Made by a program: the position numbers and the translations under genes
Shown here: positions 1 to 48,682 of the stretch, piece after piece
Layout of the letters: each line of letters begins with the position of its first letter
How positions within the stretch are numbered: the first letter of the stretch is position 1
The notes under the pieces: generated by a model
Databases searched by the model: none
What the model saw: the letters and a program-made list of their open reading frames with translations, nothing else
Told to the model about the DNA's origin: nothing
Assembly (NCBI GenBank): GCA_022842285.1
Contig: JALHPV010000014.1
Span: 1 to 48,682, forward strand
Origin: Kofleriaceae bacterium
GTDB taxonomy: Bacteria > Myxococcota_A > Polyangia > Haliangiales > Haliangiaceae
Direction of reading: 5' to 3'
Length of the DNA stretch: 48,682 nucleotides

Positions 1-1225
1 AGTAGGACATCGAGCGGCGGCGCTGCGCGTGGCCGTCGTCGAGGGCGATACCGTTCTGCGAGGCCGCGACGTGCGCGTGGAGGTTGCCGAAGTAGACCTG
101 CGTTCCGGCCGCGTGCTGCTGGGCCGCGGTGAGGCCCGCATCGAGGGAGGCGCCCGAGAGCGACCACGTCCAGAGCCGCGCGTAGAGATCGCGGTAGGGG
201 CGCGCGACGCGCGGGTCGCGGAAGCGCACGTAGTTCTCGAAGTTCTTGAAGAACGCGCTGCCCGACCAGTTGCCGGAGCCGAAGAGCACGACGCGATCGT
301 CGACGATCGCGAGCTTGTGATGCATGAGCTGGAACAGCTCGGAGTTCGTCTGCTTGAAGCGAATCTCGCCGCCGGCGGCGAGGAGGCGGGTCCACTGCGG
401 GCCCTGATACTCGGCGCGATCCACCGCGTTCGCGATCACGCGCACCCGCACGCCGCGCTCGGCCGCCTTCGCGAGCTCCTTCTGGAGGTCATCGAAGACG
501 AGGTGGTGCATGAGCACGTCGATCGACGTCGTCGCGCGTCGCAGCTCGTCCTTCAGCATCGCGATCGGGGCGCTACTCGGCGAGAACTTGACCTCGTCCG
601 TCGAGCACGCGCCGGCACCGGTCGGATTCGCGGCCCAGATCGCCTCGAAGTGACAGGCGTACGCGGCCGGCAACGGATCGCCCTCGGTGGCGCCGATGAC
701 GAGCGTGCTCTCCTCGTTGATGGTCGTGCCCGTGGATGACCAGTTGTTGCTGCCCGTCGCGAGCGTCAGCCCGTCGACGAGCATGTACTTCGCGTGCTGC
801 AGGCCCGCGGGCTCGCCCCCGCCGGCCACGAACCTCACGTCGATGCCAGCCTCGCGGAGGCGCGTGGCGACGGTGTCGCCCGTCTCCTGGCCCTTGTCCA
901 TCGCGACGCGGACGGCGATGCCGCGGGCCTTCGCGCGTTCGATTGCTTCCTCGATCGAGCGCACGCTGAACGTGTAGTTCGCGATGTCGATCGACGTGTG
1001 CGCGCCGTCGATGAGCGCGATCAGCTTCTGGGTGATCGTGCTGCTCGCGGCCAGGGCCGCCTTGTCGTCCGCCGTGCAGACATCGCAGTACGGCTCGGTC
1101 AGGAGCACCTCGATGGAGCGGGCGTCCGCGAAGCCGTCGGCCTTGCCGTCGTTCCAGGGGGCCGGATCGGCGTCCTCGGCGGCGCTACAGGCGGCCAGGG
1201 CCAGGAGGAACATCGATCTACGCAC
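1..1225 (-). CDS. Phospholipase D-like lipoprotein with probable C-terminal PHP domain (3' end outside window)
   Basis: Secreted lipoprotein predicted to hydrolyse phosphodiester bonds. A GTG start at 1225 has an AGGA about 7 nt upstream and gives a short signal peptide with lipobox LAAC (Cys13); an ATG at 1213 would shorten the signal. Two HxKxxxxD motifs are visible, H144/K146/D151 followed by GSNNW and H302/K304/D309 followed by GSGNW, so both catalytic halves of a PLD-superfamily enzyme are present. A DGKADG stretch follows the signal. At about residue 378 the sequence becomes YFGNLHAH, which resembles the first metal-binding strand of PHP phosphoesterases. The frame is still open at base 1, so a fused PHP-like domain is likely but truncated by the window. 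The PLD assignment is firm; the PHP part is inferred from one motif. Confidence 0.85.
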   Translation of the reverse strand, partial: MRRSMFLLALAACSAAEDADPAPWNDGKADGFADARSIEVLLTEPYCDVCTADDKAALAASSTITQKLIALIDGAHTSIDIANYTFSVRSIEEAIERAKARGIAVRVAMDKGQETGDTVATRLREAGIDVRFVAGGGEPAGLQHAKYMLVDGLTLATGSNNWSSTGTTINEESTLVIGATEGDPLPAAYACHFEAIWAANPTGAGACSTDEVKFSPSSAPIAMLKDELRRATTSIDVLMHHLVFDDLQKELAKAAERGVRVRVIANAVDRAEYQGPQWTRLLAAGGEIRFKQTNSELFQLMHHKLAIVDDRVVLFGSGNWSGSAFFKNFENYVRFRDPRVARPYRDLYARLWTWSLSGASLDAGLTAAQQHAAGTQVYFGNLHAHVAASQNGIALDDGHAQRRRSMSY

Positions 1226-1301
1226 GCGCGCGTCCTGTGCACCGCGCATGCCCCGGCTCCCCCCTGTCTGTCCGGGGGCTTGTCCGGGGGTGGCGCCTCG
1301 A

Positions 1302-2465
1302 CTAGCCGGCTGTCACGAACGGCGCTAGCCGCTCGAGGGCGGCGTCGAGGGTCGCGTCGGCCTTGCAGAAGCACGCGCGGACCAGGTTCGTCGGCGCGTT
1401 GGACTCGTAGAACGCGCTCATCGGGATCAACACGACGCCCGCCTCCAGCACGAGGCGCTTGCAGAACGCGATGTCGTCCTCGCCGGGCTGCTGCCACTTC
1501 GCGATGTCGAGCACGAGGAAGTACGTGCCGTCGCAAGGGAGTGTGGGGATTCCGAGACGCTCGAGGCCCGTGCGCAACCGATCGCGGCTGCGCGCGAGGG
1601 GATCACCGAGCGCATCGAAGAACGCCTTCTCGAAGCCGAGGCCCAGCGCGACCGCGTGCTGCAGGTTCGGCGGCGTGGTGAACGTCGCGAACTGGTGTGC
1701 CTTCGTGATCGGCTGGAGCATCGCGGAGGGCGCGGTGATGTAGCCGACCTTCCAGCCGGTGATCGAGAACGTCTTCCCCGCGGAGCCGATGCGCGCGGTG
1801 CGCTCGCGCATGCCCGGCAGCGTCGCGAGCGGGATGTGCGAGGGCCCGAACGTCAGGTGCTCGTAGACCTCGTCGCAGACGGCGAACGCGTCGTGATCGA
1901 TGCAGAGCTTGGCGAGCACGGCGAGCTCGTCACGCGTGAAGACCTTGCCCGTCGGATTCATCGGGCTGTTGAGCACGAGCAGCTTCGTCTTCGCGGAGAA
2001 GGCCGCACGGAGCTCGTCGATCGGCAGCGCCCATGAGGGCGGAACGAGGCGGACGGCGCGAGGAATCGCCCCGAGGCGGCGAATCACGGGCGCGTACGTG
2101 TCGTACGCCGGCTCGAGCAGCACCACCTCGTCGCCTACCTCGAGCAGGCCCAGGAAGCAGTCGAGTAGCGCCTCGGTCGCGCCCGACGTGATGAGGACCT
2201 CCGTCTGCCAGTCGACGGTCAGGTCGTAGCACCGCGCCGCATGCGCGGAGACCGCCTGGCGTAGCGCGGGCATGCCCATCATCGGTGGGTACTGGTTGTG
2301 CCCCTCGACGACATACGCGGCGGCGGCCTGGCGCAGGGTGAGCGTGCCCTTGTCGTCGGGGAAGCCCTGGCCGAGGTTCACGGCCTGGTGCTCGCGGGCG
2401 AGGGCGCTCATGGCCTCGAAGATGGTCGTGCCGTACCCGGAGAGCGTCGCGTTCCCGCGCTTCAT
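1302..2465 (-). CDS. Class I/II PLP-dependent aminotransferase (methionine/kynurenine aminotransferase-like)
   Basis: Cytoplasmic fold-type I aminotransferase of 387 residues, the normal family length. The N-terminus carries the GTTIF and NLGQGFPD blocks typical of the YbdL/kynurenine aminotransferase group. Other landmarks are the substrate/PLP loop SGATEAL (about 94-100), NSPMNPTG with Asn170, CDEVYEH with Asp198 and Tyr201, and SAGKTFSITGWKVG with the Schiff-base Lys231. A C-terminal VRACFCK block holds the carboxylate-binding Arg. Expected role is transamination of methionine or an aromatic/kynurenine-type amino acid with a 2-oxo acid; the exact substrate cannot be read from sequence. The start at 2465 matches the family N-terminus. 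An in-frame ATG at 2483 is also possible because a TATCAG hexamer lies 12 nt upstream of it. The gene diverges from the hydrolase at 2514. Confidence 0.93.
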   Translation of the reverse strand: MKRGNATLSGYGTTIFEAMSALAREHQAVNLGQGFPDDKGTLTLRQAAAAYVVEGHNQYPPMMGMPALRQAVSAHAARCYDLTVDWQTEVLITSGATEALLDCFLGLLEVGDEVVLLEPAYDTYAPVIRRLGAIPRAVRLVPPSWALPIDELRAAFSAKTKLLVLNSPMNPTGKVFTRDELAVLAKLCIDHDAFAVCDEVYEHLTFGPSHIPLATLPGMRERTARIGSAGKTFSITGWKVGYITAPSAMLQPITKAHQFATFTTPPNLQHAVALGLGFEKAFFDALGDPLARSRDRLRTGLERLGIPTLPCDGTYFLVLDIAKWQQPGEDDIAFCKRLVLEAGVVLIPMSAFYESNAPTNLVRACFCKADATLDAALERLAPFVTAG

Positions 2466-2495
2466 CGGCGGCGATAAAACCATGGATCGCGCGCT

Positions 2496-2505
2496 CTGAT
2501 ACCCT
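2496..2505 (+). promoter_or_regulatory. -10-like hexamer(s) between divergent genes
   Basis: TACCCT at 2500-2505 ends 8 nt before the ATG of the hydrolase at 2514, with no Shine-Dalgarno between. The overlapping complement, TATCAG (2501 to 2496 on the minus strand), could serve the aminotransferase if it starts at 2483. No convincing -35 is seen. Confidence 0.4.
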
Positions 2506-2513
2506 GGGCCGAC

Positions 2514-3335
2514 ATGGCCTTTCCCCGCACCCGGCGCGTCCGTGCCGGCAGTATCGACACCTTCGTGGCGGAGATGGGGCCGGAGGGCGGACGGCCCGTG
2601 CTGTTTCTCCACGGCAATCCCGACACGCATTCGGTCTGGGAGCCGGTCTGTAATCGCCTCGCGCTGCAACTCCGGTGCATCGCGCCCGACCTGCCCGGCT
2701 TCGGCAAGACCGACAACGACCAGGGCGTCTCGCTCGTCGACCAGTCGAAGTGGGTTCGCGAGCTATGCGACGCGCTCGGGCTCGAGAAGCTCGACCTCGT
2801 GGTGCACGACGTCGGCGGCCCGTATGGCCTCGCCTTTGCCGCGGAGTACCCGGCGCGGATTCGCACGCTGACGATCCTCAACACGATCTTCTCGCCGACC
2901 TACCGCTGGCACTTCTGGGCCCGCGTGTGGCGCACGAAGTGGCTCGGCGAGGCATCGCTGAAGATCATGAACAAGCCGCTCTTCCTGCGCGAGCTGAAGC
3001 GGGGCTCGCCGCGCATCCCGAAGGCGTACGCCGAGGCGGCATACGACGAGATCACGCCGCGCTCGAAGGCCGCCGTGCTGCGCTGGTACCGCGCGATGGA
3101 TCCGCAGGTGTTCGGAGGCTGGGATGTCCGCTTGCGGGCGGGGGTCGCCAACATCCCGACGCGCGTGATCTGGGGCGATCTCGATCCGTTCATCGGGCCG
3201 CAGCACGCCGACGACTACGGCGCCGATCGCACCGACATCCATCACCTCGTCGATGCGGGGCACTGGGTGCAGCAGGAAGAGCCCGAGAAGGTCGCCCAGA
3301 TCATCGGCGACCTTTGCCTACATCACGGGGCGTGA
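2514..3335 (+). CDS. Alpha/beta-fold hydrolase, haloalkane dehalogenase/epoxide hydrolase type
   Basis: Cytoplasmic alpha/beta hydrolase of 273 residues. HGNPDT (residues 33-38) forms the oxyanion loop. The nucleophile elbow is VVHDVGGPYG, placing Asp99 after His98, so the nucleophile is Asp, as in haloalkane dehalogenases and epoxide hydrolases, not Ser. GDLDPFI (about 221-227) is the usual acid position and His250 in DAGHW is the catalytic His. Family knowledge: Asp-nucleophile members hydrolyse carbon-halogen or epoxide bonds through an ester intermediate. The usual halide-binding Trp directly after the nucleophile (HDWG) is Val here, so true dehalogenase activity is uncertain. No export signal. 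Monocistronic in appearance. Confidence 0.9.
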   Translation: MAFPRTRRVRAGSIDTFVAEMGPEGGRPVLFLHGNPDTHSVWEPVCNRLALQLRCIAPDLPGFGKTDNDQGVSLVDQSKWVRELCDALGLEKLDLVVHDVGGPYGLAFAAEYPARIRTLTILNTIFSPTYRWHFWARVWRTKWLGEASLKIMNKPLFLRELKRGSPRIPKAYAEAAYDEITPRSKAAVLRWYRAMDPQVFGGWDVRLRAGVANIPTRVIWGDLDPFIGPQHADDYGADRTDIHHLVDAGHWVQQEEPEKVAQIIGDLCLHHGA

Positions 3336-3421
3336 ACGCTCGTCCACGGTGCGTTCCCCGACAGCCTCGGATGGGGAATCGCTGCGTTGCGAGTGGCGCG
3401 GTGCTTGAAGCTTGCCGCCTC

Positions 3422-4180
3422 ATGATGAAGCAGGCGCTCCTGGTGTTGGGTCTTCCGTTCGTCATGGGTGCGCAGGGCGACGGCTGCGCGGCGGGGTCCA
3501 CCTCGCCGGCGCCAGACGTGACCGGCTCGTGGAATATCGCCTACGACGATGCGATCGACGTCGAGGTGAAGCTCGGCGGCCAGCTCTACACGTCGACGCT
3601 CGGCCCGAACGGTGGCGAGGTCACGATCGATCACGCGGGCGCGTCGTACACGTTCGACCTCGACTGCGGTCGGCCGGAGATCTTGTGCCCGAGCGAAGCG
3701 TGGCCGCGCCAGGTGGTGATCGAGCAGCGCGACATCAACCGGCAGCACCAGATGATCGTGAACCTGCCGGCCGCGCAATGCGACGGCGACCTGATGGAGC
3801 CGGAGCGTGGCTCGTGCGGCACGGGCACCACGAACCCGAACTGCGATCTCGTGTGTGATGGCGATGTCACCGTCGCGACGAACGAAGCCTTCGGCGTCAT
3901 CGGCGAGACGGGCGAGACGTTCCGCCTGTTCCTCGGCGCCGGCATCGTCACGAACGGTATCAACTGCGCGCTGCTCGGCTACTCCGTTGCCGATGCCGAG
4001 CTCGTGACGTCGGGGGTGAAGGGCGCGGACTGGGAGGCCACCGAGATGGAGGCTGGCCTCGTGACGATCGGTTACGCAGGCGGCTGCTTGTTCAAGGACA
4101 TGTCGAGCGGCGCCGACATGACGCTCGCCGTCGGCGCCGAGGTGAAGTTCCTGACGGGCTTCACGGGTTCGAAGCGCTAG
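3422..4180 (+). CDS. Secreted hypothetical protein
   Basis: No known family recognised. The 252-residue product starts with a hydrophobic segment (MMKQALLVLGLPFVMGAQG) that looks like a signal peptide; a Cys near residue 22 is not in a good lipobox, so secretion is more likely than lipidation. The mature part begins with a TGSWNIAYDD block and is rich in beta-type sequence and Gly/Thr. At least eight Cys residues include a CGTGTTNPNCDLVCDGDV cluster, which suggests disulfides in the periplasm or outside. The ATG at 3422 was chosen because it starts the signal peptide; the frame is open further upstream. The stop lies inside the 3' end of the convergent gene at 4161, a 20-bp overlap. Confidence 0.7.
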   Translation: MMKQALLVLGLPFVMGAQGDGCAAGSTSPAPDVTGSWNIAYDDAIDVEVKLGGQLYTSTLGPNGGEVTIDHAGASYTFDLDCGRPEILCPSEAWPRQVVIEQRDINRQHQMIVNLPAAQCDGDLMEPERGSCGTGTTNPNCDLVCDGDVTVATNEAFGVIGETGETFRLFLGAGIVTNGINCALLGYSVADAELVTSGVKGADWEATEMEAGLVTIGYAGGCLFKDMSSGADMTLAVGAEVKFLTGFTGSKR

Positions 4181-6386
4181 CCCAGGCGGCGTACCAGCCA
4201 CACTCCTTCAGCACTTCCTTGTGGTACTTCGTCTTCGCGTACCGCTGGAAGATCGGGTACCAGGTCTTCGCGGGCGCGATGCTGACGTAGTTCTCGTAGT
4301 CCGTGCCCGGCTGGTTCGCCGCCTCGAGCGCCAGCGCGATCTCGGCCTTCGCCGCGAGGAAGGCCGCCTTCGCCTTCAGCTCCTGCTTCGACGAGAGATC
4401 GAACGCCTTCTTGTACATGGCGAGCGCGGCCGTCGGCAGTCTCGTCTGCTGGTGCGTGTCCGCGAGGAGCATGCGCGCGTTGCCGTACCAGGTGAGGTTG
4501 TAGAGTGCGTTGCCGAGCTCGAGGGCGGCGGCCGCGGCGGGCTCACCGGTGCCCTTCGCCGTGGAGGCGAGGTCGCGCATGCGCTCGATGGTGCTCCGCG
4601 CCGTCCACTTCGCCTTCGCGTGCTTCTGGTGATCGCAGTCGTGGCAGTCGTTGATGCGGATCGCGAAGGGATCGGTACCGAGCTTTCCCTTCGCGCCCGG
4701 CCAGGAGGCGGCCTTGGCGGCGGCGGCGTAGTCGCCCTCGGTGACGTAGGCCAAGGCGAGCTCACGCTGGAGCTCGTCGGTGGTGTAGCCGCCGTCGGCG
4801 AGGAACTTGTCCCACTCGGTCGTCGGCTTGGCGCGCTTGGCCTGGAGATCCTTCACGAGCTGGCTGCTCCACGGCGTGGGACCGAACGAGCGCGGCATCA
4901 CGTCATACGGATCGATCGAGTCTGGCAGCAGCAGCTCCGCCTCGACACGCTGCTTGGCCGCGCCGTACGCCTTCGCGAGGCTCGCGCGGACGAGGTTGCG
5001 CACCGCCGAATACCGCGGGTAGTCCTTCGTCAGCGCGAGCATCGCCGCGGCGACCTCCTGCTCGTTCTCGCGCGTGATCTTCCAGTTCAAGGCAATGCCG
5101 ATCGAGAGGCTGGCGCGCACCTGATTGGCGACGCGCGCATTCGAGCCGGCGAGCGACATGGCACGTTCGAGGTGCGGCCGGGCCTTCGCGAGGTCTCCGC
5201 GGCGAGCAGCCAGATGGCCGGCGACGAGCGCGTACACCCACGGGCGCTTCATCTTCGCCTGGCTCGCCGCCGCGACTGCGATCACCTCGAGCTCCCGGTA
5301 GGCCTTCGCCTGCGCCTGCTTGATGTCGGGATCCTGGCTGTTCCAGTCATCCATCATCGCTTCGGCCCGCGCCAGCTCGCGCACGATGAGCACCGCGAGG
5401 TGATCCGACGCCGGATCGAGCTTCCTGATCTCCTTCATCGCCGTGAGGCCATCGTGTTGGATACCGACGAGGCGCCACAGCATGGTCTTCTCGGCCGTGG
5501 TCTTCGCCGCCTTCAGCGTGGCGCGCCAGTCGGCCTCCTCGACGGGCTTGAAGTCGAGCGACGCATCACCCGCCAGGGGCGGATAGCTCGCCCCGATGCG
5601 CGCGAGCTCGAGGTTCGCGAGGGCCCGTTTGCCCGCCTTGCGCAGCGCCCCGGCCAGGTACCAGCGCGCCCGCCACTGCAGCTCCGCGGAGGGGGCCGCG
5701 AGCGACTTGGTTGCCTCGGCGAACGCGATCAGCTTCTTCCACTCCTTCTGATAGAAGTAGATGCGCACGGTCATGAACGCGTAGCGCTGCGCGAGGAATG
5801 CATCGCCCGTCGACGCTTTCCCTCCCGCGAGCGCCGTCACCAGGAGCGTGGCCGGTGGGGGCGTGCCGAGGGCCGCCGCGTCGGGCAGCGTGTACTCCTC
5901 GACCGACTTCGCGAGCGACAGGTACTTCGCCGCGCCCGCCAGCTTCGCCTTGTCGGTCGAGCTCGCCTTCCAGATCGTGCTCGTGCTGTAGGCCGCAGGC
6001 ATCGGCACCGACGCGCCCGCCAGGCGCTGAGCGATGACCTCGAGCTCGGCAGCGCTCGCCTTCGTGACGAGCTCCTCGATGTCCGCCTTCGTGACGCCGT
6101 TCACCGCGAGGTAGGTCGTCCAGTCATCCGCGATCGGCGTCTTCGCGCAGCTCGCACACGTGCCCCAGTAGCCCTGCACGCTCGGCTCGAACTCCAGCCC
6201 CGTGTTCAGGTCGTCACCGACGACCCCCGGATCGAAGGTGGTCAGGTCGGACATCTCCGGTCCGCTCCAGCCGCACGCCTCGGCGCGTTCGCCGTGCACG
6301 GCGACGACCGCGAGCAGCGCCAGAGCCGGCGCGAGGAACAGGCTAGCGAACCGAGTCGAAGAGAGCGGCGAGCGTCGAGGCGTCAT
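4161..6386 (-). CDS. Large secreted helical-repeat protein, hypothetical
   Basis: A 741-residue exported protein of unknown function. The first about 40 residues form a Sec signal (hydrophobic core FLAPALALLAVVAV, then ERAEA) leading into CGWSGPEMSDLTTFDP. Most of the protein is Ala-rich amphipathic helix resembling TPR/Sel1-like solenoid, with repeated A-x-x-Y/L-x-x-G-D patterns. Two CxxC pairs are visible, CASC near residue 53 and a CHDCDHQKH motif about two thirds along; they may bind metal or form disulfides, and neither is a CxxCH heme site. Last gene of the minus-strand operon; its start overlaps the end of the upstream lipoprotein gene by 44 nt, so the two are probably co-translated. 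Role inferred only from context. Confidence 0.75.
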   Translation of the reverse strand: MTPRRSPLSSTRFASLFLAPALALLAVVAVHGERAEACGWSGPEMSDLTTFDPGVVGDDLNTGLEFEPSVQGYWGTCASCAKTPIADDWTTYLAVNGVTKADIEELVTKASAAELEVIAQRLAGASVPMPAAYSTSTIWKASSTDKAKLAGAAKYLSLAKSVEEYTLPDAAALGTPPPATLLVTALAGGKASTGDAFLAQRYAFMTVRIYFYQKEWKKLIAFAEATKSLAAPSAELQWRARWYLAGALRKAGKRALANLELARIGASYPPLAGDASLDFKPVEEADWRATLKAAKTTAEKTMLWRLVGIQHDGLTAMKEIRKLDPASDHLAVLIVRELARAEAMMDDWNSQDPDIKQAQAKAYRELEVIAVAAASQAKMKRPWVYALVAGHLAARRGDLAKARPHLERAMSLAGSNARVANQVRASLSIGIALNWKITRENEQEVAAAMLALTKDYPRYSAVRNLVRASLAKAYGAAKQRVEAELLLPDSIDPYDVMPRSFGPTPWSSQLVKDLQAKRAKPTTEWDKFLADGGYTTDELQRELALAYVTEGDYAAAAKAASWPGAKGKLGTDPFAIRINDCHDCDHQKHAKAKWTARSTIERMRDLASTAKGTGEPAAAAALELGNALYNLTWYGNARMLLADTHQQTRLPTAALAMYKKAFDLSSKQELKAKAAFLAAKAEIALALEAANQPGTDYENYVSIAPAKTWYPIFQRYAKTKYHKEVLKECGWYAAWASASNP

Positions 6387-7338
6387 GACGGGTGAGGTTC
6401 CTCTCGGCGAGATCGAACAGGGCCACAGTACGCTTCTCGGGCCGCAGATGTGGAGCAACTTGCCGGGCGGCGGCGCGCGCCGCCTCCGGTGTGATCGTCT
6501 CGACCTCCAGGAGGTCGCCCTCGGCGAGGAGCTCGCCGCGGAAGAAGGCAGTGCGGGTGGCGACCCACCGATCGGCGCCCGCCGGAGCGAGGAAGTCTTG
6601 CGCCATGTCCGACGCATCGACGGACTGCAGCAGGCCACGCACCACGCCGTCGCGCAGGTGCACCGTCCACGCCCACAGCGGCAGGGCGACGTCGAGCGGC
6701 AGCGGGTAGTCGGCGATCCGCTCGGTGTACCGCGCCGCCGCCTCGGCGTTGTAGATGGCGTCGCCGCGCCCGATGTCGCCCATGTTGTAGAACATCAACA
6801 TGCCGCGCTCGACGGGCGGCACACCGGTGCGCTCGCGGTACTTCACCTGATGGAGCCGGATCGTGGCGCTCGTCGCGAGTCCCGGGGCGCGCGCCTCGAT
6901 GGCTCGTACAAACGCGAAGAAGGGCCCCTGGGTGCCATCGGTCCAGTCGCAGTCGAACTGCAGGGCGCGCGGCGTACCGAAAGGCGCATAGCGCCGGACG
7001 GTCTCGTCCCACACGCGCTGCGCCAGCGCCTCGGGGGCGACGTGCTCGAACGCGGCGTGACGCACGAACACGACGGGGATGACCTCGAGGTTCGGCGGCA
7101 CCGTCGCGCCTTCGCCGAGCGTCAGGCCCCCGGCCACGTCGCCCGACTCGTCGATGTCGAAGACCCGCAGGTAGAGCGTCGCGACCCCCAACGCGGTCAG
7201 GGCCTCGGTCTCGGCGGCGGTCGGCGCGAACGTCGTGCGCCAGTAATAGAAGGCCCGCGCGGGCGGCGGCCCCGGGGTCCGCTCCGGCTTCGAGCAGGCC
7301 CAGGCCATCCCGAGCACGAGCAGCGCGAGGATCCGCAT
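6343..7338 (-). CDS. Lipoprotein, DUF3142-like
   Basis: A 331-residue lipoprotein: signal MRILALLVLGMAWAC with Cys15 as the lipidation site, then a Pro-rich linker. The mature domain opens with FYYWRTTFAPT, followed by LYLRVFDIDESGD, EVIPVVFVRH and LQFDCDWT, which fits the DUF3142 family as I recall it (beta/alpha-barrel-like, no defined reaction). A GTG at 7347 forms a GTGA overlap with the stop of the upstream oxidase gene and is an alternative start; the ATG at 7338 gives the cleaner signal peptide. Either way the gene is translationally linked to the oxidase. The DUF assignment is from motif memory and needs a profile search. Confidence 0.78.
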   Translation of the reverse strand: MRILALLVLGMAWACSKPERTPGPPPARAFYYWRTTFAPTAAETEALTALGVATLYLRVFDIDESGDVAGGLTLGEGATVPPNLEVIPVVFVRHAAFEHVAPEALAQRVWDETVRRYAPFGTPRALQFDCDWTDGTQGPFFAFVRAIEARAPGLATSATIRLHQVKYRERTGVPPVERGMLMFYNMGDIGRGDAIYNAEAAARYTERIADYPLPLDVALPLWAWTVHLRDGVVRGLLQSVDASDMAQDFLAPAGADRWVATRTAFFRGELLAEGDLLEVETITPEAARAAARQVAPHLRPEKRTVALFDLAERNLTRHDASTLAALFDSVR

Positions 7339-7343
7339 GATGC

Positions 7344-8624
7344 TCACGCGCCCAGGACGCGCGTGTGGAACGCGCTGCCGAAGGTGCGATCCGGATCGAG
7401 GGCGTCGCGCAGCGCGAAGAAGCGATGCGCGTCGGGCCACCGGGCCTCGACATCGGCGCGCGTGTGGGCGAGCTCCTTGCCCCAGTGCGGACGCGCCGGC
7501 AACCCGGCCAGCGCGCGCCAGAAGGCGGCGAAGTACGCGTCGGTCGTCGGACCCGCGCAGTAGGCGCCGAGCTGGCACGTATCCTCGCCCTGCGCGGGCG
7601 ACAGCCAGCCGCGATCGCCACGGACGAAGCGCGCCTCGACGAGGAAGTTCACGACGAGACGCTCGCGATCGATGGCATGGCGGGTCCGGTCGAAGGCCTC
7701 GCCGGCGTGGGCGAGCGGCAGCGCCGCTTCGGTCTCGCGATGCCGCGCGGGCATGGGCGTCGAGAGCATGAGGGCCGCGGGACCGACGCGCCGGGGCTGC
7801 ATGATGGTGCGCGCCATGAGGCGAGCCACGCGCGCGCCCACGCCGGGGATGCGCGAGAGCCAGAACACGCCGGGCACCACGAGCGTCTGCACGACCGTCT
7901 CGTCGACGAAGCGCCGCGTCGAGACCCCCGACGTGGGCGCGTCGCGCGTCCGCTCGTAGCGGATCACGAAGGCCTGGCGCGTATGCGGCAGCCACCAGAC
8001 CTTCACGTACTCGGCGCTGCGCGCGATCGCAGGGAGCGCCTCGGCCACGCGCTCGACGGGAATGGGCTCGACGGTCTCCGCGAGTGCGAACGTAGGCTCT
8101 ACCCGCAACGCGAGCTCGGTGACTACGCCGAGCGCGCCGAGGTGAACGCGCGCACCATCGAGGCGCGGGTCGCCGGGGGCGAGCGTCACGAGGCGGCCGC
8201 GACCGTCGACGAGGCGCATGGCCTCGACGAGGCTCGACAGATTGCCGTGCTGGAGCGACGAGCCGTGCGTTCCCGTGGCGATGGCTCCGGCGAGCGACTG
8301 GGCGGCGATGGAGCCAACGATGGGCAGGGTCAGCCCGCGGACATCGAGCGCGTGCAGGAGCGCATGAAGCCGCATGCCTGCGCGCACCGTCACGCGGCCG
8401 GCGGGGCGATCCACGGTGACGAGGCCGGTCACGCGATCGAGCGAGACGCCGATGTCCTCGGGCGCCGCGATCGCCGACCACGAGTGACCGCCCCCGACGA
8501 CACGCAGCCGCTGGCCCTCCGCATGCGCCCGCTGGACGAGCGCGACGACCTCGGCCTCGGTGGAGGGCGTGGTCCACTCGCGCGGCTCGGTCGCGACCGT
8601 GTGGCCCCAGTTCCTCCAGCGCAC
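7344..8624 (-). CDS. FAD-linked oxidase, D-arabinono-1,4-lactone/L-gulonolactone oxidase family
   Basis: A 426-residue flavoprotein of the VAO/ALO family, which oxidises aldono-lactones or alditols with O2. The FAD domain (about 15-190) has RVVGGGHSWS, whose His47 matches the residue that covalently binds FAD in this family, followed by ATGTHGSS and GALGVVTELALRVEP. The C-terminal ALO domain ends with PHWGKE (from about residue 379), the hallmark HWGK motif, and a DALDPDRTF block. No signal peptide is seen, so it is probably cytoplasmic or membrane-associated. It follows the membrane protein gene by 10 nt and overlaps the next gene, so it sits in the middle of an operon with exported proteins. 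The sugar substrate cannot be assigned. Confidence 0.92.
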   Translation of the reverse strand: MRWRNWGHTVATEPREWTTPSTEAEVVALVQRAHAEGQRLRVVGGGHSWSAIAAPEDIGVSLDRVTGLVTVDRPAGRVTVRAGMRLHALLHALDVRGLTLPIVGSIAAQSLAGAIATGTHGSSLQHGNLSSLVEAMRLVDGRGRLVTLAPGDPRLDGARVHLGALGVVTELALRVEPTFALAETVEPIPVERVAEALPAIARSAEYVKVWWLPHTRQAFVIRYERTRDAPTSGVSTRRFVDETVVQTLVVPGVFWLSRIPGVGARVARLMARTIMQPRRVGPAALMLSTPMPARHRETEAALPLAHAGEAFDRTRHAIDRERLVVNFLVEARFVRGDRGWLSPAQGEDTCQLGAYCAGPTTDAYFAAFWRALAGLPARPHWGKELAHTRADVEARWPDAHRFFALRDALDPDRTFGSAFHTRVLGA

Positions 8625-8634
8625 GACCGGCAGG

Positions 8635-9396
8635 CTACCAGCTTCCGACGATGCCGATGCCCGGGCCCTGGTTCACGCCATCCGTGACGACCACGGGGAT
8701 GACATCGCGGAGGAGGTCCATGCCCTTGGGCTGGTCGGGGGCGATGATCTTCGTCAGGCCGTGGATGGCGAACGCGCCCGAGAGCAACGTCAGGCCGCCG
8801 AGCGCGACGCCCTTCGGGCCGGGGTCATCCGCGAACGAGCGATAGGTCAGATAGCCCATGCCGATCGTGATGGGCGCGTTGACCGAAAGCTCGAGAATGC
8901 CGTAGTTCCGGCTGTGCTGGTGCGGCAGCAGGCTCGTCCACGTGAGCGTGTTCGCGACATAGACCACCGCGCCGAGGTACGGCAGCACGTCGTTCGATGG
9001 CCACTTGATGGGTGAGAGCTCGTCGCGCGCCTTGTACAGGCCCACCGCGCCGTGCGTCGCCAGCGTCAGGTGCAGCGCGCCGAGGCCACCATAGATGAAC
9101 GAGTTGCGCACCTTCTTCTCGCGCACGCTCATCACCAGGCCGGCGGTCATCAGGCCGCCCATGGCCGCGTTGTAAGCCAGCTCGCCGCCGGCGTACGTCG
9201 CGCTCTGCGTGTCGTCCGTGAGATCCTTGTAGATGAAGGCTGCGTGCCCGAAGCCGTAGCCGGCCAGCACCCCGACGGCGAGCGCCCCGACGATCACACT
9301 GCAGGTGTCGCCGCACGAACCTCGTCCACCCGCATGCGCCGTGCGAGGAACGCCGACGAGCAAGGCGACAACGACGGCTACCGACACGCTTCGCAT
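8635..9396 (-). CDS. Integral membrane hypothetical protein
   Basis: A 253-residue membrane protein, family not recognised. It begins with a signal-like segment (MRSVSVAVVVALLVGVPRTAHAGG), then CGDTC and about five or six hydrophobic helices, for example VIVGALAVGVLAGYGFGHAAF, YNAAMGGLMTAGLVMSV and GVALGGLTLLSGAFAIHGL. The ATG at 9396 was chosen over 9474 because it starts right at this segment. It is the first gene of the minus-strand operon running to 4161 and lies 10 nt upstream of the oxidase gene. Confidence 0.7.
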   Translation of the reverse strand: MRSVSVAVVVALLVGVPRTAHAGGRGSCGDTCSVIVGALAVGVLAGYGFGHAAFIYKDLTDDTQSATYAGGELAYNAAMGGLMTAGLVMSVREKKVRNSFIYGGLGALHLTLATHGAVGLYKARDELSPIKWPSNDVLPYLGAVVYVANTLTWTSLLPHQHSRNYGILELSVNAPITIGMGYLTYRSFADDPGPKGVALGGLTLLSGAFAIHGLTKIIAPDQPKGMDLLRDVIPVVVTDGVNQGPGIGIVGSW

Positions 9397-9484
9397 TGGT
9401 CCGACCGGATCAACGTTGCGCTGCACCAGCTTGTTCCATGCGCCGGGGTGGCAAAAGCCGCACGCAATGACCAACTAAGCGCCC

Positions 9485-10195
9485 ATGCAGACGATCCGCC
9501 GAGCATCGGAGCGCGGGCACGCCAACCACGGCTGGCTCGATTCCCACCACACCTTCTCGTTCGCGGACTTCTACGATCCGAAGGCCATGGGCTTCCGCGC
9601 CCTCCGCGTCATCAACGATGACCGGGTCCAGGGCGGCAAGGGCTTCGGCGCGCACTCGCATCGCGACATGGAGATCATCTCGTACGTCCTCGAAGGCGGC
9701 CTCGCCCACAAGGACTCGACGGGCACCTCCGACGTCATCCGTCCCGGCGACGTGCAACGCATGTCGGCAGGTCGCGGCGTCACGCATAGCGAGTTCAATG
9801 CCTCCCCGAAGGACGGCGTCCATTTCCTCCAGATCTGGATCATGCCCGACCGCGACCAGCTGGGTATCGCGCCCAGCTACGAGCAGAAGCACTTCGCCGA
9901 GGCCGACCGCCGCGGCACGCTTCGCCTCGTCGCCTCGCGGGACGGTCGGGCCGGGAGCCTCACCATCCACGCCGACGCGTCCGTCTATGCGGGGCTACTC
10001 GCCAAGGGCGAAACGACCGAGCTCGCCCTCGCGCCGGGGCGCCACGCCTGGATCCATGTCGCGCGTGGCACGGCAAAGGTGAATGGCGAGGTCGTCTCGA
10101 CAGGGGACGGCGTGGCCATCACGGACGAGACGAAGCTCGTGATCGAAGGCGGCGGCGCAGACGTCGCCGAGCTGATCGCATTCGATCTGGCCTAG
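9485..10195 (+). CDS. Pirin family protein (YhhW-like bicupin)
   Basis: A 236-residue bicupin that matches the short pirin/YhhW class in length and motif spacing. The metal ligands of the N-terminal cupin are all present: His57 and His59 in GAHSHRDMEI, His101 and Glu103 in GVTHSEFN, the same numbers as in E. coli YhhW. An N-terminal RRASERGHANHGWLDSHHTFSF block is diagnostic of the family. Known members bind Fe or a similar metal and some show quercetin 2,3-dioxygenase activity; the physiological role is often redox sensing. No signal peptide. Followed by the repeat block at 10199 and convergent with the phosphatase gene. Confidence 0.95.
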   Translation: MQTIRRASERGHANHGWLDSHHTFSFADFYDPKAMGFRALRVINDDRVQGGKGFGAHSHRDMEIISYVLEGGLAHKDSTGTSDVIRPGDVQRMSAGRGVTHSEFNASPKDGVHFLQIWIMPDRDQLGIAPSYEQKHFAEADRRGTLRLVASRDGRAGSLTIHADASVYAGLLAKGETTELALAPGRHAWIHVARGTAKVNGEVVSTGDGVAITDETKLVIEGGGADVAELIAFDLA

Positions 10196-10198
10196 CAG

Positions 10199-10312
10199 CC
10201 GGCAGGTGTCGCAGGGGTCCGACCCCTTTTGTCCGGCAAGTGTCGCACCCGGCAGGTGTCGCAGGGGTCCGACCCCTTTTGTCCGGCAAGTGTCGCAGGG
10301 GCCCGACCGTCG
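10199..10312. repeat. Two tandem 50-bp direct repeats plus a partial third, each with a small hairpin
   Basis: Bases 10201-10250 and 10251-10300 are identical apart from the last three bases, and a partial third copy runs to about 10312. Each unit holds the dyad GGGGT-CCG-ACCCC followed by TTTT (10214-10230 and 10264-10280), flanked by two variants of CCGGCA(G/A)GTGTCGCA. It lies between the convergent pirin and phosphatase genes, so it may act as a terminator. The build resembles small dispersed intergenic palindromes (REP-like). Confidence 0.85.
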
Positions 10313-10315
10313 AGA

Positions 10316-11800
10316 TCAGGTCAGGTCGACGGTGAAGCGGGGCTTGTCCTCGAGGATGCCCCAGAGCTTGACGGAGAGCGCCTCGGGCGAGACGTCGATC
10401 GTGCCGTAGGACTGGAGGCCGTCCGAGGGCGCGAGGTTGCCGGTGCCCGGCGGCGGGACCCACTGGAACTTCACCTCGGGACCGAGGGTGGGATCGAGGG
10501 GCTCCGGGCCAAACGTCCCGGCGTGGATCGGGCCGGCGATGAACTCCCAGAAGGGAGTGAAGTCGACGCCCTTGCCCCGCGCCGGATCGAACTGGTGCGC
10601 GGCCGGGTAGTGCACGTCGGCCGTGATCCACGCCGTGTCCTTCACGCCGCGGGTCTTCAGCGCGGACAAGACAGCGGCGAGCTCGACCTCGCGGCCACCG
10701 GGCGGGCCGTCGACGCCATCGGCGAAGCCCTCGCGGCGCTTGGCCTGGGGGCCATCGCCGATCACGAGGCCGATCGGCTGATCACAGGCGACGAGCTTCC
10801 AGCGGGCCTTCGAGCCGGCGAGCTGGTCCACGAGCCAGCGCGCTTGCTCGGCGCCGAACATCGTCGTGGCGATGCCCTCGTCGTTGGGGGTGCGGTACGA
10901 GCGCGCGTCGAGGACGATCACGTCGAGGAGCGGGCCGTAGTGGATCACGCGATGCATCGGGCCGGTCGGCAGCGGCGTCCACTCGGACATCGCGCGGCGG
11001 GCCAGCGCGGCGAGGCGCGACGCATCGCGGTCCCGGTAGCGATCGTCGTCGAGCTGCTGGCCGGGCCACCAGTTGTTGTGGGTCTCGTGGTCGTCCCACT
11101 GCGCGACTACCGGGACCTCGGCCGCGAGGGCGCGCACGTGCTCGTCGTCGAGGTTGTATTCGAAGCGACCGCGGAACTCGTCGAGGGTCTCGGCGACCTT
11201 GCCGACGCGCTCGTTGGTGATGTTCTTCCACGTCTGGCCGGCCAGCGTCGTGTGCTCGGCGAGGATCGGGTTGTCGGCGTAGATCAGATCGCCCGAGTTG
11301 ATCCAGAAGGCGGGCTGGCTGCCGCGGAGGGCCGCGAACCCGCGCAGGCCTCCCCAGTCGGGGTTACGGCCGAAGCCCTGGCCGCAGGTGTCACCCGTCC
11401 AGGCCACGCGAAAGCCATCGGCTCGCGGCGTCGCGAACCGCGCGGTCGACCAGTCGCTCGACCCCATGCCGGCGACGCGATCGAACTTCACCCGCACGAA
11501 GATCAGCTGGCCCGACGGCAAGTCGGAGAGGGTCACGGTGGCGGTGTGGTCCGTCTCGGGCGTCACCACCGGCCCGAGGGCGCGACGAGGATTGGCGAAC
11601 CGATCCGTCGTGTCCCACTCGACGAGCATGCGACCGGCTTCGGTGCAGCGCGCCCAGACGAGGGCCGTGCCGGTCTGAACGTCGCCGACCTGCACGCCAT
11701 GCGTGATGCCAGGGCGCGAGGTCCGGACGACGGGCGCCCCGCTGCATGCCGAGGCCAGCCCCGCGACCGAGCCGATCAGGAAGTCTCTCCGATCGATCAT
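10316..11800 (-). CDS. phoD: PhoD-like alkaline phosphatase/phosphodiesterase, Tat-exported
   Basis: A 494-residue metallophosphoesterase of the PhoD family. The start at 11800 gives a twin-arginine signal, MIDRRDFLIGSVAGLASAC, which also ends in a lipobox-like Cys19, so the product is probably exported folded and may be lipidated. A beta-sandwich N-domain (about 30-130) precedes the catalytic domain. Metal-site blocks are WTGDTCGQG, NSGDLIYAD, QWDDHETHNNW and ITADVHYPAAHQ, which carry the Asp, Asn and His ligands expected for the Ca/Fe centre. Family role: release of phosphate from phosphoesters or teichoic-type polymers in the periplasm. It diverges from the PHP lipoprotein at 11832 with only 31 bp between starts. 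No pho box could be recognised by eye. Confidence 0.93.
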   Translation of the reverse strand: MIDRRDFLIGSVAGLASACSGAPVVRTSRPGITHGVQVGDVQTGTALVWARCTEAGRMLVEWDTTDRFANPRRALGPVVTPETDHTATVTLSDLPSGQLIFVRVKFDRVAGMGSSDWSTARFATPRADGFRVAWTGDTCGQGFGRNPDWGGLRGFAALRGSQPAFWINSGDLIYADNPILAEHTTLAGQTWKNITNERVGKVAETLDEFRGRFEYNLDDEHVRALAAEVPVVAQWDDHETHNNWWPGQQLDDDRYRDRDASRLAALARRAMSEWTPLPTGPMHRVIHYGPLLDVIVLDARSYRTPNDEGIATTMFGAEQARWLVDQLAGSKARWKLVACDQPIGLVIGDGPQAKRREGFADGVDGPPGGREVELAAVLSALKTRGVKDTAWITADVHYPAAHQFDPARGKGVDFTPFWEFIAGPIHAGTFGPEPLDPTLGPEVKFQWVPPPGTGNLAPSDGLQSYGTIDVSPEALSVKLWGILEDKPRFTVDLT

Positions 11801-11818
11801 GGGGTGGACGGTAGCGCG

Positions 11819-11824
11819 TATCCT
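11819..11824 (+). promoter_or_regulatory. -10-like hexamer TATCCT
   Basis: TATCCT ends 7 nt before the ATG at 11832 and lies in the 31-bp gap between divergent starts. The distance implies a leaderless or near-leaderless transcript. Confidence 0.4.
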
Positions 11825-11831
11825 TTGCGTG

Positions 11832-13316
11832 ATGCGTTGGCTCGGGCTCGCGATCCTCGCTGCGTGCGGCTCGACGGAGCCAGCGTCGACGCAGCTCGCC
11901 GTGCGCGTCACCGAGAACGGCACGCCCGTGGCGGCACGCGTGCAGCTCGTGAAGGCCGATGGATCGTTGCTCCGGGCCGGCACGATCGACTTGTTCGGGG
12001 CGCGTCAGGGCGCCGGGGCCTGCGTCATCGCCCCCGCCGTCACGCTCACCTACAACGGCATCGTCCTCGGGACGGGCGAAGGCGTGCTCCCCGTCGGCGA
12101 TGGTGCCTGCATGGTCCCGCCCGGCACCTATCAGGTCATTGCGTGGCGCGGCATCGAGCTCGAACGGTGGGAGGGCACCGTCGATCTCTCTGCGGGGCGA
12201 GGCCGGGTGGAGCTGGCCATCCCGCTCACGCGGGCCTGGACCCCGACCGGCGCGTTCGCCGCCGACACCCACGTCCACGCGCAGGGCTCGAATGATTCGA
12301 ACATGCCCGATGCGCAGCGCGCCGCCGCCCAGGCCGCGGCCGGCATCCAGGTCACGGCGCTCACCAACCACAACGCGGGCGCGCAGCTCACGAATTCGCT
12401 CGGCATCACCCCCCTCGCCGGCATGGAGCTCACCTCCGATCAGATGCACCTGAACGTGTATCCCGTCGAGCTGGGCCTGGATCCGCCGGCGGCGTCGATC
12501 GTGAATGCGCGCCCCGAGCAGCTCTTCACCATCGCGCGTCAGCTGCCGGGGCGGCCGATCGTCCAGCTCAACCATCCGCGCTTTCGCGTGACCGCGCTCT
12601 TCGATGGCGTCGGCTGGGACGGCGTCGCGTGGCCGCCGCCGTTCTCGGCGGGCTTCGACGCGATGGAGGTCATCAACGGCTTCACGGCCTTCAATGTCGA
12701 TGGCGATCGCCGGATCGACGACGGCATCCGCGACCTCTACACGCTGACCGATCACGGCTGGCTCGTCGCCGCCATGGGCGCGAGCGACACGCACGACTAC
12801 AACTGGGTCCACGACGGTCTCGCGCGCACGTACGTGTTCGCTCCGTCCCCGGCCGCCCCCGACATCGTCGCCGCGATCCGTGCCCGTCGCACGCTCGCCA
12901 CGACCGGTCCCTGGCTCGAGGTCGCCGCGAGCCCGGCCGAGGGCGCGCCCTCCGTCGGGGCCGGCCAGACCGTGACCGCCGGCGCCGGGAAGGTGTTCGT
13001 CTCCGTCACCGTGGCCGCGGCCAGGTTCGTGAAGGTCGACCAGCTCGTGATCACCGTCGGCACGCCGAGCGGCCCGACGGTCAAGCAGTCGATTCCGATC
13101 ACGAGCAGCCGGCAGACGTGGTCCGGATCCCTCGACGTCGGCGTCGAGGACACGTGGATCGGCGTCTCGGCGTCGGGCGCGACCCCGCTCCCGATCGAGC
13201 AGACCGGCACCTACCAGGTCGACAAGTGGAAGCGGGCCGGCAACACGCCCGCGGCTGTCATCTCGCCGATCCTCGTCGACGCGAACGCCGACGGCCAGTG
13301 GCTTAGATCGAGGTGA
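11832..13316 (+). CDS. PHP-domain (CehA/McbA-like) metallohydrolase lipoprotein
   Basis: A 494-residue lipoprotein: MRWLGLAILAAC gives lipobox LAAC with Cys12. Residues 20-135 form a carboxypeptidase-regulatory-like beta domain. The PHP domain starts at AADTHVHAQG (His147 and His149 region), continues with ALTNHN (about 177), QLNHPRF and GASDTHDYN, the ordered metal-binding blocks of PHP phosphoesterases of the CehA/McbA group. A beta-rich C-terminal domain follows (about 380-494). Expected role: hydrolysis of a phosphoester or related bond outside the cytoplasm; members include carbaryl hydrolase-type enzymes, but the substrate here is unknown. It diverges from the PhoD gene and its last 14 bp overlap the convergent response regulator. 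Confidence 0.88.
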   Translation: MRWLGLAILAACGSTEPASTQLAVRVTENGTPVAARVQLVKADGSLLRAGTIDLFGARQGAGACVIAPAVTLTYNGIVLGTGEGVLPVGDGACMVPPGTYQVIAWRGIELERWEGTVDLSAGRGRVELAIPLTRAWTPTGAFAADTHVHAQGSNDSNMPDAQRAAAQAAAGIQVTALTNHNAGAQLTNSLGITPLAGMELTSDQMHLNVYPVELGLDPPAASIVNARPEQLFTIARQLPGRPIVQLNHPRFRVTALFDGVGWDGVAWPPPFSAGFDAMEVINGFTAFNVDGDRRIDDGIRDLYTLTDHGWLVAAMGASDTHDYNWVHDGLARTYVFAPSPAAPDIVAAIRARRTLATTGPWLEVAASPAEGAPSVGAGQTVTAGAGKVFVSVTVAAARFVKVDQLVITVGTPSGPTVKQSIPITSSRQTWSGSLDVGVEDTWIGVSASGATPLPIEQTGTYQVDKWKRAGNTPAAVISPILVDANADGQWLRSR

Positions 13317-14175
13317 AGATCTCGCGGAGGACGGGCTCCAGCTCGGTCGCCGCTGTGCCCACCGCCTCACGCGTCGCCTGGTCGAGGGCGTGTGGCACCT
13401 CGTCGTAGCAGCAGATCGTGCCCAGGACGGAGCCATTCTCGCGGAACATCGGGACACCGACGTAGCTGGCGAGACGTTGCTCGAGCTCGTTGGTGCGCGG
13501 GTCGGCGGCCGCATCCTCGATCGCCACCGTCGCGCGTGCTTCTCGCACCAGCACGGCGTAGGCGGCGTGCACCGGGAGCCCGAGCGGAAACGGATCGACG
13601 GCGGGGTGCTGGCGGTCGTAGGTCCAGATGCTGGTGAGCTTGTCCGTGGCGTCGACGCGCAGGAACGACGTGTAGCGGCATGGGGTGGCCGCATTCAGCG
13701 TGGCGAGCACGGAGCGCACGACCTTTGTCGTCGGCGCGCCCGGCGGGGGCGGCTGGGTGGTGCGGTCCGTCGCCGACACCACGCTCGCGACCGCGATCAC
13801 GATGTCGGGCAGCTTGGCTGGCTTCAGGAGGAACTTCGCGAACCCCGACATCAGCCCCCGCGCGGCCTCGACGGACGGATGGCTCCCCGTGATCGCGATC
13901 AGGGGAACGTCGGCGAGGTGCGGGTTCTTCGTGACCAGCTCGCGGAGGCTGTAGCCGTCGACGCCGGGGAGCTGGATGTCGCAGAGGATGACGTCGGGCT
14001 TCCAGGTCCCGAGGATGGCCAGAGCAGCCTCGGCGCTCGCCGCCTTCTTCGTGATGGCCCCGACCGCGCTCAGCGACAGGATGAACAGCTCGAGGGTATC
14101 CGGGTCGTCCTCGACGACAAGGACCGAGACTCCCTTCAACGCACCGGCCATTCGCATCGGCACCGACTTATACAT
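13303..14175 (-). CDS. Response regulator with C-terminal GAF domain
   Basis: A 290-residue REC-GAF protein. The receiver (about 15-130) begins VLVVEDDPDTLEL with the acidic pair, has phosphoacceptor Asp66 in ILCDIQLPG, Thr96 in AITGSHP and Lys118 in LLKPAK, so it should be phosphorylatable. A Pro-rich linker leads to a GAF domain (about 150-285) with EDAAADPRTNE and YVGVPMFRENGSVLGTICC, typical of small-ligand-sensing GAF domains. No DNA-binding output is present, so it probably signals by protein contact. The ATG at 14175 is used; ATGs at 14157 and 14151 are possible. It diverges from the MshEN-led operon at 14230, whose products include other signalling proteins. Confidence 0.9.
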   Translation of the reverse strand: MYKSVPMRMAGALKGVSVLVVEDDPDTLELFILSLSAVGAITKKAASAEAALAILGTWKPDVILCDIQLPGVDGYSLRELVTKNPHLADVPLIAITGSHPSVEAARGLMSGFAKFLLKPAKLPDIVIAVASVVSATDRTTQPPPPGAPTTKVVRSVLATLNAATPCRYTSFLRVDATDKLTSIWTYDRQHPAVDPFPLGLPVHAAYAVLVREARATVAIEDAAADPRTNELEQRLASYVGVPMFRENGSVLGTICCYDEVPHALDQATREAVGTAATELEPVLREIFTSI

Positions 14176-14229
14176 GGCCGACGGGAATTCGGGCAGACTG
14201 TCAGGGCGTGAGTCGACCGCGAGGCCGTA

Positions 14230-15420
14230 GTGCGCATCGGTGACGTGCTCCTCGAGCACGGCTGGATCGATGGTGCGAGCCTCGTGCGCGCAGCGGCGGA
14301 ACAGCGTCTGGCGGGCAAGCGGATCTGCTCGCTCCTCATCGCCCGCGACCTCCTCGATCCCGATCATGCGTCCCGGGCGCTCGGCGAGCAGCACGGGGTG
14401 TTCGCGGCTCTCCAGCGACACCTCGCCGGTCGCGATCAGACGCTGGTCACGCTCCTCCCTGCCACCCTCGCCCGCGCGACCTGCGCTCTCCCCATCGGGC
14501 GGATGCGCAATGGCGACCTCATCGTGTGCGTGCGCGATCCGAGCGTGGCGACGCAGCAGGCCCTCGCATCCGCGCTGAAGGGCACGTTCGTGCTCGCCGT
14601 CGCGCCGGCCAGCCAGCTCGAGAGCCTCGTCGAGCTGGAGTACGAGCCCGCCGTCACGGGCGAGTTCGACGTCGACATCTCGACCACCGGCCCCATCGTC
14701 TCCGTCGGGGTCAACCTCGCGACCCGCCCGGACCCCATCGTTCCAGACGATGCCCTCGGCGACCTCGGCTCGCTCTCCCTCGTCGAGCTGGACGACACGC
14801 GCGTCTCGAAGGATCCGTCGCAGAGCGGCATGCTCACCCTGCCCGCGCTCCCGAAGGTCGGCAGCGCCCCGCTCGTCGCCCCCAAGGCCCCCTTGCCGCC
14901 GCCCCCGACAACCGCGCTCGCGGCGGCGAGCCAGATCCCCACCGCGCCGGCCCTTTCGCTGCCCGCCACCATCGCCGCGATCGGCGCCGCGACCTCGCGC
15001 GACGAGATCACCGACCTCGCCATGCGGTACGCGGCCAGCCGCTGGACGGCGTCCTTGCTCGTCACGATCAAGGAAGGCGTCGCCCTCGGACATCGGGGTC
15101 ACGGCCACCAGCTCTCTGCTGATGCGGTGCTCGCCGTCGCATTGCCGCTGGCCTTGCCGTCGCTCATCCAGGTCGCGTTCGAGACGGGCAAGCCCGCGAC
15201 GACTGCCCCCGACGGTGCGATCCAGGCTCGCCTCCTGCGGCTCCTCGGCAATCCGCGCTGGCCGGTCGCCGTCCCCGTGATGGTCGGCTCGCGCATCGGC
15301 CTCGTCCTGGTCGTCGGCGACGCATTTGTCACCGACCGCGTCTCCAGTCCGGACGTCGAGCGCCTCGCGGCTGCTCTCGGCGACGGATACGCTCGCCTCG
15401 TGCGCGAGGCCAAGAAGTAG
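14230..15420 (+). CDS. MshEN (type II secretion GspE N-terminal domain) protein
   Basis: A 396-residue protein with GTG start and a GAGG about 6 nt upstream. Residues 1-130 carry the MshEN/GspEII-N pattern: RIGDVLLEHGWID, a long helix, LLIARDLLDPDHASRALGEQHGV and then LVTLLPATLARATCALPIGR and LIVCVRDPS, as at the N-terminus of GspE/PilB/MshE ATPases. There is no Walker ATPase domain. A long Pro/Ala-rich linker (about 210-245) connects to a C-terminal domain with GAF-like alternation (about 250-390). MshEN domains in MshE bind cyclic di-GMP; the RxGxxL-type signature is only partly matched, so binding is a possibility, not shown. First gene of a tight plus-strand operon; its stop abuts the ATG of the transporter. 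Confidence 0.8.
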   Translation: MRIGDVLLEHGWIDGASLVRAAAEQRLAGKRICSLLIARDLLDPDHASRALGEQHGVFAALQRHLAGRDQTLVTLLPATLARATCALPIGRMRNGDLIVCVRDPSVATQQALASALKGTFVLAVAPASQLESLVELEYEPAVTGEFDVDISTTGPIVSVGVNLATRPDPIVPDDALGDLGSLSLVELDDTRVSKDPSQSGMLTLPALPKVGSAPLVAPKAPLPPPPTTALAAASQIPTAPALSLPATIAAIGAATSRDEITDLAMRYAASRWTASLLVTIKEGVALGHRGHGHQLSADAVLAVALPLALPSLIQVAFETGKPATTAPDGAIQARLLRLLGNPRWPVAVPVMVGSRIGLVLVVGDAFVTDRVSSPDVERLAAALGDGYARLVREAKK

Positions 15421-16689
15421 ATGACCGTCATGACGCCGGCGATGAGGGCCTGGCGGATCCGGGTCTTCCTGGCAACGTGGCTGTCGTACGTCGGGTTCTA
15501 CTTCTGCCGGCGGCACATCAGCGTAGCCAAGAAGCCCCTCGAGGCGGCCGCCGGCTGGGACACCGTCACGTCGTCGCGCGTGTTCGCGACCTATCTCGTC
15601 GCGTACGCCATCGGTCAGTTCCTCGCCTCGAGCATGGGCCCCAAGCTCGGCATGCGGAAGAACGTGCTGATCGGCATGGCGGCCTCGATCGCGGTCACGC
15701 TCGTCATGGGGCTCACGCTGTCGGCGCCCCTGATGGGCGGCCTCCTCTTCATCAACGGCGTCGCCCAGGCCACCGGCTGGTCCGGCAACGTCGGCACGAT
15801 GGCGGGCTGGTTTCACAAGCACGAGCGCGGGCGGGTCATGGGGCTCTGGTCCACCAACTTCACCGTCGGGGCGATCGCCTCCGGCTTCGCGATGAGCGCC
15901 GTCGTCGATGCGGACTACCGGTACACCTTCTTCCTCGGCGCCGGCGTGCTCGCGCTCGTCTGGCTGAACTTCTACCTCAACCAGCGCAACAAGCCCGAGG
16001 ACGTGGGGTTGGCGCCCGTCGACGATCCCAAGACCGCCGTCGACGAGGGCCGCGTCCCCGAGGTGCCGATGGTCGGCTTCCTCGGGCTCTCCCCGCGCGC
16101 GTGGACCAACCTCCTCCTCGTCGCGGGGTTCTACTTCTGCGCGAAGTTCGTCCGCTACGCCGTCTGGTCGTGGGCGCCGTACTTCATGGAGAGCGCCTAC
16201 GGCAAATCGACGAGCGCCGCCGGCCAGTGGGCGATCCTGTTCGACCTGTGCGGCCTGCCGGGCATCTACCTGACGGGCTGGGCGTCCGATCGGTTCTTCG
16301 CCAGTCGCCGCAGCGAGGTCGCCTTCATCATGTGCCTCGCGATGACGGGCGCGGCCACGTGGCTGTACTACTCCGCGGGCGCGAGCTTCCCCATCTTCAT
16401 CACCGCTGTCGCCGTCACCGGGTTCACGCTCTACGGTCCCGACGCGCTGCTCTCGGGTGCGGGCGCGATGGACATCGGGGGCCGCCACCGCGCCACGTTC
16501 GCCGCTGCCGTCATCTCCGGCTTCGGCAGCACGGGGCCGGTCGTGCAAGAGCTCGTGATCGGCAAGCTCTACGTGAAGGGCGGCAGCCTCGGCCCCGTGT
16601 TCGGCGTGCTGCTCGCTTCGTGCGCCGCCTCGGCGTTCTTCTGTGCGATCCTCGTGTGGCGCAACCGCCGCGGTGGCTCGGGCATATGA
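15421..16689 (+). CDS. MFS transporter, organophosphate:phosphate antiporter (GlpT/UhpT-like) family
   Basis: A 422-residue inner-membrane carrier with about 12 hydrophobic helices in two halves separated by a hydrophilic loop near residues 195-220. The block NGVAQATGWSGNVGTMAGWF and a later DALLSGAGAMDIGG are characteristic of the OPA family, which includes glycerol-3-phosphate and hexose-phosphate antiporters and UhpC-type sensors. The N-terminal YVGFYFCRRHISVAKKP also fits. Likely substrate is a phosphorylated small molecule in exchange for phosphate, though a sensor role (as for UhpC) is possible given the regulatory neighbours. The ATG directly follows the upstream TAG; its TGA overlaps the next ATG. 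Confidence 0.9.
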   Translation: MTVMTPAMRAWRIRVFLATWLSYVGFYFCRRHISVAKKPLEAAAGWDTVTSSRVFATYLVAYAIGQFLASSMGPKLGMRKNVLIGMAASIAVTLVMGLTLSAPLMGGLLFINGVAQATGWSGNVGTMAGWFHKHERGRVMGLWSTNFTVGAIASGFAMSAVVDADYRYTFFLGAGVLALVWLNFYLNQRNKPEDVGLAPVDDPKTAVDEGRVPEVPMVGFLGLSPRAWTNLLLVAGFYFCAKFVRYAVWSWAPYFMESAYGKSTSAAGQWAILFDLCGLPGIYLTGWASDRFFASRRSEVAFIMCLAMTGAATWLYYSAGASFPIFITAVAVTGFTLYGPDALLSGAGAMDIGGRHRATFAAAVISGFGSTGPVVQELVIGKLYVKGGSLGPVFGVLLASCAASAFFCAILVWRNRRGGSGI

Positions 16690-17618
16690 AGGCCGCATCC
16701 ATCCTGATCGTCCACCCCGACCGCAAGACGCAGCGGACGATGCAGCGTGTCCTCGGCTCCACCGGCTACCTCGTCGAGGTCGTGGACGATATCGCGCAAG
16801 CCCGCGCCCAGCTCGACGCGATCACGCCGGTGCTGGTCGTCGTCGATGGGTCGCTGCTCTCCGCGGAAGCGGCCGCGCTGGTCGATGCGGCCCGCGCGAA
16901 GGGGGTCGAGGCGTGCATGACGCTGCTCGGCCTGGGCGATGACAAGATCCCCGCGATCCTGACGATGGGCTCGATCACGAACCTCCTCTCGCACGCCATG
17001 CCCGTCCTCGCCGACGAGCTGACGATCACCGTCCAGAAGCTCATCCGTCGCGATCTGTTCGGCGCCGAGAAGTATCTGCTGTGGGGGACGGAGCTGCACG
17101 AGGTCACGCTCGAGCGGGCGTCCGAGCGCCACGGGATCGTCGCGAGCCTCGGCGAGCAGGTGAGAGCCCGCGGCCAGGCGGCGCGTGTGGCCTCCATGGC
17201 GATGCTCATCGCCGACGAGCTCATCTCGAACGCCGTCCACAACGCGCCCGTCGATGCGGCGGGTGTCTACTACCGGGCCGACCTCGCGCGGGATCAGGAG
17301 ATCGAGCTCGACGCGAAGCACCGCGTTCGCATGCGCTGGGGCTGCGATGCGCGCTACCTCGCGATCGAGGTGCGCGACCAGTTCGGCAGCCTCTCGCGCG
17401 ACACGATCCTGACGTCACTCGCCAAGGACTCCGTCCGCGAGACGGGCGGCGGCGCCGGTATGGGCGTGGCGCTCGCGTATCGCTCGTCTGACCACCTGGT
17501 GTTTAACCTGCACCCCGGCACCTGCACCGAGATCATCGCCCTCATCGACGTGCGCAACCCACCGACCGAACGCGCCGGCGCTTCGTCGTACAATATCTTC
17601 GTCGAGCGAACGCAATGA
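16686..17618 (+). CDS. Receiver-like protein fused to HATPase (RsbW/anti-sigma-kinase-like)
   Basis: A 310-residue fusion. The N-terminal 120 residues follow a receiver fold: ILIVHPDRKTQ replaces the usual acidic pair with HPD, Asp54 in LVVVDGS is at the phosphoacceptor site, and the usual beta-5 Lys is absent (ITNLLSHAMP), so it may be a pseudo-receiver. After a helical linker, a GHKL ATPase is visible: N box ADELISNAVHNAP (Glu178, Asn182), EVRDQFGSL (Asp231) and a Gly-rich G2 box TGGGAGMGVALAYRSSD (about 253-269). No His-phosphotransfer helix exists. Family logic: such HATPases act as RsbW-type serine kinases on STAS proteins, and the next gene, ATGA-coupled, encodes one. Partner switching is therefore inferred. 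Confidence 0.85.
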   Translation: MKAASILIVHPDRKTQRTMQRVLGSTGYLVEVVDDIAQARAQLDAITPVLVVVDGSLLSAEAAALVDAARAKGVEACMTLLGLGDDKIPAILTMGSITNLLSHAMPVLADELTITVQKLIRRDLFGAEKYLLWGTELHEVTLERASERHGIVASLGEQVRARGQAARVASMAMLIADELISNAVHNAPVDAAGVYYRADLARDQEIELDAKHRVRMRWGCDARYLAIEVRDQFGSLSRDTILTSLAKDSVRETGGGAGMGVALAYRSSDHLVFNLHPGTCTEIIALIDVRNPPTERAGASSYNIFVERTQ

Positions 17619-18100
17619 CCGAGACCCATGGCCGCATGACGATTGCCCCTGGCCCCACGCCGGGTGTGCTCACCCTGGGCGGCGCCATCGACGAAACGGC
17701 CGACCTGCACCTCCTGCCGAAGCGGGCGAGCTCCGGGCGACTCTCCCTCGATCTCGCCGGTGTGAACTTCATCAACTCGCTCGGCGTGCGGGACTGGATC
17801 CGCATGCAGGCCGCCGCGACGGAGGCCGGGCTCGATGTCGAGCTCGCGCGCGTCTCCGAGCCGCTCGTGCATCAGCTCAACATGATCGTCGCGACGCGTG
17901 GCAGTTCACGCGTGACGTCGTTCTACGCCCCGTATGCCTGCGATGCATGCGGCCGCGAAGAGTCGGTCCTGATCGACGCTGTCGCCTACAACGACCAGCT
18001 CGTCCGGCTCGAGCCGCCCCCGGCGAAGTGCCCCGAATGCTCGGCACAAATGGCGTTCAACGACTTCCCCGAGCGTTACTTTTCTTTCCTGTCGGGGTAA
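17615..18100 (+). CDS. STAS-domain anti-sigma-antagonist-like protein with zinc ribbon
   Basis: A 161-residue protein. Residues 10-105 form a STAS domain: LTLGGAIDET, then LSLDLAGVNFINSLGVRDW, where Ser55 is at the position phosphorylated in SpoIIAA/RsbV proteins. The C-terminal 55 residues hold two Cys pairs, CDAC (109/112) and CPEC (139/142), spaced as a zinc ribbon, which ordinary RsbV proteins lack. Its ATG overlaps the TGA of the HATPase gene (ATGA), so the two are probably made in equal amounts. Likely the phosphorylatable antagonist of a partner-switching pair; the zinc ribbon could provide a target contact or redox sensitivity. Confidence 0.87.
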   Translation: MTETHGRMTIAPGPTPGVLTLGGAIDETADLHLLPKRASSGRLSLDLAGVNFINSLGVRDWIRMQAAATEAGLDVELARVSEPLVHQLNMIVATRGSSRVTSFYAPYACDACGREESVLIDAVAYNDQLVRLEPPPAKCPECSAQMAFNDFPERYFSFLSG

Positions 18101-18109
18101 GACCCGCCC

Positions 18110-18745
18110 GTGCTGAAGGCCATTGCCGAAGCTGCGGAGAGCATCATCAGCAGCATCGGGTACCCCGGGCTGTACTTCCTGATCGTGCTCGAGAGCACGG
18201 CCGTCCCGGTTCCCTCGCTCCTCGTGATGCCGTTCGCCGGCTACCTCGCGTGGAAGGGCGACTTCTCGCTCCCCCTGATCCTCCTCATCAATTCGGCGGG
18301 CGCGCTCAGCGGGTCCTGGCTGTCCTACTGGGTGGGGGCCAAGGCCGGCAAGCCCCTGCTCGTGAAGTACGGCAAGTGGGTCTTCATCCGTCAGAAAGAT
18401 CTGGAGAAGACCGAGGAGTACTTCGCGAAGCACGGCGGCAAGACCGTGTTCATCGGGCGCTTCCTCCCCGTCGTGCGGCACCTCATTTCCCTCCCCGCCG
18501 GGATTGCCCGGATGCCGATCGTGCCGTTCTCGCTGCTTACCCTCGCGGGCGCCTCGCTGTGGGGAGGGGGGCTGATGGTCCTGGGCTACGTACTAGGTCC
18601 GACCTACAAGAGTGTGGTCACCGAGGCAAAACGAATCGACCTCGTCTTCGCCGTCCTGATCGTGGTAGCCATCGTTGCTATCGCGGTCCGGTTCTACGTC
18701 AAACGCCGTCGAGCCAAGGCCGCCTCAGCTACTTCGACTTCGTAG
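18110..18745 (+). CDS. DedA family (SNARE-associated/VTT) membrane protein
   Basis: A 211-residue membrane protein with GTG start, 9 nt after the STAS stop. DedA hallmarks are FLIVLESTAVPVPS (Glu28 region) and FIGRFLPVVRHLISLPAGIARM (about 114-135) with the conserved Arg117 and Arg123. Four to five hydrophobic segments are seen, ending in KRRRAK. Bacterial DedA proteins are needed for envelope integrity, and some members are lipid-carrier flippases (for undecaprenyl phosphate). Here it closes the operon of a transporter and regulators, consistent with envelope-stress linkage (inference). Confidence 0.92.
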   Translation: MLKAIAEAAESIISSIGYPGLYFLIVLESTAVPVPSLLVMPFAGYLAWKGDFSLPLILLINSAGALSGSWLSYWVGAKAGKPLLVKYGKWVFIRQKDLEKTEEYFAKHGGKTVFIGRFLPVVRHLISLPAGIARMPIVPFSLLTLAGASLWGGGLMVLGYVLGPTYKSVVTEAKRIDLVFAVLIVVAIVAIAVRFYVKRRRAKAASATSTS

Positions 18746-18804
18746 TACCGAGATGTCGTACCCGGACAACCCTGCCGTACCCGGAACGGACCCAGCGGCC
18801 GTGC

Positions 18805-18810
18805 TAGCTT
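18805..18810 (+). promoter_or_regulatory. -10-like hexamer TAGCTT in extended TGC context
   Basis: TGCTAGCTT ends 8 nt before the ATG at 18819, with no Shine-Dalgarno. It is the main reason for preferring 18819 over the upstream ATG at 18753. Confidence 0.4.
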
Positions 18811-18818
18811 CAACGAGC

Positions 18819-19853
18819 ATGGCAGCGAGTGGTCGCACGTCCGCTGCCTTCGCCGCGGTGACGTCCCACCTCGGCGTTGGCGCCAAGGTCCTGGATCGCC
18901 AGGAGAGCGAGCTGGTCGAGCAGGCGCTCGCGGCCGTCGCGTCGCGCTCCCTGCATGACGCCGAGATCCTCCGCAACCTGGTCGAGGAGTTGAAGGCCAC
19001 CAGTGCCCTGCTCGACCGGCAGCGCCCGCTCCGCGTTCCGACGTCGCTCGGCGGCGAGCATCGCGACGAGACCACGCTCGTCGATCACCTCTGCACCATC
19101 GACGGCCTCTCCGGCGACCTCGCCCTGCCCCTGAAGGCGACACTCTCGCGCACCTACCTCCTGACGAAGATCAACTTCCTCCGGGGCTTCGTGAAGGCGA
19201 CGTCCGTCATCCTCGACGTGCCCGGCTGCCCGCGCATGAACCACGACCTCCGCGAGGAGCTCGCCCAGTCGGTCTACACGCTGCTCGCCGAGGAGCTCTT
19301 CCTCGCGCTGCTCCGCAAGCCGAACGTGTCTATCCGCACGAAGCGCCGCTGCGCCGACCAGCTCATCACCGTCTGGGACGACGCGGCCCTCGAGATCGAC
19401 GACTTCGCCCCGCTGCTCGAGTCGGCGTGGCACGCCCGCAACCGCATCACCTCGGCGTACGGCACGTTGCTGGGGGCGACGGAGACCTTCCGCCTCGTCA
19501 CCGAGGACTGCAGCACCGAGGTCATCGACTTCTTCGGCCGCGATAACATGAGCGTCGACGAGAGTTCGGCCTTCGAAGAGTTCCTCTTCAACATGACGAG
19601 CGAGGAGCTCGCCACGCTCCGCCGCGAGATGCAGACCCAGCGCCTCTCGGCCGCGAGCCCCGCCTGGGCCGCCGAGGTCCTCGGCCGCCAGCTCGACGAG
19701 CTCGAGCACAGCCACGAGATCGATCCGATGGCGCTCTACCGCAGCTACCAGCGCCGCCAGCTCGCGGCCGACTTCCGCTTGATGTCGAACTCGCCCGGCC
19801 CGCGTCGCACGGCCGAGGCGTACCTGATGGTCTATCTGCTCGACCAGCAGTAG
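18819..19853 (+). CDS. Hypothetical cytoplasmic protein, mostly helical
   Basis: I do not recognise the family. The 344-residue product (375 if it starts at 18753) has no signal peptide or membrane span. It is helix-rich and charged, with KATLSRTYLLTKINFLRGF, EELAQSVYTLLAEELFLALL and a C-terminal DPMALYRSYQRRQLAADFRLM block. Composition is uniform with neighbours, so recent transfer is not suggested. It probably has its own promoter (hexamer at 18805) although it follows the DedA gene on the same strand. Confidence 0.75.
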   Translation: MAASGRTSAAFAAVTSHLGVGAKVLDRQESELVEQALAAVASRSLHDAEILRNLVEELKATSALLDRQRPLRVPTSLGGEHRDETTLVDHLCTIDGLSGDLALPLKATLSRTYLLTKINFLRGFVKATSVILDVPGCPRMNHDLREELAQSVYTLLAEELFLALLRKPNVSIRTKRRCADQLITVWDDAALEIDDFAPLLESAWHARNRITSAYGTLLGATETFRLVTEDCSTEVIDFFGRDNMSVDESSAFEEFLFNMTSEELATLRREMQTQRLSAASPAWAAEVLGRQLDELEHSHEIDPMALYRSYQRRQLAADFRLMSNSPGPRRTAEAYLMVYLLDQQ

Positions 19854-19862
19854 CGGCGATTC

Positions 19863-20128
19863 TCAGCGACGCTTGGCGTCGCGAGCCCGCGAGCCACCAC
19901 GACGCGGTTTGGTGACGTACGTCGCGGTCCGCTCGCGCGCCGCAGATGGCGGGATGTCGACGAGCGGGTTCGTCACGCGCAGCGCGGGGTAGCGAATGAA
20001 GTCGCGATCGTTCGTCCACAGCTCGGTGACGCCGTGCTCCAGCTCCGCGACCTACGGCCGCGCGCGGTCGTGCCACGGATAATCAGTCACGTGGCATAGA
20101 CGAGGATCTGCGTGTCGATGGCGATCAT
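19863..20128 (-). pseudogene. Decayed PIN-domain toxin (VapC-like)
   Basis: The ATG at 20128 starts MIAIDTQILVYAT, the typical N-terminal strand of PIN-domain RNases with the first catalytic Asp, but a TGA at 20089-20087 ends it after 13 codons. Reading on in shifted frames gives DYPWHDRARP, a second stop, then VAELEHGVTELWTNDRDFIRYP, which matches the PIN C-terminus (TNDRDF), running to the TGA at 19863. Roughly 70 central residues of a 130-140 residue PIN protein are missing. So the gene has a nonsense codon, a frameshift and an internal deletion and cannot make a toxin. Confidence 0.8.
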
Positions 20129-20307
20129 GGCTTGCCCTGCTCGCGGTCGTACTCGTCGATCATCGCGTTGATCTCGTCGACGGTCTGCGGGAACCCATCG
20201 GTTCCCATGTACGCGTACCACCGCTCGCGACCCTCACGAAGCTTGCCGCCGGGCGGCCCGGGTTGCGCGGAGACGCTCGCGTCGCGCAGCCGGAACGGCT
20301 TGCTCAT
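20125..20307 (-). CDS. Probable orphan antitoxin of the decayed PIN toxin
   Basis: A 60-residue acidic protein with a GGGG about 1-4 nt before the ATG. Its TGA overlaps the toxin ATG as ATGA, the standard antitoxin-toxin coupling. The sequence (MSKPFRLRDASVSAQPG at the start, VDEINAMIDEYDREQGKP at the end) has a helical, charged C-terminus as expected for a segment wrapping a PIN toxin. No DNA-binding fold is recognisable. With the toxin destroyed it is probably a relic; it might still neutralise related toxins elsewhere. Confidence 0.6.
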   Translation of the reverse strand: MSKPFRLRDASVSAQPGPPGGKLREGRERWYAYMGTDGFPQTVDEINAMIDEYDREQGKP

Positions 20308-20505
20308 CCCCGTACTTTCGCATGCGGGTGCCCATATTGCCGGGACGAAACCCTGCGCCGCGGTCGGACCTTGGCGTCCTCCGAGCCTTGGCGGTGAGCC
20401 TCCGGGGCACGCGCCCGGTGCGCGCAGCGCATATCAATCCTCAGCGTCTCCGGCGACGTGGCGGTGAAGCTCCGGGGCACGCGCCCGCCGTGACGAGACG
20501 TTCTG
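20308..20505. other. Intergenic stretch with a direct repeat, no gene seen
   Basis: No coding sequence is supported between the antitoxin relic and the next gene. A 28-bp segment GGCGGTGA(G/A)(C/G)CTCCGG... at 20390-20417 recurs with two mismatches at 20460-20487, 70 bp apart. Confidence 0.5.
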
Positions 20506-20967
20506 CTAGGCAGTCGCCTGGGGCTGCGCGGGCTGCTCGGCCATGTGCTTCGCGATCATCTTCGCGAGGCCGGGGATGGACTCGACGACGTTCTTCTTCG
20601 CCGAGTCGCGCATCTTCAGATACATCTTCTTCGCCGTCGTGTGCGACGTCTTCTCGGCGCGCGCGTCGGTGACCGACAGCAGATCCTCGGCGACGTCATC
20701 GCTGCGGGCGATCACGTACTCGGGGAACGTCGTCGTCGGCTGCGCGGACCAGCGGTCGTAGTGCGGCTGGAGCTTGCCGAGCCACTCGTTCAGGAGGGAG
20801 TCGACGACCTCGGGAACGAAGCGCTTCTTGATCGCCTTGACGGTCGCGTAGGCGCCCTTCATGAGGAAGCCCTTCTCCTTAACCGTCGCATCGATGAGCT
20901 CGACGGTGTCCGCGATGACCGCCGCGCGAATGGGCTCCTGACCAATCGTCTCGACCAAGCTAGGCAT
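20506..20967 (-). CDS. DUF6918-like small protein
   Basis: A 153-residue cytoplasmic helical protein. MPSLVETIGQEPIRAAVIADTVELIDATV, then a Lys-rich GAYATVKAIKKRFVPEVVDSLL and TDARAEKTSHTTAKKMYLKMR near the end resemble the DUF6918 family known from actinobacteria and myxobacteria, as far as I can recall it; function is unknown. The start at 20967 is supported by a TATAGG hexamer ending 7 nt upstream. It lies 37 bp downstream of the TPR-like gene but probably has its own promoter. Confidence 0.75.
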   Translation of the reverse strand: MPSLVETIGQEPIRAAVIADTVELIDATVKEKGFLMKGAYATVKAIKKRFVPEVVDSLLNEWLGKLQPHYDRWSAQPTTTFPEYVIARSDDVAEDLLSVTDARAEKTSHTTAKKMYLKMRDSAKKNVVESIPGLAKMIAKHMAEQPAQPQATA

Positions 20968-20974
20968 GGCCGGT

Positions 20975-20980
20975 CCTATA
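20975..20980 (-). promoter_or_regulatory. -10-like hexamer TATAGG
   Basis: Read on the minus strand, TATAGG ends 7 nt before the ATG at 20967. No Shine-Dalgarno is present. Confidence 0.45.
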
Positions 20981-21004
20981 CCACGAGCGTTTCGGATGCG
21001 GTCG

Positions 21005-21571
21005 TCAGGGAAAAGTGACCCCGTAGCGCTCGCAGCGGGTGCGCATGGCGTCCCGGTCCCCTTCGGCGAGCTTGGCGAACCACTTGTTCGCCTGGTCCGA
21101 CTCGCCCTCGATGCACCAGGACGAGACCATCACCCGGAGCATGCGGGCATTCTCGGGCTGCGCGGCGAGGACCTTCTCGGCGTGCGACCGGGCCTCGTCC
21201 ATGCGCTGACGGTCGTAGGCCTTGTTGGCCGCCGACATCTGCTCCTCCAGCTCCCGGTTGACCTCGATCTCCGGCTGCATGCGCGCCATGGTGCCCGCGG
21301 CGATGATCTTCTGCTGCTGCGCGGGGGGCGCCAGCTCCGGGGCGGGCTCGGGCGTCTCCGCGACCGGCTCGACCTTGGTGGGCCGCGGCGGCTTGCGGAT
21401 GCGCTCGGGAGGCGCGGTCGGCGGTGTGCTCTCCGCCACAGGCTCGACCGTGCGGGACGCGACCGGGGCGGAGCCCACCTCGCTCGTGCGGCCGACCTCG
21501 AGCACCAGGTAGATCCCCATGGCGAGCACCGCCACGCCGGAGACGGCCAGGAGCATGTGTCGGACAGCCAC
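21005..21571 (-). CDS. Single-span membrane protein with Pro-rich stalk and TPR-like domain
   Basis: About 188 residues. An N-terminal hydrophobic anchor (MLLAVSGVAVLAMGIYLVLEV) is followed by a Pro/Glu/Val-rich stalk and a C-terminal helical region with TPR-like spacing (AANKAYDRQRMDEARSHAEKVLAAQPENARML). It is likely anchored in the inner membrane with the helical part in the periplasm; function unknown. Starts at GTG 21589, GTG 21571 or ATG 21556 are in frame. The minus-strand TATACT at 21596-21591 would put the transcript start near 21584, which favours 21571 or 21556. Divergent from the lipoprotein at 21607. Confidence 0.7.
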   Translation of the reverse strand: MAVRHMLLAVSGVAVLAMGIYLVLEVGRTSEVGSAPVASRTVEPVAESTPPTAPPERIRKPPRPTKVEPVAETPEPAPELAPPAQQQKIIAAGTMARMQPEIEVNRELEEQMSAANKAYDRQRMDEARSHAEKVLAAQPENARMLRVMVSSWCIEGESDQANKWFAKLAEGDRDAMRTRCERYGVTFP

Positions 21572-21590
21572 GCCCCGAGGATTTACCACG

Positions 21591-21598
21591 AGTATAGT
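21591..21598. promoter_or_regulatory. Palindromic -10 element serving both directions
   Basis: AGTATAGT contains TATAGT on the plus strand (21593-21598, ending 8 nt before ATG 21607). Its complement ACTATACT contains TATACT on the minus strand (21596-21591), just upstream of the TPR-like gene. The two start codons are so close that both transcripts would share this one element. Confidence 0.5.
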
Positions 21599-21606
21599 GC
21601 CCCGCC

Positions 21607-22575
21607 ATGCGCGCCTTCCTTGCCTTCGCGCTGCTCGCCACGGGCTGCGGCGACAACTCCAAGGCGTGCGGCGAGGGCACCGCGGACCGCGATAACAACG
21701 GCCTCTGCGAGCCCGACGAAGAGCCGATGGTGACGTGTGGGCCGGGGACGAGCCTGGATGTCGCCACGAATTCCTGTAGGCCTGATCCGGCGATCTGCGC
21801 CGACGGCCAGGAGCTCGTGAACGGTGCGTGTATCGCGCCCGTGGTCGAGGTCGATCTCGTCGAGGGCCCCGAGCCCAACGGCTTCGCTCCGGCCGACGTC
21901 CCGGCGGGCCTTATCCCGATCGAGGCCACCGCGACGACGCTGCGCGGATGTCTCGCGCCCGCCGATGGCATCGCGGACTTCGACGTCTACCGCATCGTCG
22001 TCGGCGGCCCGACGCTCCTCGCGATCACGCTGACGGGCCTCGACGGTCCCGCCCCGGGGTATCTCGCCCGCGACGTGGACGTGGCCGAGCTGCCGGTGGG
22101 CTTCGAGCGCATCGGCGCCACCCTCGCCGACGTCGAGGCGACCCGCGAGCTCTTCCTGCCCGCGGCCGGGACATATGCCCTCGGCATTACCGATGGCCGG
22201 ACGCTCGCCGGGGTCGCCCGCGGGGTCACGATCGAGCCGACCGATGCGGGCTGCTACCTGGCCGCGATCACCGTGCGCGAGCGCCCGGCCCCGACGCCGG
22301 TCGCGGTCCCGAGCACGACGCTGGGCGAGCTCGTCGGCGCCGTCGACGAATTCGTCGTCGAGCCCGCTGCGACCGTCGACCTCGAGCTCGTGATGACGGG
22401 CCCGGACAGCGAGGCCGCCCTGGTCGTGTACGTCGACGACGAGCTCGTGGATGCGGCGAACAACCGGGTGCAGCTCACGGGACTGGCCGCCGATGCCTCC
22501 GTCGGCGTGATCGTGGACACACGATACGACCTCGGTCTGGGACCTCTCGCGTACCGGCTCGCCGTCAACCCTTGA
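21607..22575 (+). CDS. Cys-rich lipoprotein, paralogue of the next gene
   Basis: A 322-residue lipoprotein: MRAFLAFALLATGC ends in lipobox ATGC with Cys14. Residues 15-80 are Cys-rich modules (CGEGTADRD, CGPGTSLDVATNSC, CADGQELVNGAC) with C-x-x-G-T/Q-x-L-x(5-6)-C spacing, followed by PEPNGF and beta-rich domains like pre-peptidase C-terminal (PPC) domains (FDVYRIVVGGPTLLAITLTG; FLPAAGTYALGITDGRTL). The same order of Cys modules, EPN, DFDSYRV and LPAAGEYFLTVADTRSL occurs in the gene at 22610, so the two arose by duplication. Probably a surface or periplasmic binding or adhesion protein; no catalytic motif. Confidence 0.78.
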   Translation: MRAFLAFALLATGCGDNSKACGEGTADRDNNGLCEPDEEPMVTCGPGTSLDVATNSCRPDPAICADGQELVNGACIAPVVEVDLVEGPEPNGFAPADVPAGLIPIEATATTLRGCLAPADGIADFDVYRIVVGGPTLLAITLTGLDGPAPGYLARDVDVAELPVGFERIGATLADVEATRELFLPAAGTYALGITDGRTLAGVARGVTIEPTDAGCYLAAITVRERPAPTPVAVPSTTLGELVGAVDEFVVEPAATVDLELVMTGPDSEAALVVYVDDELVDAANNRVQLTGLAADASVGVIVDTRYDLGLGPLAYRLAVNP

Positions 22576-22600
22576 CCCAGGCTTTTCCGACGACGATAGT
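22572..22600 (+). promoter_or_regulatory. Sigma-70-type promoter, TTGACC-17-GATAGT
   Basis: TTGACC (22572-22577, overlapping the stop of the upstream gene) and GATAGT (22595-22600) are separated by 17 bp, and the ATG follows 9 nt after the -10. It is the best -35/-10 pair seen in the window. Confidence 0.6.
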
Positions 22601-22609
22601 GCGCGGCAC

Positions 22610-25360
22610 ATGAAGCGCTATCAAACTATGGGGCTCGCGCTCCTGGCAGCAGCCACGGCTGCCGCCACGGGCTGTGGGGACGACTCTTCGGATGGAACGG
22701 ATGGGATCACGTGTGGACCCGGGACGACGAACGTCGACGGCGTCTGCACGGCCGGCCCCGCCGTGACCTGCTCGGACGGCACCGTCCTCGAGAACAACAC
22801 GTGCGTTCCGAGCGACGATGTGTGCGGCAACGGGACCGTCCTGGTCGGAGCGGCGTGCGTTGATCCGGCCACGCAGCTGACGGTCGACGTCAACGAGGCG
22901 GCCGAGCCGAACAACTTTGGCGTCCAGGGCGTCGAGGACAGCGCCGCCGTCGCCGGCGAGATCACGCTCCCCGCGCTCGACGCGACGGTCGTGGTCAAGG
23001 GCACGATCGATCCGCACATCGACAGCGATGGCCTCGACGGCCTCGACGCCGACTTCGACTCGTACCGCGTGACGGCGACGGGTCCGACGCTCCTCGAGGT
23101 CAGCACCGATGGCACGAACGGCCTCCAGGGCGCGTTCCTCGTCAGCGTGCCGGTCGATCCGGACGGCCTCGACCCGCTCTCGGGCTTCCTCCGCTACGGC
23201 ATCAGTGTCATCTCCGACACCTCGAAGCGCTTCGTCTATCTCCCTGCCGCCGGTGAGTACTTCCTGACCGTCGCGGATACGCGCTCGCTCTACTTCGACG
23301 GTGCGTCGCCGCCGGCGGCCGGCATCGCGGGTGCGTCCGGTGGTCCGGACGCCGACTACTACGTGTCGATCACGACGCGCGCCCTCCCGGCGCCGGTGCC
23401 CCTCATCATCACGAACGGCACCGGCAGCGTCGCCGACGACCTCACGAGCGCAGGCCCTCCGAAGGTCTACTCGATGGCGATGGGGCTGGGCATCAACAAT
23501 GCCGAGCTTGACATCGAAGGCACGCCGACCGGCGCGCTCGTGCTCTCGGAAGGAACCGACCTCCGCGCGGCCGCGCAGGAGACGGCCGGCTTCTTCGGCC
23601 CCGAGCTCGCCGCGACCTCGGTCCTCGGCGGCGCGACGAGCACGATCGTCGTCGACTTCGTCCACAACTACAACACGGACCCGACCGCCTTCACGCTGAA
23701 CGTCGTGGCGGGCACGGCCGGAGCGCTCTCGACCAACGGCATGACCGCGACGCAGCCCGAGGACGATGTCCAGTTCTCGGTCTTCTACTATGACGTCGGT
23801 GCCGCCGACGAGATCAAGGGCTTCGACCTCTCGTTCAACCAGCCGGTTGCGGGCGTGGTCGTCGATCAGGACTTCTTCATCGCCGCGAACTTCACGTTCG
23901 TTCCGGGGGACGGGTTCGCCGACACGTTCTCCGATTACGTGGGGCTCATTCGCCACCGCGGAGCCGGTCGCTACTACTTCCTGACCTTCGACCCGGAGGC
24001 CACGGGCCCGGCGTCGATCATCGCGACCAGCACGATCACCACCGTCGCCCCCGTCGCGGTGACCCGCGGCACGCCGCTCACCGGCCAGGCCGTCAACGCG
24101 TTCAACTCGAACCCCTTCTCGTACACGGCCGGCGTCGCGCAGGCTCCGTGGCAGACGTTCCACGTGACGGGCACGGGCACCGGCGCTCGCACGGCGAACT
24201 TCTTCGGCGCGGATGATGCGTACGGTGCGCTCGACCCGCTCGACTCCACGGACGGTCTGGCGGTGCCCGATGCGACCCCGAACTTCGTCAAGACGTTTGG
24301 CTCGAACAGCACCCCGCAGGGTCGCATCCTCATCGGGGCTCCGACGGAGCGCTACCTTGTCACCGTGAACACGGTGAACGCCGCGGGCACCCTCGGCGTT
24401 GATTTCGCTGCGCGCACCATCAGCGACCTCGGCACGCTCGCCAACGGCCAGACGGCGAACCCGGCGAACCAGCAGCTCACGACGGCCGCGCCGCTCTCGT
24501 ACTACCTCGTGCGCAATGCGGTGAACGTGGTGAACAACATCTCCGTCAACCCCACGAACAACCTGTTCGACACGCGCATCGTCCAGCTCAACGCGGACGA
24601 GGGCGTGACCGGTTCGTTCAATAGCCTGCCCCCCGGCCCCGACGGCGCCGACACGGCCGCGATCATCAACAGCAACGGCGCCTACGTCGCCTTTGCGGTC
24701 ACCAACGGCGTCACGCCGATCACGCAGAACGAGCCGTACACGATCACGGTCGCGGCGGTGAACTTCGTCCCGGGCACGTACACCCGCGCCACCGGCACCA
24801 CGCAGTTCGTCGACGCCTGCACCTCCGGCACGACGCAGCCCCTCGTGAGCGACGGCAGCACGCTGGCCCCGAACGACGATGGGTTCACCGGGGCGATCAC
24901 GGCGCCCGCGGGCTTCGAGCTGTTCGGCTATTCGGCCACCAGCTTCGTCGTCGCCACGAACGGCTGGTTGACGTTCGGTTCCCCCGCTCCGTTCATGAGC
25001 TCGGGCGGAGGGTCCGAGTGGCGTAACCTCGACATCCCGAATGCCGCGGCCCCGAACGGCATCATCGCCCCCGGCTGGGACGATCTCTACAACATCGAGA
25101 TCTGTACCCGCACCGTGGGCACGACGCTCGTCGTGCAGTGGGATGGCCTCGACTTCTCGGACGACAACACCGTTCAGATGCAGGCGATCCTCGATGGGTC
25201 GGATGGGTCGATCGAGTTCGTGTACGGCCCGAACCACGACCAGAGCGGCGACCAGGCGACCGTTGGCCTCGAGGACCAGGCCGGCGGGACGGCGAACAAG
25301 GTCGGGTTCAACATGAACAACACGACCACCGGGCCGGGATACCTGTTCACCGCCAACTAG
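22610..25360 (+). CDS. Large Cys-rich lipoprotein with repeated beta-sandwich domains
   Basis: A 916-residue exported protein. The signal ends AAATGC (lipobox, Cys about 22). Three Cys modules follow (CGPGTTNVDGVC, CSDGTVLENNTC, CGNGTVLVGAAC), then four to five PPC-like beta domains with recurrent LPAAGEYFLTV/GRYYFLTFDPEA patterns across about 80-720. The last 170 residues differ: FELFGYSATSFVVATNGWLTFGS, WRNLDIPNAAAPNGIIAPGWDDL and VQWDGLDFSDDNTVQMQAIL resemble the nidogen-like beta domain found in secreted bacterial proteins. No protease triad or other catalytic motif is seen, so binding or adhesion is more likely. It has its own promoter (22572) and ends at a strong terminator. Confidence 0.8.
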   Translation: MKRYQTMGLALLAAATAAATGCGDDSSDGTDGITCGPGTTNVDGVCTAGPAVTCSDGTVLENNTCVPSDDVCGNGTVLVGAACVDPATQLTVDVNEAAEPNNFGVQGVEDSAAVAGEITLPALDATVVVKGTIDPHIDSDGLDGLDADFDSYRVTATGPTLLEVSTDGTNGLQGAFLVSVPVDPDGLDPLSGFLRYGISVISDTSKRFVYLPAAGEYFLTVADTRSLYFDGASPPAAGIAGASGGPDADYYVSITTRALPAPVPLIITNGTGSVADDLTSAGPPKVYSMAMGLGINNAELDIEGTPTGALVLSEGTDLRAAAQETAGFFGPELAATSVLGGATSTIVVDFVHNYNTDPTAFTLNVVAGTAGALSTNGMTATQPEDDVQFSVFYYDVGAADEIKGFDLSFNQPVAGVVVDQDFFIAANFTFVPGDGFADTFSDYVGLIRHRGAGRYYFLTFDPEATGPASIIATSTITTVAPVAVTRGTPLTGQAVNAFNSNPFSYTAGVAQAPWQTFHVTGTGTGARTANFFGADDAYGALDPLDSTDGLAVPDATPNFVKTFGSNSTPQGRILIGAPTERYLVTVNTVNAAGTLGVDFAARTISDLGTLANGQTANPANQQLTTAAPLSYYLVRNAVNVVNNISVNPTNNLFDTRIVQLNADEGVTGSFNSLPPGPDGADTAAIINSNGAYVAFAVTNGVTPITQNEPYTITVAAVNFVPGTYTRATGTTQFVDACTSGTTQPLVSDGSTLAPNDDGFTGAITAPAGFELFGYSATSFVVATNGWLTFGSPAPFMSSGGGSEWRNLDIPNAAAPNGIIAPGWDDLYNIEICTRTVGTTLVVQWDGLDFSDDNTVQMQAILDGSDGSIEFVYGPNHDQSGDQATVGLEDQAGGTANKVGFNMNNTTTGPGYLFTAN

Positions 25361-25383
25361 GCACGAACTGAACAGGAACCGTC

Positions 25384-25405
25384 CAGGACTTACCTACAAG
25401 TCCTG
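25384..25405 (+). other. Perfect 8-bp stem-loop after the lipoprotein gene
   Basis: CAGGACTT-ACCTAC-AAGTCCTG forms a perfect hairpin just upstream of the terminator. It may protect the 3' end of the mRNA or help termination. Confidence 0.5.
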
Positions 25406-25408
25406 ACA

Positions 25409-25441
25409 GCGGCTCGCCGGGAGGCGGGCCGCTTCGTTTTT
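25409..25441 (+). terminator. Rho-independent terminator
   Basis: GCGGCTCGCC and GGCGGGCCGC pair over 10 bp (one G-U wobble) around a GGGA loop, followed by TTCGTTTTT. It closes the lipoprotein unit 50 bp after its stop and insulates the kinase operon at 25463. Confidence 0.85.
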
Positions 25442-25446
25442 CGGGG

Positions 25447-25452
25447 TACCAT
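25447..25452 (+). promoter_or_regulatory. -10-like hexamer TACCAT
   Basis: TACCAT lies directly after the terminator and ends 10 nt before the ATG at 25463, so it is a plausible promoter for the kinase/transporter run. Confidence 0.4.
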
Positions 25453-25462
25453 TCACCTTGGT

Positions 25463-27487
25463 ATGGGGACGGACCCGAAGGGGCCGAAGGCTGAGCAACG
25501 CCCGGAGATCAAGCCCGGCGATCTGGTGCTGGACAGGTATCAGGTCGTCGAGCAGATCGCCTCGGGTGGACATAGCGTCGTGTTCCTCGGTAAGGACGTG
25601 CGGCTCTCGCGCCCCGTCTGCATCAAGGTCTTCTCCGGCCTCGGCGGGAAGTCGGGCGTCGGACGCACGAGCTACGAGCATTTCGTCCAGGAGGCGTTCG
25701 CGCTCTCGCGCCTGACGCACCCGAACACGCTCCGCATCTACGACTTCGGGCACCTCGGCTCGAAGGACGTCGAGGGCATGCCGCTCCAGGTCTGCGAGTA
25801 CATGAACGGCGGCACGCTGTCGAACCTCGTCCGCGAGAAGGGCAAGCAGGACATCGCCGAGACGGCCCGCGTGATCAGCGCGATGTGCGCCGCGCTGTCG
25901 GAAGCACATGGCCTCGGCATCACGCATCGCGATATCAAGCCGCAGAACATCCTGTTCGGCTCCGTCGGTCAGACCAAGCTCCCCAAGCTCGCCGACTTCG
26001 GCATCGCGAAGTGGAGCGCCGACGAGCCCGACGAGAACCGCGCCGAGGACACGCAGATCGTCGCGGGGCAAAAGCTCGCGATGTACTCGCCGAGCTGGGC
26101 CGCGCCCGAGCAACTCGCGGGTCAGCCCGTGAGTGCGGCGACGGACATCTACTCGCTGGCGGTCGTCGCGATCTACATGCTGTCGGGTCGCGCCATCTTC
26201 GCCGACGAGGACGTGTACGCGGGCTACAAGAAGCGCCGCCACGCCGACGAGCATGTGCGCGACGCCCTCGTGCCGCTGAAGATCTCGAAGACCGTGATCC
26301 AGCTGCTGACGAAGGCGCTCGCCTTCGATCCGAAGAAGCGCATCTCGAAGGTCGACGAGCTCGCGTCGGGGCTCATGGCTGCGCTCGAGCGGAGCACGGG
26401 CGAGCTGGCGCCGACCGCGCCCGAGCCGGAGACGCCGACGGTCCCGCATGACGCCCTCCCGCCGAGCGAGCCCGCGGTCCGCCGCGCCGATGACGAGAAG
26501 CCCCGCGCGTCGAGCACGAGTGATGGCGAGGAGCCCGAGATCACGGTCGAGCCCGCGCCGCCCCCCGTCGACGGCCAGCGCGGTTCGGCCGAGCCATCGC
26601 CCGCGGTGACGAAGCCGCAGATTCCGGTGCCGACACCCAAGGGCTCGCCGCCGGGCCGGCTCGGTCCCGCCCGGACGAAGGGGGCTCCCATGCTTCCGAC
26701 GGAGCGCCCCTTGGTCTCCGCCGAGGCGATGGAGAGCATGGGCTTCAACCTCGAGGAGATGGGGTTCAACCAGACACCAACGGCCGCGATGCCACCGGAC
26801 GCCCCCGTGGGCACTCCCCCGCCGGCGCCGGCCCCGACCACGCCGCCGCCGAGCGTGCCGCGGACGGCCGCGCCCATGCCCGCCGTCGCTCCCGGCACTG
26901 GCAACCCTCCGCACTCCCCGCTCTCGAACACCGCTCCGCCGGCGCAATCGGGCTGGCGGCCACCGGTGGTTCGGCCACCGTGGATGTCCTCGGCCCCGCC
27001 CGCGACCGGGCAGCCGCGCTGGCTCGCGCCCGCCGAACATCCGCACCGCATCAGCGAGCGGCGGGTCCACTTCGTCCTCACGCCGCAGCAGGTGGTCGAC
27101 CTCACCGGCGGGCAAGGTAGGGTCCGCGTGACCCTGATGACCTCGCCAGTCGGCGCGCGGCTCGTCCACCTGAAGGGGCTGACCTGCTTCGTCGCCATCC
27201 TCGGCGGTCGACCATCCCCGGCGGTACAGCTCGTTCAACCTAGCGACATCGCCCTGGTGACTCCTCGGGCCCAGGAGATCGGGCACATCCGGGTGGCGGT
27301 CGGTACCCAGCAGCCCGATGGGCATCGGGTGTTTGCGCTGGGCACGGAGCTGCTCGCCATCTCCGTCGATGACTGCAGCGACCCGATCTTGTTCGACTTC
27401 GGGCCAGGTTTCGACGCGTATTTCGTTTACACTCGGGGACGGTCCGCGCCGGCGCCTGCGCCAGCAAAGCCGCCTCGCCGTCGCTGA
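25463..27487 (+). CDS. Serine/threonine protein kinase with C-terminal accessory domain
   Basis: A 674-residue Hanks-type kinase. Residues 25-310 form the kinase domain: IASGGHSVVFLG (Gly-rich loop), Lys55 in CIKVF, THRDIKPQN (His155-Asp157), LADFGIAKW (Asp178) and SWAAPEQLAG, so all catalytic residues are present. A long Pro/Ala-rich linker (about 320-525) leads to a compact beta-rich domain (about 530-650: HFVLTPQQVVDLTGGQGRVRVTL ... GHIRVAVGTQQPDG). No membrane span, so it is cytoplasmic. The ATG of the next kinase lies 8 bp downstream. The C-terminal domain is not one I recognise and may be the sensor or docking module. Confidence 0.92.
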   Translation: MGTDPKGPKAEQRPEIKPGDLVLDRYQVVEQIASGGHSVVFLGKDVRLSRPVCIKVFSGLGGKSGVGRTSYEHFVQEAFALSRLTHPNTLRIYDFGHLGSKDVEGMPLQVCEYMNGGTLSNLVREKGKQDIAETARVISAMCAALSEAHGLGITHRDIKPQNILFGSVGQTKLPKLADFGIAKWSADEPDENRAEDTQIVAGQKLAMYSPSWAAPEQLAGQPVSAATDIYSLAVVAIYMLSGRAIFADEDVYAGYKKRRHADEHVRDALVPLKISKTVIQLLTKALAFDPKKRISKVDELASGLMAALERSTGELAPTAPEPETPTVPHDALPPSEPAVRRADDEKPRASSTSDGEEPEITVEPAPPPVDGQRGSAEPSPAVTKPQIPVPTPKGSPPGRLGPARTKGAPMLPTERPLVSAEAMESMGFNLEEMGFNQTPTAAMPPDAPVGTPPPAPAPTTPPPSVPRTAAPMPAVAPGTGNPPHSPLSNTAPPAQSGWRPPVVRPPWMSSAPPATGQPRWLAPAEHPHRISERRVHFVLTPQQVVDLTGGQGRVRVTLMTSPVGARLVHLKGLTCFVAILGGRPSPAVQLVQPSDIALVTPRAQEIGHIRVAVGTQQPDGHRVFALGTELLAISVDDCSDPILFDFGPGFDAYFVYTRGRSAPAPAPAKPPRRR

Positions 27488-27495
27488 CTCACGTC

Positions 27496-29307
27496 ATGCC
27501 ACAGCCCCCTAACCCACCTGGTGGTCCACCGTCTCGGCGCTCGGGAGCAGGGTTCCCGCCTCCCGAGCAGGACTACGGCGACTTCGAAGAGTCGACGAGC
27601 ATCAACCAGATCCCGCAATCGCAGGTCGGAGGCCAGGGTGCGCCTCCCCTGCCACCGCCCGGCCCGCACCCCGGCCTCGGCATGGCGCCGCCCCCGCAGT
27701 TCGCATCGCCTTCGCCCTCGCTCTCGCACGTTGGCGCGATGCCGCAGCCGCCGCCGCCTGGCTTCACGGGCGCGTACGGCGTCAGCGGGCAGGACTACGG
27801 CTACGAGGACCCCGCCCACTACACGCCCGGCCCGCCGATGAACGCCGCATCGGGCGTGATCGCGCAGCAGACGCCGTACGTCTCGCGCAGCCGGATCTAC
27901 GCGTTCGTCGTCGACGAGAACGGCAACCCGATCGAGCTTGGGTCGGGGCGCTTCGCGAAGGCCTATCTCGGCGAGGAACGCTGGGTCGAGTCCAAGACCA
28001 CGTTGCGCCGCCCCGTCGCCCTGAAGTGCCTGCAGAAGGGCGTCTCCGGCGAGGATCAGATGCGCTTCCAGATGGAGAAGGAGATCCTCGAGCGGGTGCA
28101 GGGTCACCCGAACATCGTCGAGCTCCTCGGCTCCGGCGAGGGTGACTCCAACGGCTTCATCCCGCCGTCGATCCGTGACCGCGTCGAGAATGACTTCATG
28201 ATCCTCGAGCTCCTCGACATGAGCCTCGAGGAGCGTCTCAAGGGCGCCCGCCAGAAGCGCCGCCGCGACGATCTGCTCGCGGTGCCGATGCGCGAGCGCA
28301 TCTTCCGCGTGCTGGAGTATCTGGTGCCCGTCGCGACGGCCGTCGAGTTCGCGCACCTCGTTCGCGATACCTGTCACCGCGACATCAAGCCGGCGAACAT
28401 CCTCGTCAAGCTGGGCGATCCCAACCTGCGTGGCTCGCAGATGAAGGTGAAGCTCGCCGACTTCAACGTCGGCAAGGCCGCCGACTCCGAGATGGACATC
28501 TCGATGACCCGGTTCCAGGCCGTGCCGGGCACCCTGTACTTCCAGTCGCCCGAGCAGGAGACGAACACGTTCGAGCTGCTCGTCAACTGCACGCAGGGCT
28601 CGCCCGAGGTCGAGTTCTTCGAGGACTTCTACATCGACATCTACGAGAACGACACGTTCTCGCTGTTCAACCGCAACGAGATGTACTCGATCGCGGCCGC
28701 CGACCGCACGCGCAAGAAGCTCCTCCTGAATCGGCCGTTCGCGGAACAGTCCGAGATCAACGTTCGCGGGCGGGTGTTGAAGAGCGTCGGTCGCCCGGCC
28801 GACATCTACTCTCTCGGCGCGGTCTTCTACTACCTGATCAGCGGCGCCTACGCGAACCCGAAGAACCTCTACGACGCCTTCCGCAAGTTCGTCGAGTACG
28901 AGAAGCGCGACGAGAACAACTCGATCGCCGCATACATCGACCACGAGTACCGGACGATCCAGAACCTGCGCGCCCCCAAGCAGGACGGCCAGGGGGCGCC
29001 CGAGCTGGCGCCCGAGGATCGGTTCTTCACCTACAAGCACTACCTCGATGGCAACGGCGAACTCATCGACCCCTCGATCATCATGATCGTCGCCAAGGCG
29101 ATGATCCGGAACAAGCCGGACAGCTACTGCCTGTCGTACGACCTGCGGACGACCGGCATCTCGGCGATGGTCCACGACCTGCTTTCGCTCTACATCCAGT
29201 ACGGAATCGACCCGTCGGCGCGCGGCGCATACGGCAACGACGCATACGTGCAGCCCAAGAAGGGCAACGCGATGCGACGTGCATTCGACAAGTTCTTCAA
29301 GAAGTAG
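27496..29307 (+). CDS. Atypical serine/threonine kinase (DFN, large insertion)
   Basis: A 603-residue kinase with a Pro-rich N-terminus (1-130). Kinase landmarks are LGSGRFAKAYLG (148-159), Lys177 in VALKCL, CHRDIKPANI (His294-Asp296) and LADFNVGKA, where DFG is changed to DFN (Asp322-Asn324). The APE-like SPEQE (351-355) is followed by an insertion of about 75 residues (356-432, acidic and aromatic: VEFFEDFYIDIYENDTFSLF) before GRPADIYSLGAVFYYLISG resumes the F-helix. The C-lobe runs to about 570, with a basic tail. The metal-binding Asp is kept, so activity is possible, but the loop and insertion are unusual. No membrane span. It lies between a canonical kinase and a transporter gene on the same strand. 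Confidence 0.9.
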   Translation: MPQPPNPPGGPPSRRSGAGFPPPEQDYGDFEESTSINQIPQSQVGGQGAPPLPPPGPHPGLGMAPPPQFASPSPSLSHVGAMPQPPPPGFTGAYGVSGQDYGYEDPAHYTPGPPMNAASGVIAQQTPYVSRSRIYAFVVDENGNPIELGSGRFAKAYLGEERWVESKTTLRRPVALKCLQKGVSGEDQMRFQMEKEILERVQGHPNIVELLGSGEGDSNGFIPPSIRDRVENDFMILELLDMSLEERLKGARQKRRRDDLLAVPMRERIFRVLEYLVPVATAVEFAHLVRDTCHRDIKPANILVKLGDPNLRGSQMKVKLADFNVGKAADSEMDISMTRFQAVPGTLYFQSPEQETNTFELLVNCTQGSPEVEFFEDFYIDIYENDTFSLFNRNEMYSIAAADRTRKKLLLNRPFAEQSEINVRGRVLKSVGRPADIYSLGAVFYYLISGAYANPKNLYDAFRKFVEYEKRDENNSIAAYIDHEYRTIQNLRAPKQDGQGAPELAPEDRFFTYKHYLDGNGELIDPSIIMIVAKAMIRNKPDSYCLSYDLRTTGISAMVHDLLSLYIQYGIDPSARGAYGNDAYVQPKKGNAMRRAFDKFFKK

Positions 29308-29310
29308 CCG

Positions 29311-31701
29311 ATGAGCGAGGCCGCTGCCGGCACCGACGAAGCCGGGGCCGCTCGGCGCTTGGCGTTCGCGGCCGCGGCGACGGCGACGGTCGTGCTCGCC
29401 TCGCAGCTCTGTGGCAAGGCCGCGCGCGACGCGATCTTCCTCGGGCAGTTCGAGGTCACGAACCTGCCGATGCTGCTCGCGATCTCGAGCGCGCTCGCCA
29501 TCGGCTCCACCCTGTTCTTCGCCCGCAAGCTGACGCAGGGCGTGCCGACGCGCGTCGTCCAGATCGCGAACTTCGTGTCGGCGGTGCTGCTCGTGGCGGA
29601 GTGGGCGCTGCTGGGTCAGTTCCCGCGCGCCGTGGCCACGGTCGTCTACATCCACCAGATGCTGCTCGGGCCGATCCTCGTCTCGGGCTTCTGGTCGATC
29701 GTCAGCGAGTGCTTCGACCCGCGCACCGCCCGCAAGGTGCTGGGCATCGTCGGGGGCGGCGCGACGGTCGGGGCCGTCCTGGGCGCGGCGATCGCCGAGC
29801 GCGTGGCCGCGCTGGTCGGGGCAGAAGCGTTGTTGCCAACCGTGGCCTTGCTGCAGCTCGTCGCGATGTGGCGCGTCGGCGTGCTCGGCCAGAACAGCAA
29901 GCAGCTCACGGGCGGTGCGGTCACGGACCCGCCGATCCTCGACGTCGTGCACAAGATCGCCAAGGTCTCGCTGTTGCGGCACCTGGCGCTGATCGTGGTG
30001 ATCGTGACGGTGGCGGCGGCAATGCTCGACTTCGTGTTCAAGGACGTCGTCTCCGCCTCGGCGGACGAGGATGACCTCGCGCGCGTGTTCGCGATCTTCC
30101 ACGGCGCCGTCGGCATCTCGACCGCCGTCGTGCAGTGGACCGTCGGTCGCTGGGCGCTCGACAAGCTGGGCCTGGCGAAGACGCTCGCCTCGCTGCCCGC
30201 GTCCGTGATCGGGTTCGGCATCGCCGCGCTCGCCATGCCGGGCCTGATGACCTTCGTCTTGCTGCGCGGCGCCGAGAACGTGCTGCGCAACTCGCTCTAC
30301 CGCGAGGCCTACGAGGTCTTCTACACGCCGCTGCTCGCGCATGAACGCCGCGCCACGAAGACTGTCATCGACGTCGGCGTGGAGCGCATCGGCGACGTCA
30401 TCGGCGCCGTGCTGGTGCTGGCCGTCATCGCTCTCGTCGAGCCCCCCACCCTCGTGCTGCTCGGTATCGGCATGGGGCTGTCGGCGGTCGGCGTCTTCGT
30501 GGCGCTGAAGGCGAAGCAGAGCTACGTCGAGGCGCTCGAACGGTCGCTGATGGCGCACCAGATCGAGCTCGACGATCAGGATCCCGCCGACAGCACCACG
30601 CGGGCGGCCGTGGCGAACCTCCGCGGGACGGCGGGCATGTCCACGCAGGCGTCCCTGCGGGCCTCGGAGATCCGTGGCCTCGCCGCCACCGGGGGATACC
30701 TTGCCTCGCCGAGTGCTTCGGGGCGCTGGCCCTTCCGCAAGAAACGCCAGCCGAATGTCCCCGAACGCGGCGCGGTGGATCCCACCCTCGCTCGCGTGAG
30801 CGAGCTCGTCTCCGACGATCCCGCACGCATCCGCTCCGCGCTCCTCGGTGAGCTGCTCTCCCCCGCGGCCGTCGCCTACGTCGTCCCGCTCCTCGGCCGC
30901 AAGGACGTCCACGCCGCCGCCGTCAAGTCGCTCGCGAAGGTCGCCGGTCCATGCCTCGGTCAGCTCGTGGATGCCTCGCGCGACCCGCTCGTCCCCCTCG
31001 CGGCCCGCATCGAGCTCCCGGCCCTGATCGCGGCCGCCGTCCTCGAGCCCGGCACAGGCGCCGACATCACGCGGCTCCGCTCCGAGCTTGCCCGGGCCGG
31101 CCTCACCGCGTGCCTCTCCGACACCGAGTTCGAGGTGCGCTTCCGCTCGGCGGCCGCGCTCGGCGAGCTGCGCGAGAAGCTCCCCGATCTCGAGGTCGAC
31201 GTCCAGGCGGTCTTCGAGGGCGTCCGCCGCGAGCTGTCCGTCGACCCCGCGGTCTGGAAGGCCCTCGAGGAGGCCACGGCCGTCGCCGCTGATGCCGCCG
31301 CGTCGCATCCGGGGCCGCGCGCCCTCTCGCGCGCCTCGCAGCACCTCGCGACGCTCCTCTCCCTCGCCCTCCCCGCCGATCCGATTCGCACCGCCTTCCA
31401 GTCCCTCTGGTCCGACGACAAGACGATCCGCGGCGTCGCTCTCGAGTATCTCGACAACGTCCTTCCCGATGACATCCGTCAGCGCATGTGGCTCGTCCTC
31501 GCCCTCGAGGCCACCGCCGCCGAGCACGTGGCGGCCGAGGAGGTCGCGACCCGAGACTCCGGCGCGCTGGGCAAGACCCGCCGCCCCGTGGAAGATGTCC
31601 TCGCCGAGCTCCTCAAGACGCGCCAGCCCAAGCACGTCCACGAGGTCACTGGCACCCAGATCGATCTGCCGCGCATCGCAGTCACGAGGCCCAAGCGCTG
31701 A
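29311..31701 (+). CDS. ADP/ATP-carrier-like (Npt1/MFS) membrane protein fused to HEAT-like repeats
   Basis: A 796-residue protein. Residues 15-405 contain about 12 hydrophobic helices with RDAIFLGQFEVTNLPMLLAISSALAIGS, QMLLGPILVSGFWSIVSECFDPR and YREAYEVFYTPLLAHERRATKTVID, the pattern of bacterial proteins related to the Npt/TLC nucleotide transporters. A polar linker (about 420-475) follows, then Ala/Leu-rich helical pairs (about 475-745: RIRSALLGELLSPAAVAYVVPLLGRKDVHAAAVKSLAKVAG and similar), which read as HEAT-type repeats in the cytoplasm. Family knowledge: similar carrier-HEAT fusions occur in myxobacteria and planctomycetes; transport substrate unknown. It starts 3 bp after the kinase stop and overlaps the oxidoreductase start by one base, so it is in the kinase operon. 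Confidence 0.85.
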   Translation: MSEAAAGTDEAGAARRLAFAAAATATVVLASQLCGKAARDAIFLGQFEVTNLPMLLAISSALAIGSTLFFARKLTQGVPTRVVQIANFVSAVLLVAEWALLGQFPRAVATVVYIHQMLLGPILVSGFWSIVSECFDPRTARKVLGIVGGGATVGAVLGAAIAERVAALVGAEALLPTVALLQLVAMWRVGVLGQNSKQLTGGAVTDPPILDVVHKIAKVSLLRHLALIVVIVTVAAAMLDFVFKDVVSASADEDDLARVFAIFHGAVGISTAVVQWTVGRWALDKLGLAKTLASLPASVIGFGIAALAMPGLMTFVLLRGAENVLRNSLYREAYEVFYTPLLAHERRATKTVIDVGVERIGDVIGAVLVLAVIALVEPPTLVLLGIGMGLSAVGVFVALKAKQSYVEALERSLMAHQIELDDQDPADSTTRAAVANLRGTAGMSTQASLRASEIRGLAATGGYLASPSASGRWPFRKKRQPNVPERGAVDPTLARVSELVSDDPARIRSALLGELLSPAAVAYVVPLLGRKDVHAAAVKSLAKVAGPCLGQLVDASRDPLVPLAARIELPALIAAAVLEPGTGADITRLRSELARAGLTACLSDTEFEVRFRSAAALGELREKLPDLEVDVQAVFEGVRRELSVDPAVWKALEEATAVAADAAASHPGPRALSRASQHLATLLSLALPADPIRTAFQSLWSDDKTIRGVALEYLDNVLPDDIRQRMWLVLALEATAAEHVAAEEVATRDSGALGKTRRPVEDVLAELLKTRQPKHVHEVTGTQIDLPRIAVTRPKR

Positions 31702-32792
31702 TGCTCCCCCCTGGCCACCGCGTCGTTGTCTCCGAGCTCGGCTCCGATCCGCTCGATGCGATCGAGAGGCTCACCTCGCTCGTGCCGCAGCCGGCACCTG
31801 ATGTCGCGACGCTCGCCCCGCACGACGTGATCGTCGCCGTCACGAGTGCCTCCGTCGGCTGGGTCGACCTGATCATGACGAGCGGCCAGTACCAGCACGC
31901 GCCCAAGCCGCCCTATACGCCGGGCCTCGAGTACGCGGGGCGGGTCGCCGGGGTGGGCTCGGCCGTCACCCACGTCACCATCGGCGACGCCGTGCTCGTT
32001 GACCCGTTCCTTGCCGGCCCACGCTCGCTCGGCGCGTACCAGCAGTACGGCGGCTTCGCGACCTACGCCGTCGCGCCCGCCGAGGCGGTGCTGCCGCTCC
32101 CTGGTTCGCTCACCTGCGATCAAGCGTGCAACCTGCTTGGCAACTACGAGACTGCCTATCACTGCCTCGTGGTGCGCGGTCGCCTGAAGGCGGGCGAGAC
32201 GGTCCTGATCCACGGTGCCGCCGGTGCGACGGGCCTCGCGGCCGTCCACCTCGCCAAGCTCCTCGGCGCGACCGTCATCGCCTCCGGACGCTCCGACGCC
32301 AAGCTCGCCGTCGTGCGCGCGCAGGGCGCCGACCACATCGTCAATACGGCGTCCCTCGACGGACTCCGCGATGCGGTGCGCGCGATTGCACCGAACGGCG
32401 TCGATGTCGTCTACGACGGCGTGGGCGGCGACATCTCCGTCGCGTCCCTGCGCTGTGTCGCCTTCGGCGCCCGCTACCTCATCGTCGGCTGGGCCGCGAC
32501 GCCCTTCGTCTCGCAGGGCAAGGGCCAGCGCGGCGCTCCCAACGCGAATCAGCTCCCCACCAACCTCATCATGATGAAGGGTCTCGACGTCCTCGGCTGC
32601 CCGACGGTGATCTCGTCGGTGCAGGACCCGACGCTACGCCCGCCGCGCCTCGCGCAGATCCTCGCGTGGGCCGCCTCCGGTGCGATCACGCCCCACGTCT
32701 CGAACACGTATCCCCTCACCGACTTCAAGGCCGCGATGCTCGCCAAGTGGCGCGGTGAGGTCATCGGCGGCGCGGTCCTCCACCCGGCGTAG
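31701..32792 (+). CDS. Zinc-free medium-chain oxidoreductase (NADPH:quinone reductase-like)
   Basis: A 363-residue MDR-superfamily enzyme. The catalytic N-domain has VTSASVGWVDLIMTSGQYQHAPKPPYTPGLEYAGRV without structural or catalytic zinc Cys/His clusters. The Rossmann half contains VLIHGAAGATGLAAVHLAKLLGATVIASGRSD (about 165-195), the NADP(H)-binding signature. Family members reduce quinones or enoyl-type double bonds in the cytoplasm. The ATG shares its A with the TGA of the transporter gene (TGATG), so it is translationally coupled, although no functional link to the kinases is obvious. Convergent with the gene ending at 32803. Confidence 0.92.
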   Translation: MLPPGHRVVVSELGSDPLDAIERLTSLVPQPAPDVATLAPHDVIVAVTSASVGWVDLIMTSGQYQHAPKPPYTPGLEYAGRVAGVGSAVTHVTIGDAVLVDPFLAGPRSLGAYQQYGGFATYAVAPAEAVLPLPGSLTCDQACNLLGNYETAYHCLVVRGRLKAGETVLIHGAAGATGLAAVHLAKLLGATVIASGRSDAKLAVVRAQGADHIVNTASLDGLRDAVRAIAPNGVDVVYDGVGGDISVASLRCVAFGARYLIVGWAATPFVSQGKGQRGAPNANQLPTNLIMMKGLDVLGCPTVISSVQDPTLRPPRLAQILAWAASGAITPHVSNTYPLTDFKAAMLAKWRGEVIGGAVLHPA

Positions 32793-32802
32793 CCCCCGGC
32801 CC

Positions 32803-33258
32803 CTACGACGATCGCTTCGAACGTCGGAGCGTGCGCGACGATTGGTCGCGCCAGGACTGCAACGTGACCCACATGGCGTCGATCACCTGTGCGGCCGCCG
32901 CCGAAGTTTCCGTCGCGGTGGCGGGCGCGCGAACGAGGATGAAGCAGTCGTGGTGTCCCAGTGCATTCCACAGGCACTGGTCACTCGACACGGCGACTAC
33001 GCGCGTGTCTCGCACTCGGCCACGGAGCTCGGCGAGCACCGATGCGAAGGGCTCGCCGGGGCGCGCCGCGTGCTCGCAGGAGGCCGGCTCGAGATCGACC
33101 AGGATCGAGGCCGCCAGCTCGTGAGCGCCTGACGAGACGAGTACGACCCGCGCCTTCGAGCGCCCGAACATCTGGAGCACGCCAATGAGCCCGCGCTCGA
33201 TGCGCCCATTGAGCGCGTCACACAGCGAATCCACATCGACCACGACGACGAGCTGCAT
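32803..33258 (-). CDS. Hypothetical protein with alpha/beta (HAD- or NYN/PIN-like) features
   Basis: A 151-residue soluble protein I cannot assign. It starts with a hydrophobic strand ending in acids (MQLVVVVDVDSLCDAL), then RVVLVSSG and RVVAVSSDQCLWNALG, an order of strand-end acids and Ser that weakly recalls HAD or NYN/PIN nuclease folds. The C-terminus is basic (RTLRRSKRSS). Third gene of the minus-strand arm of the divergent regulatory island, 9 bp after the winged-helix gene, so a regulatory effector is plausible but not shown. Confidence 0.65.
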   Translation of the reverse strand: MQLVVVVDVDSLCDALNGRIERGLIGVLQMFGRSKARVVLVSSGAHELAASILVDLEPASCEHAARPGEPFASVLAELRGRVRDTRVVAVSSDQCLWNALGHHDCFILVRAPATATETSAAAAQVIDAMWVTLQSWRDQSSRTLRRSKRSS

Positions 33259-33267
33259 CGGTTGCTC

Positions 33268-33627
33268 CTAGGGATGGCGTTGGAGAACCCGCAACAGCTC
33301 GAGCACGGCGCCCTGGTTGCGTCTGTAGAGCGAGTGCAGGTCACTCAGAGCGACCCAGTCGTCCACCGTGCGCGGGGTCAGCGCGAGGGAATCGGACTCG
33401 ACTCGAAGCAGGCCTTCTCCGACCAACTCGTTGGCCATATCGCGCACCTGCGCCTTGGGGACGTCGAGCAGGCGTGCCATCGACGAGACGTCGCTCGCGT
33501 AGTCGGGCGCGCCATGGATGCCGAGGAGAAACTGGAGCTTGACGACATGGTCCACGTGCTCGCGGACGAACGTCACAGCCGAACGAGAAAGCTGGGTGGT
33601 GGACACCGGTGCCGTCCTTTCGATCAC
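33268..33627 (-). CDS. Small winged-helix protein, putative transcription regulator
   Basis: A 119-residue protein. VVKLQFLLGIHGAPDYASDVSSMARLLDVPKAQVRDMANELVGEGLLRVESDSLALTP (about 28-86) has the helix-turn-helix then wing (GLLRVESD) layout of MarR/PadR-like winged-helix proteins. No ligand domain beyond a C-terminal helix (HSLYRRNQGAVLELLRVL). Its ATG overlaps the TGA of the sensor gene (ATGA). It is the obvious candidate to bind the inverted repeat at 34852-34873 (inference). Confidence 0.7.
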   Translation of the reverse strand: MIERTAPVSTTQLSRSAVTFVREHVDHVVKLQFLLGIHGAPDYASDVSSMARLLDVPKAQVRDMANELVGEGLLRVESDSLALTPRTVDDWVALSDLHSLYRRNQGAVLELLRVLQRHP

Positions 33628-34799
33628 GCGAGCATGGCCGGCTCGGTCGGAAGCGAGAGCCAGAACGAGACACCCGTCAGGGCGGTCACGACTCCGAGCT
33701 CACCACCATGGGCTTCGACCGTCCGCAGGCTGCGATGCAAGGAAGCGTCCGCGAACGGCACCATCGTGGGCTCGAACAGCGTTCCGCCCTCGGTCTCGAA
33801 CGCGACCCTCACCCGGCCGCGATCGGGTTTCACCAGGACGATCAACCTGGCGCCTACCCTCGCGGACGTCGCCACCAGCCCTAGCAACGATTCCAGCGTT
33901 GCCTCGAGTCGCTCGCGATCGGCGTAGACCGTGAGTGGCGCAGGCGAATCGAAACGCACGGCGAGCTGACGGTGCGCCAGCCGATCCCGGCAGCGACCAA
34001 CGACTCGGTCGAGCATGGCCGTGACATCGGATGACTCGCGACGCAGGCCGATCGGGCCGAGCGCGAGCTCCCCCGCGACGGCTCGCGGACCAGGTCGCTC
34101 GGCCTCGGCGCGCACGCGTCGAAGCTGGAACACACTCAAGATGCTGCCGCCCACGAGCATCAGCCCCAGCGCGCCCGCGACCACGGTGCCAGCCTGCGCA
34201 TAAACGGCGAGCTTTCGCGCTTCGATCAAATTCTCGCGTTCGGAGCGGCCTCGCGTTGCAACCGCATCGAATGCCCTTCGCAACGGCTGCCTGGCATTCG
34301 TCAGTAGTCGCTCGAACGTCGCCCCCGCGGCCATTCCTGCGTCCCGAGGACTCGGAAGGCCGCGATGGATCGTGCCGATGTAGTCGTCGATGGGCTGCGC
34401 GAGCGACTGCCCGAACGTCCCGACGCGAGAGAGCTCGCGATCCATCTCCGCTTCGATGGCGAGGAGCCGTTGCTGGTCGGAGAGCGCGCCCGTGATCGCG
34501 TACTGGCGCGCCGTCCGTGCCACCTCGCGCGCGTCGGTGCGGAGGTGATCGAGCAGGGCGAGCCGAGCCACGATGTCGTCCGCTCGCTGGTCGCGGAGAC
34601 GCGCGGTGTGCAGCGCAACTGTCGATGTGATGCTGCTCAGCGCGACGATCAGAGCAACTCCGGCGTGACTGACGAGCAGACGTCGGACCAGCGTGAGCTC
34701 TGCTGGGGGCACACAGAGGAGGACGGCACGGGCCGCACTCTGTTCACGGTCGCTAACCCGCCGAAAGTACGCATGGGCTGTGCCTCGACCGTCCTCCAC
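33624..34799 (-). CDS. Membrane sensor with degenerate histidine-kinase-type ATPase domain
   Basis: A 391-residue protein; a GGAG 4-5 nt before the ATG supports the start. TM1 (about 41-63) and TM2 (about 200-225) flank a helical extracytoplasmic domain of CHASE3/4HB type (LRDQRADDIVARL ... RRAFDAVATRG). After TM2 there is no clear H-box His. The ATPase-like part (about 260-385) has LEATLESLLGLVATSARVGARL where the N-box Asn should be, and VRVAFETEGGTLFE instead of a DxGxG box; a HRSLRTVEAHGGELGV block still resembles the end of HATPase_c. It is thus probably inactive as a kinase and may signal by protein contact. It heads a three-gene arm divergent from the sigma/kinase pair. Confidence 0.78.
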   Translation of the reverse strand: MEDGRGTAHAYFRRVSDREQSAARAVLLCVPPAELTLVRRLLVSHAGVALIVALSSITSTVALHTARLRDQRADDIVARLALLDHLRTDAREVARTARQYAITGALSDQQRLLAIEAEMDRELSRVGTFGQSLAQPIDDYIGTIHRGLPSPRDAGMAAGATFERLLTNARQPLRRAFDAVATRGRSERENLIEARKLAVYAQAGTVVAGALGLMLVGGSILSVFQLRRVRAEAERPGPRAVAGELALGPIGLRRESSDVTAMLDRVVGRCRDRLAHRQLAVRFDSPAPLTVYADRERLEATLESLLGLVATSARVGARLIVLVKPDRGRVRVAFETEGGTLFEPTMVPFADASLHRSLRTVEAHGGELGVVTALTGVSFWLSLPTEPAMLA

Positions 34800-34851
34800 T
34801 CCGAGCGTGTGAGCGCGGTCCCCGGTATGGTCGTGAACACCTCTTGCCGGT

Positions 34852-34873
34852 CGACGTCATCTGATTGACGTCG
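34852..34873. promoter_or_regulatory. Perfect inverted repeat, candidate operator
   Basis: CGACGTCA-TCTGAT-TGACGTCG, 8-bp arms and 6-bp spacer, lies in the 86-bp gap between divergent starts (34799 minus, 34886 plus), 12 bp before the sigma-factor ATG. A TATGGT at 34826-34831 may be the plus-strand -10; if so the repeat would sit just downstream of the transcription start, where a repressor would block both readout and translation. Confidence 0.6.
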
Positions 34874-34885
34874 GCATCGAGTTCG

Positions 34886-35467
34886 ATGTCTGAGACCCCT
34901 GACCAGTCCCCCGACGACCAGATGGCCGCACAGTTCGAGCGGATCATCCGTCGCGTCAAATCGTCGATGAACTACCGAGGTTCTTACAGCACGCGAGACA
35001 TCCTGGGTTCACTCGTGGCCCGGTGGCTCACTAGCGGGGAGTGGGATCGGTTGAAGGCGCTGCCCGCACCCGAGCGGCGTATCGGCGAGAGCGTGCGGCG
35101 CTTCATTCTCGATCGCATCGACCAGCTGCGGCGCCGCGGCGAGCAGGAGCCCATGCCCGATGATCTCCTGGTCATGCCCGACGACGCCACGCTGACCGAG
35201 ATGGCCGAGGCGGCTGAGCTACGCGCCTGGATTCATGCCCGCGTGGCTGATCTCGAGAACGGTGTGGTCGACGAGCGGGTGAAGATTCCGGTGAGAAGTC
35301 CGCGCCAGGTCGGGCAGGCGCTCCGCCTTCATATCAACGGGAACACGCAGCGTCAGATCGCGAGCGAGCTCGGGCTCTCGCTCGGCGCGGCGAACAAGCG
35401 GATCCTCGAGGGCACCAACTACCTCGTGGTGCTCCAGGGCATCGAGTCGGGGCTCACGGGTGTATGA
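34886..35467 (+). CDS. ECF-like RNA polymerase sigma factor
   Basis: A 193-residue sigma-like protein. The N-terminal part (about 10-100) has FERIIRRVKSSMNYRG and ERRIGESVRRFILDRIDQLRRRG, in the place of sigma region 2 but weakly conserved. The C-terminal VGQALRLHINGNTQRQIASELGLSLGAANKRI (about 143-174) is a clear region-4 helix-turn-helix. A TTG 21 nt upstream (34865) is in frame, but the ATG at 34886 is preferred. Its TGA overlaps the ATG of the next gene (ATGA), so sigma and kinase are co-translated. Known precedent: ECF groups such as ECF43 are genetically coupled to serine/threonine kinases, which may phosphorylate and activate them. Confidence 0.82.
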   Translation: MSETPDQSPDDQMAAQFERIIRRVKSSMNYRGSYSTRDILGSLVARWLTSGEWDRLKALPAPERRIGESVRRFILDRIDQLRRRGEQEPMPDDLLVMPDDATLTEMAEAAELRAWIHARVADLENGVVDERVKIPVRSPRQVGQALRLHINGNTQRQIASELGLSLGAANKRILEGTNYLVVLQGIESGLTGV

Positions 35468-37233
35468 CCGAGGGACGGGTGAGGAAGAAGCTCGCGCGGA
35501 TCGCGTCGCATCCCATGCAGGCATGGTCGCAGCGGGTCGCAGAGGAGTTTCCGGACGACGCCGCGCTGCGGATGCAGGCGCTCCTGTGGCTTCATGCGGA
35601 GCAACAGGGCGACGACGAGACCGGACCGCCGTCTCTGGGGAGAGCCGCCGACGAACGCTACGAGCTTGCTGTTCGCCTGGACACCGGCGCCACTTCGTCG
35701 GTCTGGCAGGCCTACGACCGGCGCCTCGGCCGCAACGTAGCGATCAAGGTGTTCCACGAACGCGACGAATCAGAGGCCCTCGATCAGGTCCTCGCCGAAG
35801 CTCGCGCTGCCAGCGACGTCATCTCCGACCATGTGGTGCGCGTCCTCGACGTCCAGGTCGGTGATGGCCATCCATACATCGTGATGGAGCTGGTGAGCGA
35901 GTACGACCCCGAGCACGGCGAGATCGTGCGCGGCAAGACCGCGGCGGACACGGTGCCCACGGATATCGACGAGGTCGCCCGCTGGGTGATGCACGTCGCG
36001 AGAGGTGTCCACGACGCTCACCTGCGCAACGTGTTTCATCGCGACCTGAAACCGAAGAACGTCCTCTTGACCCCGAACTCGCGGCGCGCTCGCGTGGCGG
36101 ACTTCGGGCTGGCGGTGAGCGCTGCGAGTCCCGATGCGGTCCATCCCGCGATCACGCTGTTGCGGCGAGGACCGCTGGGCCCGGTCAGTGTTCGAGGAAC
36201 ACCCGAGTACATGGCCCCCGAGCAGGCACGTGGGCTTTCGCCTGGACTCGACGCCCACAACGCCCAGGATCGGGCGGTGCTCGTGGCGGTCGATATCTGG
36301 GGCATCGGCGCGATCGCGTACGAGTTACTGAGTGGGCATCCACCGTGGGTGGTGCGACCGGCGGACGACCTGAGCGCGTGGGAGATCGCGGCCTCGGCCG
36401 AGCACCCTCCCCGCCTGGTCCGGACGCGTACGGGCCAGAGCATTCCCCACCGTCTCCGTCGCGTGCTCGAGAAGGCGATGGCCCCCGAACCGGCGCGCCG
36501 CTACCTGACCGCGGCCGCCGTCGCGAACGAGCTCGAAGCGTTCCTGGATCGGCGACCGACGACGCAGGACCGGTCGCGCCTGTTGCGACTCGCACTCTGG
36601 TGTAGACGTAGTCCCCAGCTCGCCCTGACGGCCCTGGTCGCTGTCGCCCTGACGGCGCTCGCCGTCGGGACGCATGCCACCGTCACGCGTCTCCGCAGCG
36701 AGCGCGACGGACTCACGGCGGCCGTCGATGCCCAGAAGGCGGAACAGGCGCGGTTGAATTCGAGTGTCGAGGAGTCGCGCGAGGCCCTCGCCGACACGCG
36801 CACCAAGCTCGGGCGTGAACGGGAAAACCTGTCGAACCTCGAGCAGGTCCTCGCCGACGAGCGATCGTCTTATCAGACCCTGCTCGACGCGAAGGAGCAG
36901 GCGCTCTCGAACGCCACGAAGAGCACCCTCGAGATCCTGGCTAGACTGGAGGAGGCGCAACGCGTCCAACGCAGCGCCGACCATGCGCGCCTCCAGATCG
37001 AGCGCGCCATGCTGGAGCTACGGCGAGAAGGCGAGAAGGCGGCCAAGGATCGAGACCGGATCCGCAAGGAGCGCGAAGCCGCAAGGGCGGAGCGCGACAT
37101 GGCCCAGCGAGAGCGCGATGAAGCGGAGAGTCAACGGGAGGCAGCCCTGCGAGAGCGCGACGTCGCTCGCCGAGAGTTGAACGATCTCAAGCGGCAACTG
37201 GAGCGCATGGCGCGAGCGCGCCCGCGCAACTAA
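35464..37233 (+). CDS. Membrane serine/threonine kinase with long C-terminal coiled coil
   Basis: A 589-residue kinase. Kinase domain about 67-362: VRLDTGATSSVWQAY (loose Gly loop), Lys95 in VAIKVF, FHRDLKPKN (His192-Asp194), VADFGLAVS (Asp213), TPEYMAPEQARG (APE 251-253). One membrane span at about 384-404 (SPQLALTALVAVALTALAVG). Residues 408-589 are an almost unbroken charged coiled coil (RERDEAESQREAALRERDVAR), which would lie in the periplasm and could sense or dimerise. Coupled to the sigma factor gene by ATGA overlap. Unlike the two kinases at 25463-29307 it is membrane-bound. Likely acts on the neighbouring sigma factor (inference). Confidence 0.93.
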   Translation: MTEGRVRKKLARIASHPMQAWSQRVAEEFPDDAALRMQALLWLHAEQQGDDETGPPSLGRAADERYELAVRLDTGATSSVWQAYDRRLGRNVAIKVFHERDESEALDQVLAEARAASDVISDHVVRVLDVQVGDGHPYIVMELVSEYDPEHGEIVRGKTAADTVPTDIDEVARWVMHVARGVHDAHLRNVFHRDLKPKNVLLTPNSRRARVADFGLAVSAASPDAVHPAITLLRRGPLGPVSVRGTPEYMAPEQARGLSPGLDAHNAQDRAVLVAVDIWGIGAIAYELLSGHPPWVVRPADDLSAWEIAASAEHPPRLVRTRTGQSIPHRLRRVLEKAMAPEPARRYLTAAAVANELEAFLDRRPTTQDRSRLLRLALWCRRSPQLALTALVAVALTALAVGTHATVTRLRSERDGLTAAVDAQKAEQARLNSSVEESREALADTRTKLGRERENLSNLEQVLADERSSYQTLLDAKEQALSNATKSTLEILARLEEAQRVQRSADHARLQIERAMLELRREGEKAAKDRDRIRKEREAARAERDMAQRERDEAESQREAALRERDVARRELNDLKRQLERMARARPRN

Positions 37234-37240
37234 CCAAGCG

Positions 37241-37257
37241 ACCGCCGGAAAGGCGGT
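37241..37257 (+). other. Small hairpin in the gap after the kinase gene
   Basis: ACCGCC-GGAAA-GGCGGT lies 7 bp after the kinase stop, without a T-tract. It could be a weak terminator. The rest of 37234-37362 holds no gene, only a second short dyad, CCGCTC-CCG-GAGCGG at 37340-37354. Confidence 0.4.
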
Positions 37258-37362
37258 GCATGTCCGCGTGATTGCAACGAGCACGAAGCCGATCGACCGA
37301 CTCCTACGTCCCCGCTCACGATACGAGCACGAGTCGCCGCCGCTCCCGGAGCGGCCTTGTCA

Positions 37363-38787
37363 CTAGATCGCGAGCGTTCCGCGCCAGCCGCCCCCGAGCG
37401 CACGGTACAGCCGGATCAGCATCAGGTGCTGCTGGCGTCGCGCGTGGATCAGGGAGACCTCGGCATCGAGCGTGGCTTGCTGGGCGAGCAGCACGTCGAG
37501 GTAGGTCGCCTTGCCGGCGCGAAACAGGGCGTCGGCGGCATCGACCGAGCCCCCGGCCGCATCGCGCTTGTGCTGGTTCTCGACGACGATCTCGCTAGCG
37601 GATGCCAGCGCCTTCAAGCCGGTCACGACCTCGACGTACCCGGTGAGGATCGCGCGCTGGTAGCTATACATCGCCTGAAGCTGCGTCGCCTCGGCGGCCT
37701 GGAACGCGGCCTGGATGCCACGGCGGTTGACGAGTGGTGCCACGAGCCCACCGACCAGCGAGTACGCGATCGACTCCGGCGTTCGCAGCAGGAACCGTGG
37801 ATCGAACGCCTGATACCCGACCGACGCCGAGAGCGTGAGGCGCGGAAAGAACGCGGCGCGTGCGGCGGCGACATCGGCGCGGGTAGCGGAGAGCTCGAGC
37901 TCGGCGACCTTGATATCGGGACGATTCTGGAGCAACGCGGATGACAGGCCGGCGGAGACGGTCGCTGGCACCGGCCGATCGAGCATGTCGCGCGTCCGCG
38001 CGATCGGCTGGGGCGGCCGGCCCACGAGCAGGTTGAGCTCGTTCTCCAGCTCGACAATCCGCTGCTGATTCTCGATCCGCAGCGTCCGTGTCGAGGACAA
38101 CTGGACCGCGAGCTGCTGCACCGCGAGCTCGTTCGCACGCCCCGCTTGCTTCTCGAGACGCATCATCTCCAGCGCCTGCTCCTGGCGCTCCTGCGACTGG
38201 AGGACGATCTCGTCGATCCGGTCGAGCGCGAGGAGCTCCACGTAGCGGGCGCCGATATCGGCTACAAGCCGCGTCACCACGAGCTTGGCGCCCTCGACGG
38301 ATGCCAGGTACTGCGCACGGGCGGCCTCGTGTAGTTGACTCAGGCGCCCCCACACGTCGGCCTCCCACGAGGCCTGCAGTCCCACGTACAGATCCGGCAG
38401 ATGCTCCGGAACACGTCGTCCGGGGGTGATGTCCGTCGACGCGTTCCCCGCGCCGTCCATCGTGTAAAGGCCGTACTTACGCACGGCCGCGGACGTTCCG
38501 AGGGCGACCGTCGGAAGACGTGCACCACCCGCCTGGCTCGCCGCCGCCCGCGCGACCTCGATCCGCTGCAGGGCGATGTGGACGTCGAAGCTCCCATTGA
38601 GAGCCTCGCTGATGAGCGCGCGGAGGTTGTCGTCCGCGAAGAAGGTGTGCCAGTCGACCTCGCCGAGGCTCGGCCCTGCCAGCGAGCCGGCGAAGTCGGT
38701 CGGCACGGTCACCGCCCGCACATCCTTGATGGTCGACGCGGGCGCACAGGCCGCCAGGGTCGCGGCGATGGCTACCCACCGCGTCAT
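37363..38787 (-). CDS. Outer membrane efflux lipoprotein (NodT/OprM, TolC family)
   Basis: A 474-residue outer-membrane factor. Signal MTRWVAIAATLAAC with lipobox LAAC, typical of the NodT/OprM group. Two repeats of long helices are visible, for example LAVQQLAVQLSSTRTLRIENQQRIVELENELNLLVGRPP and FRAGKATYLDVLLAQQATLDAEVSLIHARRQQHLMLIRLYRALGGGW, the latter being the classic C-terminal block. NRPDIKVAELELSATRADVAAARAAFFPRLTLSASVGYQ marks the second half. It would form the outer-membrane channel for the RND pump encoded upstream. The ATG shares a base with the TGA of the pump gene (TGATG), so it is the last gene of the efflux operon. Confidence 0.94.
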   Translation of the reverse strand: MTRWVAIAATLAACAPASTIKDVRAVTVPTDFAGSLAGPSLGEVDWHTFFADDNLRALISEALNGSFDVHIALQRIEVARAAASQAGGARLPTVALGTSAAVRKYGLYTMDGAGNASTDITPGRRVPEHLPDLYVGLQASWEADVWGRLSQLHEAARAQYLASVEGAKLVVTRLVADIGARYVELLALDRIDEIVLQSQERQEQALEMMRLEKQAGRANELAVQQLAVQLSSTRTLRIENQQRIVELENELNLLVGRPPQPIARTRDMLDRPVPATVSAGLSSALLQNRPDIKVAELELSATRADVAAARAAFFPRLTLSASVGYQAFDPRFLLRTPESIAYSLVGGLVAPLVNRRGIQAAFQAAEATQLQAMYSYQRAILTGYVEVVTGLKALASASEIVVENQHKRDAAGGSVDAADALFRAGKATYLDVLLAQQATLDAEVSLIHARRQQHLMLIRLYRALGGGWRGTLAI

Positions 38788-41700
38788 CACAGCTCTCCCA
38801 TCGGCGGCCGTCGCGTTGCCCCCGTCGAGAGCCGTTTGCATGCCACGTACACGCCGGGGACGATCACGAGGCCAACGATCGTCCCGACCACCATGCCCCC
38901 CACGGTGGCCGCTCCGATCGTTCGATTCGCAACTGCACCGGCGCCACTCGCGAGCATGAGCGGAACGAGTCCCGCGATGAACGCGAGCGACGTCATGAGG
39001 ATGGGGCGAAGTCGCAGCCGGGCCGCCTGCACCGCGCCTTCGAGCGGCCCCGCCCCCGAGGCCACCTTCAGCTCCGCGTACTCCACGATGAGGATGGCGT
39101 TCTTTCCGAGCAGGCCGATGAGCACGATCAGCGCGATGTGGACGTAGATGTTGTTCTCCAGACCTAACCAGTGCACGAGACCAAAGGCGCCGAACAGGCC
39201 GGGGGGAAGCGAGAGCAGGACCGCTGCGGGCAGCAGAAAGCTCTCGTACTGGGCAGCGAGGACGAGCCAGACGAACACCAGCGCGATGACTCCGACGATC
39301 AAGCCCTGATTCCCGGCATTCACCTCGTCGCGCGAGATTCCCGCCCAGTCGATCGTCCACCCGCGCGGCAGCTTGTCGCGAGCGGTCTCCTGCACCGCCC
39401 GGAGCACGTCGCCGCTGCTCACGCCGAGCTTGCCTTCGCCGTTGAGCTCGGCAGAGGGATACATGTTGTAGCGGGTCAACGAATCGACTCCGTAGGACTT
39501 CTCGAGCGTCATGAATGCAGAGAGCGGAACGAGCTTGCCGCTGTCGCTCCGTACGCGGAGGTTCAGGATCTGTTCGGCCGATACCCGGTACTCGGGCGGA
39601 GCCTGGACCATCACCTTGTACATCTGGCCGAAGCGGATGAAGTTCGTCGCGTACTCGCTGCCGAGCAGCGTCTGCAGCGTGCTGAGCGCCCGCTCGGACG
39701 TGACGCCGATCTGCGCCGCTTGATCGATATCGATGTCGACCGTGTACTGGGGATAGCTCGCGTTGAAGATGGTGAACGCGCTGGCGATCTCGGGCCGCGC
39801 CTTCAGGTCGGCGATGAACTGGGTGACCACTTGCTGCATCTCGAGCGCGTTCCCGCGCCCCGTGCGGTCGAGGAGCCGGAGCTCGAACCCGCTCGCGTTG
39901 CCGTAGCCGGGGACCGCCGGCGGCGGAAAGAGCTCGAGGTCCCCGTCCTTGATGTGGCGCGTTCGGGCCTCGAGCTCGGCCATGATGTCGTCCACCGAGC
40001 GCGTTCGTTCCGACCACGGCTTCAAGTTGACGAGGCAGGTCCCGTAGCTGGCTCCCGTGCCATCCGAGAGCACGTTCGTGCCCGCCAGCGTCGCGACGCT
40101 CTCGACGCCTTCGATCGCGCGGCCCTCGACGGCGATCGCATCGACCACCTGCTTCGTGCGTTCGACCGTGGCTCCCGGCGGCGTGGTGACGCTCACGTAG
40201 AACATCCCCTGGTCCTCCTGCGGGATGAAGCCACGGGGGACCTCCCGGGCGACCAGCACGCCGACGATCGCGAAGCCGACGATCAGCACCGCGGGAACCA
40301 CGAAGCGCGAGGCCGTGCGTCGAATCACCGACGCGTAGCCGCTCTCGACACGCTCGTAGCCCCAGTTGAATCCGCCGAAGAACCTGCCGACGGCGCGGGA
40401 CACCTGAGTCGTCGACCGCGGGCGATCGTGCGCGTGCATCAAGGCTCCGCAGAGCGCCGGCGTCAGGGTCAGCGCCACGACCCCCGAGAGCGTGATCGAG
40501 ATGGCCGTGGCCACGCCGAACTGCCGGTAGAACACCCCCGCCGGGCCATCGATGAACGCGAGCGGCACGAACACCGCCACCATCACGAGCGTCATCGCGA
40601 CGATCGCAGGTCCGATCTCTCGCACGGCGCTCTCGGCCGCCGCCCGCGGGGGCAACTTGTCGTGGTGGATCTTGAAGTGGACTGCTTCGACGACGACGAT
40701 CGCGTTGTCGACGACGATACCGATCGCCAGCACGAGTGCGAACAGCGTGATGAGGTTCAGCGAGAAGCCCAGCTGCGACGTGAAGATCAGCGTTCCGACG
40801 AGCGATACGGGCACGGCGAGGATCGGCACGAGCGTGGACCGAAAGTCTTGCAGGAACAGGAAGACGACCAAGGTGACGAGCAAGAAGGCTTCGACCAGCG
40901 TCCGCAGCACTTCGTGGACCGATGCGTCGAGGAAGCGGCTCACATCGAAGCTGACGTCGTAGGACATCCCCGGCAGAAACGTGTCCTGCTCGATCTTCTC
41001 GAGTGATGCCTTGACCGCGGTGATCACCTCGCGCGCATTCGACCCGGGCTGCTGCTTGAGCACGAGCGACGCGGCCGGGCGCCCGTTGTACTTCGCCTCG
41101 ACATCGAAGTAGTTCGTGCTGAACTCGATGGTCGCAACGTCGCCGACCCTCAGCACCTGGCCGTCCGCCGTCGCTCGCACGGGGATCCGCGCGTACTGCT
41201 CTTCCGTGTTGAACTTCCCCGTGTACGTCAACGTGTACTGGAGCGGTGTCTGTCGCCGGTCGCTGTTCTCCCCGAGCTTTCCGGGAGCGGCCTCGATGTT
41301 GTACGCCCGCAACGCGGCCAGCACGTCGTCGACGGAGACGTCATACGCGGTGAGCTTGTCGGGCTCGAGCCACACGCGCATCGCGTACTCCTTGGCCCCC
41401 AGGATGTCCGCGAAGCCGATGCCTCGGATGCGCTTGAGCTCGGCGAGCACGTTGATATCGGCAAAGTTGTAGAGAAACTTCTCGTCGTGCTCGGGGTTGC
41501 TGCTGTTCAGGCTGATGTACATGAGCATCGCGTTCTCTTCCTTCGCGACTCTCACGCCGTTCCGGATGACCTCCGCCGGCAGCTCGTCGATCACCGAGTT
41601 CACTCGGTTCTGAACGTTGATGGCTGCCACGTCGGGATCGGTCCCGGCCTCGAACAGGATCTGGACCACGCCGACGCCGTCGTTTCCGGCGTCGCTGCTC

Positions 41701-41933
41701 ATGTACTTCATGCCGGGAACGCCATTGATGGCGCGCTCGAGCGGGACGATCGCCGCCTTGATGACGGTCTCGGCGTTCGCCCCCGTGTACTCGACGCTGA
41801 CGTTGACCTCTGGCGGAGCGATGTCCGGGAACAGGGCCATCGGCACTTTCAGGAGCGCCAGAACCCCGAGGATCGTGATCAAGATCGAGATGACCGCTGC
41901 CAGCACCGGCCGGCGAACGAACGTCGTCAGCAT
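38787..41933 (-). CDS. RND efflux pump, HAE1 (AcrB-like) family
   Basis: A 1048-residue inner-membrane pump, the normal length. Hallmarks are FVRRPVLAAVISILITILGVLALLKVPMALFPDIAPPEV at the N-terminus, a repeated 12-helix plan, and the helix-10 GLLGKNAILIVEYAE with Lys944 (AcrB Lys940). In helix 4 the proton-relay pair reads VVDNAIVVVEAV: Asp409 is kept but the second Asp of AcrB (Asp408) is Asn410 here. The coding bases are clear (GAC AAC). The change would be expected to weaken or alter proton coupling. The pump exports hydrophobic or organic solutes with the adaptor (41939) and channel (37363); substrate unknown. The intergenic distance to the adaptor gene is 5 bp. Confidence 0.94.
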   Translation of the reverse strand: MLTTFVRRPVLAAVISILITILGVLALLKVPMALFPDIAPPEVNVSVEYTGANAETVIKAAIVPLERAINGVPGMKYMSSDAGNDGVGVVQILFEAGTDPDVAAINVQNRVNSVIDELPAEVIRNGVRVAKEENAMLMYISLNSSNPEHDEKFLYNFADINVLAELKRIRGIGFADILGAKEYAMRVWLEPDKLTAYDVSVDDVLAALRAYNIEAAPGKLGENSDRRQTPLQYTLTYTGKFNTEEQYARIPVRATADGQVLRVGDVATIEFSTNYFDVEAKYNGRPAASLVLKQQPGSNAREVITAVKASLEKIEQDTFLPGMSYDVSFDVSRFLDASVHEVLRTLVEAFLLVTLVVFLFLQDFRSTLVPILAVPVSLVGTLIFTSQLGFSLNLITLFALVLAIGIVVDNAIVVVEAVHFKIHHDKLPPRAAAESAVREIGPAIVAMTLVMVAVFVPLAFIDGPAGVFYRQFGVATAISITLSGVVALTLTPALCGALMHAHDRPRSTTQVSRAVGRFFGGFNWGYERVESGYASVIRRTASRFVVPAVLIVGFAIVGVLVAREVPRGFIPQEDQGMFYVSVTTPPGATVERTKQVVDAIAVEGRAIEGVESVATLAGTNVLSDGTGASYGTCLVNLKPWSERTRSVDDIMAELEARTRHIKDGDLELFPPPAVPGYGNASGFELRLLDRTGRGNALEMQQVVTQFIADLKARPEIASAFTIFNASYPQYTVDIDIDQAAQIGVTSERALSTLQTLLGSEYATNFIRFGQMYKVMVQAPPEYRVSAEQILNLRVRSDSGKLVPLSAFMTLEKSYGVDSLTRYNMYPSAELNGEGKLGVSSGDVLRAVQETARDKLPRGWTIDWAGISRDEVNAGNQGLIVGVIALVFVWLVLAAQYESFLLPAAVLLSLPPGLFGAFGLVHWLGLENNIYVHIALIVLIGLLGKNAILIVEYAELKVASGAGPLEGAVQAARLRLRPILMTSLAFIAGLVPLMLASGAGAVANRTIGAATVGGMVVGTIVGLVIVPGVYVACKRLSTGATRRPPMGEL

Positions 41934-41938
41934 GGCGG

Positions 41939-43066
41939 CTATCCCTGCGCCGGCTCGGCGGGGGTTGCCGAGGGCATCGAGGGGCGCACGTCGATGCGCG
42001 CACCGTCCTTGATCTTCTGCACGCCTTCGACCACGAAGCGCTCGTCGGCCGCGAGACCCGCCTCGAGGACGTAGATGTCGTCCACGCGCTCGCGGATCTC
42101 GAGCTTGCGCGCGTGGGCGATTCCGGAGGCATCGACGGTGTAGAGATACACGTTCCCCTGGACCTCGAAGGTCGCCTTCTGGGGAACCACCAGCGCTGCC
42201 TTCAGCGTGGTCTCGAGGACGACCTTCGCGCTGCTGCCGTGCTTCACGAGCCCGCTGGGATTCGCGAACCGGGCCCGGTACATGATCGTGCCGGTCGCGG
42301 CGTCGATCTCGCTGGTGACCGCGTCGATGGTACCCGTCTCCTCGAAGAGCGATCCGTCCGCGAGCCTCAGCCTCACGGTTCGCGGAGCTGCGGAACCGGT
42401 CGCGCGAACATGCTCCAGGTACTCGCGCTCGGCGACGGCGAAGTACGCGAGCACTTCGCGCGTGTCGCTGATCGTGGTCAGCTCGACCGTCTCGTCGACG
42501 GCGCTGCCGGCCTTGAAGGGGATCCGGTTGACCACGCCGTCGAAGGGCGCGCGGATCTCGGCGCGATCGACCTCGACAGCGGTGCGTCCCGTGGCCGCCT
42601 TGGCTTGCTCGAGCCGGGCCTCGAGCATCTGCACCTTCGACTTGGCGCGCGCGAGCTCCGCCGGAGAGACGACGTTCTTGTCGGCGAGCAGCTGGACGTT
42701 CGCGACCTCCTGTTGCGCTGCCTCGAGCTCGGCGGATACCGCCACGCTCGCGGCCCGCGATACCGCCAGCTCCTGCTTGCGTGACCGGGCGTTGATCGTG
42801 AAGAGCCGCTGCTTGTGCTTGACGGCTTGCCCTTCATCGACGGCGACCGCCTCGATGATCCCGAAGTAGCGCGAGCGAATCTCGGCATGACGCGCTGCGC
42901 GGATATCGGCCACGTACTCGTGCGAAATCACGATGTCGCGGGTCTCCGGACGGGCGATCGGGAACGCATCGCCTTCCGTCGTGGGGGCGACGGACGCCGC
43001 TCCCTCTCGGTCACAACCGACGCAAACGAGCGCCAGCGCCACAGCGCATGAAATGGATCTGGTCAC
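41939..43066 (-). CDS. RND periplasmic adaptor (membrane fusion protein)
   Basis: A 375-residue lipoprotein adaptor with GTG start: signal ending CVGC (Cys about 18). The lipoyl half-motif AEIRSRYFGIIEAVAVDEGQAVKHKQRLFTI is followed by a full alpha-hairpin (about 100-165: ELAVSRAASVAVSAELEAAQQEVANVQ ... LARAKSKVQMLEARLEQAKAA), then AEIRAPFDGVVNRIPFKAGSAV, beta-barrel and membrane-proximal domains. It bridges the pump to the outer-membrane channel. A close, shorter paralogue lies immediately upstream (43126). Confidence 0.93.
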   Translation of the reverse strand: MTRSISCAVALALVCVGCDREGAASVAPTTEGDAFPIARPETRDIVISHEYVADIRAARHAEIRSRYFGIIEAVAVDEGQAVKHKQRLFTINARSRKQELAVSRAASVAVSAELEAAQQEVANVQLLADKNVVSPAELARAKSKVQMLEARLEQAKAATGRTAVEVDRAEIRAPFDGVVNRIPFKAGSAVDETVELTTISDTREVLAYFAVAEREYLEHVRATGSAAPRTVRLRLADGSLFEETGTIDAVTSEIDAATGTIMYRARFANPSGLVKHGSSAKVVLETTLKAALVVPQKATFEVQGNVYLYTVDASGIAHARKLEIRERVDDIYVLEAGLAADERFVVEGVQKIKDGARIDVRPSMPSATPAEPAQG

Positions 43067-43125
43067 GCATTCTGGACGACGCGCGATGACGGAGACTGTT
43101 CACGCCGTCGACCGTTATCTCCGGG

Positions 43126-44031
43126 TCAATTGCCCGCGATCGAGAACTGCACGTCGATCCGCGCCCCGTCCGTGATCGTCTCGAGGCGGTCCGCGACGAA
43201 CCGCTCGCTCGGCTCGAGGCCCGACTCGATGACGAACAGATCGTCGAGACGCTCGCGCACCTCGATCCTCCGCGCTCGGGCCACATGGCCCTGATCGACC
43301 GTGTAGACGTAGACCTCGCCCTGAACTTCGAAGGCTGCCCGCAGGGGAACGACCAGCACCGAGCCCACCCGGGTCTCGAGCACGACCCTGGCTCTGTTAC
43401 CCTCCTTCACGATCCCCTCGGGATTCGCGAATCGCGCGCGGTACACGATGGAGCCCGTCGGAGCACCGTTCTCGCTGCCCACCGAATCGATGGTGCCCTC
43501 GTGTGCGAACAGCGAGCCATCCGAGAGGAGGAGCTTGACCCTGGTAGGTGCCGCCGCGGCATCGGGCGGCACGAGCCGGCGGTACTCGCGGTCCGCCACC
43601 GCGAAGTGAGCGAAGATCTCGCTCCTGTCGCTGATCGTTGCGAGTACGCTGGTCTCGTCCACCGCGCTCTCCTCTCCGACGGCGATCTGTTCGACCACGC
43701 CGTCGATCGGGGCCAGGATTTCCACGGCAGCCCTTCGCTCGTGCATGTTCGCGCGCGGTTGGATCGTGAAGAGCAGCTGACGCCCCGTCACGGCCTGCCC
43801 TTCGACGACCGAGACCGCACGGATGTTGCCGGGGAGCCACGACCGGACCTCGGCGTGCCGCATGGCTCGCACATCGGCCGCGTACTCGCGCGAGATCACG
43901 ACATCGCGGGTCTCGGGAGCCGCCGTCGGGACGAGGTCGCCGGTGGTCACGGGGACGACCGCTTCCCCGTTGCGATTGCAACTGGCGCAAGCGAGGGCGC
44001 ACGCCACAGCCAATGGGATGGAGCAGGTCAC
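43126..44031 (-). CDS. Hairpin-less RND adaptor paralogue
   Basis: A 301-residue lipoprotein with GTG start and lipobox around Cys18. It aligns along its whole length with the next adaptor (VPTAAPETRDVVISREYAADVRAMRHAEVRS; VYVYTVDQGHVARARRIEVRERLDD; TDGARID), but the alpha-hairpin is missing: the lipoyl halves are joined directly by TIQPRANMHERRAAVEILAPIDGVV, about 65 residues shorter. Adaptors use the hairpin to contact the TolC-type channel, so this copy probably cannot dock by itself; it may contact only the pump. It is the first gene of the efflux operon. Both copies are intact reading frames, so it is not simply a pseudogene. Confidence 0.88.
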   Translation of the reverse strand: MTCSIPLAVACALACASCNRNGEAVVPVTTGDLVPTAAPETRDVVISREYAADVRAMRHAEVRSWLPGNIRAVSVVEGQAVTGRQLLFTIQPRANMHERRAAVEILAPIDGVVEQIAVGEESAVDETSVLATISDRSEIFAHFAVADREYRRLVPPDAAAAPTRVKLLLSDGSLFAHEGTIDSVGSENGAPTGSIVYRARFANPEGIVKEGNRARVVLETRVGSVLVVPLRAAFEVQGEVYVYTVDQGHVARARRIEVRERLDDLFVIESGLEPSERFVADRLETITDGARIDVQFSIAGN

Positions 44032-44087
44032 TCGACATCGACGACGCCCGGGCGCCGCCCATGTTCACGCCCACCGAACGAATTCGG

Positions 44088-45749
44088 CTACAGCCGGTGG
44101 AGGCCGATGACGCGCGGCTGCGACGTATCCGGATCGTCGGCGATGTGGACGAGCGTGCCCGGGATCCCGCGCGACGTCTCGATGCGCAGGATCGTGTAGC
44201 GGCCGTCGACGGCGGTGCCGCCGCGGGGAAGCTTGGTCGTGCAGGTCTTGCCCGTCGCGTCGGGCGTGAGCTGCTGGAGCGAACCGGCGAGCGCGCGACC
44301 GTCGTTGTCGTACGCATCGACGGTATACGTCACGGGCCAGTCGGCGAGGTGGTGCTTCACGATCAGGTCGTCGAAGCAGACCCGATCGGCGGTCTCGAGG
44401 ACGAAGTCGTCGACCGGATTCACCTTCGTGAACCAGTGGAGGGCGGTGCGGCGCTGGCGCTTGATGAGGGTCTCGAGGAGGTAGGGGGCGGCCCGCGGAT
44501 CGGTCAGCTTGCCTTGCTCGATCGCGGCGGCGAGCTGGGCCCGCGTCATCTCGATGATGATCTTGGCGCCCCAGAACTGATCGAAGCGATCAGCCACGTA
44601 GACCGGGAGGTGACCGATCGGGTTCGGCTTCCAGCCCTCCGGCCGGTAGTCCTCGGCGGAGTACATGCCGAGACCGGGGATCTCGGGGTCGACGCGGCCC
44701 TCCCACGGCTGGCGGCGGAGGCCGAGGGTCAGGAACGACCACGTGAACTCGTACGGATCGACCTCGTAGGTGAAGTCGGGCTGCGGGCGGCGGTTCGAGC
44801 GGGGGAAGGCGCCGAGCGAGTTACCAAAGTCGATGTGGTAGTGGACAACGTAGTGGGTGCTCTTGTCCGCGGGATCCTCTTCCCAGGACTCGAGCGTGTT
44901 GTCCTCCTTCATGTCCGTGTGGGCGAGCCACGCTGCGAAGGCCGCCATGCCGCGCTGATCGCGGCGGAGCTCGTGCGGGATGACGTCGTTCGGATCGTCC
45001 TTGCGCGTGCCGAGGCGGTGCGAACCGCCGAGCGGCTTCCCGGTGATGTAGAGGGACGCCGTGCCGCGATACTTGCCGGTGGGTTGCGCGAGAGCCCGCG
45101 CGAACTCGTCGTCGACCATCTGCTCGGTCAACGGCTGCTTCTCACCCTTGATCTTCTTGTAGGCCGTGTCGCCGACGACGAGGTCCTTGCGATCGAAGAA
45201 GACGACGTGGTCGGAGGGCACGTTGTAGCCGGCCGCCCAGAGGATGCGCGCGGTGATGACGTCAGCGGCGCTGTCGAGCTCGGGCTCGTCCTTGGGCGAG
45301 AACTTGAGGAGGAACTTGCGGCCCTTCGAGTCCTCGCAGATGAAGCCGGGGACCGAGCCGCCTTCCTTGGCCGACTTGATCGTCCAGGGCAGGTTCTCGT
45401 ACGGCGTCTCGCCGGGCGCGCCCTGGGCGACCTCGGCGGGTGTGACCTCGCGCATGCCGACGCGGTTCGTGAACCACGTCGAGTCGGGGACCTCGTCGAG
45501 CGAGTTCACGCCGCGGGCGCGCTGCTCGCGCGTCAGGCTCAGGTGGCGGCGCGCGAGGAGGAGGTACGAGGTGAAGTGGTAGTAGGGCCGGTAGAAGGGA
45601 TTCTCCGCGGGCTGCGTGGGGACGTCGGTGCGGTCATTCACCTTCCACACCGGCGGCGTGTTGACGAAGCGCACCGATCCGACCGGCGATGCGGTTCCGC
45701 AGGCGGCGATCGCCAGCACCAGGATGATGGCCGCAGCGCGCATGATCAT
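44088..45749 (-). CDS. Lipoprotein with protein-kinase-like (HipA/FAM20-type) motifs, copy B
   Basis: A 553-residue lipoprotein, signal ending IAAC (Cys17). The ATG at 45749 forms an ATGA overlap with the upstream paralogue; 45743 is an alternative. Conserved blocks shared with copy A are VNSLDEVPDSTWFTNR (81-96), PWTIKSAKEGG, GRKFLLKFSPKDEPELDSAADVITARILWAAG (Lys149; acids about 157-159), IPHELRRDQRG, AWLAHTDMKEDNTL (Asp279, Asp283, Asn284) and HYHIDFGNSLG (Asp307). The order Lys, acidic helix, D-x(3)-D-N loop and DFG-like strand resembles the active site of HipA/FAM20/CotH-type kinase-like folds. Function is inference; no other family is recognised. Last gene before the efflux operon. Confidence 0.75.
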   Translation of the reverse strand: MIMRAAAIILVLAIAACGTASPVGSVRFVNTPPVWKVNDRTDVPTQPAENPFYRPYYHFTSYLLLARRHLSLTREQRARGVNSLDEVPDSTWFTNRVGMREVTPAEVAQGAPGETPYENLPWTIKSAKEGGSVPGFICEDSKGRKFLLKFSPKDEPELDSAADVITARILWAAGYNVPSDHVVFFDRKDLVVGDTAYKKIKGEKQPLTEQMVDDEFARALAQPTGKYRGTASLYITGKPLGGSHRLGTRKDDPNDVIPHELRRDQRGMAAFAAWLAHTDMKEDNTLESWEEDPADKSTHYVVHYHIDFGNSLGAFPRSNRRPQPDFTYEVDPYEFTWSFLTLGLRRQPWEGRVDPEIPGLGMYSAEDYRPEGWKPNPIGHLPVYVADRFDQFWGAKIIIEMTRAQLAAAIEQGKLTDPRAAPYLLETLIKRQRRTALHWFTKVNPVDDFVLETADRVCFDDLIVKHHLADWPVTYTVDAYDNDGRALAGSLQQLTPDATGKTCTTKLPRGGTAVDGRYTILRIETSRGIPGTLVHIADDPDTSQPRVIGLHRL

Positions 45750-47434
45750 CGGCGGTAGATTCCGATGACGCGCGGCGCCCCGGACTGGGGATCGATGGCG
45801 ACGTGGATGGACGTCCCCGGGATGCCGCGAGTCGAGCCGACCTCGTAGATCGTGTAGCGCTCGCCGTCGGTGGCCATCGGGAGGTCGGGGAGGCATACGT
45901 CACCCTTCGCATCGGTGGTGACGGCGGCGATGTCACCGAGGAAGCGCTCCTCGTTGTCATACGCCTTCGTCGTGAAGGTGGTGGCGCCATCGGCGAGGCC
46001 GTGGCGAACGGCGAGGTCGACGAAGCAGAGCCGGTACTTGCCATTGACGATCTTCACCGCGATCTCGTCGATCGGGTTCACGCGCTCGAACCAGTACCGG
46101 GCCGTGATGCGCTGGCGCGCGACGAGCGTCTTCACGAGGTACGCCGATGACTCGGCGTTCGTCAGCCGGCCGGCCTTCACCGCGGCCGCGATCTGCGCCT
46201 CCGTGAAGCGGATGAGCAGCTTCGAGCCCCAGAACTGATCGATCCGGTCCGCGAAGATGATCGGGAACTGCCCCGCCGGGTTCGGCTTCCACTCCGTCGG
46301 TTCCCAGTTCTTCGCCGAGTAGATACCGACGCCGGGATAGCCCGTCACCATCTCGCGGTCCTCCCAGCTCTGCGTGCGCAGGCCGAGCGACAGGAGCTGG
46401 AGCAGCGTCTCCTTGAAGTCGAGCTGGTACTGGTAATCGATGATCGGATCCCGGTGGATGGCCGGGTACGCCCCGAGCGACTTCCCGAAGTCGATCAGGT
46501 AGTGCTTCATGTAGTGCTTTGACTTGTCGCCCGGGTCCTCGATCCACGTATCGATCGACTGGTCCTCCTTGGCATCGCTGACCGAGAGCCACGCCGACAA
46601 CGCCGCCTGCCCACGCATGTCACGCCGCAACTCGTGCGGGATCCTATCGTTCGGATCGTCCTCGCGGGTACCGAGGCGCGGAGTGCCGCCGCGCGGCTTG
46701 CCCTCGACGAAGATCGACGCCATGCCGCGGATCGTGCCGTCCTCCTGGATGTTGACACGCGCGAGCTGCTTCTCGACGTAGGCCATGTCGAGCGGGACCT
46801 TCTCGCCCTTGAGCTTGTAGGTCGCATCCTTGTCGATCTTGAAGTCCGTCTGCTTGAAATAGACGACGTGATCGCTCGAGACGTTCCAACCCGCGGCCCA
46901 GAACAGCCGGCCGACGATGACGTTCGCCGCCGTCTCGATCTCGGGGTGCGACCGCTCGTCGAACTTGAGGACGAACTTCGTGCCCGCGCTGTCTTCGCAC
47001 ACGAAACCGACGGAGGCCCCGCCCGCCTTCGCGCTCTTGATCGTCCAGGGCCGATGCTGGTCGGGCGAGTGCGCCGGGCCCGGTCCCTCCTCGATCTCCG
47101 CAGCGCTGAGCGGCGGGCGGTTCGTGAACCACGTCGAGTCCGGAACCTCGTCGAGCGCGTTCACGCCCCGCGAGCGCTGGTCACGCGTCAGGTCGAATCC
47201 CCGACGCGCGCGCAGGAAGTACGAATCGAAGTGATAGAACAACCGGAGGAACGGCCGATCCTCTGGCGCCTCGGGGGTATCGACGCGATCGTTCACCACC
47301 CAGACGGGCGCTGCGTTCTTGAAGCGCACGGGACCGACAGGCGACGGGGCGCACGCCCCGACGAGGCTTACGACGGCAATCCCGGCGACAGCGACGGGCT
47401 TGGCACTCCGTACGGTGGAATCGAAGCGACGCAT
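45746..47434 (-). CDS. Lipoprotein with protein-kinase-like (HipA/FAM20-type) motifs, copy A
   Basis: A 562-residue lipoprotein, signal ending VGAC (Cys28). Motifs parallel copy B: VNALDEVPDSTWFTNR (91-106), GTKFVLKFDERSHPEIETAANVIVGRLFWAAG (Lys157; Glu165, Glu167), AWLSVSDAKEDQSIDTW (Asp287, Asp291) and MKHYLIDFGKSLGAYP (Asp315). The Asn of copy B is Gln here. Downstream WKPNPAGQFPIIFADRIDQFWGSK and ARYWFERVNPIDEI are also shared. The ATG shares a base with the stop of the Omp85-like gene, and its stop overlaps copy B, so the three proteins are made from one mRNA and probably work together at the outer membrane. Confidence 0.75.
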   Translation of the reverse strand: MRRFDSTVRSAKPVAVAGIAVVSLVGACAPSPVGPVRFKNAAPVWVVNDRVDTPEAPEDRPFLRLFYHFDSYFLRARRGFDLTRDQRSRGVNALDEVPDSTWFTNRPPLSAAEIEEGPGPAHSPDQHRPWTIKSAKAGGASVGFVCEDSAGTKFVLKFDERSHPEIETAANVIVGRLFWAAGWNVSSDHVVYFKQTDFKIDKDATYKLKGEKVPLDMAYVEKQLARVNIQEDGTIRGMASIFVEGKPRGGTPRLGTREDDPNDRIPHELRRDMRGQAALSAWLSVSDAKEDQSIDTWIEDPGDKSKHYMKHYLIDFGKSLGAYPAIHRDPIIDYQYQLDFKETLLQLLSLGLRTQSWEDREMVTGYPGVGIYSAKNWEPTEWKPNPAGQFPIIFADRIDQFWGSKLLIRFTEAQIAAAVKAGRLTNAESSAYLVKTLVARQRITARYWFERVNPIDEIAVKIVNGKYRLCFVDLAVRHGLADGATTFTTKAYDNEERFLGDIAAVTTDAKGDVCLPDLPMATDGERYTIYEVGSTRGIPGTSIHVAIDPQSGAPRVIGIYRR

Positions 47435-48682
47435 CAGTAACGCTCCACTCGCGACCGAGCCTGGAAGATCGGGTTGAAGGACAGGTACGCGAACATGCCG
47501 CCATCGATCGAGCTCGCGACCTCGGCCCGCACGAGCATGCCGGCCGCCGAGTACGCCTCGAGGGCGATGCCGTAGCCGATACGCAGGTTATCGAGATCGA
47601 GATCCGACACCGACGGTGACACCTTACCCGCGTCCACGAAGACCGTACCGGCGAGCGTGCGACCGATGAAGAAGAGGTAGCCGGCCTGCGCCACCGTCGC
47701 GACGCGATCGCGGAAGCGATCACCGAGGTAGCCCCGCAAGAGGTCCTGGCCGCCCAGGCGTGGCAGCTCCGTGAACGGCACTTCGTCACGCGCGCCCGAC
47801 ACCATCTCGCCGTACGCGCGGAGCTCGATGACACGTGGGCCCTTCGTCAGGCGAAAGTAGCGCTGCAGATCGAAGCCGGCGCGGTAGAACGAGGGCTCTC
47901 CGTCGAGGCGGCCCATCTGCCGCCCGAGGAATGCCATGGCGAGGCCACCGGTGCCGCGAATGCCGGGAGAGTCGTACTCGTCGTAGGGGCGGCGCGAGTC
48001 GTAGGCGAGCTGCGCCTCCGTGTAGAAGTACTCCGTGCCGCGGACGAAGCCCGGCAGCGCGTTGCCGGAGACGTTGTAGGCGTCGCTGATGTTCTGGTCG
48101 TCGCCCAGGTTCGTCGAGTCGCCGTACTCCTTGTGGACGAAGCCACCTTCGAGCTGCAGCTGGAACCGGTGCGGCAGCTTCACGGTGATGCGCGGCACGA
48201 TGCGCCAGATGTCCATCGCGAAGCGGGACCGCACCGAGGCGTCGTTCTCGAGCACGTTGATGCCCATGGTCTGCTGGTCGTCGAGCTCGTCCCCGTTGCC
48301 GTAGCCGAAGAACCGATCGCGATCGCGGTTCTCGTAGCGTGCGGTGATGCCGATGGCGACCGGGTCGCTCACCCGGCGGCCCGTATCGAGATCGATCTCG
48401 GCGTAGCGGTTCTGGCGACCACCGAAGCCGCCGCGCAGCGAGAGCTTCTCGTTCTCGCCGAGCAGATCGCGAAAGAAGGCCCGGACGCCAACGTTCAGGC
48501 CGAAGCCCGTCTCGACGAGCGCGGTCGGATACACGCCGACCTTGCCGTCCTCGCTGATGAACACGGCCGCGATCTTGTCGGCGACGTTGTATTTCTCCTG
48601 CAGGTACAGCGCGCCGCGGATCGGCTGCAGCACGATCTCGACGGGGATACGCCCCAACCACAGGACGACCCGTCCGAGGATG
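47434..48682 (-). CDS. Omp85/BamA-like outer membrane beta-barrel protein (5' end outside window)
   Basis: At least 415 residues; the frame is open to the window edge with no ATG, so the start is probably beyond 48682 (a TTG at 48657 is not a convincing start). The sequence alternates amphipathic beta strands with turns rich in Gly/Asn/Asp (RYENRDRDRFFGYGNGDELDD). FTELPRLGGQDLLRGYLGDRFRD contains the L/VRGY element of loop 6, diagnostic of the Omp85 C-terminal barrel, and the protein ends in a terminal strand with aromatic residues (NPIFQARSRVERY). Expected role: outer-membrane assembly or secretion pore, or a surface antigen of this class. The coupling to two lipoproteins by TGATG and ATGA overlaps suggests a dedicated complex. 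Confidence 0.85.
   Translation of the reverse strand, partial: ILGRVVLWLGRIPVEIVLQPIRGALYLQEKYNVADKIAAVFISEDGKVGVYPTALVETGFGLNVGVRAFFRDLLGENEKLSLRGGFGGRQNRYAEIDLDTGRRVSDPVAIGITARYENRDRDRFFGYGNGDELDDQQTMGINVLENDASVRSRFAMDIWRIVPRITVKLPHRFQLQLEGGFVHKEYGDSTNLGDDQNISDAYNVSGNALPGFVRGTEYFYTEAQLAYDSRRPYDEYDSPGIRGTGGLAMAFLGRQMGRLDGEPSFYRAGFDLQRYFRLTKGPRVIELRAYGEMVSGARDEVPFTELPRLGGQDLLRGYLGDRFRDRVATVAQAGYLFFIGRTLAGTVFVDAGKVSPSVSDLDLDNLRIGYGIALEAYSAAGMLVRAEVASSIDGGMFAYLSFNPIFQARSRVERY

Follow-up and report, generated by a model that had tools for sequence, protein, structure and literature searches.

The animal Fam20 kinases are an established case of phosphorylation outside the cytoplasm, and we know of no dedicated phosphorylation system in the bacterial envelope. 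HipA kinases have a D-x4-N motif and a DFG-type arrangement, the same as in the family described here. Omp85-superfamily barrels are known with enzyme domains, fused either to PF00149 or to a patatin domain (PlpD), and the survey that describes them mentions no kinase-like partner, the word "kinase" being absent from it (PMC4104836). ATP/ADP translocases form a third background to this study: passages of PMC5381601 list NTT, NTT-HEAT and NTT-HEAT-cNBD proteins of free-living bacteria as having no known role, attribute uptake into parasites or plastids to the NTT proteins characterised so far, state that no NTT-HEAT fusion has a known function, and connect no NTT with kinases or outer-membrane barrels.

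In several phyla, genes for an Omp85-type barrel and for an exported protein of predicted kinase fold form a pair, often with a gene of the TLC (ATP/ADP translocase) family nearby. Gene order and modelled structures together suggest phosphorylation outside the cytoplasm. The first-pass annotation of this locus knew of no such described system, and our literature searches, in which journal coverage was incomplete so that a prior description is possible, likewise found no account of a barrel and exported kinase-like pair.

An Omp85-type barrel gene and two lipoprotein genes

The window (the whole stretch of DNA analysed, 48,682 nucleotides) lies on contig 14 of a genome of 7.9 Mb, and three genes on its reverse strand encode the barrel, whose frame continues past the contig end, and lipoproteins B and A (Table 1). 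The first-pass annotation had described a barrel and two paralogous lipoproteins with overlapping stops and starts, and this description is confirmed: the barrel and B genes overlap by 1 nt in TGATG, the B and A genes by 4 nt in ATGA, and A and B share 53% identity. These overlaps suggest that barrel, B and A are transcribed together. The same genome carries a third copy of the family on contig 24 (L047, 3551-7960), which is flanked by two barrel genes and has a metallophosphoesterase gene upstream, and contig 84 has a further barrel at its edge. Elsewhere in the window, genes for an RND efflux pump and adaptor lie after the cluster (38787-43066), and a second adaptor gene (43126-44031) is short (301 aa vs 375 aa). 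The window also has three genes whose products contain eukaryotic-type Ser/Thr kinase domains (Pfam Pkinase; 25463-27487, 27496-29307 and 35464-37233), and nothing ties them to the cluster.

Table 1. Positions in the window of the three genes and of their lipobox and active-site residues
Feature	Positions	Strand	Remarks
Omp85-superfamily outer-membrane barrel without POTRA domain	47434-48681	-	open at contig end, N-terminus missing; Pfam Omp85
Lipoprotein B, protein-kinase-like family, 562 aa	45746-47434	-	Lys, Asp and DFG Asp present; catalytic-loop Asn replaced by Gln292
Lipoprotein A, protein-kinase-like family, 553 aa	44088-45749	-	full K/E/D/N/D set; AlphaFold2 fold
A lipobox Cys17	45699-45701	-	signal peptide and lipobox
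B lipobox Cys28	47351-47353	-	signal peptide and lipobox
A Lys149, beta3-type Lys	45303-45305	-	80/81 homologues
B K157, counterpart of A Lys149	46964-46966	-	
A Asp279, catalytic-loop Asp	44913-44915	-	81/81 homologues
B D287, counterpart of A Asp279	46574-46576	-	
A Asn284, catalytic-loop Asn	44898-44900	-	79 Asn and 2 Gln among 81
B Q292, counterpart of A Asn284	46559-46561	-	
A Asp307, DFG metal-binding Asp	44829-44831	-	81/81 homologues
B D315, counterpart of A Asp307	46490-46492	-	

The window barrel matches Pfam Omp85 (PF01103) with an E value of 5.3e-12 (46.3 bits, cut-off 24), and its AlphaFold2 model (pLDDT 91.5, pTM 0.87) has 16 strands and matches the folds of TamA (Z 27.2) and BamA (Z 26.8). 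The (V/L)RG(F/Y) motif takes the form LRGY in this barrel, with R316 invariant and G317 kept in more than 90%. PF01103 is matched at E 0.01 or better by 58 of 63 barrels, and five barrels additionally match ShlB, weakly. No POTRA profile was found in the 63 barrels, and none is predicted in the window barrel, in which the far N-terminus is missing and just two helices (2-31 and 33-41) precede the strands. As modelled, the window barrel agrees with the Omp85 proteins that PMC4104836 groups together as lacking POTRA.

Protein-kinase-like fold and active-site residues

An AlphaFold2 model of lipoprotein A, built on an 81-member alignment, shows a protein-kinase-like two-lobe fold (mean pLDDT 94.7, pTM 0.93), with a beta-rich C-terminal part at about residues 446-552. 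A Foldseek search of the PDB with this model returned eight matches at E<0.001, every one of them a Fam20 or Rio2 kinase, and VIA-align related the model to CtkA (Z 14.9, rmsd 4.2 over 232), Fam20C (Z 13.8, rmsd 3.9 over 259), PI4K-II (Z 12.5), HipT (Z 10.6) and HipA (Z 9.0). The first-pass annotation, which took the lipoproteins for kinases, would have been contradicted by a fold unrelated to protein kinases; the predicted fold matches several independent protein-kinase-like families. At the sequence level, neither A nor B has a profile match over the Pfam cut-off to the HipA family (PF07804, PF20613), and weak Pfam matches among the 81 members are to HipA_2 in 12 (best E 0.013) and to HipA_C in 5. 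Fam20 gave no sequence match in Pfam or the PDB and is matched by fold only, and a sequence search for a family for A or B in Pfam, NCBIfam, PADLOC and the PDB found none. Instead of the HipB-type partner and cytoplasmic location of HipA, the family has an Omp85 partner and export signals. In its predicted two-lobe fold, beta3-type Lys, catalytic-loop Asp with Asn at the fifth residue after it, and DFG Asp it agrees with the kinase-like superfamily, E157 being a candidate for the alphaC Glu, and it lies outside the HipA and Fam20 sequence families. A fold match by itself proves no reaction or function; a predicted kinase-like fold with an intact site is well supported.

Both lipoproteins contain the active-site motifs in the order first noticed at this locus, namely a Lys strand (KFLLKF with K149 in A, KFVLKF with K157 in B), an acidic PE (E157 in A), a D loop (DMKED with D279, DAKED with D287) and the IDFG strand (D307 and D315). 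In the alignment of 81 family members, from which conservation was counted in A numbering, this motif set is not due to chance, because K149 is kept in 80, D279 and D307 in all 81, and E157 in 73 homologues. Free variation of the residues named in the first-pass annotation would have counted against it; Lys149/157, Asp279/287 and Asp307/315 hardly vary, and the fourth, Asp283/291, has to be given up as part of the active site: this position is Asp in just 15 of the 81 members, and the conserved neighbour is Asn284. Lipoprotein B, with Gln292, is one of the two Gln cases at this Asn. In the model of A, K149 lies on strand 145-150, and E157, the putative alphaC Glu, which is not strictly kept, precedes the DSSP helix 158-173 by one residue. 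Of 128 non-redundant copies, 96 have the complete K/E/D/N/D set and 115, hereafter canonical, have K, D, either N or Q, and D; the other 13 are non-canonical.

It is also evident from the alignment that a block ahead of the catalytic loop, D-D-P-N-D-x-x-P-H-E-x-R-R-x-L-R, is a signature of the exported kinase-like family itself, with D252, N254, D255, H259, E260, R262, R263 and R266 invariant among the 81 members. A monophyletic side clade of nine copies (L050-L054 and L077-L080), often in genomes that also hold a canonical copy, has lost the Lys, the Asp and the DFG Asp and has retained the barrel neighbour; judged by these residues, it is a pseudoenzyme branch. At three other loci (L107, L125 and L133), tandem kinase-like genes lie behind one barrel and both copies have the full K/E/D/N/D set, unlike lipoprotein B of the window.

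Distribution, export and conserved neighbours

Neither Pfam nor NCBIfam has a model for this exported kinase-like family. Sequence searches found relatives in 30 of 284 genomes of the window's phylum, with up to 4 per genome. In GTDB contigs, a pattern scan picked up 241 relatives; the 80 retained come from Myxococcota, Acidobacteriota, Gemmatimonadota, Balneolota, Rhodothermota, Calditrichota, Latescibacterota, Krumholzibacteriota and Eisenbacteria; because the scan used one peptide pattern, these distribution counts are lower bounds. An export-type N-terminus was present in all 21 proteins inspected. A lipobox Cys occurs in most inspected Myxococcota and Balneolota proteins, whereas most inspected Acidobacteriota homologues have a plain signal peptide ending without Cys. 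Going by these N-termini, export is common to the family and the lipid anchor is lineage-specific, so that of the earlier picture of secreted lipoproteins tethered to the outer membrane, the export stands and the lipid tether is not general. In E. coli, lipoproteins are sorted by a rule in which Asp after the Cys decides the membrane. The residue following the lipobox Cys is never Asp among the 72 lipobox cases, which points to the outer membrane under the E. coli rule, a rule that may not hold in these phyla. A very distant relative at L081 (3088-4677) carries the motifs WDLKTAQN and RDVGASFG; no upstream barrel was found there, and it is perhaps a hint of a wider exported kinase-like group.

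The partnership with an Omp85 barrel, proposed at first for the window, extends well beyond it: a barrel gene lies upstream in 113 of 122 assessable loci from several phyla, and conversely 25 of 31 barrel matches in the 284 genomes adjoin a family member. Counted from stop codons, 106 of the 128 non-redundant members have a barrel directly upstream, 2 are in one ORF with it and 3 stand in tandem behind another member; among the rest, a barrel was seen on closer reading in 2, the contig ends in 6, and the barrel is absent in 9. Two single-ORF cases, L108/L056 and L141, were considered as true fusions and rejected. That of L108 (1236-3968) lacks the barrel C-terminus and the kinase N-terminus and looks like an internal deletion, and that of L141 (715-3604) lacks the last barrel strand, has a lipoprotein signal in mid-ORF and looks like a frame error.

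Clustering of the neighbouring genes revealed one more widely recurrent family besides the barrel, the TLC family, whose 7 representatives all score over the Pfam cut-off for PF03219 (ATP/ADP transporter). A TLC gene is found in 47 of the 128 loci, most copies having none nearby. It lies within 4 kb in 45 loci, on the same strand in 32 of these, 19 of them with a gap of at most 200 nt, and nine loci show the order TLC-barrel-kinase. Examples of linked TLC genes are L067 (3593-4954) and L073 (6688-8034), and the family members of Aliifodinibius salipaludis WN023 (L140) and Fodinibius salsisoli (L143) likewise have one upstream. As a guard against sampling bias, TLC genes were mapped across all 30 genomes bearing a member: of the 49 copies there, 12 have a TLC gene no more than 6 kb away, against 0.16 pairs expected (Poisson, 6e-19). 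The linkage is not one inherited block, because it requires at least 22 forced changes on well-supported branches of the family tree. TLC genes are also present in 24 of the 30 genomes with a member and in 75 of the 254 others (Fisher test, 1e-7, uncorrected for genome size and kinship). A TLC gene lies within 4 kb of 45 of the 115 canonical copies and of 0 of the 13 non-canonical ones (Fisher test, 0.004), a contrast weaker than it appears since nine of the 13 are one clade. The TLC neighbours include HEAT forms, with adjacent cNMP-binding genes.

The window's genome has two TLC genes, both on other contigs, so that the barrel-kinase unit need not always come with its own carrier; it is worth noting that the window contig stops inside the barrel gene, before the position where an upstream TLC gene could lie. 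The supply of ATP outside the cytoplasm had been conceded from the start as a real difficulty for secreted kinases, and carriers of the TLC family, if they act as their genomic position suggests, would answer it; this candidate answer comes from the relatives (12 of 49 copies against 0.16 expected) and not from the window. Two barrels adjoin a TLC carrier with no kinase-like gene beside them (L178, 3394-5762; L172, 7239-9323 on the reverse and 4151-7237 on the forward strand). Metallophosphoesterase genes lie within 4 kb of 25 of the 128 copies, a raw count without background, and PAP2 genes are near family copies in a few loci. Ser/Thr kinase genes, found near copies in 14 loci (again without a background count), were set aside as a conserved neighbour, since genomes of this kind hold many of them.

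A proposed phosphotransferase of the envelope and its closest known systems

We favour, with a probability of about 0.58, the reading that the family is an exported kinase-like phosphotransferase at an Omp85 barrel, fed with ATP by an NTT/TLC carrier and modifying an envelope target. Its computed support consists of the fold, the active-site conservation, the export signals, the coupling of the barrel gene and the enrichment of TLC genes in relatives. From these we infer a course of events in which the carrier, often encoded beside the unit, would export ATP and release it into the periplasm; the POTRA-less barrel would be the docking or assembly site of the kinase-like protein in the envelope, perhaps in a physical complex with it; and the kinase-like protein would act as a catalyst, spending ATP on an envelope substrate that could be a protein, a glycan or a lipid. 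Lipoprotein A appears fully equipped for this, and B, in which Gln stands in place of the catalytic-loop Asn, may be weaker or have a regulatory role. On a more tentative proposal, to which we give somewhat less than even odds, these bacteria would have a complete system for phosphorylation outside the cytoplasm, made up of NTT-type ATP export, an exported enzyme of kinase fold at the Omp85 barrel, an envelope substrate and perhaps reversal by metallophosphoesterase or PAP2 proteins.

Three other explanations could be offered, in descending likelihood surface display, a reaction other than phosphate transfer, and a non-catalytic role in assembly. The barrel could be a dedicated exporter and the kinase-like protein its surface-displayed passenger acting outside the cell, on the model of two-partner secretion, Slam or PlpD-type systems; this would agree with the strict order of barrel then passenger, with the weak ShlB matches of five barrels, and with the facts that Omp85 relatives carry proteins across the outer membrane and that PlpD presents an enzyme domain (PMC4104836). 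We consider this unlikely, as no POTRA domain is predicted, though secretion-type Omp85 proteins usually have POTRA domains as their periplasmic part. Carriers of the TLC family are inner-membrane transporters, and an enzyme at the surface would need ATP across two membranes. The L178 barrel, beside a TLC gene with no adjacent family member, also speaks against a passenger, but it is near a contig end.

A different reaction on the same fold, such as AMPylation, glutamylation or another nucleotide-dependent transfer, has precedents in SelO and SidJ, kinase-like folds having been re-used in this way (PMC10870513), and the unusual invariant block before the catalytic loop could be taken in its favour; we regard it as improbable, given that K, D-x4-N and DFG are the ordinary phosphotransfer set and are kept almost without exception. 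Slightly less probable still is a lipoprotein that assists a specialised barrel-assembly machine, in a BamB- or BamD-like role, and only binds a nucleotide or other ligand, without catalysis. The constant pairing with an Omp85 barrel would be explained by such a role, and the nine-member clade, having kept the barrel and lost the catalytic residues, indicates that a non-catalytic role is viable there; in the main clade, however, few positions are as conserved as those of the active site, and TLC neighbours occur at canonical copies only.

What appears to be new here is the link to TLC carriers and a kinase-fold family absent from Pfam and NCBIfam that occurs in at least eight phyla, mostly beside the same type of barrel. 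If the exported phosphotransferase is real, two matters become directly testable, the source of ATP for periplasmic chemistry and the task of the NTT-HEAT carriers that passages of PMC5381601 describe in free-living bacteria, and an enzyme class is added to the functions attached to Omp85 barrels. Under the more tentative proposal of a complete system, the orphan NTT and NTT-HEAT proteins of such bacteria would gain a function.

Of the known systems, the kinases CtkA, HipT and HipA count among those to which the kinase domain of A is closest in structure, with weak Pfam matches to HipA_2 and HipA_C. The family differs from them in being exported by a signal peptide, in having an Omp85 barrel as partner rather than a HipB-type antitoxin, and in its length of about 550 aa, with N- and C-terminal additions and scores below the family cut-offs. 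The Fam20 kinases of the secretory pathway likewise have a kinase-like fold outside the cytosol, and their match takes in the N-terminal residues of A from 33; the present family differs in its place in the bacterial envelope, its barrel partner and TLC neighbours, and in having no Pfam or PDB sequence match to them. Type II phosphatidylinositol 4-kinases also match A in structure (Z 12.5), so that a lipid substrate is possible for the family, but these enzymes are eukaryotic, act at the cytosolic membrane face and have no sequence match to it. The neighbouring carriers resemble the NTT/TLC translocases of free-living bacteria, as treated in passages of PMC5381601, in being PF03219 proteins with HEAT forms and adjacent cNMP-binding genes. 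The window barrel, with 16 strands and no POTRA, is like the Omp85 "noNterm" subfamily, and in contrast to the Omp85-PF00149 and PlpD fusions, the enzyme at this barrel would be a separate kinase-like protein.
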